Origin: Lysobacterales bacterium
Lineage (GTDB): Bacteria; Pseudomonadota; Gammaproteobacteria; Xanthomonadales; SZUA-5
DNA length: 33,556 nucleotides
Direction: 5' to 3'
Assembly (NCBI GenBank): GCA_020442775.1
Contig: JAGRJL010000100.1
Coordinates: 1 to 33,556 of the forward strand
The notes beneath the pieces were generated by a model. The model did not search any database, was not told the DNA's origin, and saw only the letters and a program-made list of their open reading frames with translations. Positions 1-33,556 of this stretch are shown here, one piece after another. The translations under genes and the position numbers were made by a program. Each line of letters opens with the position of its first letter. Position 1 is the stretch's first letter.

Positions 1-556
1 TCGGATTGAGATCCACATAGGTCATTGCCGACAGAATCGCGCCTTCGTCCTCCAGTCGCTGGCAATGGAAGCGCTTGTCCCAGAAGTGGCCTTTCTTGCC
101 GGATTCGGCATTGGCGCGCCGCGCGATGGGGTAGTTGAGGGCGGCCATCAAGTGGCTCAGCGAGCCGAGTCGTGATCTCAGGACCGCGATGCGCTTGGGG
201 TTGTCCTTGAGATTGTTTGCCCGGTTCAATCGCTGCTGCTCGTCTTCGCCTTCCCGTCGATAGAGCGCTGTCGCTCGCTGGGCGACTTCCAGCGCGCTCC
301 AACTTGCCGCCTGTTCCGGGTCAACCGTGATCACCAGATGCAGGTGATTGCTCATCACCGCGTAACTGTGTACCGCGACGGCAAAGATTTCCGCCAGCTC
401 CTCAATTCGCGCCGCGATCCAGTCGCGGCGGTGATCGAAGTTCTGGCCGGTTCGCTTATCCATCCCGCACAGATACATCTGCTGCACCACACGCGCGGTG
501 CAGTGGAAGTGGCCGGGTAGACCGGGCGGTGCAGTGAGGTGGCGCGCTGCTGTCAT
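1..556 (-). CDS. IS200-like / RAYT-type transposase, partial
   Basis: The reading frame starts at ATG 556 and runs off the left edge, leaving about 185 residues. The visible protein has an early FHCTARV segment, then LCGMD and NFDHRRDWI, and then the HUH-type metal motif in AVMSNHLHLVITVD. Near the edge it reads HFWDKRFHCQRLEDEG and AMTYVDLNP. This order is characteristic of the IS200/IS605-like Y1 transposase superfamily, specifically the chromosomal REP-associated (RAYT) type found as single copies in gammaproteobacteria. These enzymes nick and join single-stranded DNA at hairpins. The C-terminal end is outside the window, so I cannot tell whether the gene is intact. A short hairpin-forming sequence lies 57-74 bp upstream of its start and could be a cognate REP. 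Confidence 0.88.
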   Translation of the reverse strand, partial: MTAARHLTAPPGLPGHFHCTARVVQQMYLCGMDKRTGQNFDHRRDWIAARIEELAEIFAVAVHSYAVMSNHLHLVITVDPEQAASWSALEVAQRATALYRREGEDEQQRLNRANNLKDNPKRIAVLRSRLGSLSHLMAALNYPIARRANAESGKKGHFWDKRFHCQRLEDEGAILSAMTYVDLNP

Positions 557-570
557 GCCCGGGAGCATGA
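553..570. repeat. Short palindrome at the RAYT start codon
   Basis: TCATGC at 553-558 is repeated inverted as GCATGA at 565-570 around a six-base CCGGGA spacer. It covers the start codon of the minus-strand transposase. It could reduce translation of the gene or be a recognition palindrome; no direct evidence for either. Confidence 0.35.
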
Positions 571-928
571 CGCGCGCCGCCTGGCTTGTCTGTCAGGGAT
601 TTGCTCGATACGTGTAGGAATCCTCTTACACAGTGGGTGTCGCCGAGTCAGCACATGGCCGGTTCGACCTCCTGCGCCGCCGCGATTTCGCCCAGCGACC
701 CACCGATCGGTTCGGGCCGGAGAACGCAAATCGCACACATTCGTTTCGGAAACGCTTCAAAGCTGACTGATTCCGGGTGCCTTTTTCGAGTCACTAAGAG
801 TGACCAATAAATTTGCGTGCTGCGCGTGTGTCAGCGCGGTATTACCCGACTGGCGCAGGCGCGTCCTGCCGCTTCTGTCGGACCAGTTTCAGGGTGATGA
901 ACACCAAGCCGTGTCAGGAGTAACCGCA
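557..928. other. Intergenic stretch between the transposase and the next gene
   Basis: No convincing gene. It contains the REP-like segment (584-632). Small overlapping frames on both strands have no recognisable domain. A GTG at 800 opens the long frame of the next gene, but the stretch 800-928 reads as a Cys- and Arg-rich leader without signal character and is treated here as untranslated. Confidence 0.5.
613..630. repeat. REP-like hairpin upstream of the RAYT gene
   Basis: Seven bases (613-619) pair with 624-630 around a four-base loop, with one G-T pair. The 5' arm contains GTAG. It sits within a 49-bp stretch (584-632) that resembles 4552-4600, which lies away from the transposase. RAYT genes are normally flanked by such imperfect palindromes. 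The assignment as a REP is inferred from position and form only. Confidence 0.4.
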
Positions 929-1861
929 TTGATTGCGCTGATTAGAAAGTATCCATATTTCCTCGGGGTAATGGCTTTGGTCATCCTGGTATTTACTGCC
1001 GAAGTGAATGTATCGAGGTGGCAGCCGGCTTTCCTGACTCAATCGGATGTCCGGCAAAGCTCTCCCGATCTGACAACTACGGATCGGGCAGCAACAGGCT
1101 TGCCCACCATGTCAAAGACTGAGGCCGCGAATCACCAGGAAGGGCGCGAGCCACTTCTTACCATAGATAGTGCGTCCAGCTACGAGGATCTGAAAGCTCA
1201 GCTTGAGCCGTTGGCGGACACGGACTATCCGGTCGCGCTTAGGACGCTTGCTCAGATTTACGAATACTGCGCAAATTACGCGGTTTCTCCGGAAATGTTT
1301 CATCAGGCTAGAGAGGCTATGAGCGAGTTGGTTCCAGAAAATGCGGAAGCCTATATGCGCATAGCCAAAACTGTTGACACGCGCTGCAGTCGTCTCGATG
1401 GCGGTGATCCGATTCCGATGGAGCTGCGTCAACTTTCTCTTATGCAGGCAGCGGAGGCGGGTGATACCTACTCCAGGATCAAGCTGGCAGTGATGTCGGG
1501 TGACAACGTCTCCCCAGGAGAAATTGACGCGATGGTGGATGACGCATTGATGGGTGGTGACCCACAGGCAATCCTGGCGCTAGGCGACCTGATGGCAATG
1601 CCTGGCGCCGGGGAAAAGTATGCGGAGTTCTCTGGGACCGGTGCGCAGTTTGCCTGGATGGTTTTCGCGTGCAGGAATGGGCCCCCGGGTCTTTGTGATC
1701 GAAATAGCCACTTGATGACGAACCTGTGCCTTTATCAAGGTACCTGTCGTTACCAAAACCTTGAAGAATATGTCAGAACGGAGGTGTTTACAGGGGAGCA
1801 GTCAGGAAAGCTTGATCAAATCATTAGACAAATTCAGGATAGATCGCAAATAGCGTACTGA
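929..1861 (+). CDS. Membrane-anchored helical-repeat protein of unknown function
   Basis: I chose TTG 929 as the start: it follows CAGGAG (915-920) at good spacing, and the next gene has the same CAGGAGTAA leader. This gives 310 aa. A GTG at 800 would add 43 residues of poor quality. The N-terminus has a single membrane segment (about residues 8-24, YPYFLGVMALVILVFTA), so the bulk is predicted to be periplasmic. The remainder is rich in short Ala-rich helix pairs (ALRTLAQIYEYC, LMQAAEAGDTYSRIKLAVMSG, ALMGGDPQAILALGDLMA) that resemble Sel1/TPR-type repeats, although no repeat is canonical. Several Cys near the C-terminus (FACRNGPPGLCD, LCLYQGTC) suggest disulfides in an exported domain. It precedes the 1890 gene by 28 bp and is probably co-transcribed with it. 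Function unknown. Confidence 0.7.
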   Translation: MIALIRKYPYFLGVMALVILVFTAEVNVSRWQPAFLTQSDVRQSSPDLTTTDRAATGLPTMSKTEAANHQEGREPLLTIDSASSYEDLKAQLEPLADTDYPVALRTLAQIYEYCANYAVSPEMFHQAREAMSELVPENAEAYMRIAKTVDTRCSRLDGGDPIPMELRQLSLMQAAEAGDTYSRIKLAVMSGDNVSPGEIDAMVDDALMGGDPQAILALGDLMAMPGAGEKYAEFSGTGAQFAWMVFACRNGPPGLCDRNSHLMTNLCLYQGTCRYQNLEEYVRTEVFTGEQSGKLDQIIRQIQDRSQIAY

Positions 1862-1889
1862 ATCAATAACCAACAGGAGTAAGTGTGTC

Positions 1890-2366
1890 ATGAAAGTCTT
1901 CATCAGGAGTGTTTTTGTTTTGTTACTTTTGATTTCCGGGGCCGCGCAGTCGCAGGGAATCGAGATCGATGCACGCGAGGCGCCGTATTCTGGGGTCCCC
2001 GGTGCAGATGTTGTCGCCACCGGTATGGCAGAGAATCGCCATGCGACGACGATGAACTTGATGGGGCTCTACATCGATCTTCATCCGCCGGCGCTGTTCG
2101 CCATTCCCAATGGTTCGGTCATTACCATTATCTACGCGGACGGCAGCAGCGAGAAGTACCTTAAAACATGCACCAGCGGCACCGCATGCGTAAAGGCTAT
2201 TCCTGGTTCTCGCCGGGATAGCAATGGCAATGCCATCGGCGGCGGTGGCGGCGGTGGTGGCGGTGCGGGCGGCTACATCTACTTTGGCGGATTGATGTTC
2301 GGATCTGGCTGCATTTACGGATGCGTGGTCGGAACCGTTGAAGTAGGCGAAATTGAGCAGCCATGA
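1890..2366 (+). CDS. Exported glycine-rich protein of unknown function
   Basis: 158 aa with a clear Sec signal peptide (MKVFIRSVFVLLLLISGAAQSQ), so it should be periplasmic or secreted. The middle has a pair of Cys (KTCTSGTACVK), then a run of nine glycines and further Gly-rich sequence, then GSGCIYGCVVGTVEVGE with two more Cys. Four Cys in a secreted protein suggest two disulfides. The Gly run looks like a flexible linker joining an N-terminal beta-type domain to a short C-terminal segment. AGGAG at 1875-1879 is the ribosome binding site. It is the second gene of a likely operon with the 929 gene and is followed 45 bp later by a strong hairpin. No family recognised. Confidence 0.75.
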   Translation: MKVFIRSVFVLLLLISGAAQSQGIEIDAREAPYSGVPGADVVATGMAENRHATTMNLMGLYIDLHPPALFAIPNGSVITIIYADGSSEKYLKTCTSGTACVKAIPGSRRDSNGNAIGGGGGGGGGAGGYIYFGGLMFGSGCIYGCVVGTVEVGEIEQP

Positions 2367-2411
2367 GGCGACTCAAAGGTTTCGTCGGAAAGCGAACATC
2401 GTGAGTCCGAA

Positions 2412-2444
2412 GCTACCGACTCGTCCAGCTGGCGAGTCGGTAGC
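2412..2444. terminator. Strong hairpin after the 929-1890 gene pair
   Basis: A perfect 12-bp stem (2412-2423 with 2433-2444) closes a nine-base loop, and the loop itself contains a short CCAGCTGG palindrome. It lies 45 bp after the stop of the 1890 gene. There is no T-run, so it may be a weak terminator or a transcript-stabilising hairpin. Confidence 0.55.
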
Positions 2445-2464
2445 GTGGAGACGGATGTGCGCTC

Positions 2465-2542
2465 GCAACGGCGATGCAACCGGTCGCCTGGGATCGCGCC
2501 GGGGTCACGTGACGAACTCCGTGCATGCGCATCATTGCGGTG
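2465..2542. repeat. Diverged intergenic repeat, copy 1
   Basis: About 78 bp that align with 3737-3815. The last 25 bases (2518-2542) match 24 of 25 positions of 3791-3815. Both copies lie about 90 bp upstream of a plus-strand gene for a membrane or exported protein. No known element recognised. Confidence 0.7.
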
Positions 2543-2634
2543 CCTGATTGATTCCGGTACCCGCGCCATTGTGTCGGAGGTTGTCGCTGCGCATACGGTA
2601 GTATCCGGCTGAAGTTCCATCAGGCGTTGCGATT

Positions 2635-3345
2635 GTGCGACTAGTGAAGATCAACTGGGCGAAGACCGCCACAGAACTACTGACCATCATCGCCGGCGTG
2701 CTAATCGCCTTGTGGATCGGGGAATTGCGCCAGGGCTACCTCGACCGCCAGAAAGAGCAGGAATATCTGTTGCGCCTGGCCGAAGACCTGGGCCAGGACA
2801 TCGATGAGATCGAGAGGGTCAATAGGCACATTGATGGTCGCGTAACTGCGGCCCTGAACGCTCTCAGATTCCTCGATTCGGGACCGGACGCATCCCCTCT
2901 CGAGACGACGATCGGCGACTTTGACCGAGCCGGCTATATCACCTTTTTCATCCATGCCCGATCGACCTGGGACGACCTTGCAGCGACCGGCAGTCTGCAG
3001 CTGATCACCGACAGCACACTTCGGCGGTCGCTCAGCCGCTACTACCGCTCAACGCGCTTCATCGATGAGTTCGACGAATCAAAAATCGAGCAGATTTGGC
3101 ACGGCTACCGGGTCGAATTGGACAACCATCTGTCGCCCATGTTGATTCTGGACGCTCGTCGAGCCAATGGTGAGGGGATCGACATTGATCGCGTCGATCT
3201 GGAAGCGTTGCGGGGCTCAAGAAGCTTGCGCATCGGACTGGAAAAGATCATCGCCATGGGCGAGGTCGAGAAGCGGATGGTGAGCAACCTGGGAGAGCAA
3301 ACGAGCGCCTTGTTGGAGCGGGTGTCAGAACTATCGGCGCTTTGA
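2635..3345 (+). CDS. DUF6090-like membrane-anchored protein
   Basis: 236 aa from GTG 2635 (a second GTG at 2644 is possible). A single N-terminal membrane segment (ATELLTIIAGVLIALWIGEL, about residues 10-29) is followed directly by a charged, mostly helical domain (DRQKEQEYLLRLAEDLGQD) that continues to the end. This layout, with the WAKTA/IIAGVLIAL start and then a Leu/Asp/Glu-rich helical body, is that of the DUF6090-like proteins often seen in Bacteroidetes and some Proteobacteria. Their role is not known. It stands alone: preceded by intergenic repeat copy 1 and followed by 555 bp without a gene. The family call is from memory of the pattern, so treat it as tentative. Confidence 0.75.
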   Translation: MRLVKINWAKTATELLTIIAGVLIALWIGELRQGYLDRQKEQEYLLRLAEDLGQDIDEIERVNRHIDGRVTAALNALRFLDSGPDASPLETTIGDFDRAGYITFFIHARSTWDDLAATGSLQLITDSTLRRSLSRYYRSTRFIDEFDESKIEQIWHGYRVELDNHLSPMLILDARRANGEGIDIDRVDLEALRGSRSLRIGLEKIIAMGEVEKRMVSNLGEQTSALLERVSELSAL

Positions 3346-3900
3346 GGATCACCAGCACTACCACCACGACCACGACAAACGATCGGACCTCCCGATTCTG
3401 GAAGGCACTCGCCCCGCCGGATTTTGGAAGGCGATTCGGCCTGGCGCCGCGAATTGGATGTCTTTGCACGCCGAAGGGGTAGGGAACGCCGGGAATTCGT
3501 CGATCGGCATCGGATTCTTCCGCAGCCGACCGTCCAGCCTTCGCCGGAGGTTAGCCTTCTGCCTGTTGCGCGCGGTGGCTCTCGCGAAGCTGGTTCTGCG
3601 TATCCACGTCCGACCGAGGCATTCAGTCAGCCGAAGTAGCGACCACCATTACCCTGATTTCTCACTCGGTACGCGGACAAGGTCGGCCTTCCATACGCCT
3701 CCCTCCTCGAGCAGTCTGCTGGACGGGCGCAGGTTGGCAACGGTAATAGCAGCCGTCACCTGGGACTGCGACCGGGTTTCGGTGGGAAATTCCGTGCACG
3801 CGCATCATTGCGGTGTCCGAGGGTGTTTTTTGGCTTGCGCTCCAACAAGAGAGCGGGCATTTTGTACTTCGCGACACAGGCAGCCACTTGGGGGTATTCG
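3346..3900. other. Long intergenic stretch with repeat copy 2
   Basis: No convincing gene. It holds the second copy of the diverged repeat (3737-3815) and an imperfect direct repeat of about 14 bases near 3395 and 3420 (GATTCTGGAAGGC / GATTTTGGAAGGC). Frames on both strands are Arg-rich, low-complexity shadows. Confidence 0.5.
3737..3815. repeat. Diverged intergenic repeat, copy 2
   Basis: Partner of 2465-2542. The conserved core is 3791-3815. It ends 85 bp before the start of the 3901 gene. The core contains a small CGCA-TCAT-TGCG hairpin. Confidence 0.7.
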
Positions 3901-4281
3901 ATGTACAGAATCGTTTGCTTGCTGACTTGTGCCTTTTTGGCTCAAGCCAATGTCGCGCTGGCTGAGAATTCGGTGCCCAGTGATGCTCGGCCAGAGCACC
4001 GATCCAGGATCGTGAAGCAGACCCTGACGCCGGTTTTCACCGGTACGGCTGCAGCCACACCGGTAGTGAAGAGAACAACAGCCTATTCGCTCACTTCGGC
4101 CATGACCAAGGGTGCGGACAACCAGGACCTGACCATGGAAGAGCGGTGGGCAAACAACGTCGTGATCTGTGAGCGCATCCAGGTCACCGGCAGTCGACTT
4201 CGAAACGAGGTCTGTCGCACGCGCGGCGAGTGGCAGGCGATGCGTACCGATGCGCGTGACGCCGTGATTTTCAGTCGATAG
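3901..4281 (+). CDS. Small exported protein, GSRL/VC-R-EW family (copy 1)
   Basis: 126 aa starting at ATG 3901, chosen because it begins a good signal peptide (MYRIVCLLTCAFLAQANVALA); the open frame extends upstream to 3808 without signal character. The C-terminal half shares a motif with the two tandem genes at 28728 and 29207: G-DNQ-LTMEE-W, then an ICERI or VCKRM Cys, then TGSRL or SGSRL, then VC-(T/S)R-EW-AMR. Two conserved Cys about 20 residues apart probably form a disulfide in the periplasm. Its N-terminal half differs from the other two. Similar short exported proteins with a Cys-GSRL-Cys-EW pattern occur widely in Proteobacteria, but I know of no assigned function. Confidence 0.8.
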   Translation: MYRIVCLLTCAFLAQANVALAENSVPSDARPEHRSRIVKQTLTPVFTGTAAATPVVKRTTAYSLTSAMTKGADNQDLTMEERWANNVVICERIQVTGSRLRNEVCRTRGEWQAMRTDARDAVIFSR

Positions 4282-4665
4282 AACTGGCTTGCGGCGGAGC
4301 TGGGCGCCCTGATTTCGGAACAGCGATCTGCCACCGGCGGCCATCTGACCGCCGTGGAGCTCAGGAGGTATCGGGGGACGTTCGGATATCAATCGCGCCC
4401 GTGATCGATTTTCTGACCAGTCAGTCGATCCGCCCTGCACAAGATCATCCGCCATTCCACGCGGGCGCCGCAGCGACAGTGGCCGAGTTGGCCGAGTGGG
4501 CAATAATCTGACGGGCGAGGGCGGTCAGGGACAGCGTTGCTTGGGGAGGGGGGTTGTCTGTCGGAGAACTGCTCAATCTCCATAGGCACATTCCTGCACT
4601 TCGAGGCAGTTGCCCTTTGCCCGTGAACGCGAACAGCGTCTGCAGCAGGGGGTGGGAAATCTGGG
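4282..4665. other. Intergenic stretch, REP-like segment
   Basis: No convincing gene. Positions 4552-4600 resemble 584-632 near the RAYT gene (shared TTGTCTGTC, GCTC and TAGG blocks with matching spacing). The rest shows nothing recognisable. Confidence 0.45.
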
Positions 4666-5763
4666 CTAATCTGGTGACCGATCACGCCGAACGCCAGAGA
4701 ACCAGGAAAAAAGCAACATCAGCACCAGCGGAATCCCGTGAGCCAGGGTCAGCGCAAGGATCGCGTCCCTGCGGTAGCTCTGCATGACCACTTCTGGCGC
4801 ATCCATCTGCTCCACGATGCGGGTGCATGGAGGCAGTTCGCTGCGCTCCAACCTCTCGCTCAGAAGGTTGAGGTACCTGCGCATAGCGCGCGTATCGCGC
4901 GCGACAAGGTACTGGCCGTGATCGAAACTGGGCCGGTCAGCTTCGTTGGAAGCAGAGCGGTTCGATCCCAACCAGACACAATGGCTACCTGCTGTAATGG
5001 CAGCGCTCACCTGCTCGCGGTCGGCGCTGCCCGAAACCAGCGGCTCAACTCGCCAACTCGTCCCGCGGTCCTGATTGGCATGGGTCTTCTGCTGGTTGCC
5101 CAAGCTCCGGCGAAAGTCGCGCTGGCCTAGCCGAGGTATCGTGCGAGCCTGCTCGATTTTATACACGCCTTCCCGCTCGTGCAGTACCAGTTCATCAGCA
5201 GTGGCCAGCCTGGTCACCGCTTGCTGCTGCAGCCACAAGGCCCCATCAAGCGCGTAGAGCAGCACCAACAGCGGTGCGAAATGACAGATGGTCAGTCCGG
5301 CGACGTAGGACTCGGGAAGCTGAATTGGGCGGTGCCCGGAGCGACTCCCAATGATTCTGCACGGGATCCGGGCGACGCGTTGGTACTGGACGATGACTGT
5401 GAGCCACAACGCGGCGACCAGCGCGGATGCGATTGTGCTGCCCGCAATGCGGGCCACGGGCAATGCCAGCAGCAACAGCAGTCCGGCCATGAGCACAAAC
5501 AGGAGATGGCACACCAGCAAATCGGTGAGCAGTGAAAGCGTGCCTGGCCGGTTCTCTTGCGCTGCCCCTAACAAACGCCCACTCGCGCTGGACGCATGGC
5601 CGGTATCGAATTTATGGCCACAGCGGGCAGTTCCCTGGACTGCTTTGCTGCGTCTGGTCGCCGACCCCAAGAAAGCAGGGGCGCGGCGAAATGCGCCCAT
5701 GGTTCCACCATCCAGCCCAAGCTCGGAGTCCCCCTGCATCGAGGGCTTCGATCTTAACCGCAA
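4666..5763 (-). CDS. Multi-pass membrane protein of unknown function
   Basis: An open frame of 365 codons on the minus strand. From about residue 75 on it reads as a real membrane protein: a long hydrophobic hairpin (LLVCHLLFVLMAGLLLLLALPVARIAG and ALVAALWLTVIV), another segment (GLTICHFAPLLVLLYALDGALW), a soluble region of about 150 residues, and a C-terminal segment (LALTLAHGIPLVLMLLFSWF). The soluble region lies between the third and fourth segments. The first 70 or so residues are basic and low in quality, and the TTG at 5763 is a poor start, so the true start is probably internal (for example near 5520-5480). No family recognised. It is isolated between two intergenic stretches. Confidence 0.5.
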   Translation of the reverse strand: MRLRSKPSMQGDSELGLDGGTMGAFRRAPAFLGSATRRSKAVQGTARCGHKFDTGHASSASGRLLGAAQENRPGTLSLLTDLLVCHLLFVLMAGLLLLLALPVARIAGSTIASALVAALWLTVIVQYQRVARIPCRIIGSRSGHRPIQLPESYVAGLTICHFAPLLVLLYALDGALWLQQQAVTRLATADELVLHEREGVYKIEQARTIPRLGQRDFRRSLGNQQKTHANQDRGTSWRVEPLVSGSADREQVSAAITAGSHCVWLGSNRSASNEADRPSFDHGQYLVARDTRAMRRYLNLLSERLERSELPPCTRIVEQMDAPEVVMQSYRRDAILALTLAHGIPLVLMLLFSWFSGVRRDRSPD

Positions 5764-6037
5764 CGACTGGGCAAGGTGCTCGGCGATGTCCGCGCGGGTT
5801 GAGAGCGAGGTAGATCATCGCCGACCGATGCCGGCTGGTCTTTGAGGCGAAAGCCCCTGACGGCAGCCTTGACGGAGTGCAACAGCAGCGACTGCTCAAA
5901 CGAAAGGCGACCCCCAATTTACCGATGGTTGCTGGGGGAATATTCTGGATCGGTGGACCGGCGCCCAAAGCCAGCGCCGTGCTGAGCGGGGCCGTCCGGC
6001 AGTCAAGTCAATTTATTCGCCCGTGGGGTTGACCCGT

Positions 6038-6395
6038 ATGCCAACAGCAGGGATCTACAGTGGGAGCTGTCACTGCGGTGCAATCCAGTTCGAGATTGAA
6101 AGCGATTTTCCCGAGTTGACGACCTGCGATTGCTCGATCTGCTCGAAGAAGAATGCGCTCATGGTCAAAGTTCATGAGAGCCAGTTCAGGCTACTTCGAG
6201 GATCGGAGTTGCTGACCGAGTACCAATTCCACACCCGAACCGCGAAGCACTACTTCTGCAAGATTTGCGGCATCTACCCCTTTCATCGCAAACGGGTCAG
6301 CCCAGACTTTTTTCGGCGTCAACGTACGCTGTCTGGACGGATTCGACCCGGCGGGAATACCCGTGAGGTGTACCGCCGGCAGGGAGATGCCATGA
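6038..6395 (+). pseudogene. GFA-domain (CENP-V/GFA) protein, frameshifted
   Basis: The first 92 residues from ATG 6038 are a good GFA-family zinc protein: CHCG (residues 11-14), CDCSIC (30-35) and CKICG (74-78) carry the expected zinc ligands, and the FHR after CGIYP is also typical. At 6308-6313 there are six T where five would keep the frame. Removing one T restores DFFGVNVRCLDGFDPAGIPV and a stop at 6393-6395, giving a normal 118-aa protein. As written the frame shifts and runs on into the next gene. The stop of the restored frame overlaps the next start as ATGA. GFA-family proteins include glutathione-dependent formaldehyde-activating enzymes, but most members have no proven substrate. 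A homopolymer sequencing error is as likely as a real mutation. Confidence 0.82.
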
Positions 6396-7183
6396 GCCTG
6401 CGCGCGCCGATCTTTCAACTGGATGCCTTTGCCGATAGACACTTTTCCGGCAATCCCGCCGCAGTGCTGGTGCTGCAGCAATTCCCAGAGGCGAGCCTGA
6501 TGCAGGCGATCGCCGCCGAGAACAATCTCGCCGAAACCGCCTTTCTGGTACCGGCTGGGGAGAAATATCGGCTGCGCTGGTTCACCCCGACGACCGAAGT
6601 GCCGTTGTGCGGTCACGCCACGCTGGCCAGCGCAGCGGTCGTGATGGAGCGGCTTCAACCAGCACGCAGGAGCGTGATCTTCGAAACCGCCAGCGGCGAT
6701 CTGGGCGTGAGCAGAACGGCGTTCGGATATCGCATGAACTTCCCGCAGCGTCTTGCCGACCCGGTTGCAGCGCCGGTCAATCTGGCGCAGGCGCTGGGCG
6801 CGATACCGATAGAGGTACTCGCCAACGAATTCAACTACATGGTCCTGCTGGCGAGCGCGGGAGTGGTCCGCACCCTTGCTCCCGACCTCGCGGCCATCCG
6901 GGCGCTGGATCGAAGCGGGGTCATTGTGACGGCGCCAGGAGAGAAAGACTACGATTTCGTCAGCCGCTATTTTGCGCCGGCCAAGGGCATCCCGGAGGAC
7001 CCGGTGACCGGGGGTGCACACTGCATGTTGACCCCATACTGGGCCAAGCGACTGAACAAGAGAGAGTTTCGTGCCTTTCAGGCATCGCCGCGTGGGGGCG
7101 AGATTATCTGCAGGCTGACTGGCAGTCGCGTCGAGATGGAGGGTTCCTGCGTGTTCTATCTGGAGGGCGAAGTGGTGCTTTGA
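6392..7183 (+). CDS. PhzF-family isomerase/epimerase
   Basis: 263 aa from ATG 6392, a normal length for the family. The start is typical (MSLRAPIFQLDAFADRHFSGNPAAV). The catalytic Glu of PhzF-type enzymes is present as E48 in NNLAETAF. The two further family signatures are WFTPTTEVPLCGHATLA and RYFAPAKGIPEDPVTGGAHC. These enzymes have a diaminopimelate-epimerase-like double fold and move protons in small substrates; PhzF itself acts in phenazine synthesis, but no other phenazine gene is here, so the substrate is unknown. Its ATG overlaps the stop of the restored GFA frame, so the pair was translationally coupled. The continuous 386-codon frame beginning at 6023 is an artefact of the upstream frameshift. 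Confidence 0.9.
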   Translation: MSLRAPIFQLDAFADRHFSGNPAAVLVLQQFPEASLMQAIAAENNLAETAFLVPAGEKYRLRWFTPTTEVPLCGHATLASAAVVMERLQPARRSVIFETASGDLGVSRTAFGYRMNFPQRLADPVAAPVNLAQALGAIPIEVLANEFNYMVLLASAGVVRTLAPDLAAIRALDRSGVIVTAPGEKDYDFVSRYFAPAKGIPEDPVTGGAHCMLTPYWAKRLNKREFRAFQASPRGGEIICRLTGSRVEMEGSCVFYLEGEVVL

Positions 7184-7499
7184 AGGGTCGCTTGCGCCTT
7201 GCTTGTGGAAATGGGATTGCCCGAATGAGAAGCGCAGATGCCCAACAGCGGCTTGCCGACTGACTTTGAAGCGGAAATGCTTGGATTTGCAGGCCCCGAG
7301 TAGCGCCGTCGAAGGCAGAGCTTGGCGAAGACGCTGGAAGCCCGCGATCTTTGATGCGGGCTACGGAGCGGATCACTACACACCGTTCCGCGATGCCATT
7401 GCCGCGTCTTTTGACAGCTACAGGTCGCCGCACAAGGGTGACCTGATAGGCGCAAGGCCCGAGGCATTGTGCCCCGGGCCTTGATCGCACTGGGCTCCG
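7184..7499. other. Intergenic stretch between convergent genes
   Basis: No convincing gene; overlapping short frames have no recognisable content. The right part holds the hairpin at 7454-7482. Confidence 0.5.
7454..7482. terminator. Hairpin between convergent genes
   Basis: An eight-base stem (AAGGCCCG at 7454-7461, CGGGCCTT at 7475-7482), with further GC pairs possible inside. It lies 18 bp beyond the stop of the minus-strand 7500 gene and could also serve the PhzF transcript from the left. Confidence 0.55.
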
Positions 7500-8258
7500 C
7501 TAGCTGTCAGTCCGATACAGATGGAAGCTCGATTCCGCGCTGCCCGCGGGACCAGAGCAGGTGGCGGGGACCTGCAGTCGATCCACGCCAACGGACCGGT
7601 AGGTGAAGTCGGTGGAGCAGGTGGAATCGTCGTAGAACATGCTCACGCGACAGCGCGGCGCGCGGGTGGGGTCGAGGTCCGAACAGAAAATCGTGTAGAG
7701 ATAGTCACCCGATGCGGTGGCGAATACGTCGAAATACCATTCAGTGATTGCTCCGATGCCGGTGCCGCCCTCGTAAGTAATGGTGACTGAACGCAAGTCG
7801 TCCGGACGGGTCGCATCGCCGGTAAAGCCACCGAGCCAGTTGCCGGCGAAGTCGGGCAGCGGGGCGTGATCAGGAACATCCAGCTCGGCAGGTCGCTGGA
7901 AGTCCAAACGGTTGTAGCGGAAGGTATCGGCTCTCACGCTGGGGCTGGGCAGCGCATCGACGTAGGTTGCGAGCAGTTCGTTGGGAAACACCAGCATCGT
8001 CACTGACCCGCGTCGGGTTGCCGCGGTGCGGTCGCAGGGTTCGCTGATACAGACAATCTCGTCATAGCTGTAGAGCTCAGCCGATACCACATTGCCGTCG
8101 ATGGTCCCGACGCCATAGGACCAGGTGGCTCTGCCTTCGCTGTCATAGTCGAAGATCGCCATGGTCATGACGTCGTTCTGCCGATCGATGAACATCCCGT
8201 GGTTTTGCAGGGTGGTTACCCAGCTTCCGGTCTGCACCCGTTCTGGCGTATTGCCCAA
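7500..8258 (-). CDS. Beta-rich protein of unknown function, 5' end uncertain
   Basis: 252 aa from TTG 8258. The sequence is rich in aromatic and beta-type segments (GSWVTTLQNHGMFID, MTMAIFDYDSEGRATWSYGVG, DFAGNWLGGF, GAITEWYFDVFATASGDYLYTIFC) and has five or more Cys, as in exported proteins of Xanthomonadales-like bacteria that start with a Trp-containing G-W segment after a signal peptide. No signal peptide is present. The frame remains open upstream of 8258 but has no start codon or hydrophobic segment. Two readings are possible: the gene is 5'-truncated, or its start was lost by a frameshift. The next gene starts 235 bp away, divergently. Function unknown. Confidence 0.6.
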   Translation of the reverse strand: MGNTPERVQTGSWVTTLQNHGMFIDRQNDVMTMAIFDYDSEGRATWSYGVGTIDGNVVSAELYSYDEIVCISEPCDRTAATRRGSVTMLVFPNELLATYVDALPSPSVRADTFRYNRLDFQRPAELDVPDHAPLPDFAGNWLGGFTGDATRPDDLRSVTITYEGGTGIGAITEWYFDVFATASGDYLYTIFCSDLDPTRAPRCRVSMFYDDSTCSTDFTYRSVGVDRLQVPATCSGPAGSAESSFHLYRTDS

Positions 8259-8492
8259 GATGCACCCACGTCTGGGACAGCCCGATATCGCAAGGGATTC
8301 ATTGATCCGCGCTGCGGGCCATTGTCCGGTTGGGGCGGCGTCCTCCCGCGGGTTGCCGGCCGCTCGCTCGACCAGAGCGCCTTGACAAATTCGCGACTGC
8401 GAACTTCGGGCAGCGACCGCGGTCCCAACAAACCGGAAAGTCCCACATCAGGGCAACCTGGCGTCGCGCATCGGCTTGGGAGCGCACACGAG

Positions 8493-10535
8493 ATGACCAC
8501 GAGCACGGTTAGAGCTTTTTCGATGGCGTTGGGCCTGATCACCGCAATCTGCGGCAACGCTGCACCGCCAGCGCCCGTGAACCCCGAATCAAGCCTGAAG
8601 GAGGCGACTCCGGCCAGCTATGGCTATGCCGTGCAGGGCCGGGAGTTGGTGGTGGTCGATCGGCACAGTTTTGCGGTCGCCAAGCGGATCGCGCTGGATG
8701 AACGGGTGAACCGGGTTCTGGCTCATCCCGCGGGCGATTCGGTCTTTCTTCTGACTGAGACATCGGTACTGCGGCTGAACCCTTACAGCTGGACCATCGA
8801 CGGGCGCATTGCGCTGTCGCGTTCGAGCGCCTGGGCGATCAGCGCCGATGGCAATCATCTGTACGTTGCTGGAGCAAATGAAAGCGATACCAGGCTGCTC
8901 AGCGTCATCGATACACCGAGCCTGTCGGTGCGCGAACTGGCGCTGCCGAGTTCGGCAGCCACCGCGCAAATCGCCCTCGCTTCCTCAGCCGGTCGCCTCT
9001 ATCTGGCCAATCCGGCGGCGGGCTGTTGTGCCGACAGCCTGACCATCGTGGACAGCGAGCGGCTGGCGCTGATCGACCACCGTCAGTTGCCGCTGGAGGG
9101 CCCCATCGCGGTCGATCCGGACGGGCACTGGCTGTACCTGCAATCCGGGCAGCGCGTTCTGGTGCTGGATGTTGCCAGCAACGAGGTGATCGCGGAGATT
9201 GCGCTGAATCAGGAGGATTTCGGGCGAACCGTCGCCGTCGAATTCCTCTTCGACCCCGATCGACAGAGCGCGTTCATCGCGACGGCGGAGAACGGTGCCG
9301 GTTTCGGCGGCATCGATGGTCGCATTCTGGAGGTCGCGTTGGGCGCAGGCTCGGTCCTGCGGACCATCGACATCGACCTCAACCCATCCGCCCTCCAGCT
9401 GGACAGGGTGCGTTCCCGGCTCTATGTGACCGGTCAGATTGAGGAAATCGTACCTCGCCCCGGGCAATTGCGCCCTGGCGGCATCCGCGCGATCGATCTG
9501 GCGACGGGACAGACGATTGCCAGCATTCCGCCCCGGTCCGCAGATCCTTACGCAATTCCCCGTGGCTCGCTGCAGTTGGATCCTGCTGCCGACCTGCTCT
9601 ACGCCCGCGATGGCGGTGGGCTGTATGTCCTCGACCTTGAATCCCTTGAAGTGAGCGCAACCCTCCCGCCGGTATTGGATTTCGCATTGCTCCAGCCTGC
9701 GCCCGCGACATTGGGCGACAGCTACCATTTTGTCCTGGCTTCAAGCGATGGGCGTGTGACTGGCGGGCAATGGGGCGGACCGGGTGATCTGCCCCTGCCA
9801 GCCGACTACAGCGGTGATGGCCGTGCAGACCTGGCGGTCTTCAGGCCCCGCGAAGGCGGCCAACAGGGACTCTGGTACGTCCGTCGTTCCACCGATCTGA
9901 ACACCATTCGGGTGCAGTGGGGTTCGGCCGAAGTCGCGGATCTTCCGGTGCCGGCCGACTATGACGGCGATGGCGCGACCGATTTCGCCGTTTGGCGGCC
10001 CGACGAAGGAGAATGGTTCGTGATCGCCAGTGCCTCCGGCGCGTCAACCGGCACCCGCTTTGGCCGATTGCCCGGCAAGCCCGTGCCGGCCGACTACGAT
10101 GGCGACGGACGAGCGGATCTGGCGCTTTACGACAGTGGCTTCTGGCAGATTTTCGCTTCGCGCGATGGCGCCATTGACCTGCGCCTGGGCGAGGGTCTGG
10201 AGCTCCCAGTGCCCGGCGACTACGACGGCGATGGTCGAACCGATCTCGCGGTGTATTCGCCTCTAACCGGCTACTGGCGCATCCTGCTGTCGTCCTCGGG
10301 GGACTTGCGCACGCGCCAGTGGGGAGGACCGGGCGATGTTCCGGTTCCGGCAGATTTCGACGGCGACGGCAAGACCGACGTGGCGGTCTGGCGGCCGGCC
10401 ACTGGCATCTGGTGGATCGTCGAATCGGCCACCTCGAGCATACGCAGCGTGCAGTGGGGCGGCGCCGGGGACCGGCCGCAGCCGGCCGACTACGACGGTG
10501 ACGGCCGCGCTGATGTTGCCGTCTTTCGGCCCTGA
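8493..10535 (+). CDS. Exported propeller protein with six FG-GAP/VCBS repeats
   Basis: 680 aa from ATG 8493, chosen because it begins a signal peptide (MTTSTVRAFSMALGLITAICGNA) and follows GGGAG at 8478; the frame is open to 8199 but reads as non-coding there. Residues 40-420 form a YVTN/WD-like propeller domain with repeated segments such as VLAHPAGDSVFLLTET, AISADGNHLYVAG and IAVDPDGHWLYLQSG. Residues 430-680 hold six VCBS/FG-GAP repeats of about 45 residues, each with a P-ADYDGDG-(A/T)DLAV-RP core. The D-D-DG pattern is a calcium-binding loop. It ends directly on the last repeat and lacks the D-G-F-E tail of its neighbours. Likely secreted or surface-exposed; ligand unknown. Confidence 0.87.
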   Translation: MTTSTVRAFSMALGLITAICGNAAPPAPVNPESSLKEATPASYGYAVQGRELVVVDRHSFAVAKRIALDERVNRVLAHPAGDSVFLLTETSVLRLNPYSWTIDGRIALSRSSAWAISADGNHLYVAGANESDTRLLSVIDTPSLSVRELALPSSAATAQIALASSAGRLYLANPAAGCCADSLTIVDSERLALIDHRQLPLEGPIAVDPDGHWLYLQSGQRVLVLDVASNEVIAEIALNQEDFGRTVAVEFLFDPDRQSAFIATAENGAGFGGIDGRILEVALGAGSVLRTIDIDLNPSALQLDRVRSRLYVTGQIEEIVPRPGQLRPGGIRAIDLATGQTIASIPPRSADPYAIPRGSLQLDPAADLLYARDGGGLYVLDLESLEVSATLPPVLDFALLQPAPATLGDSYHFVLASSDGRVTGGQWGGPGDLPLPADYSGDGRADLAVFRPREGGQQGLWYVRRSTDLNTIRVQWGSAEVADLPVPADYDGDGATDFAVWRPDEGEWFVIASASGASTGTRFGRLPGKPVPADYDGDGRADLALYDSGFWQIFASRDGAIDLRLGEGLELPVPGDYDGDGRTDLAVYSPLTGYWRILLSSSGDLRTRQWGGPGDVPVPADFDGDGKTDVAVWRPATGIWWIVESATSSIRSVQWGGAGDRPQPADYDGDGRADVAVFRP

Positions 10536-10543
10536 TCAGCTGG

Positions 10544-11824
10544 TCAGCGCCCGGGCAACAAAGGGGTCAAGGTCTCAAAGCCATCGACATGCAGCACTGG
10601 TTCGTAGGACAGGACCGTACCCGGGCTCAGGGCTGACACCAGGACCGGACTTCCGCTGCTGGCGATGCTGATTTCGTGCGCGCTGATCAAGTCGACAACG
10701 GTATCGGGGTCGCTGAGATCTGCGCATTGGAAAGAGCGCAGGTTGAGCAAGCCACTGGTGCTGTCGCGATCCATCTCGACCAGCGCGGCCAGCCACTGCA
10801 CCGTGGCATAAACGCGGCCGTTGTCGGGGGCCACGGCCACCCCATTGTCACCGGCGACCCCACCGCAGTTGATCGGGAGCCCGAAATCGTCCGGATTCGG
10901 CGCGGCCACAAAGCTGAGTTCACCGCTGCTGGTGTTGCGCGAGAAAATTCCCATCCAGTCATCAAAGCCCACCGTGCAGAAGGGCTGGCTGGGGGCGCCG
11001 AACTGGCCGACCGCATAGACGTGCTTGCCATCCGGACTGATTTCCAGATCGTTGACGCAACCCAGACCATCCACGCCGCCAACCCCATCAAACCAGGTAT
11101 TCAGGTAGCTCAAGGCGCCGGTTGCCGGGTTGCGGGTGAATCCGACCAGGGCCTGCGAGGTTTCTGCCGCCGCGTAGAGGTGGTTGCCGTCCGGGCTGAT
11201 CACGATACTTTCCGGCGCGTCCAGTCCCACAACTGGCGGGACCATGTTCTGATACACCGCGATCAGGGTGAGCATGCCGCTGCCACTGTCACGGGCAAAG
11301 GCCACGACCGCGTCGTCACTTCGCGCACCGACGTAGACATGGGCGCCATCCGGACTGACCAATACACTCATGGCACCACCGAGGCCGTCAAAGCTGCCTC
11401 CAGTGTTGAGGTCGAAGATGGCCTGGACCAGAGTCAGGGTTCCGCTGCCTGGCGCGCGCGCGAACACGCTGACCGCGCTGTCGCTCAGGGCGGCGCTGTA
11501 AACGTGCAATCCATCCGGGCTCACCGCCGCATCCCTTACGCCGGCCAGACTGGTGATTCCGTTCTGCCCATCAATCAGTTCCTGGAGCGGCGCCAGGGTT
11601 CCGCTGCCCGGATCCAGACTGAACACCACCAGGCCATTGTCCAGCGAGCCGGAGGCGTAGACGTTCAAGCCATCCGGACTGACCGCCATGCCGTAAGACC
11701 CGCGAAGGACGTTCACCCCGGGGCTCTCACCGTCGGCCTGACGATCCAGCAAAACCATTTGCGCATGCACCAGCGCAGGATGCAGCAGCAGGAAAGCCAG
11801 GAGCAGTCGATTCATCTTGGTCAT
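10544..11824 (-). CDS. Exported lactonase-like seven-bladed propeller protein
   Basis: 426 aa from ATG 11824 (ATG 11815 also possible), with a signal peptide (RLLLAFLLLHPALVHA). Six or more blades carry the repeated core (V/I)SPDG--(V/L)Y (VSPDGLNVYASG, VSPDGLHVYSAA, VSPDGAHVYVGA, ISPDGNHLYAAA, ISPDGKHVYAVG), and most are followed by a VFSLDPGSGTL or VFARAPGSGTL type strand. This is the pattern of the 6-phosphogluconolactonase-like beta-propeller superfamily (PF10282 type). A catalytic role is not supported; many exported members are structural. The C-terminus carries HVDGFE, the shared tail of this region, followed by ten residues. It is convergent with the 8493 gene, with only 8 bp between the stops. 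Confidence 0.87.
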   Translation of the reverse strand: MTKMNRLLLAFLLLHPALVHAQMVLLDRQADGESPGVNVLRGSYGMAVSPDGLNVYASGSLDNGLVVFSLDPGSGTLAPLQELIDGQNGITSLAGVRDAAVSPDGLHVYSAALSDSAVSVFARAPGSGTLTLVQAIFDLNTGGSFDGLGGAMSVLVSPDGAHVYVGARSDDAVVAFARDSGSGMLTLIAVYQNMVPPVVGLDAPESIVISPDGNHLYAAAETSQALVGFTRNPATGALSYLNTWFDGVGGVDGLGCVNDLEISPDGKHVYAVGQFGAPSQPFCTVGFDDWMGIFSRNTSSGELSFVAAPNPDDFGLPINCGGVAGDNGVAVAPDNGRVYATVQWLAALVEMDRDSTSGLLNLRSFQCADLSDPDTVVDLISAHEISIASSGSPVLVSALSPGTVLSYEPVLHVDGFETLTPLLPGR

Positions 11825-12123
11825 GCGGGTGCCCCGCAGTCAGCGCGTTTGGGCGGGTGGATTCAGTCTACTACGGCGCAGATTCGGGCGCAGAATGAAC
11901 CAAAGGCATTGCTGACCCGTATGCTGCTATCCAGGGGAATGTCCATTCCAACAACGCTGGTTGATGGTCTTCCCAAGTCCTGCTGTGCTGATTCCGGCAG
12001 CTGAGGACAGCGCTGCTGGTAGCTGCGGGATCGCTCTCTTGCTGGTGGGGCTTTTGGTTGACTCGTCACGGTGAGCTACCCTCAGGGCACCGGGTCAACG
12101 GGGCATGCCCCGCCCAGACATCT

Positions 12124-13125
12124 ATGGGAAAGATCACTTCGCGGTTCGTCCACAAGGTCCTGCGCCAGGTTGATACCGCGCTGGACAAGCGGGAGATTCT
12201 GCGCACGGTCGGCATCGATCCGGACGCGCAGGTCGATCCCCGGCAGATGGTGGACGATCACGACTACTACGCGTTCTATGAGCGCATGGCCAGGCTGGAC
12301 CCGCAGGGTCACAGCCTGTCGCTGCGGGTGGGTGAGTCGATGACGCCTGATGACTACGGCGCATTTGGTCTGGCCTGGAAGTCTGCATTGACCCCGCGTG
12401 ATTCCTGCGCGCGGCTGGCCAGGTATTCGTTCGTGCTGACCAGCGTGGCCGCCTACGAGATCATGGATACCGATCAGGGGATGAGAATGGTCCTCAACCG
12501 GGCAGGGCAGCGCCGCCTGGGGCTGCGACTGTCGAACGAGACGACGCTGGCTGCGATCGTGTCGATGTGCCGGCAGGTTTCGACCGGCTCGGTGCGGCCT
12601 GTGGAGGTCCATCTGAAGCATTCCGCGCCGGCAACCACGGGCGATCACGAGGTGTATTTCGGCTGCCCGATCTGCTTCGACTCCGACGCCGATGCCTTGC
12701 TGTTTGCGCACTCCGAGATGGCCCAGCCCAATCGGAAGGGTGATGCAGGCATCGTCCGCTTCATCGACCAGCATCTCGACGCGGAATTGGCCGGCATGCA
12801 GGACGACACCGCGCTCAATCGGCGGGTGAAGAATGCGGTCTCCAGCTCGCTCAGCGCGGGTGTACCGAAGATCTCCGCGGTGGCGGGTAGGCTGGGTATG
12901 AGCGGCCGCACCCTGCAGCGACGTCTGTCCGAACTGGGTATGTCCTACCAGGGCGTGGTTGATGACGCCCGCCGCGAGCTGTCGCTGTCGTTGCTCAGGG
13001 ATAGCGACTATCCGCTGGTGGAAGTGGCGTACCTGGTTGGCTTTTCCGAGCAAAGCGCGTTCAACCGGGCCTTTCGCCGCTGGGCCGGTGAGACTCCGCG
13101 ATCCTATCGTCTGCGCGCGAGCTGA
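12124..13125 (+). CDS. AraC-family transcriptional regulator
   Basis: 333 aa from ATG 12124. Residues 1-200 match the N-terminal domain of the ArgR/OruR-type AraC subgroup (arabinose-binding-like PF12625): opening KITSRFVHKVLRQ, then YYAFYERMARL and YGAFGLAWKSALTPRDS. Residues about 235-330 hold the two helix-turn-helix units, with ISAVAGRLGMSGRTLQRRL and VEVAYLVGFSEQSAFNRAF, and end in RWAGETPRSYR. It is followed 107 bp later by the NmrA-like gene on the same strand, its most likely target. Regulators of this subgroup usually respond to a small molecule; the ligand cannot be told from sequence. Confidence 0.92.
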   Translation: MGKITSRFVHKVLRQVDTALDKREILRTVGIDPDAQVDPRQMVDDHDYYAFYERMARLDPQGHSLSLRVGESMTPDDYGAFGLAWKSALTPRDSCARLARYSFVLTSVAAYEIMDTDQGMRMVLNRAGQRRLGLRLSNETTLAAIVSMCRQVSTGSVRPVEVHLKHSAPATTGDHEVYFGCPICFDSDADALLFAHSEMAQPNRKGDAGIVRFIDQHLDAELAGMQDDTALNRRVKNAVSSSLSAGVPKISAVAGRLGMSGRTLQRRLSELGMSYQGVVDDARRELSLSLLRDSDYPLVEVAYLVGFSEQSAFNRAFRRWAGETPRSYRLRAS

Positions 13126-13232
13126 TCTCCGCGCCTGGCAGCATCGGTCAGAACTCCGTCGTGACGGGTCAAGAGCCGCGTACCGATATTGCCGAGGATG
13201 GACTCGCCGATTCATCCAACGAGGAGTACATC

Positions 13233-14072
13233 ATGGCCAATACAAATATCGGAACCACGCTGGTACTGGGCGCGAGCGGAAAGACTGGACGTCGCATAGT
13301 GCAGCGGCTCCAGGCGCTCGGCGTGCCGGTGCGCAGCGGATCGCGCGCCGCGACCCCGTCTTTTGACTGGCACAACGAATCCGGTTGGGATGCGTGCCTG
13401 AACGGTGTCAGCCGCGTCTATATCAACTACGCGCCGGATCTGGCGATGCCTGGTGCCACCGATGCGATCGCCAGCCTGGTCGCAAAGGCCAGGCGGGCCG
13501 GGGTGAAAAAGCTGGTGCTGCTGTCCGGTCGAGGCGAGCAGGAAGCGCAGGCCTGCGAACAAATCGTGGCCGCAGGCGGGATTGACTGGACCGTCGTTCG
13601 CGCCAGCTGGTTCAACCAGAACTTCTCTGAAGGCGCGTTCATCGATATGGTGCTTGCCGGCAAGATCACCCTGCCGGCGAGCCAGACCGCCGAGCCCTAC
13701 GTCGATGCCGACGACATTGCTGAGGTCGCGGTGGCGGCGCTGACCGAGGAGGGGCACAACGGCAAGATCTACGAAGTGACCGGCCCGCGGCTGATGACGC
13801 TGGAAGAGGTTGCCGCCGAACTCTCGCGAGCGTGCGGCCGAACAGTGACCTATGTGCCGGTACCGCATGCCGCCTTCATCGAAGGTTTGAAACAATCCGG
13901 CGCGCCTGACGACGTGGTCTGGATGCTCGACTATCTGTTTGCGACGGTGCTCGACGGCCGCAACGCTCATCTGACCGATGGGGTGGCGCGTGCCCTTGGC
14001 CGCGCGCCAAAGGACTTCAGCGAGTACGCGCGCGAAGTGGCCGCGAGCGGACGCTGGCGCAGGGCTGCGTAG
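13233..14072 (+). CDS. NmrA-like NAD(P)-binding protein (atypical SDR)
   Basis: 279 aa from ATG 13233, preceded by AACGAGGAG at 13218-13226, a strong ribosome binding site. The N-terminus has the Rossmann dinucleotide motif VLGASGKTGRRIVQRL. This is the NmrA/azoreductase-like atypical short-chain dehydrogenase fold. VVRASWFNQNFSEG and the segment PYVDADDIAEVAVAAL are typical of this group (relatives of YtfG/QorB and of NmrA). The C-terminal part has KIYEVTGPRLMTLEEVAAELSRA. There is no canonical YxxxK catalytic pair visible in the usual place, as is usual for NmrA-like proteins. The AraC-type regulator upstream probably controls it. Substrate unknown. Confidence 0.9.
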   Translation: MANTNIGTTLVLGASGKTGRRIVQRLQALGVPVRSGSRAATPSFDWHNESGWDACLNGVSRVYINYAPDLAMPGATDAIASLVAKARRAGVKKLVLLSGRGEQEAQACEQIVAAGGIDWTVVRASWFNQNFSEGAFIDMVLAGKITLPASQTAEPYVDADDIAEVAVAALTEEGHNGKIYEVTGPRLMTLEEVAAELSRACGRTVTYVPVPHAAFIEGLKQSGAPDDVVWMLDYLFATVLDGRNAHLTDGVARALGRAPKDFSEYAREVAASGRWRRAA

Positions 14073-14156
14073 GTCAGGCGATGGCTGAAGGCTCAGGTTT
14101 CGCGAGCTTCTGCCGGGCCTATCTGGTCGCGGCGGTGCAAGCTGGGGAATTGGGTT

Positions 14157-14190
14157 GCAGCCACCGAAAGCCCGTCCTTGCGGTGGCTGC
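14157..14190. terminator. Hairpin after the NmrA-like gene
   Basis: A perfect ten-base stem (14157-14166 with 14181-14190) and a 14-base loop, 85 bp after the stop of the 13233 gene. No T-run. Confidence 0.55.
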
Positions 14191-14239
14191 GACAATGCTT
14201 GGCCCTCTGGACCGGAGGGCTTCGCTCCGCGGTTTGCGT

Positions 14240-14257
14240 AGACTTGGAAACAAGTCT
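14240..14257. other. Hairpin with GAAA tetraloop
   Basis: AGACTTG (14240-14246) pairs perfectly with CAAGTCT (14251-14257) around a GAAA loop. It lies between two stronger hairpins in the gap between convergent genes and may be part of a composite termination region. Confidence 0.4.
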
Positions 14258-14276
14258 GCAGAGATTGACCGTCGGC

Positions 14277-14301
14277 GGCGGCCCGCGCATCGCGGGCCGC
14301 C
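14277..14301. terminator. GC-rich hairpin between convergent genes
   Basis: A perfect ten-base GC stem (GGCGGCCCGC at 14277-14286, GCGGGCCGCC at 14292-14301) with a five-base loop. It lies 33 bp past the stop of the minus-strand 14335 gene and is followed by TTC on the plus strand. Probably a bidirectional terminator. Confidence 0.7.
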
Positions 14302-14334
14302 TTCAGTCAGAACAGGAGTTTGTGTCCGTCGTAT

Positions 14335-16539
14335 CTACTGGTCGAAGCTGTCGCGGAACAGCGCTCCCGGTAGTTCGAGCAGGGCGATATTGGCGCTTGT
14401 TTCGGTTCCACCCTGATTGAAGCGACCGCCAACAAGCACCTTGTCTCCGCACAATGCCATGGCGCGGACTCTGGCGGGTGTTGCGCCGAACCCGTAGCTC
14501 ACGCCTTCACCCATGGCAGTCCATTGCCCGCTGTCGGGCTCGTAGCTGCCGATGCTCCACAAGGTGCTGTCGGCCATTTCAATGAAGTAGCCACCCACCA
14601 GGAGCGCCTCGTTTCTGTAGATCAACGAATGCATGTCTCGGTGGTAGCTGGTCTGTCCGCCGGGTGCACTCCATTGTCCGGTCGTCAGATCCAGTCTGGA
14701 CAGGTGAAAACGGAAGGTGGGGCCCAGCCCGGCGAGGCCGCCGACATAAAGCGACTGCCCGATCACGAGCATGCTTTGGACCTCGCCCGAAATCGTGGGG
14801 TCAGGGGTGTCCCAGGCATTCGTCTCGGGGTCAAAGCGGGCCAGACCAGGCGCGGTGATGCCGCCGGCTTCGGTGAAGCTCCCGGCGACAAACACCCCCT
14901 GGTCTGAACTGGTGATCACCAGGACCGTCTGATTGGCGCCTTCCTGGGCACCGCTTCCGAGTCTTTCCCAGGTGTCGGTGACCAGGTTGTAGCGAGCGAC
15001 TCTGCGTGCCGAAATGCCGCCAACCGAAGTGAAGTCGCCGCCGGCATAGAGATAGCTTCCATCGAGATGCAGTTCGCGCACAGAGCCACCGGGACTGCCG
15101 CCAGGGAGTGCTTCCCACTGACCTGTCGCGAAGCGAAATCGTGCCAGGTTCGGTGCATTGACACCGCCGACGCTAAAGAATCCCCCGCCGACATAGAGGT
15201 GATCAGGGGTTGCTGCCATGGCGCTCGTGAATGCGGAAAAGCTGTGGTTGGCAATGCCGCCAAGCGGATTGATCTGATGCGTGCGGCAGTCGATCTGCGC
15301 CATCTGTACCGCCAACTGGCCACCAATCTCGGTGAAGTCACCGCGGATGACGCCAATGTCTCCAGCTGAGACGATTTCGTAGATTTCCCCGTTGGCTCCG
15401 GTTGTCACGCCATCGCCTACGGGAACCCAGCTTCGGGTCGCCAGTTGCAGACGGGTAATACCGTGCTGGCTTTGCCCGTTTACCTTGCGAAAGCTCCCAC
15501 CGATGTAAAGGTACTGGCCCACATCGACCAGCCCGGAAATGAAGGTCGCGCTGTCGCCAACGCCTGAACCTATGGCTTGCCATCGATTCAGCGCCTCGTC
15601 GAAGCGTGCAATATTGATCGCGTGGACGCCGTCGATGATGGTGAACTCGCCTGTGGCATAGAGTTCGCCCCCGACAAGACGAAGCCTCCTGACAGTTTGC
15701 GCGGATGCGCTCCCCTGGCCGACCCTTCCCCAGATCTGAGAGCTTCGGTCGAATCTCGCAACGCCGTGGGTAGAGGCGCCGTTGATGGTCAGGAAGCCGC
15801 CGGACACGTAAACAGCATCGGAATCGGCAGTGATGGAGAGCACCGTTCCGTCAACGCCGCTACCCAACTGACGCCAGCTATGGCCCTGGCTGGGTGACAG
15901 CACGGCGACGTAGTTTGCCGAGATTCCGCCGATGGTTTGAAAGGGTCCACCGACGATCAGTTCGTCACCGTCGGTGTGAAGTGCGTAGATCGTACCTCCC
16001 GGCACCCCCAGGTCGGCCCAATCTCCGGTGACCGGATCGAAGCGCAGCAAGCCGGGGCTGCCAAACAGGATCGCGACGTAGACCTTTCCGGAAACGATCG
16101 CCATCGCCTCTACCCGGACATCCTCGGTTTGCTGCTGGAGGCTGCTGGGCACCACCCACGCACCAGAGATCAGATTCAAGTGGGCGAAGACTGAAGCTTC
16201 CGCGGCTCCGGGGACGGCCATGCTGCCGCCGCCCACATAGAGCTGGTCACCATCTCTGATCAGCTCTCTGACCGGTCCGCGGAACTCTGCGGCGAGCGAA
16301 AAGGCGGCGAACTGGTTGGTGACCGGGTCGTATTTGACCAGGCTGTTGGCTTCCACGCTGCCGCAAGCGGTGAAATAACCGCCAAGCAGTACCGAGCCGT
16401 CGTCCAGCGGGACTGCGGCATTGATTGGACCATTGCATCCGCGCCCATTCCAACCGAAACCGGTCCATTCGGCGGAAGGCGTCCCGGCCAGGCTGAGCTG
16501 AGCGAAAACGAGGAAAACAAGACCGAGCAAAAGGGGCAT
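14335..16539 (-). CDS. Exported Kelch/Rax2-like propeller protein, tandem copy A
   Basis: 734 aa. A signal peptide (MPLLLGLVFLVFAQLSLA) is followed by about a dozen repeats of 45-60 residues with the core L-VGG-F--(I/V)GG--A--(V/I)AR(F/Y), then a W--LGSG(V/A) strand (for example LYAGGDFTSVGGISARRVAR). This is the repeat type of Kelch/galactose-oxidase-like and Rax2-like propeller proteins, often found on bacterial surface proteins. The first Cys pair is CN and AC, flanking PLDDGSVLLGGYFT. It ends LPGALFRDSFDQ, the shared tail. The gene at 16865 has the same length and the same repeat order. Likely secreted or cell-surface; ligand unknown. No enzymatic motif. Confidence 0.9.
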   Translation of the reverse strand: MPLLLGLVFLVFAQLSLAGTPSAEWTGFGWNGRGCNGPINAAVPLDDGSVLLGGYFTACGSVEANSLVKYDPVTNQFAAFSLAAEFRGPVRELIRDGDQLYVGGGSMAVPGAAEASVFAHLNLISGAWVVPSSLQQQTEDVRVEAMAIVSGKVYVAILFGSPGLLRFDPVTGDWADLGVPGGTIYALHTDGDELIVGGPFQTIGGISANYVAVLSPSQGHSWRQLGSGVDGTVLSITADSDAVYVSGGFLTINGASTHGVARFDRSSQIWGRVGQGSASAQTVRRLRLVGGELYATGEFTIIDGVHAINIARFDEALNRWQAIGSGVGDSATFISGLVDVGQYLYIGGSFRKVNGQSQHGITRLQLATRSWVPVGDGVTTGANGEIYEIVSAGDIGVIRGDFTEIGGQLAVQMAQIDCRTHQINPLGGIANHSFSAFTSAMAATPDHLYVGGGFFSVGGVNAPNLARFRFATGQWEALPGGSPGGSVRELHLDGSYLYAGGDFTSVGGISARRVARYNLVTDTWERLGSGAQEGANQTVLVITSSDQGVFVAGSFTEAGGITAPGLARFDPETNAWDTPDPTISGEVQSMLVIGQSLYVGGLAGLGPTFRFHLSRLDLTTGQWSAPGGQTSYHRDMHSLIYRNEALLVGGYFIEMADSTLWSIGSYEPDSGQWTAMGEGVSYGFGATPARVRAMALCGDKVLVGGRFNQGGTETSANIALLELPGALFRDSFDQ

Positions 16540-16864
16540 GAGTTGGGCCCAGACCAGGGTGCGCGAACCGTGGCATGAAGCGGTAGATCACACAAGCTTG
16601 TGAGTCAGCGCCTTCTGCGGCTGGCGCCGGATTGCAATCGGGCCGGGACTGGGCCCTCACATATCGCGGGACTCACACTGCTTGCCCCGCTCGGCCTGGG
16701 GCATCATCGAAGTTCCGTACGCATGCAGCGGGCCGGACCTGGGCTCGGCCGATGATCGCTGGCCGCAACGCCTTTTGCATCAGCAAGGGAAAGGCGCTCG
16801 CGCTTGGCGCGAACTTTGGTCTCGAGCGGAAGCGCTGCTCAAGCCAATCTCGGCGTCATGATGA
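16540..16864. other. Gap between the tandem propeller genes
   Basis: No gene. It should hold the promoter of the 14335 gene. A perfect 12-base palindrome (CACAAGCTTGTG, 16591-16602) lies about 52 bp upstream of its start and is not seen before the other copy. The leaders of the two copies share a GGTTCGCGCA-CCT / GGTTCGCACATCCT segment read on the minus strand. Confidence 0.5.
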
Positions 16865-19069
16865 TCATTGGTCAAAGCTGTCACGAAAGAGCGGGCCGGG
16901 CAGATCCAGCAGGGCGATGTGAGGGCTGATCTCGCCGCCTGCCAGATTGAAGTTCCCGCCGACGACAATCTTGTCGCCACACGCGGCCATGGCCTTGATC
17001 GTTGCCGGATAGATGCCCAGACCATAGCTAACGCCTTCGCCCATCGCTGTCCATTCTCCGCTGCCGGGGTCAAGACTGGCGATGCTGGCCAAGGGAATGT
17101 CGGACATCTGGCTGAAGGTGCCGCCGACCAGCAATGCCTGATTTCGATAGATCAGCGTGTTGATGTCCCGGTTCACATTGCTGGTCCCGCCGGGCGCCGA
17201 CCATTCCCCCGTCAACAGATCGAGCTTGGCCAGGTGATAACGGAATGTAGGCCCAGGCGAATTGAGACCGCCGACATAGAGTGCGCGATCGACTACCGTC
17301 ATGGCGAAGGTCCTTCCTCTGGCATCGCCACCGGGCGCGCTCCAGTTGCCCGAAAGCGGATCGAACAGGGCCAATTTCGACGCGGGCACGCCTCCCGCTT
17401 CGTCAAAATCGCCGGCGGCAAAGACTCCTGCATCAGAGGAGGTGATCACGTATACCCGGTTGTCGGTGCCGTTTTGGACACCGCTGCCCAGGGTCTCCCA
17501 GGTATTGGACAGCAGGTTGTAGCGAGCGATATGTCGCGCTGAAATACCGCCTGCGCTGGTGAAGGCCCCGGCGGCGTAGAGGTAATTCCCATCGATGTGC
17601 AGATCGTAGACGAAGTTGTTTGGCCCGCCACCCGGCAGCCCTTCCCACACCCGCGTTGCCAGATTGAAGCGCGCGACGCGAGCCGCGGGAACCCCACCGA
17701 TGTCAAAGAAGCCGCCGCCCAGATAGAGATATTGGCTGTCCGCGGCCATGGCTGTGTAGTTGAACGAGAACTGCGGCGAAACCGCACCGCCAAGTGGGCT
17801 GATCTCATGCGTGGTGCAGTCCATTTGCGCAAACTGGGATGCAGCCGTGCCCCCAATCTGCGTGAAGTTGCCGCGGATCAATGCCAGATCGCCGCTGGTT
17901 ACGATTTCTTCGATGACATCGTTGGCTGCACCGGTGATGCCTTCGCCAACCGGAAGCCAGGATCGGGTCGGCGCATGCAGCCGCGCGATGCCAGGTTGGC
18001 TCTGACCGTTGACCTCACGGAATGAGCCGCCGAGGTACAGGTCAGACCCGACCACGGCGGAGGCCAGGATGAATGTGCCGAGTTCTCCGACCCCCGAACC
18101 CAATGCCTGCCAGCGGTTCAGGCTCGCATCAAAGCGCGCTACATGATTGGCCTGTATTCCATCGATCGAGGAAAAATCGCCTCCCGCGTAGAGCTCGCCA
18201 TCGACGACCCGGAGTTGGCGCACGGGGCCTGGGGAAACCACGCCCTGGCCCATCCGTTCCCAGGATTGGGTAGCGCGAGAAAATCGCGCGACATGATCTG
18301 TGGCCACTCCGCCGACCATGGAAAAGAATCCACCTGCATAGATGTAATCGGCATCCGAGGTGAGGGTCAGGACACCTTCGTCGATCGCATTCCCCAGTGC
18401 CGACCAGGTGTTTCCCTGGTTGGGGGAGTACACCGCGATGTCGTTTGCGGGGACGCCAGCGATGGACTCGAAGTTGCCGCCAACCAGAAGTCTGTCGCCG
18501 TCGGCATGGAGGGCGTAGATATCCTCGAAATTGACGCCGAGATTGATCCAGTCATCAATGCTGGGATCGAATCGCAACAGCGTGGGCTCTCCGAAGTCGA
18601 ACGCGACATAGATCTGGCCGGAAACCGCTGCCATGGCTTCGACGCGTATGTCGCCAACAGATGGCGGGGTGTTGGTTGGCACATGCCACTGACCCGTGGT
18701 CAGGTTCAGGTTGGCAAACAGCGCGGGCTCGGAAGCGCCCGGGATGGTCATTCCGCTTCCGCCAACGTACAGCACCTCACCAATGCGAATCAGCTCCTTG
18801 GCCGGTCCTCTGAAGCCCGAGCCTTGCGGAAAAACGGCGAACTGGTTGGTGTCAGGGAAATACTTCACCAGGCTGTTGGCGTCGACGTCGCCGCAAGCGG
18901 TGAAGCCACCACCGACCAGTACCGAACCGTCGTCCAGTTCCACCGCGCTGGAAAACGAGCCGCTGCAACCGCGTGCATTCCATCCAAATGCGGTCCAGTT
19001 GGCGTTCGGATTGCCGGCCATTGCGAGTTGGCAGAGGACCATGAGCATTAGCAACAAACAGGTGCGCAT
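16865..19069 (-). CDS. Exported Kelch/Rax2-like propeller protein, tandem copy B
   Basis: 734 aa from ATG 19069, chosen because it starts the signal peptide (MRTCLLLMLMVLCQLAMA) and gives exactly the length of copy A; the frame is open to 19189 without signal character. Repeat content and order match copy A almost blade for blade: WTAFGWNARGCSGSFSSAV against WTGFGWNGRGCNGPINAAV at the N-terminus, IDGIQANHVARFDASLNRW against IDGVHAINIARFDEALNRW in the middle, and LPGPLFRDSFDQ against LPGALFRDSFDQ at the end. More than half the aligned residues agree by eye. This is a tandem duplication that has diverged, with length held constant, so both copies seem to be under selection. Same predicted export and surface role as copy A. 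Confidence 0.92.
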   Translation of the reverse strand: MRTCLLLMLMVLCQLAMAGNPNANWTAFGWNARGCSGSFSSAVELDDGSVLVGGGFTACGDVDANSLVKYFPDTNQFAVFPQGSGFRGPAKELIRIGEVLYVGGSGMTIPGASEPALFANLNLTTGQWHVPTNTPPSVGDIRVEAMAAVSGQIYVAFDFGEPTLLRFDPSIDDWINLGVNFEDIYALHADGDRLLVGGNFESIAGVPANDIAVYSPNQGNTWSALGNAIDEGVLTLTSDADYIYAGGFFSMVGGVATDHVARFSRATQSWERMGQGVVSPGPVRQLRVVDGELYAGGDFSSIDGIQANHVARFDASLNRWQALGSGVGELGTFILASAVVGSDLYLGGSFREVNGQSQPGIARLHAPTRSWLPVGEGITGAANDVIEEIVTSGDLALIRGNFTQIGGTAASQFAQMDCTTHEISPLGGAVSPQFSFNYTAMAADSQYLYLGGGFFDIGGVPAARVARFNLATRVWEGLPGGGPNNFVYDLHIDGNYLYAAGAFTSAGGISARHIARYNLLSNTWETLGSGVQNGTDNRVYVITSSDAGVFAAGDFDEAGGVPASKLALFDPLSGNWSAPGGDARGRTFAMTVVDRALYVGGLNSPGPTFRYHLAKLDLLTGEWSAPGGTSNVNRDINTLIYRNQALLVGGTFSQMSDIPLASIASLDPGSGEWTAMGEGVSYGLGIYPATIKAMAACGDKIVVGGNFNLAGGEISPHIALLDLPGPLFRDSFDQ

Positions 19070-19182
19070 TGGTGGGATCCTGGTGAGGATGTGCGAACCT
19101 GCCAGAGATGCACGGAACAGGCAATCAGCGTACAAACAACCCGAATTCAACCCGAATTGGACACCCTGACGGCAATGCACTG

Positions 19183-19443
19183 ATGGCAAGGCAGATGCTC
19201 ATCATTCACGGTTGTACCGATGCCTATGCGGCATCGGAGCAGGGCGTCTGCGCGGAGCTGATCCACGACCAGCTGCTATACAACGTCTCAGAATCCGTAG
19301 GCCTTGCCAGGGCGATCGCCCGAGGGGAACGGGTCTCGCTGATGGTTCCGCCGGGGCTGGAGCCCGAGTTGCTGCTTCACAAGTTCAGCAAGCTGGGCCT
19401 GAATTGTGCGATGGATTACACCCAGTCCGCACCCGTGGCGTAG
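19183..19443 (+). CDS. Small protein of unknown function
   Basis: 86 aa from ATG 19183, on the strand opposite to the propeller gene and starting 114 bp from it. The frame is open further upstream but overlaps the leader of the 19069 gene. The sequence (RQMLIIHGCTDAYAASEQG, then ELIHDQLLYNVSESVGLARAI, then GLEPELLLHKFSKLGLNCAMDY) is globular in composition with alternating strands and helices. The last part has a faint likeness to the L7/L12 C-terminal fold, too weak to name. No signal peptide or membrane segment. No ribosome binding site is obvious, so it may be spurious. Confidence 0.5.
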   Translation: MARQMLIIHGCTDAYAASEQGVCAELIHDQLLYNVSESVGLARAIARGERVSLMVPPGLEPELLLHKFSKLGLNCAMDYTQSAPVA

Positions 19444-19774
19444 GAACTTCGCGGGCTCTTTGCCGGCGATTGTCCAGCCGTTGCGTCGATCACCGATGCG
19501 AGCTTGCGCTGCGCGATCGCACTGCGGGTGCAGCGCGTGGATGCCCGGAGCTCGCCCATTCGTGGGCAAAGTCCGGCGAGGAGAGCGCAGGAAATCACAG
19601 CCTGATCACCGCGTGGGAGTTGGTCGTTCGGCCACCGGATGAGCTACACGGCAGGTTTAACCCTGTGCGCAGCTTCTTGCCGAGTCGTTGTCTGGCGGCA
19701 TCGGGATGGGGCCGGACCCATGCACGATCTCCCTGGGTGGCACTGAGCAGCGCGACCCCCCCCCCAGGGCCCGA
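19444..19774. other. Intergenic stretch with a C10 tract
   Basis: No convincing gene. A run of ten C (19756-19765) begins nine bases beyond the stop of the minus-strand 19775 gene. A small GCCCA-TTCG-TGGGC hairpin sits near 19556. Nothing else recognisable. Confidence 0.5.
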
Positions 19775-21349
19775 CTATCGAAGCTGATCAAGCGAATGCT
19801 GGCGGACCGGGTTGTCACCTTCCATCCCGTCGGCAAATATTGCCTCCGGCGTTCCGTAGATGACGTAGGCGCGACCGGTCGAGGAGAACCTGGGGGCGTC
19901 CGCCGCACCGATGACCACGTCCGCCAGGCCATCGCCGTTGAGATCTCCCGAACCGGCAACGGTGGAACCTGCCCGGTCCAGCCGCTCCACGCCGTCAACC
20001 TTGTAGCCGTTACGACCGTCCAGCAACGCTAAAGGAAACTCCGAGGGGAAAGGCCCTGCGTGGCCGTAAACGACATAACTCCTTCCTTGATCGGTGACTG
20101 GAAGCGCCGAGGCGGCACCGATCACGAGGTCGTCGAATCCGTCGCCATTCAGATCGCCAGCGCCGCTGATCGAGTTGCCGGACTTGTCGCGAAAGATCTC
20201 GCCGTCCAGCTTGAAGCCATCGCTACCGTCCAGGGTCCCCATCAGGATCGCGTCGGGAAACGATTCTGATCTGCCGAAAAGCAGGTAAGAGCGGCCGGTT
20301 CTAAGGTCCGCTCCGGTCGCACTCGTGGCGCCGACCATCAGGTCGTCGAGACCATCGCCATTGAAGTCGCCGACACCGCTGACCGTTTCGCCGAACCTGC
20401 CTCCTTCTCCGACCATCTCAAAGCCCTGCAATGGATCCAGTTCACCCAGAAGGAGAGGGGGCGCGAACTCATCATTGGTGGAGGGGCGACCGTACACGAC
20501 GTAGCTGCGGCCCAGGTTCTGAAACGCCGCGCCAATCAGAATGTCGTCGTAGTCGTCGCCATTGAAGTCACCAATGCCCGCCATGGCGATTCCGGAGAGA
20601 TCGTCGGGCTGTCCGTCAATCCGCAGGACCTGCGCGCCGGACAAGTCGGCCAGGTTTCGTGTAGCCGGCACCGGGTCCGTGGTTCCGTAGATCACATAGG
20701 TCCGGCCGCGAAGTTCGTTGTGGGAACCCTCGTATGGCTCGCTGACCAGGAGATCAGCCAGGCCATCGCCGTTGAAATCGCCGGCGCTGGACACTGTGAA
20801 GCCGGCGCCCATGTTGTCGGCCCCGATCAGTCGGAATCCGTCGGTGCCGTCCAGATCGAGTACGTTGACGACGGGGTCGAAAGGGGTTGCCCGACCGAAG
20901 ATCACATAGCAGCGTCCGGCCAGTTCACCCGTCGGTGAGCCCACGACCATGTCGTCAAAACCGTCCCCGTTGATGTCTCCCAATCCACTCGCCGCAAACC
21001 CAAGTTGGTGGAAGTTCTCCAATCCATTGATCTCAAAACCATTGGTGCCGTCGAGATTTGCTAGGGGGACTGCTGCAGGGCGGGCTGTACGGGTCCCGAA
21101 CAACACATAGACCCTGCTGCCGGAGGGCGCTCCGATGATCAGATCGTTGATGCCATCGCCATTGATATCGGCGATGGTCGACATGGACGCGCTGGTTCTT
21201 GCACTGTTGATCGCGCCGTCGATACGAAAGCCGTTGCTGCCGTCAAGGTCACCCAGATTCAACAGCGGGGTGCCTGCAAAGGCACATGAACTGATCCATA
21301 GCGCTGCAAGGGCCAGACTTGTCCTTCCATGCTGATAGGGTTTGATCAC
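19775..21349 (-). CDS. Exported integrin-alpha-like FG-GAP protein
   Basis: 524 aa with a signal peptide (MIKPYQHGRTSLALAALWISSCAFA). Seven FG-GAP repeats of about 65-70 residues follow, each with a calcium-loop core of the form D-NGDG--D-(L/M)-(V/I)G: DINGDGINDLIIGAP, DINGDGFDDMVVGSP, DFNGDGLADLLVSEP, DFNGDDYDDILIGAA, DFNGDGLDDLMVGAT, DLNGDGFDDLVIGAA and DLNGDGLADVVIGAA. The second half of each repeat is GRSYVVYGR or similar, and the start is LDGTDGF-(I/L)-G. Seven copies fit the seven-bladed fold of integrin alpha subunits. The C-terminus has IFADGMEGD, the shared tail, then 14 more residues. Likely secreted or surface-bound with an adhesive role by analogy; ligand unknown. Confidence 0.92.
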   Translation of the reverse strand: MIKPYQHGRTSLALAALWISSCAFAGTPLLNLGDLDGSNGFRIDGAINSARTSASMSTIADINGDGINDLIIGAPSGSRVYVLFGTRTARPAAVPLANLDGTNGFEINGLENFHQLGFAASGLGDINGDGFDDMVVGSPTGELAGRCYVIFGRATPFDPVVNVLDLDGTDGFRLIGADNMGAGFTVSSAGDFNGDGLADLLVSEPYEGSHNELRGRTYVIYGTTDPVPATRNLADLSGAQVLRIDGQPDDLSGIAMAGIGDFNGDDYDDILIGAAFQNLGRSYVVYGRPSTNDEFAPPLLLGELDPLQGFEMVGEGGRFGETVSGVGDFNGDGLDDLMVGATSATGADLRTGRSYLLFGRSESFPDAILMGTLDGSDGFKLDGEIFRDKSGNSISGAGDLNGDGFDDLVIGAASALPVTDQGRSYVVYGHAGPFPSEFPLALLDGRNGYKVDGVERLDRAGSTVAGSGDLNGDGLADVVIGAADAPRFSSTGRAYVIYGTPEAIFADGMEGDNPVRQHSLDQLR

Positions 21350-21776
21350 AAAAATTCGCTCCAGTCGGCTTGAATGCTTGGGTGCGGTCGGACGCTAGCA
21401 TGCCCATTCGGAACACGAAATCCCGCCGCTTTAGGAGGTGCTTCGCCCCACGCTCAGCATTCGGCTGAGCGATTTTTGGGTGCTGCGCAGTTCGCGGCAC
21501 ACTCCTGCCGCGGTCCTGCGTGGGTGCGGAGCGATCGCGGGCTGACGGCTTTGAGCAGCGGTTTTCGAGTCAGGAATAGTGGAACGGAACTCGAGAAGAT
21601 CGGTGCGACTGTTGAAGATCAGGGAGCGGACTGGATCGTCATTGCGACAGGCGACTTCCAGATGCGCTCCCGGAAAGGTGAATAGGGAATGCCCCGCGGC
21701 TCTGCAGAGTCCTCGGCCATGCTCGCGGGCGTTGCATTCCGCTACTCTACACACAGCACACTTCAGGGCGATTCCC
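21350..21776. other. Intergenic stretch between divergent propeller genes
   Basis: No convincing gene. It should carry the promoters of the 19775 and 21777 genes. Positions 21537-21605 resemble 26555-26627 (shared CTGAC, GAGCAGCGG, TTT, GTC-GGAA-AG and CTCG blocks). Confidence 0.5.
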
Positions 21777-24059
21777 ATGCGCTTCGATGGATGGGTAAGT
21801 CCGCTAGCGATCTTGCTGGCCGCGGGAATGGCGTTCGCTGCGCAGGCACAAACGGTTGGCGGCCGCTGGGAGGTGCTGGGTCCAGGCCCGATCCTCAACG
21901 GTCAGGTTGAGGGGATCGACGGTGGCGAAGTGGTGGGTGCGGTCAATACCATCGCAGCCCATCCCACCGACGCCGACGTGCTGTTCGCTGGCGGCGCCAA
22001 CGGCGGTATCTGGCGTACCGACAACGCAACCGCGCTCTCTCCAACCTGGGTCAGTCAAGCCGAAAATATCGGCTCACTGGCGATCGGGGCGATCGAGTTC
22101 GATCCGACCGACCCATCCCATCAGACCTTGATCGCGGGGACCGCTCAGGTCTCCAGCGTCAACTACGGTGGCCCGCGTATCGGCATGTTGCGAACCACCG
22201 ATGGCGGCGCGAACTGGCAGTTGATCAATCCTGACGGCGTGCTTGACAATCGCGATGTCTTTGGTGTTGCTGCGCGCGGGAGCATCCTGGTCGCGGGTAC
22301 CTCGGCAGGCGTTTATCGCTCAACCGACTCCGGCGACACGCTGGCGATGGTTTCCGGTGCGCCAGGAACCGGGCTGCCGGTCGGCAAGGTCGCTGACCTG
22401 GCCAGCGACCCCAGCAACATCGACGTGCTCTATGTTCCGGTAACCGAGGGGAGCGCCCGCGGCATTTATCGTTCGGGTGATCGCGGTGCGACCTGGGTGA
22501 AAGTCTCTGACCAGGCGATCGATGACCTCCTCAACATGATCTCGCGCAAGACCGAGATCGCGGTAGGCAACGCTGGTCAGGTTTACGTCGGCATCATTGA
22601 ACGGTTTGAGTTGGTCGGAGTCTTTCGCTCCGCCGATGGACTCAGCCCCTGGACTTCGCTGGGCCTCCCCACAACGGTGGAGGAGGGCGGCGTTGCCATC
22701 GGGATACACGCCGGTGGCCAGGGCTACATCCACTTCTCGATCGTCGCTGATCCGGGCAACAGCAACATCGTCTACCTCGGGGGCGACCGCCAGCCGGAGT
22801 TCGGCGCAGGGGTGCCCGGGAGCAAGCTGACGTTTCCCAACTCGATTGGGGCAAATGACTACTCGGGCCGTCTGTTTCGCGGAGATGCCTCGCTGCCGGC
22901 CGATAGCCGCTGGGTGCCGCTCACCCATGTGGGAACCGCCAACAATTCTTCACCCCATGCCGACTCGCGCGACATGGCATTCGATGCGCTGGGTAATCTG
23001 ATCGAATCCAGCGATGGTGGCGTCTATAAACGTACCCAGCCAGGGAATGCCTCCGGCGTTTGGGTTTCGATCAACGGCAGCCTGCAAACGACCGAGTACC
23101 GCGGAGCCGATTGGGATGCCGTATCCGGTCGGGTGATGGGTGGGGCGCAGGACAACGGAACTTCCGAGTCGGTTGTGCCGGCTTCGGCCATTTTCGATTC
23201 GGTTTCAAACGCAGACGGTGGCGACCCTGCGGTGCAGGATCGGACCTCCGCGACCCAATCGACGCGCTATTCCAGTCACCAGGTGCTGTACAGATTTCAG
23301 CGCCGTACGGTGGATGCTGCCAACAACGTCCTCACCGCGGCCTTTCCGGAGCTGGCACCGCTGGCTGGCAGCCCGCCGCTCTCCGGTCAGTTCTATACCC
23401 CGATTGCGGTGCACTACAGTGATCCGTCGCGGCTGATCTTCGGCGCGAGCAACGGCGTTTATGAGACATTCGACCGCGGCGACACGGTTGCTCTGGTCAG
23501 TAACCGGCGAGTGAATGCCGCCGATGCCAATCCAATGGTCTACGGGGCGATTGGCGATCCGGAGCTGATCTATTTTGCTGCCGACCTGGAACTCTACTTG
23601 CGAAGCTCGGCTAGCGGCGGGAGCTTTGCCCAGCTGCTGAGCCTGCCTGAAGTCCCGCGCGATCTGGACATTGATCGCGATGCGCCGACGCGGTTGTTCG
23701 CGATGACCCGAAACAACATCCTTTTTTCAAGCGACGGCGGCGGGAGCTTTGTCGACATCACCGGAAACCTGACAGCCTTGAGCCCAAACGGCACCTTGCG
23801 AACGATGGCCTACCTGACCGGCAAGGACATGCTGGCTGTCGGCACGTTGACAGCCGGGACCTTTGTTTCCATGGGCACCTCCGGATTTGGCCAATGGCAG
23901 CCGTTGGGAACCGACTTGCCCAGCGTGCCGATATCGGAATTGAGCTACGACGACGTCGACCAACTGCTGGTAGCAGCGACGCTCGGTCGCGGTGCCTGGA
24001 GATTGGAAACAGGCGACATTCCAGTGGACCGCGTTCTTGCTGACGGATTCGAAGGATGA
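21777..24059 (+). CDS. Exported BNR/sortilin-like propeller protein
   Basis: 760 aa from ATG 21777, chosen for its signal peptide (MRFDGWVSPLAILLAAGMAFAAQA); the frame is open to 21579 without signal character. It then begins GGRWEVLGPGPI, the usual opening of exported glycosyl-hydrolase-like or sortilin-like propellers. BNR-type Asp-box motifs are spread along it: GMLRTTDGGANWQLI, GVYRSTDSGDTLAMV, GIYRSGDRGATWVKV, NILFSSDGGGSFVDI. These motifs occur in sialidases, VPS10/sortilin domains and xyloglucanase-like exported proteins; I see no catalytic sialidase residues to assign a reaction. The end is VLADGFEG, the shared tail. Its stop overlaps the next start (ATGA), so the two are translated together. 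Confidence 0.9.
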   Translation: MRFDGWVSPLAILLAAGMAFAAQAQTVGGRWEVLGPGPILNGQVEGIDGGEVVGAVNTIAAHPTDADVLFAGGANGGIWRTDNATALSPTWVSQAENIGSLAIGAIEFDPTDPSHQTLIAGTAQVSSVNYGGPRIGMLRTTDGGANWQLINPDGVLDNRDVFGVAARGSILVAGTSAGVYRSTDSGDTLAMVSGAPGTGLPVGKVADLASDPSNIDVLYVPVTEGSARGIYRSGDRGATWVKVSDQAIDDLLNMISRKTEIAVGNAGQVYVGIIERFELVGVFRSADGLSPWTSLGLPTTVEEGGVAIGIHAGGQGYIHFSIVADPGNSNIVYLGGDRQPEFGAGVPGSKLTFPNSIGANDYSGRLFRGDASLPADSRWVPLTHVGTANNSSPHADSRDMAFDALGNLIESSDGGVYKRTQPGNASGVWVSINGSLQTTEYRGADWDAVSGRVMGGAQDNGTSESVVPASAIFDSVSNADGGDPAVQDRTSATQSTRYSSHQVLYRFQRRTVDAANNVLTAAFPELAPLAGSPPLSGQFYTPIAVHYSDPSRLIFGASNGVYETFDRGDTVALVSNRRVNAADANPMVYGAIGDPELIYFAADLELYLRSSASGGSFAQLLSLPEVPRDLDIDRDAPTRLFAMTRNNILFSSDGGGSFVDITGNLTALSPNGTLRTMAYLTGKDMLAVGTLTAGTFVSMGTSGFGQWQPLGTDLPSVPISELSYDDVDQLLVAATLGRGAWRLETGDIPVDRVLADGFEG

Positions 24060-25054
24060 GCTCGACCAAAGCCACCGCTGTGACTGATTCGTGGGCGTGG
24101 CGCTCGAGCGCCCGGGTGATTGCATTGTTGACCATCGTGATTGCGGTACTCGGGATTGGCAACGCCCAAGCGACCACCGTCTCTTCGCTCAGTCCCGGGG
24201 TGCTGATTGATGTGGATCGGGGGTTGGCCTGGGTCGCCGACGCGGGAGGCCGGACACTGGCGCTGAAACTGACCGACGGCAACTCGCTTTGGCGCAGCGG
24301 CGAAGCGGCATTCCCGTTGACCGTATTGGATGATCGACTGCTGGCCCTCGGCAGCCCGGGAGCGCCCGGGCAGGCCGTGGTTCTGTTGATGTTGCCTGAT
24401 AGCGGCGAGATCATTGATCGGGTCAACGTTGAGCTGCCGGATACGATTCGGGGTGAAGTTGGGGCCTATCCCAGAGGCCAGTTCGAAGTCATCGCCGAAC
24501 ATTTGGGGCGAACTGTACGGATCCATTGGCAATACCGATCAAGATCTGCGTATGCGCCGATCGCGGAGGATTCCGACGGGGCTGCGATGGTTGAGGAACG
24601 ATTGGCTGGTGCGGTCCAGATCGATTTCAACGACGGCCGGGCATCTGCCGTGTCGCTTCCCGCCGACACCGATCCGCCGACTCTGGCGGTTCGGGTCGCT
24701 GCCGCCGGTCAGCGGATCGCCGCGGTTCCCGGGCGGCAGTTTCTCGCAGCCGCTGGCGGCGCGGTCCTGGTCAGCGAGTTGCTGGATGTTGACTCAAGCT
24801 TTCCCTATCAATGGTCCCTCTACAGCGCTGCCCATTCGCGCCTGGGCAGCCTGCGCGCCGCCACTTCACGGGCCGATTTCATCGCGATTGGGGAGAGGAT
24901 CTACTACCACAGCCCGGCCTATGGGTTCAGGAACGACCGCTCGCTGTGGCAGGAAACAGCGGAAAGGCTGGTGGCCGTCGACCTGCGCTCCGGGACAGAG
25001 CTCTGGGCAGTTGCGCTGCTTGACCTGGTCTACCGCGGGCCGATGCCGCCCTGA
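24056..25054 (+). CDS. Exported or membrane-anchored PQQ-like propeller protein
   Basis: 332 aa. ATG 24056 overlaps the stop of the 21777 gene as ATGA, which implies translational coupling and a shared role. The first 40 residues hold a long basic leader and a hydrophobic segment (ARVIALLTIVIAVLGIGNAQA), a signal peptide or anchor. The rest has PQQ-type blades: VSSLSPGVLIDVDRGLAWVAD, RTLALKLTDGNSLWRSG, and near the end RLVAVDLRSGTELWAVALL. It is too short for a complete eight-bladed PQQ propeller and has no dehydrogenase residues. It lacks the D-G-F-E tail. Role unknown; perhaps an accessory to the preceding propeller protein. Confidence 0.82.
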   Translation: MSSTKATAVTDSWAWRSSARVIALLTIVIAVLGIGNAQATTVSSLSPGVLIDVDRGLAWVADAGGRTLALKLTDGNSLWRSGEAAFPLTVLDDRLLALGSPGAPGQAVVLLMLPDSGEIIDRVNVELPDTIRGEVGAYPRGQFEVIAEHLGRTVRIHWQYRSRSAYAPIAEDSDGAAMVEERLAGAVQIDFNDGRASAVSLPADTDPPTLAVRVAAAGQRIAAVPGRQFLAAAGGAVLVSELLDVDSSFPYQWSLYSAAHSRLGSLRAATSRADFIAIGERIYYHSPAYGFRNDRSLWQETAERLVAVDLRSGTELWAVALLDLVYRGPMPP

Positions 25055-25578
25055 GTCGTCATCAATGCTGGTGCAATCGATCACCGCATGAGCCGCTACT
25101 GATTGAGAGTGGCTGTTCCTGATTAACCCACTCGACGTCCCTCCTGTTTCGATCCGCTGAGATTGGCAACAGCGTGGCTGCAGTCTTGTCCGTGTCGGGG
25201 GCCGGGTCGTACTGGTCAGGCACGGGTTTTGACCGCTTCGCCGCCGATATGATGGCTCGGTTTCATTGATCGATCATGCCTGCACCGGTCTCGGCTGGTT
25301 TGGCGGCGCGCGGCGTGCGTCAAGGGCCACCCAAGATTCGACTGGCCGTTTGTCGCGATGGATCGGCTATTCCCAAATCTTGCGTGTGCAAACCCGGGAC
25401 GCGGGATCTGAGTCGAATCCGGCAATTTCGATGACTGGCTCCCCATGCGCTTTCCGAGTGACTGATCTGAAGGCCGCTCGTTCCTCAGGGAATGCGGTCT
25501 GGGCGGATACCGCCAACCGCGCAGCGTTCGCGCTGCAGTTCACTTCAAGTTAGTTACCTATCAAACGGAAGGAAGTCC
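25055..25578. other. Intergenic stretch, 524 bp
   Basis: No convincing gene; frames on both strands are short and low in quality. It must hold the promoter of the 25579 gene. No clear repeat or RNA element seen. Confidence 0.5.
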
Positions 25579-26412
25579 ATGAATCGCATGCTTACCCTAA
25601 CCACCCTCGCTGCCGCGCTAACTGCCGCAACTGCCCAGGCAGGCGCCATCCGTGCCACCGGAACCGATTCGCCCGCCGCCGTGTCCTCATTCTCCACATC
25701 GATTGACGGCGATCGCATACGCGTCGAAAGCGAACAGCAGTTCGAGCGTGATTATGGTGCGAGCGCAGAACGGATCGCTGACGGCGTCTACCGAATGACC
25801 GAGGGTCCCTTTGCCGGCAAGATCCTTTCGATGGGGATCGATGGCCTGCGCCACGATTTGGCCGTTCTGCAGCAGCAACTGGGCAAGGCCGGGTCGCGGG
25901 AAGGTGAGCGTACGGAATTGCTGGGCCGCATCGCAGAGCTGCAGAAGCAGGTGTCCGAGTATGAGACACGCGAGCTGCCGCCGGAGTCTGCGGCCAAGGC
26001 GGATGCGATCCGTGGAATCTCCTGCTGGTCCTACAGCTATCTGCAGAACCGCCATGTGTTCTACGGGGGCTACGCCGAGGTGATCGTTGACGGCGGGCTT
26101 TACCTGGACAACGGCGGCGGCGGATTGAACTGGTACTACGCACGGATGTCGGCAACCGCGGTCGCGAACGTTTATGCGCCTTACGGCATCTACGCAAACT
26201 CCTGGTTGAGCACTTCTGCCCGGGTGACCGACAACCTTACCGGCGTTACCGTCAACGCGACGCCCCTCAACAGCCCCCAGACCTCAGGTGCCGGCACCGG
26301 TGCGGTGTACAGCGGTCCAAGCTTCGGGCATGACCTGCGCGGGACTGCCACTGCGCTTGCCAGCGGTGATTGCTGGGGCTACCTGTCGCTGACCGACCAG
26401 TTCCTGTTCTGA
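25579..26412 (+). CDS. Exported coiled-coil protein of unknown function
   Basis: 277 aa from ATG 25579, preceded by GGAAGGA at 25567-25573. It has a signal peptide (MNRMLTLTTLAAALTAATAQA). Residues about 85-145 form a likely coiled coil (DLAVLQQQLGKAG, ERTELLGRIAELQKQVSEYETREL). The C-terminal domain (150-277) is Tyr-, Gly- and Asn-rich and beta-like (CWSYSYLQNRHVFYGGYAEV, LYLDNGGGGLNWYYARMSA), with two Cys (SCWS, DCWG) placed at its start and end, likely joined by a disulfide. It ends LSLTDQFLF, an aromatic C-terminus but without beta-barrel strands before it. Not a member of the propeller set. No family recognised. A strong hairpin follows. Confidence 0.78.
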   Translation: MNRMLTLTTLAAALTAATAQAGAIRATGTDSPAAVSSFSTSIDGDRIRVESEQQFERDYGASAERIADGVYRMTEGPFAGKILSMGIDGLRHDLAVLQQQLGKAGSREGERTELLGRIAELQKQVSEYETRELPPESAAKADAIRGISCWSYSYLQNRHVFYGGYAEVIVDGGLYLDNGGGGLNWYYARMSATAVANVYAPYGIYANSWLSTSARVTDNLTGVTVNATPLNSPQTSGAGTGAVYSGPSFGHDLRGTATALASGDCWGYLSLTDQFLF

Positions 26413-26452
26413 TCGCGGCGCTAGCCGCTCGGTCGGTTCCACGATCGGCAAC

Positions 26453-26479
26453 CACCGCCGCGACTTGTTCGCGGCGGTG
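26453..26479 (+). terminator. Hairpin terminator after the 25579 gene
   Basis: A perfect 11-base stem (CACCGCCGCGA at 26453-26463, TCGCGGCGGTG at 26469-26479) with a five-base loop, 40 bp after the stop and followed by ATTC. Typical of GC-rich terminators, though the T-run is very short. Confidence 0.7.
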
Positions 26480-26689
26480 ATTCAGGTCGACTGATCCCGC
26501 TCCAGTCTGTCGGCATGGTTCACAAGGATCGGCCCAGCGCAAGTGCTGTGCAGTGCGTTCGCGGCCTGACAGGCTCGAGCAGCGGCTTTGGCGTCGGGAA
26601 CAGGCGGAGCGGACCTCGGAAACGGCGATGCGAATCCCTGGTCCGATAAGCAATCGATGTTGCGGCTGCGAATTCTGTGCAGACTCTCC

Positions 26690-27520
26690 CTAGGCCTGTG
26701 CCTTGATCCGCCGGTGGAGGTCGGAACTGATGATCAGGTTCTCGATGATGGTGGTTTCCTCTTCCTCTTTCTTCTTGTCCGAATCCAGCTTCACCGCCAC
26801 TGATTTCACCGACAGGAAAAACGCCTGGAGGCAGCCCGGGCAATGCCGGATGCTGACCTTGGCGTGGGAGCTCTCCGCATCGGTGTTCTTCTTCAGGGAA
26901 TCGAAGAATGTGTAGTCGCCGCGCTCCAGCTGAGCCTTCAATTCGTCCGGGTTGGCAATCGGCGCCAGCGGGCCAATCGATTCTTCAGCATCGATCCACT
27001 TGGTGCAGCGCTCGCAGAAAGGCATGTTGACCACGGTCCAGGCGAGCGTCGCGCACAATCCCACAATCATGATCGCTTCCAGCGCCCAGACCGCGTAAAG
27101 CGCCATGCCGGTCGGAGTCCAGCCGAACAGAGACCAGACCCCGTCTACCGCGATCAGGCCAAGGAACTGCAGCAACTCATTCGGCATCAGCAGCAGCGCC
27201 TGATGCTCGGTGAGCGCGTAGAGCCAGACCACCCAGCCGACGTAGCTGGCCAGCAAGCCGACGATCAGGCCAATCAGGACGACGACGGTGGGGTTGCGGG
27301 TCTTGCCGAGCTTGGCGCCCAGACCCACCAGATAGCCGACGATGCCGCCACAGCCAAGGGTGAAGAAGAAGTTCAGGTAGATAAAGGGGATGTAGTAGAT
27401 CAGATAGGCGTAGATCGCCCCCAGAATGACCGCTGACACCACCCCGAATACCAACATGTAGACCGGGCCCATCAGTCCGATGGCACCGGAATGCTTGTAG
27501 TACAGATTCCCCTGAGACAT
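26690..27520 (-). CDS. Multi-pass membrane protein with a Cys-pair cytosolic domain
   Basis: 276 aa from ATG 27520 (27538 also possible; GGAG lies before 27520). It opens MSQGNLYYKHSGAIG. Four or five membrane segments follow (VYMLVFGVVSAVILGAIYAYLI, LNFFFTLGCGGIVGYLVGL, TVVVLIGLIVGLLASYVGWVVWLYAL, MALYAVWALEAIMIVGLCATLAW). The C-terminal 110 residues are soluble and contain two Cys pairs, FCERC and HCPGC, about 60 residues apart, which could make a zinc ribbon. The end is charged (SDKKKEEEETTI) and helical. The layout suggests a membrane sensor or assembly factor with a zinc domain, but no family is recognised. Confidence 0.78.
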   Translation of the reverse strand: MSQGNLYYKHSGAIGLMGPVYMLVFGVVSAVILGAIYAYLIYYIPFIYLNFFFTLGCGGIVGYLVGLGAKLGKTRNPTVVVLIGLIVGLLASYVGWVVWLYALTEHQALLLMPNELLQFLGLIAVDGVWSLFGWTPTGMALYAVWALEAIMIVGLCATLAWTVVNMPFCERCTKWIDAEESIGPLAPIANPDELKAQLERGDYTFFDSLKKNTDAESSHAKVSIRHCPGCLQAFFLSVKSVAVKLDSDKKKEEEETTIIENLIISSDLHRRIKAQA

Positions 27521-27697
27521 GTTCCACTCCCCATTCAAGAACGGTCAGGCCGAGCGTCAGCCAATCCGCTTCAGCACCCGTCGGCGCGGACCCCCAACTG
27601 GACCCTCGATCATCGAGCGGTCGGTTCACATTGCCCGTTTAGCCGAGCCGGGCCAGCCGGGTTCCCCAACCCGGCGGGTCCAGTGTGCAGCATCTGC

Positions 27698-28480
27698 CTA
27701 GTCGGTGAAAACCCGATCCAGGAATTCCTGCATGGCCTTCCAACTCGCTGCATCGGCGTCTGCGTCGTATTTCAGGGGCAGCCCGAACTTCTCGCCAACG
27801 GCGGTGGCGCCGGGGTTGGTGAAGCTGTGCATCACGTCCGGAAAATTCACGAACGTGTAATCGGCTCCTGCAGCATCCATTTCCTTTCTGAAGGCTTCGA
27901 TCGCTTCCGGCTTGACGAAGGGATCCGCCGCACCGTTCATGGCCAGAATCGGAACCTTGACCGATTCGGCCGGCCCACCTACCGGACCCAGGCTGCCGTG
28001 AAAGCTGACCACGCCCTTCAACGGCGCGCCGGCACGGGCCATGTTCAGCACCACACCGCCGCCGAAACAGTAGCCGATGGCCGCAACCCGGTCCGGGTCA
28101 ACTGAGTCCTGTTTGAGCAACTGCTGCTGGGCGGCCTCGAAGCGCGCCTTCATTCCGTCAAAATTGCTGACCACCGCCTGCATGAACTTGCCGGCATCGT
28201 CCGGGTGCTCGGCCAATTTGCCATCGCCGTACATGTCCAGTGCGAAGCCCACGTAGCCCAGTTTGGCCAGATCGCGCGCCCGGCGCTGTGCGTAATCGTT
28301 ATGCCCCCACCATTCATGGACCACCAGTACGCCCGGTCGTTTGCCCTCCAGTGCATCGTCCCAGGCGAGATATCCCGACATCGTCGCGCCATCGGCCTGA
28401 TAGCTGATCTGGCGAGTCTGGATTTCGGCGTGAACGGTTCCGCAGGCCAACAGGCCCAGTAGCAACAGTTGTCCCTTCAT
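27698..28480 (-). CDS. Exported dienelactone hydrolase family protein
   Basis: 260 aa with a signal peptide (MKGQLLLLGLLACGTVHA) and a strong ribosome binding site (AAGGAGG) upstream of ATG 28480. The alpha/beta-hydrolase fold of the dienelactone hydrolase family is clear: GVLVVHEWWGHNDYAQRRA (the family HEWWG motif), then the nucleophile Cys138 in GYCFGG, the Asp in NGAADPFV, and the His in VMHSFTNP. Family members open lactone rings in chloroaromatic degradation, but the exported form is widespread and its substrates are mostly unknown. It lies between two minus/plus units and appears monocistronic. Confidence 0.93.
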   Translation of the reverse strand: MKGQLLLLGLLACGTVHAEIQTRQISYQADGATMSGYLAWDDALEGKRPGVLVVHEWWGHNDYAQRRARDLAKLGYVGFALDMYGDGKLAEHPDDAGKFMQAVVSNFDGMKARFEAAQQQLLKQDSVDPDRVAAIGYCFGGGVVLNMARAGAPLKGVVSFHGSLGPVGGPAESVKVPILAMNGAADPFVKPEAIEAFRKEMDAAGADYTFVNFPDVMHSFTNPGATAVGEKFGLPLKYDADADAASWKAMQEFLDRVFTD

Positions 28481-28686
28481 GGTTCCTCCTTGCGGTCGGT
28501 GTTCACCAGGTTTGTAACACTCCCACGACCGGAAATCTCGATCGGGCGATCCCCCGGGGTTGATTTCGGCTGCGTCGGATCAGCAGCCTTGCGCTGCCGG
28601 AATAGTGCAAGGAAGGGTCGAATGTTGGAGCCAGGTTGCCGCCAGTGGGACGAATGCGCGCTTTTTGACACGCCCCCGGCAGTTCA

Positions 28687-28700
28687 CCCTGCCACTGTTG
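28687..28700 (+). promoter_or_regulatory. Leader element shared by the two tandem small genes
   Basis: CCCTGCCACTGTTG here and CCCTGCCAGTGTTG at 29166-29179 differ at one position and lie 28-29 bp upstream of the two start codons. It may be a promoter box or operator retained in the duplication. Confidence 0.45.
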
Positions 28701-28727
28701 ATAGCGACAAAGCGAAGGGAAAGATTC

Positions 28728-29105
28728 ATGACCAGATTCCTGCTAGGCGCACTGGCGCTGACGGCATCACTGACAGTATTGGCCGACCAACCGGCCCAGC
28801 CTTCCGGCACCGAGAGCAGCCCAGAAGTGAAGACGCTTCCCGAGGTTGCGACCGAAGACAAGAACAATGGCAATTCCCTGTCGGCCACGCTGGAAAGGGG
28901 CATGGACAACCAGGGACTGACGATGGAAGAGAAGTGGGATCATGACACCATCGTGTGCAAGCGAATGGCCACCTCCGGCAGTCGACTCGGGAGGAAGGTC
29001 TGCCACAGTCGGGCGGAATGGCGCGCGATGCGTGAGAACGGACGGGAAGTGACGCGTTCGGTTCAAGCCCGCGACCCGGGCAAGGAATACCACGAGAAGC
29101 AATAG
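28728..29105 (+). CDS. Small exported protein, GSRL/VC-R-EW family (copy 2)
   Basis: 125 aa from ATG 28728 with AAGGGA before it. Signal peptide: MTRFLLGALALTASLTVLA. A charged, Pro-rich linker (PEVKTLPEVATEDKNNG) leads to the conserved domain: SLSATLERGMDNQGLTMEEK, then TIVCKRMATSGSRLGRKVC and RAEWRAMRENGRE. Two Cys are likely disulfide-bonded. It differs from the next gene mainly in the linker and the tail, so the pair is a recent tandem duplication. The upstream CCCTGCCACTGTTG (28687-28700) recurs before the next gene at the same distance from the start. Predicted periplasmic; function unknown. Confidence 0.85.
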   Translation: MTRFLLGALALTASLTVLADQPAQPSGTESSPEVKTLPEVATEDKNNGNSLSATLERGMDNQGLTMEEKWDHDTIVCKRMATSGSRLGRKVCHSRAEWRAMRENGREVTRSVQARDPGKEYHEKQ

Positions 29106-29206
29106 CCGCCGCCAACTCGGCACCGCCACAGAGGCTGATCAGTCCGCGCTGAATGTTTGGGTGTACCCTGCCAGTGTTGGGAGGGTTAACCAGTAAGGAG
29201 AGGATC

Positions 29207-29581
29207 ATGATCAGATCACTACTCGGCGCCTTGGCAATGACCGCCTCGATGGCGGTGCTGGCCGATGAACCAGTCGAACCCACCTCATCTGATAGCGGGG
29301 CAGAGGTCAAAACCCTCCCCGAAGTCCAGAGCGAGGATGAGAACAACGGAAACTCGCTGTCTTCTACCCTGGAGCGGGGTATGGACAACAAGGGTCTGAC
29401 GATGGAAGAGAAGTGGGACAACGACACCATCGTCTGCAAGCGTATGGCCACTTCAGGCAGCCGGCTGGGTCGCAAGGTCTGCCACAGCCGTGGCGAATGG
29501 CGGGCGATGCGCGAGAACGGTCGCGAGACCACCCGTCAGATCCAGCGCCGCGATATGGGTTTGGAGGACCACGAGGGCTGA
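29207..29581 (+). CDS. Small exported protein, GSRL/VC-R-EW family (copy 3)
   Basis: 124 aa from ATG 29207, with AAGGAGAGG before it. Signal peptide: MIRSLLGALAMTASMAVLA. The linker is more acidic than in copy 2 (EVQSEDENNG). The conserved domain is nearly identical: LERGMDNKGLTMEEKWDND, then TIVCKRMATSGSRLGRKVC, then SRGEWRAMRENGRETTR. The gap to copy 2 is about 100 bp and holds its own copy of the CCCTGCCAGTGTTG leader element (29166-29179), so each may have its own promoter. Function unknown. Confidence 0.85.
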   Translation: MIRSLLGALAMTASMAVLADEPVEPTSSDSGAEVKTLPEVQSEDENNGNSLSSTLERGMDNKGLTMEEKWDNDTIVCKRMATSGSRLGRKVCHSRGEWRAMRENGRETTRQIQRRDMGLEDHEG

Positions 29582-29727
29582 TCGGGGTGTGTGCATGATG
29601 TCCGCCGCTACCACCGAACCCGCCCTGCGGGGATACTCGTGCGGTGAGTTCCGAGCTTCGTTTCCGCGGTGAATTCTCGGCGCGCATTGGCAACTGCGAT
29701 TGCTGCTCGCGACGTCGGTCGATTAGC

Positions 29728-30294
29728 CTAGGGTAAGCAGCTCAGGTCCTTCAATTCCGTCATTGATCCGATGGCGAGCTCGAATTGCAGGTGTCGGCCA
29801 TCGGCCGCAGTGGCAATAAAGAGCGTCTGCTGATTGCACCAGGTCAATCCCTGGATCGCCTGGAAAACCCGGTAGTGGGAGACCGAGCGAAGAACGTTGT
29901 CGGGCTCCACCGCGATGTCGAGGGTGGAGTACTCCGCGACGGTTTCACCGTCGGCATAGAAGCCCAGTGCCAGTTGGCTTGAACTGGCCTGGTGCCCGCG
30001 TGGCCACGCGCCATAGCGAATCAGATAGATCGATGACCCACGATAGCCGCAATGCAAGGTGAGCGAGCGCGCATACCAGGGATAGTGATCAATACCGATT
30101 TCGTTGCTATCGGTGGCCCAGTACACGGTGGTGTTGCCTTCGTCTCCTTCGTTGCCGGCGGGGATGGATCGGGCGTAGCAGGCGCCGTCGTTCGAGGAAT
30201 GGACGACCGCTTCATTGGCGCGCTCTTCGTCACAGAACGCCGGGTGCGCCAGACCGACCAAGGCGAGGCAGATCAGGAGCGGTAATCCCCCCAT
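29728..30294 (-). CDS. Exported protein of unknown function, start supplied by IS end
   Basis: 188 aa. The apparent start ATG 30294 and the two glycines after it are encoded by the terminal inverted repeat of the adjacent IS (TCCCCCCAT read on the opposite strand); the host-derived part starts with LPLLICLALVGLAHPAFC, a signal-peptide core. The positively charged n-region of the signal peptide is therefore missing. The mature domain is beta-rich with four Cys (GACYARSI, LHCGYRG, LTWCNQQT, DLSCLP). No family recognised. The IS very probably removed the original start and promoter, so expression would depend on the IS. Confidence 0.7.
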   Translation of the reverse strand: MGGLPLLICLALVGLAHPAFCDEERANEAVVHSSNDGACYARSIPAGNEGDEGNTTVYWATDSNEIGIDHYPWYARSLTLHCGYRGSSIYLIRYGAWPRGHQASSSQLALGFYADGETVAEYSTLDIAVEPDNVLRSVSHYRVFQAIQGLTWCNQQTLFIATAADGRHLQFELAIGSMTELKDLSCLP

Positions 30295-30318
30295 TTTTAA
30301 CCGCCGCCAAAAGTGGAG

Positions 30319-31146
30319 TCATGCAGCCATGGCGAGCTTTTGCCGTGGTGTGATGCCGCCGATGGCTGTGTTGGGTCGTTCGTTATTGTAGGTCCACTGC
30401 CAGGCTGTGGCCTCAGCCTGGACTTGTTCAATGCAGTCAAACAGGGTTTGGTTGAGCCAGTCATATCGAGCAGTTCGGTTGAATCGTTCGATGTAGGCGT
30501 TCTGCTCGGGGTGACCTGGCTGGATAAAATCGAGCTTGATCTGCTGCTTGGCGGCCCAATCGGTCAGCACCTTGCTGACGTACTCCGGCCCGTTGTCGCA
30601 GCGGATCGCTGCCGGTTTGCCGCGCCATTGAATGATCTGCTCCAGCGCGCGGACCACGCGGGCCGCGGGCAAGGAGAAATCCACCTCGATGCCCAAGGCC
30701 TCGCGGTTGTAGTCGTCGATCACGTTGAGCAATCGGTAACAGCGTCCGTTGCTCAACTGGTCGTGCATGAAGTCGATCGACCACGACTGGTTGATCGCTT
30801 GCGGGACCGCCAGCGGCTGAGGCTTCTCCCTGACCAACCGATTCTTCGGCTTGATGCGAAGGTTTAGAGCCAGCTCCCGGTAGATCCGGTAGACCCGCTT
30901 GTGATTCCAGCGGTGACCGCGGACGTTGCGCAGGTACAGAAAGCACAGGCCAAAGCCCCAGTTGCGATGAGTGGTGGTCAATCGGATCAGCCAATCGGCA
31001 ATGACCGCGTTCTCGTCGGCCAGCACCGCCTGGTAGCGATAGCAGGTCTGCGAGATGTTGAAAATTGCACAGGCATGCCGAACCGAGGTTCGGCCCTGCT
31101 CCACAACGCATTTGGCCATCTCCCTTCGGGACGATGGCCTCACCAC
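30319..31146 (-). CDS. IS3-family transposase OrfB (DDE integrase domain)
   Basis: 275 aa. The catalytic integrase core is intact: first Asp in [10 protein letters not shown], second Asp in [11 protein letters not shown], Glu in [13 protein letters not shown]. The N-terminal HTH-like part is [11 protein letters not shown], and the C-terminus is the typical [23 protein letters not shown] at 31146 can open the frame, but the normal product should be an OrfAB fusion made by a -1 frameshift on AAAAAAG at the end of orfA. The element appears functional. Confidence 0.92.
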
Positions 31147-31406
31147 TTTTTTGACAGTGCTTCCTTGAGTAAATCCGCGCTCAGCTGCGCCTCGGCGTAC
31201 ATCTTCTTCAGCCGCCGGTTCTCTTCCTCAAGTTCCTTCATCCGCGACATCATCGGCACGTCCATGCCGCCGAACTTGGCGCGCCACTTGTAAAACGTGG
31301 CCGAGCTGATGCCGTGCTCCCGGCAGATCTCTGGCACCGCTACGCCGGCCTCAGCCTGCTTCAGCACCGCCATGATCTGGCTGTCTGTGAACCGCGATTT
31401 CCTCAT
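31140..31406 (-). CDS. IS3-family transposase OrfA (HTH)
   Basis: 88 aa. It opens [21 protein letters not shown], then [24 protein letters not shown], the helix-turn-helix of the HTH_Tnp_1 family, then a leucine-zipper-like helix ([20 protein letters not shown]) and ends LKEALSKKW. The codons for SKK contain the slip heptamer AAAAAAG (31152-31146). It binds the inverted repeats and forms the N-terminal part of the transposase fusion. Confidence 0.92.
31146..31152 (-). promoter_or_regulatory. -1 ribosomal frameshift site of the IS
   Basis: AAAAAAG read on the minus strand, in orfA phase TCA-AAA-AAG. A -1 slip joins orfA to orfB. It is seven codons or fewer from the orfA stop, the usual arrangement in IS3-family elements. 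Confidence 0.8.
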
Positions 31407-31476
31407 GGAATCCTCCTCCGTTCAGGTTACGAGAAAATTCCACTTATGGGGGCGCTCAGTTTTCGGGGGGATTACC

Positions 31477-31716
31477 CTCCGCAAGCGCCGAATGCTGCGG
31501 TATGCGACCGGCAAAGCGGGAACGGGGGCAGACGCGAAGCGCACAGGCTTGCGGCGACTGCTTGCGGTTTGGGTCGGCAAGATCTGTCGATGAGCGACGC
31601 TTGATCGGGGCCGAGTTGGTGGCGCTGACCGATGATGCGCGGGAGGAAAACGCCAAGTTTGAGCAACGCCGGATGCTGACGACTTGCCTCAGCACGAATG
31701 AGCAATGCCCCGAAGG
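31477..31716 (-). other. Integron cassette remnant cut by the IS
   Basis: The interval between the IS end and attC site 1. Positions 31561-31723 are similar to 33177-33332. The downstream end of the cassette and its attC are missing, removed by the IS. No supportable gene. Confidence 0.6.
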
Positions 31717-31806
31717 GCCCAACGACTAGGTAACGCGCTGCCGCGCGGGAACAACTGGATCATCGCAAGGAACTCCCCGGCAGTCGCGTTGACCTGCTTG
31801 TTGGGC
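31717..31806 (-). repeat. attC site 1
   Basis: 90 bp, ends GCCCAAC (31717-31723) and GTTGGGC (31800-31806). In the minus reading the L'' arm GGTCAACGCG pairs with L' CGCGTTACC apart from one extra C, as expected for a functional site. Confidence 0.82.
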
Positions 31807-31874
31807 CAAGTGTCGCAAGGACTAGAGTTGGCCCGAAAAACGGCGACCACGCAACCGAAAGACCGCCCAAGACG

Positions 31875-32231
31875 TTACACGGACTGCTCTCGCAGTTCCC
31901 CAACGAAAGCGTCGACGGCATTGCGGAGCTCTTGAAGTGGCCGAGGCGCGTGGCGCCGGACTTCGTGCCCCGACGTGAACTGCCAACTCTCCGGTCGAGG
32001 CTCAATCCGAAACGTGCCTTCTAGCCCGGGCAACTCCACTAGGAAACACCGACAGAACTTGCCGTCATCGACGATTTTTGACCACTCGGCGAGCTGAGCT
32101 GCGAGAGCGTCGAGTGGGTAGTTCGCAAACTCGACTAGGGTTTGAGAGCCCTCCCGAACGCGCAACCAACCTTCGCGACCAGTGTCCCCAGCGCCACGGA
32201 CCTCGAAGTCAATGAATATCGAATGTGGCAA
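31875..32231 (-). CDS. Integron cassette protein of unknown function
   Basis: 118 aa. ATG 32231 lies nine bases from the end of attC site 2, and the stop is 69 bp before attC site 1, so the gene fills one cassette as expected. The sequence (MPHSIFIDFEVRG, WLRVREGSQTLVEFANYPLD, FCRCFLVELPGLEGTFRIEP, then a charged helix) looks like a small alpha/beta cytosolic protein. No signal or membrane segment. No family recognised, as for most cassette proteins. There is no own ribosome binding site of quality, so expression probably depends on an upstream cassette promoter. Confidence 0.78.
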   Translation of the reverse strand: MPHSIFIDFEVRGAGDTGREGWLRVREGSQTLVEFANYPLDALAAQLAEWSKIVDDGKFCRCFLVELPGLEGTFRIEPRPESWQFTSGHEVRRHAPRPLQELRNAVDAFVGELREQSV

Positions 32232-32239
32232 GAATCTCA

Positions 32240-32329
32240 GCCCAACGATTAGGTAACGCGCTGCTGCGCGGGAACAATTCGATCATCGCAAGGAACTCCC
32301 CGGTAGTCCGCTTGAGCGTTGGGTTGGGC
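32240..32329 (-). repeat. attC site 2, mosaic arms
   Basis: 90 bp, ends GCCCAAC (32240-32246) and GTTGGGC (32323-32329). The left arm (AGGTAACGCG) is the type of site 1, but the right arm (CCGCTTGAGCG) is the partner of the site 4 left arm, so the inner L boxes pair poorly. Confidence 0.75.
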
Positions 32330-32452
32330 CACGGGCGAGTGACCAGATTTGGGGCGAAAGAAGGCCAGAGGGAATTCGAGACAATGCTATCAACGAAGCC
32401 ACAAGGCACTCCGATACATGATCGGGCGCGCGGCATAACCACTATTGGTTCC

Positions 32453-32896
32453 CTACTCATTGTCAAGCACCTCTTCAACGTACTTCCAATATGCCTTGTA
32501 GTGCTCGACTTGCTCTTTGAGACGAAGATCTTGTCCATTTAGGTCACGCCATAGAGAGTCGAGAATAATCCCCGACATATCATCTGGATGCTCTATACCT
32601 ATCGAATTGAACCATTCAGAAATTGATGACCCACGCCACAGCCCCCAACTATTCCGCATCCACGTCCCGAGACCATGATGATATCTAGCCATTTCTTTCT
32701 CAGATCCATCTTTCATTTCTTGGATCTGTTCTGGCTGCAACAACTTCTTTAAATGATTGATTGCATCATAGAGATCCTGCGGGATATAGTCCTTCTCCCC
32801 ATGGTCCGGATTCTCAACGACTGGAACTGCGTCCAGCAACCGCGCCTTGTCCTGAGACTTCTCTGCGGAAGCGCAACCAACTATTAGCAACGCCAC
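32453..32896 (-). CDS. Integron cassette lipoprotein of unknown function
   Basis: About 147 aa from GTG 32896. It reads VALLIVGCASAEKS, with a lipobox (LIVGC) just after a short hydrophobic run, then a charged, mostly helical domain (DLYDAINHLKKLLQPEQIQEM, LGTWMRNSWGLW, WRDLNGQDLRLKEQVEHYK). The start is uncertain: the frame continues upstream as IRFLQGL, which would give a better signal, but with no ATG, GTG or TTG inside the cassette; the next start codon is in attC site 3. It may use a rare start or carry a small lesion. If made, it should be an outer- or inner-membrane lipoprotein. The long frame to 33331 crosses an attC and is not one gene. Confidence 0.65.
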   Translation of the reverse strand: MALLIVGCASAEKSQDKARLLDAVPVVENPDHGEKDYIPQDLYDAINHLKKLLQPEQIQEMKDGSEKEMARYHHGLGTWMRNSWGLWRGSSISEWFNSIGIEHPDDMSGIILDSLWRDLNGQDLRLKEQVEHYKAYWKYVEEVLDNE

Positions 32897-32933
32897 TATA
32901 AGTCCTTGGAGAAACCGGATCGGATCATGACGG

Positions 32934-33022
32934 GCCCAACGCCAAGCTAAGTGGCTACCGCACGAGGAATTCCGCTTTTCGCGAGGAACTCCCCGGGAGT
33001 CCACTTGAGCGATTTGTTGGGC
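32934..33022 (-). repeat. attC site 3
   Basis: 89 bp, ends GCCCAAC (32934-32940) and GTTGGGC (33016-33022). In the minus reading CTCAAGTGG (L'') pairs with CCACTTAG (L') with one extra base, and an inner hairpin (TCGC-GAAAA-GCG) lies in the middle. The best-formed site of the array. Confidence 0.85.
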
Positions 33023-33325
33023 CGAGGTGGTCATGACCGAAGTTGGCCCGAATTGCGTCAAACACGCAACCGAAGCGTCGCCAAGATGACCAGCGCCAGA
33101 TGCGGCGGATTGCGATCGGGAAAGAGGTGGCGGTGGCAGAGGCGAAGAGCGCAGGCTGGCCACCGATGCTTGTGGGTTTGGGTCGGCAAGATCTGCCGAT
33201 GAGCGATGCTTGTTCGGAGCCGAGTTGTTGGCGCTGGCCGAGAACCCGCCGAAGCCGGACGCCAAGCCCGAGCAACGCCGGATTTTGAAGGCTGGCCTCA
33301 GCACGAATGAGCAAAGCCCCGCAGG
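33023..33325 (-). other. Integron cassette without a convincing gene
   Basis: The interval between attC sites 3 and 4. Frames run through it on both strands, but none has a good start or recognisable content. About 155 bp (33177-33332) match 31561-31723, the IS-truncated cassette, so two related cassettes are present. The differences do not favour any one reading frame, which suggests a non-coding cassette or a decayed gene. Confidence 0.6.
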
Positions 33326-33387
33326 GCCCAACGATTAGCTAAGCGGCTACCGCGCCGCAATGTCTGGTTCATAGCGAGGAACCGACG
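33326..33387 (-). repeat. attC site 4, truncated by an IS
   Basis: Starts GCCCAACGATTAGCTAAGCGG, follows the other sites through GCGAGGAAC (33374-33382), then stops matching. The GTTGGGC end is absent; IS-like sequence (TCCCCCCGATTTT) starts at 33388. Confidence 0.75.
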
Positions 33388-33556
33388 TCCCCCCGATTTT
33401 GAGTAGCACTCCGATTTGGAGTCCAATCCCCCCAGAGAAGGAGATTGGACGTGAAGAAGCGCTATTCCGAGGAACAGATCATTGGCTTTCTGCGTGAGGC
33501 CGAGGCGGGTATGCCGGTCAAGGAGCTCTGTCGCCGACACGGCTTCAGCGAGGCGT
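33388..33556 (+). mobile_element. IS3-like element, left end only
   Basis: Begins TCCCCCCGATTTTGAG, the same C-rich tip as the IS at 30281-31476, followed 48 bp later by a second CCCCCC and then a transposase gene. Runs off the right edge. It is a different element: its OrfA differs from the first IS. Confidence 0.75.
33451..33556 (+). CDS. IS3-family transposase OrfA, partial
   Basis: From GTG 33451, with AGAAGGAGA just upstream as the ribosome binding site. The 35 residues in view, KKRYSEEQIIGFLREAEAG and then PVKELCRRHGFSEA, are the N-terminal HTH of an IS3-family OrfA (HTH_Tnp_1). Cut by the window edge. Confidence 0.87.
   Translation, partial: MKKRYSEEQIIGFLREAEAGMPVKELCRRHGFSEA

Follow-up and report, generated by a model that had tools for sequence, protein, structure and literature searches.

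A C-terminal D-G-F-E tail on exported proteins of the order Lysobacterales/Xanthomonadales as a candidate targeting tag of one type II secretion system

In a group of environmental bacteria that includes Dokdonella, Marinicella, Wenzhouxiangella and their relatives, a short C-terminal tail recurs on dozens of exported proteins unrelated to each other. Its full consensus is [I/L/V]-F-x-D-G-F-E, seven residues located about 20 residues or fewer from the stop codon. The tail is almost confined to genomes with one kind of type II secretion system (T2SS), designated here as S-type, and thus may be an address label read by this system. It is probable (roughly 0.6) that this tail works as a soluble C-terminal tag that targets substrates to the S-type T2SS and was gained convergently by Sec-exported proteins of many folds.

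The tail and its carriers

The analyzed stretch of DNA (hereafter, the window) comprises 33,556 nucleotides of contig JAGRJL010000100.1 of a Lysobacterales bacterium (assembly GCA_020442775.1). According to the original prediction, five exported proteins of the window with different folds end in a tail of the pattern hydrophobic-x-D-(G/S)-(F/M)-(E/D). All five tails were located in the predicted places, and the carriers indeed represent different folds, namely, lactonase-type, Rax2/DUF5122/Kelch, FG-GAP and BNR/sortilin-like (F510_1955-like) propellers (Table 1). The shared tail is real, but as a formula the pattern is better replaced by [ILV]-F-x-D-G-F-E; all five window copies are off-consensus, and none of them is a full match to it. 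Under a profile built solely from strict FxDGFE copies of other loci, the probability that the last 25 residues of a random protein reach the score of a given window tail by chance is between 2e-5 and 1e-3. The LFRDSFD tails of the 14335 and 16865 proteins are counted once, since these proteins are paralogues. After correction of gene starts (ORF 21579 to 21777; the 16865 gene to about 19069), an N-terminal signal peptide was found in all five carriers. Signal peptides are also present in the products of genes 8493 and 24056, which had been proposed as a tail-free contrast and whose C-termini score at background. For the 19775 protein, the AlphaFold model (five sequences) has a mean pLDDT of 53, with residues 502–524 below 50 and the tail at about 30, and is too poor to place the tail.

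Table 1. Tails, their carriers and tail-free neighbours in the window; p, chance probability of the C-terminus under the tail profile
Feature	Position	Strand	Evidence
Tail LHVDGFE, 9 residues before C-terminus of lactonase-like propeller protein	10574..10594	-	p=5.7e-5, one random C-terminus
Exported lactonase-type beta-propeller protein with tail	10544..11824	-	Pfam PF10282 3.6e-26; signal peptide MTKMNRLLLAFLLLHPALVHA
Tail LFRDSFD, then Q and stop	14341..14361	-	p=9.6e-4
Exported Rax2/DUF5122/Kelch propeller protein with tail	14335..16539	-	Pfam PF12768 3.5e-40, PF17164
Tail LFRDSFD, then Q and stop, in paralogue of 14335 protein	16871..16891	-	p=9.6e-4
Exported Rax2/DUF5122/Kelch propeller protein with tail, start at M41 of listed ORF	16865..19069	-	Pfam PF12768 1.1e-32; signal peptide MRTCLLLMLMVLCQLAMAG
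Tail IFADGME, 14 residues before C-terminus	19820..19840	-	p=2e-5
Exported FG-GAP propeller protein with tail	19775..21349	-	Pfam PF01839 1.1e-51
Tail VLADGFE, then G and stop	24033..24053	+	p=6.3e-5
Exported BNR/sortilin-like (F510_1955-like) propeller with tail, start at M67 of ORF 21579	21777..24059	+	NCBIfam NF045728 4e-24, below cut-off; signal peptide MRFDGWVSPLAILLAAGMAFAAQA
Contrast: exported FG-GAP/YncE-like protein without tail	8493..10535	+	p=0.45
Contrast: exported PQQ/BamB-like protein without tail	24056..25054	+	p=0.29

The genome to which the window belongs contains 27 FxDGFE sites and no site of the reversed pattern, which rules out chance or composition as the origin of the tails; 23–24 of these sites are protein ends, located no more than 24 residues from the stop codon. 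Synonymous codons differ freely among tail copies, both in this genome and in genomes of the order; accordingly, selection acts on the protein, and an element at the DNA or RNA level is ruled out. In 17 of 44 strict copies the final E is directly followed by the stop codon. In general, 0–18 residues, mostly polar or proline, are found beyond this E, the short extensions often ending in proline, and with such a variable number of residues a fixed C-terminal carboxylate is not what is read. IFADGFE is the sole invariant part in the alignment of 39 carriers, which had been selected on IFADGFE. Tandem tails (among others, in L108) exist, and atypical positions are represented by one copy directly after the signal peptide and one internal copy (L014 and L016).

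The 39 carriers match 40 Pfam families, with no more than five carriers per family; among the families are subtilase, M14, M64, trypsin, di-haem peroxidase, GSDH, beta-helix, cadherin and FG-GAP. The tail stands after completed domains of many folds. Signal peptides were predicted by a heuristic rule in 32 of 39 carriers with full-length genes versus 58 of 224 control ORFs of the same loci; this is the stricter of two rules, the lax one having been dropped with 60% of controls positive. The test put forward with the original prediction, which addressed C-terminal position, export and co-occurrence with a secretion or protease gene, was thus passed, with one T2SS as the co-occurring gene set, and the proposal of a common sorting, secretion or processing signal is supported. 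Nearly all members of the di-haem peroxidase family are untailed in genomes with and without S-type T2SS alike (13 of 14 in the former), which shows just that the tail is selective.

Neighbours of tail genes in 77 named loci are unrelated housekeeping genes with no recurrent partner, while 20-kb T2SS loci contain tail genes at chance level only; as a rule T2SS genes are not adjoined by tail genes, which counts against the T2SS reading. A partner identifiable from gene neighbourhood is ruled out by both surveys.

Distribution and the S-type T2SS

From 0 to 70 tails per genome were found across 200 genomes of the order, compared with 0–4 for the reversed control, and counts in 271 other gammaproteobacteria are near background. 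The tail is thereby shown to be restricted to the order Lysobacterales/Xanthomonadales.

S-type, a label coined in this analysis, denotes a T2SS with a gspC-D-E-F locus, a PDZ-domain GspC and a GspD similar to those of Vibrio, Klebsiella and Pseudomonas. Among genomes at least 98% complete, 42 with S-type T2SS contain at least six tails and three contain none, while of those lacking the system none has tails and 73 are tail-free; these counts ignore phylogeny. At the genus level, tails set against S-type T2SS gave 33/2 versus 5/28. The same distribution recurs within families: in family f12, four genomes with S-type T2SS have 7–33 tails and 31 genomes without it have 0–3; in family f2, the sole genome with S-type T2SS has 52 tails and the remaining 35 have 0–1. 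In G019, the only genome of family f9 that is 100% complete and lacks GspD, tails are not above chance. Tail-rich genomes encode GspD, nearly always of the S-type, with the exception of the fragmented assembly G174. T2SS in general is ruled out as the partner, a GspD match being present in 198 of 200 genomes, and so is the Xps-like T2SS, the GspD of which occurs in tail-rich and in tail-poor or tail-free genomes alike.

The association is a correlation into which phylogeny is not factored, and the contrast comes down to perhaps four events of independent S-type T2SS loss, namely, in the core of f2, the core of f12, f8 and the f9 genome G019. Family f8 comprises true exceptions: G063, 97% complete, has about 20 tail matches, and a search of it for S-type GspD and GspC yielded neither. 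Smaller numbers of tails without S-type T2SS are present in G094, G168 and others, and genomes G064, G086, G124 and G153 have the system and no tails.

As some genomes with S-type T2SS (g13) seemed to lack D-G-F-E tails, a variant, D-R-F-E, was looked for in them and found, which bore out a prediction of the T2SS reading. In one genus and its neighbour, F-x-D-R-F-E tails occur across the proteome, up to 64 per genome, and are almost absent elsewhere. A proteome-wide switch from G to R would be the effect expected of a co-evolving receptor. Residues separating D-R-F-E from D-G-F-E lineages are concentrated in GspD N1 and GspC PDZ (12 of 152 columns versus 14 of 464), yet G160 combines R-type residues with mostly G tails. 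Co-evolution of GspD N1/GspC PDZ residues with the tail is only suggestive, and the receptor argument based on these residues is weak.

Proposed role and alternative readings

As expected of T2SS substrates, which bear a Sec or Tat signal peptide, most carriers by the heuristic rule and all five proteins of the window have signal peptides, and the tail-rich genomes encode a T2SS. Folded Sec-exported proteins with many different folds would have acquired the tag convergently. Judging by the signal peptides, Sec would carry the protein over the inner membrane, with folding in the periplasm; the flexible tail, free beyond the last fold element, could then bind to periplasmic components of the T2SS, with the PDZ domain of GspC and/or the N1 domain of GspD as the most likely sites, and GspD would pass the protein to the surface or the medium. 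A narrower version, in which the tail is a portable seven-residue T2SS signal read by GspC PDZ together with GspD N1, with the code switched from D-G-F-E to D-R-F-E secretome-wide in one lineage, is put forward tentatively, at less than even odds.

The association with S-type T2SS would also fit a signal for surface retention, that is, an outer-membrane hold or anchor acting after or with T2SS passage and resembling GlyGly-CTERM/rhombosortase without the transmembrane segment. Many carriers match families with varied surface anchors (choice-of-anchor Q, CSLREA, rhombotarget A and rhombosortase-dependent M36), and the tandem tails agree with such a role, as does Wenzhouxiangella AB-CW3, which excreted no proteolytic activity and for which the authors infer proteases at the outer membrane (PMC7691419). 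The tail lacks a transmembrane helix, a basic cluster, and Cys or Gly-Gly for a known sortase, and retention is considered unlikely. A still smaller chance is given to shared ancestry, in which the tail and S-type T2SS are both old traits of the order, jointly lost by a few lineages from unrelated causes. This would agree with the small number of independent losses and the tails kept in f8 without the system; on the other hand, G019 belongs to a tail-rich family but is devoid of tails and has lost all GspD, S-type T2SS persists in f2 and f12 only alongside tails (five genomes of five genera), and the seemingly tail-free genomes turned out to bear the variant.

The very terminal position, with 17 of 44 strict copies ending at E and short extensions often ending in proline, might point to a signal for processing or stability, read, e.g., by a periplasmic tail-specific protease or chaperone, the T2SS link being indirect. 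Such proteases are, to our knowledge, general and would therefore leave the patchy spread unexplained; together with the variable residue number after E, this makes the explanation improbable. Least credible is a structural element devoid of a targeting role, for instance, a strand that caps the fold or a remnant of the strand F-x-D-G-F-E-S-G, with which choice-of-anchor J/MAM-like jelly rolls open and which resembles the tail. The copy just after the signal peptide and the internal copy would suit it, but tails come after finished domains of many folds, and the low tail pLDDT in the 19775 model, poor as a whole, speaks in the same direction.

The choice of folded substrates by the T2SS has long been an open question; in a review, substrate signals are described as not elucidated and apparently variable (PMC5449463), and recent work deals with signals that are composite or have yet to be identified (PMC7949064, PMC13393428). 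If the tail is a T2SS targeting tag, a short shared signal with a genome-wide code change makes substrate selection directly testable, the secretome of a large environmental group becomes listable from sequence, and the tail may be used as a transferable tag for protein export.

Comparison with known systems

The isolated tails and whole proteins matched no named CTERM model of NCBIfam, in a scan whose HMMER filters may discard very short matches, and nothing describing the tail was found in Pfam, NCBIfam or papers, as far as the scans can tell; the original prediction likewise knew of no named CTERM family with this pattern. The T9SS of Bacteroidota uses a C-terminal signal on Sec-exported proteins for passage across the outer membrane. 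This signal is a folded domain of about 70–100 residues, while the conserved part of the tail is a linear motif of seven residues, found in gammaproteobacteria.

Similar to the tags of the PEP-CTERM/exosortase and MYXO-CTERM/myxosortase systems, the tail is a short, conserved C-terminal motif shared by many unrelated exported proteins, present in dozens of copies per genome, patchily distributed and suited to phylogenetic profiling (PMC1569441, PMC11980579). Those tags have three parts, one of them a transmembrane helix, and are served by a membrane protease, whereas the tail is soluble, is not followed by a transmembrane helix and basic residues, and has the T2SS as its best correlate. GlyGly-CTERM/rhombosortase, known for Vibrio VesB, is likewise a T2SS-linked C-terminal tag on many unrelated Sec-exported proteins, and some tail carriers match rhombosortase-linked families. 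GlyGly-CTERM consists of a Gly/Ser motif, a hydrophobic helix and a basic end and is cleaved by a rhomboid protease (PMC6219818); none of these three elements is present in the tail. In the T2SS of Dickeya and Vibrio (PelI, Pel3 and the VesB Ig-fold), a flexible substrate element is read by GspC PDZ and the GspD N-domains (PMC5449463, PMC7949064, PMC12369372). There, each substrate has a signal of its own, in the form of composite loops or an Ig-like fold, in contrast to the single linear tag found here on dozens of unrelated proteins.

Tails in the window and its genome

According to the original prediction, five exported proteins of the window end in a similar short tail, although their folds differ. 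All five tails were found in the places claimed (LHVDGFE, LFRDSFD in two paralogues, IFADGME and VLADGFE). After correction of two starts, signal peptides were found in 5/5 proteins, and Pfam assigns them to different propeller families. Genes 8493 and 24056, proposed as tailless contrasts, have profile scores at background. Each copy deviates from the consensus (I/L/V)-F-x-D-G-F-E in at least one residue, but the chance probability of each tail, scored against a profile of strict copies from other loci, is 2e-5 to 1e-3 per protein. Accordingly, given the positions, signal peptides, spread of folds, low chance probabilities and background scores of the contrast genes, the observation of a shared tail stands.

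In the genome of the window, the DNA pattern for F-x-D-G-F-E was found at 27 sites, versus 0 for the reversed control; 23–24 of the 27 translated sites lie no more than 24 residues from an in-frame stop, and the preceding residue is nearly always I, L or V. One site immediately follows a signal peptide, and another lies inside its protein. In 44 strict C-terminal copies, F is preceded by L (20), I (17) or V (4); E is the last residue in 17, and the remainder extend by 1–18 residues, often with Pro at the end. Position x is free, A or S being most common. The fixed residues are encoded by varying codons; therefore, the constraint is on the protein. Tandem tails at a single C-terminus were also found, e.g., IFSNGFESDIIFKNGFE and VIFKDGFDEFIDLIFADGFE (end of locus L108; genome G070).

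Coordinates of tail sites and other features
Location	Strand	Feature
Window, 3808-4281	+	Small exported protein; one of three paralogues with a common C-terminal part, in two of them MEEKWDxDTIVCKRMATSGSRLGRKVCHSRxEWRAMRENGRE
Window, 28560-29105	+	Paralogue
Window, 29153-29581	+	Paralogue
Window, 30319-31146	-	ORF resembling IS3-type transposase (integrase core), judged by eye
Genome of the window, contig C325, ~13169 (L014)		FYDGFE-GD immediately after the signal peptide of a long protein; motif at the mature N-terminus
Genome of the window, contig C358, ~4504 (L016)		Internal LFADGFE separating two protein parts; a tailed protein may here be fused to a repeat protein
G070, C1:225702-225768		Tandem tails
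G070, C2:363478-363542		Tandem tails
G070, C5:172858-172921		Tandem tails

Distribution and carrier proteins

Across 200 genomes of the order, each genome has between 0 and 70 tail-like sites (reversed pattern, 0–4), and no genome with an outstanding count was detected among 271 other gammaproteobacteria. Carriers ending in IFADGFE-stop were found in Dokdonella, Tahibacter, Chiayiivirga, Pseudofulvimonas, Pseudolysobacter, Marinicella, Wenzhouxiangella and many Lysobacterales MAGs.

By a strict, heuristic rule, signal peptides are present in 32/39 full-length IFADGFE genes versus 58/224 control ORFs taken from their loci (p ~3e-11); several of the 7 missed carriers show one by eye. The 39 carriers match 40 Pfam families, including subtilase, M14, M64, trypsin, phosphoesterase, di-haem peroxidase, GSDH, beta-helix, cadherin, FG-GAP and BNR, and the tail is the sole part common to their alignment. 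Among the NCBIfam matches are choice-of-anchor Q, CSLREA and rhombosortase-linked families; in other bacteria, proteins of these families are known to carry different anchors. The tail is selective among exported proteins, since di-haem peroxidase homologues lack it in 13/14 S-type genomes examined and the proteins of 8493 and 24056 are exported and untailed.

Co-occurrence with a PDZ-type T2SS

Two kinds of T2SS were found by a GspD scan of the 200 genomes. The S-type has the gene order gspC-D-E-F, a GspD nearest by sequence to solved canonical GspD structures and a GspC with T2SSC and PDZ domains; in the Xps-like kind, gspD is last in the cluster. The S-type GspD query splits the genomes into E <1e-110 or >1e-40, save fragments and Xcs-like genes of family f2. 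Loci L150 and L161–L168 contain gspC-D-E-F only; in several S-type loci, by our reading of the neighbours, ftsE-ftsX lie downstream, followed by a response-regulator-like and an ung-like gene.

With DGFE tails only, the S-type is present in 69/77 genomes with at least 5 tails. Genus g13, suspected to comprise Wenzhouxiangella relatives, has the S-type yet almost no DGFE tails, because its tails, as a looser pattern revealed, are F-x-D-R-F-E; D-R-F-E counts reach 64 per genome there and 28 in the neighbouring g61, with a handful in a third genus of family f10 and background elsewhere. With both tails counted in genomes at least 98% complete, 42 S-type genomes have at least 6 tails and 3 have fewer, while those without S-type number 0 with tails and 73 with fewer, a split that covers related genomes, the latter groups representing perhaps four losses.

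The PDZ-GspC model recovers the same genomes as GspD, plus two with fragmented assemblies, G120 and G164, in which GspD is broken or missing. G019, from a tail-rich family, has no GspD whatsoever and no tails. Family f8 has genuine tails, foremost in G063, where S-type GspD and GspC were both not found; a few S-type genomes are without tails. Overall, the tag co-occurs strongly with the PDZ-type T2SS.

In D-R-F-E genus members with few or no tails (L247 in G086, L248 in G180, L249 in G198), GspC is more divergent (model E ~1e-35; tail-rich members, 1e-56 to 1e-100), as though relaxed.

Proposed recognition and relation to known tags

Flexible C-terminal peptides are natural ligands of PDZ domains. 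T2SS recognition signals are not elucidated, according to a review (PMC5449463); studies of Erwinia/Dickeya and Vibrio suggest that specificity resides in the PDZ domain of GspC and the N-terminal region of GspD (PMC12369372, PMC7949064). When S-type GspC and GspD were compared between D-R-F-E and D-G-F-E members of f10, columns with no common residue made up 12/152 in GspD N1 and GspC PDZ versus 14/464 elsewhere (p 0.012), several being acidic-residue gains in the D-R-F-E group. This divergence may point to the tail receptor, as a lead and not proof, because G160, whose tails are mostly of the G type, shares these residues with the D-R-F-E group and the contrast involves a single clade. The main rival explanation is a surface-retention tag, with which the lytic proteases of a Wenzhouxiangella strain, thought to be kept on the outer membrane (PMC7691419), are consistent.

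The proposal of a common sorting, secretion or processing signal is borne out in that the tail is a real, order-wide C-terminal tag, tied in occurrence to the PDZ-type T2SS; it is very likely a targeting signal. It was unnamed until now: isolated tails gave zero matches to NCBIfam models, and the motif was not found in the literature searched. The tail is not classed as a CTERM tag, because the anatomy that defines those tags is absent from it, although the two are alike in use.
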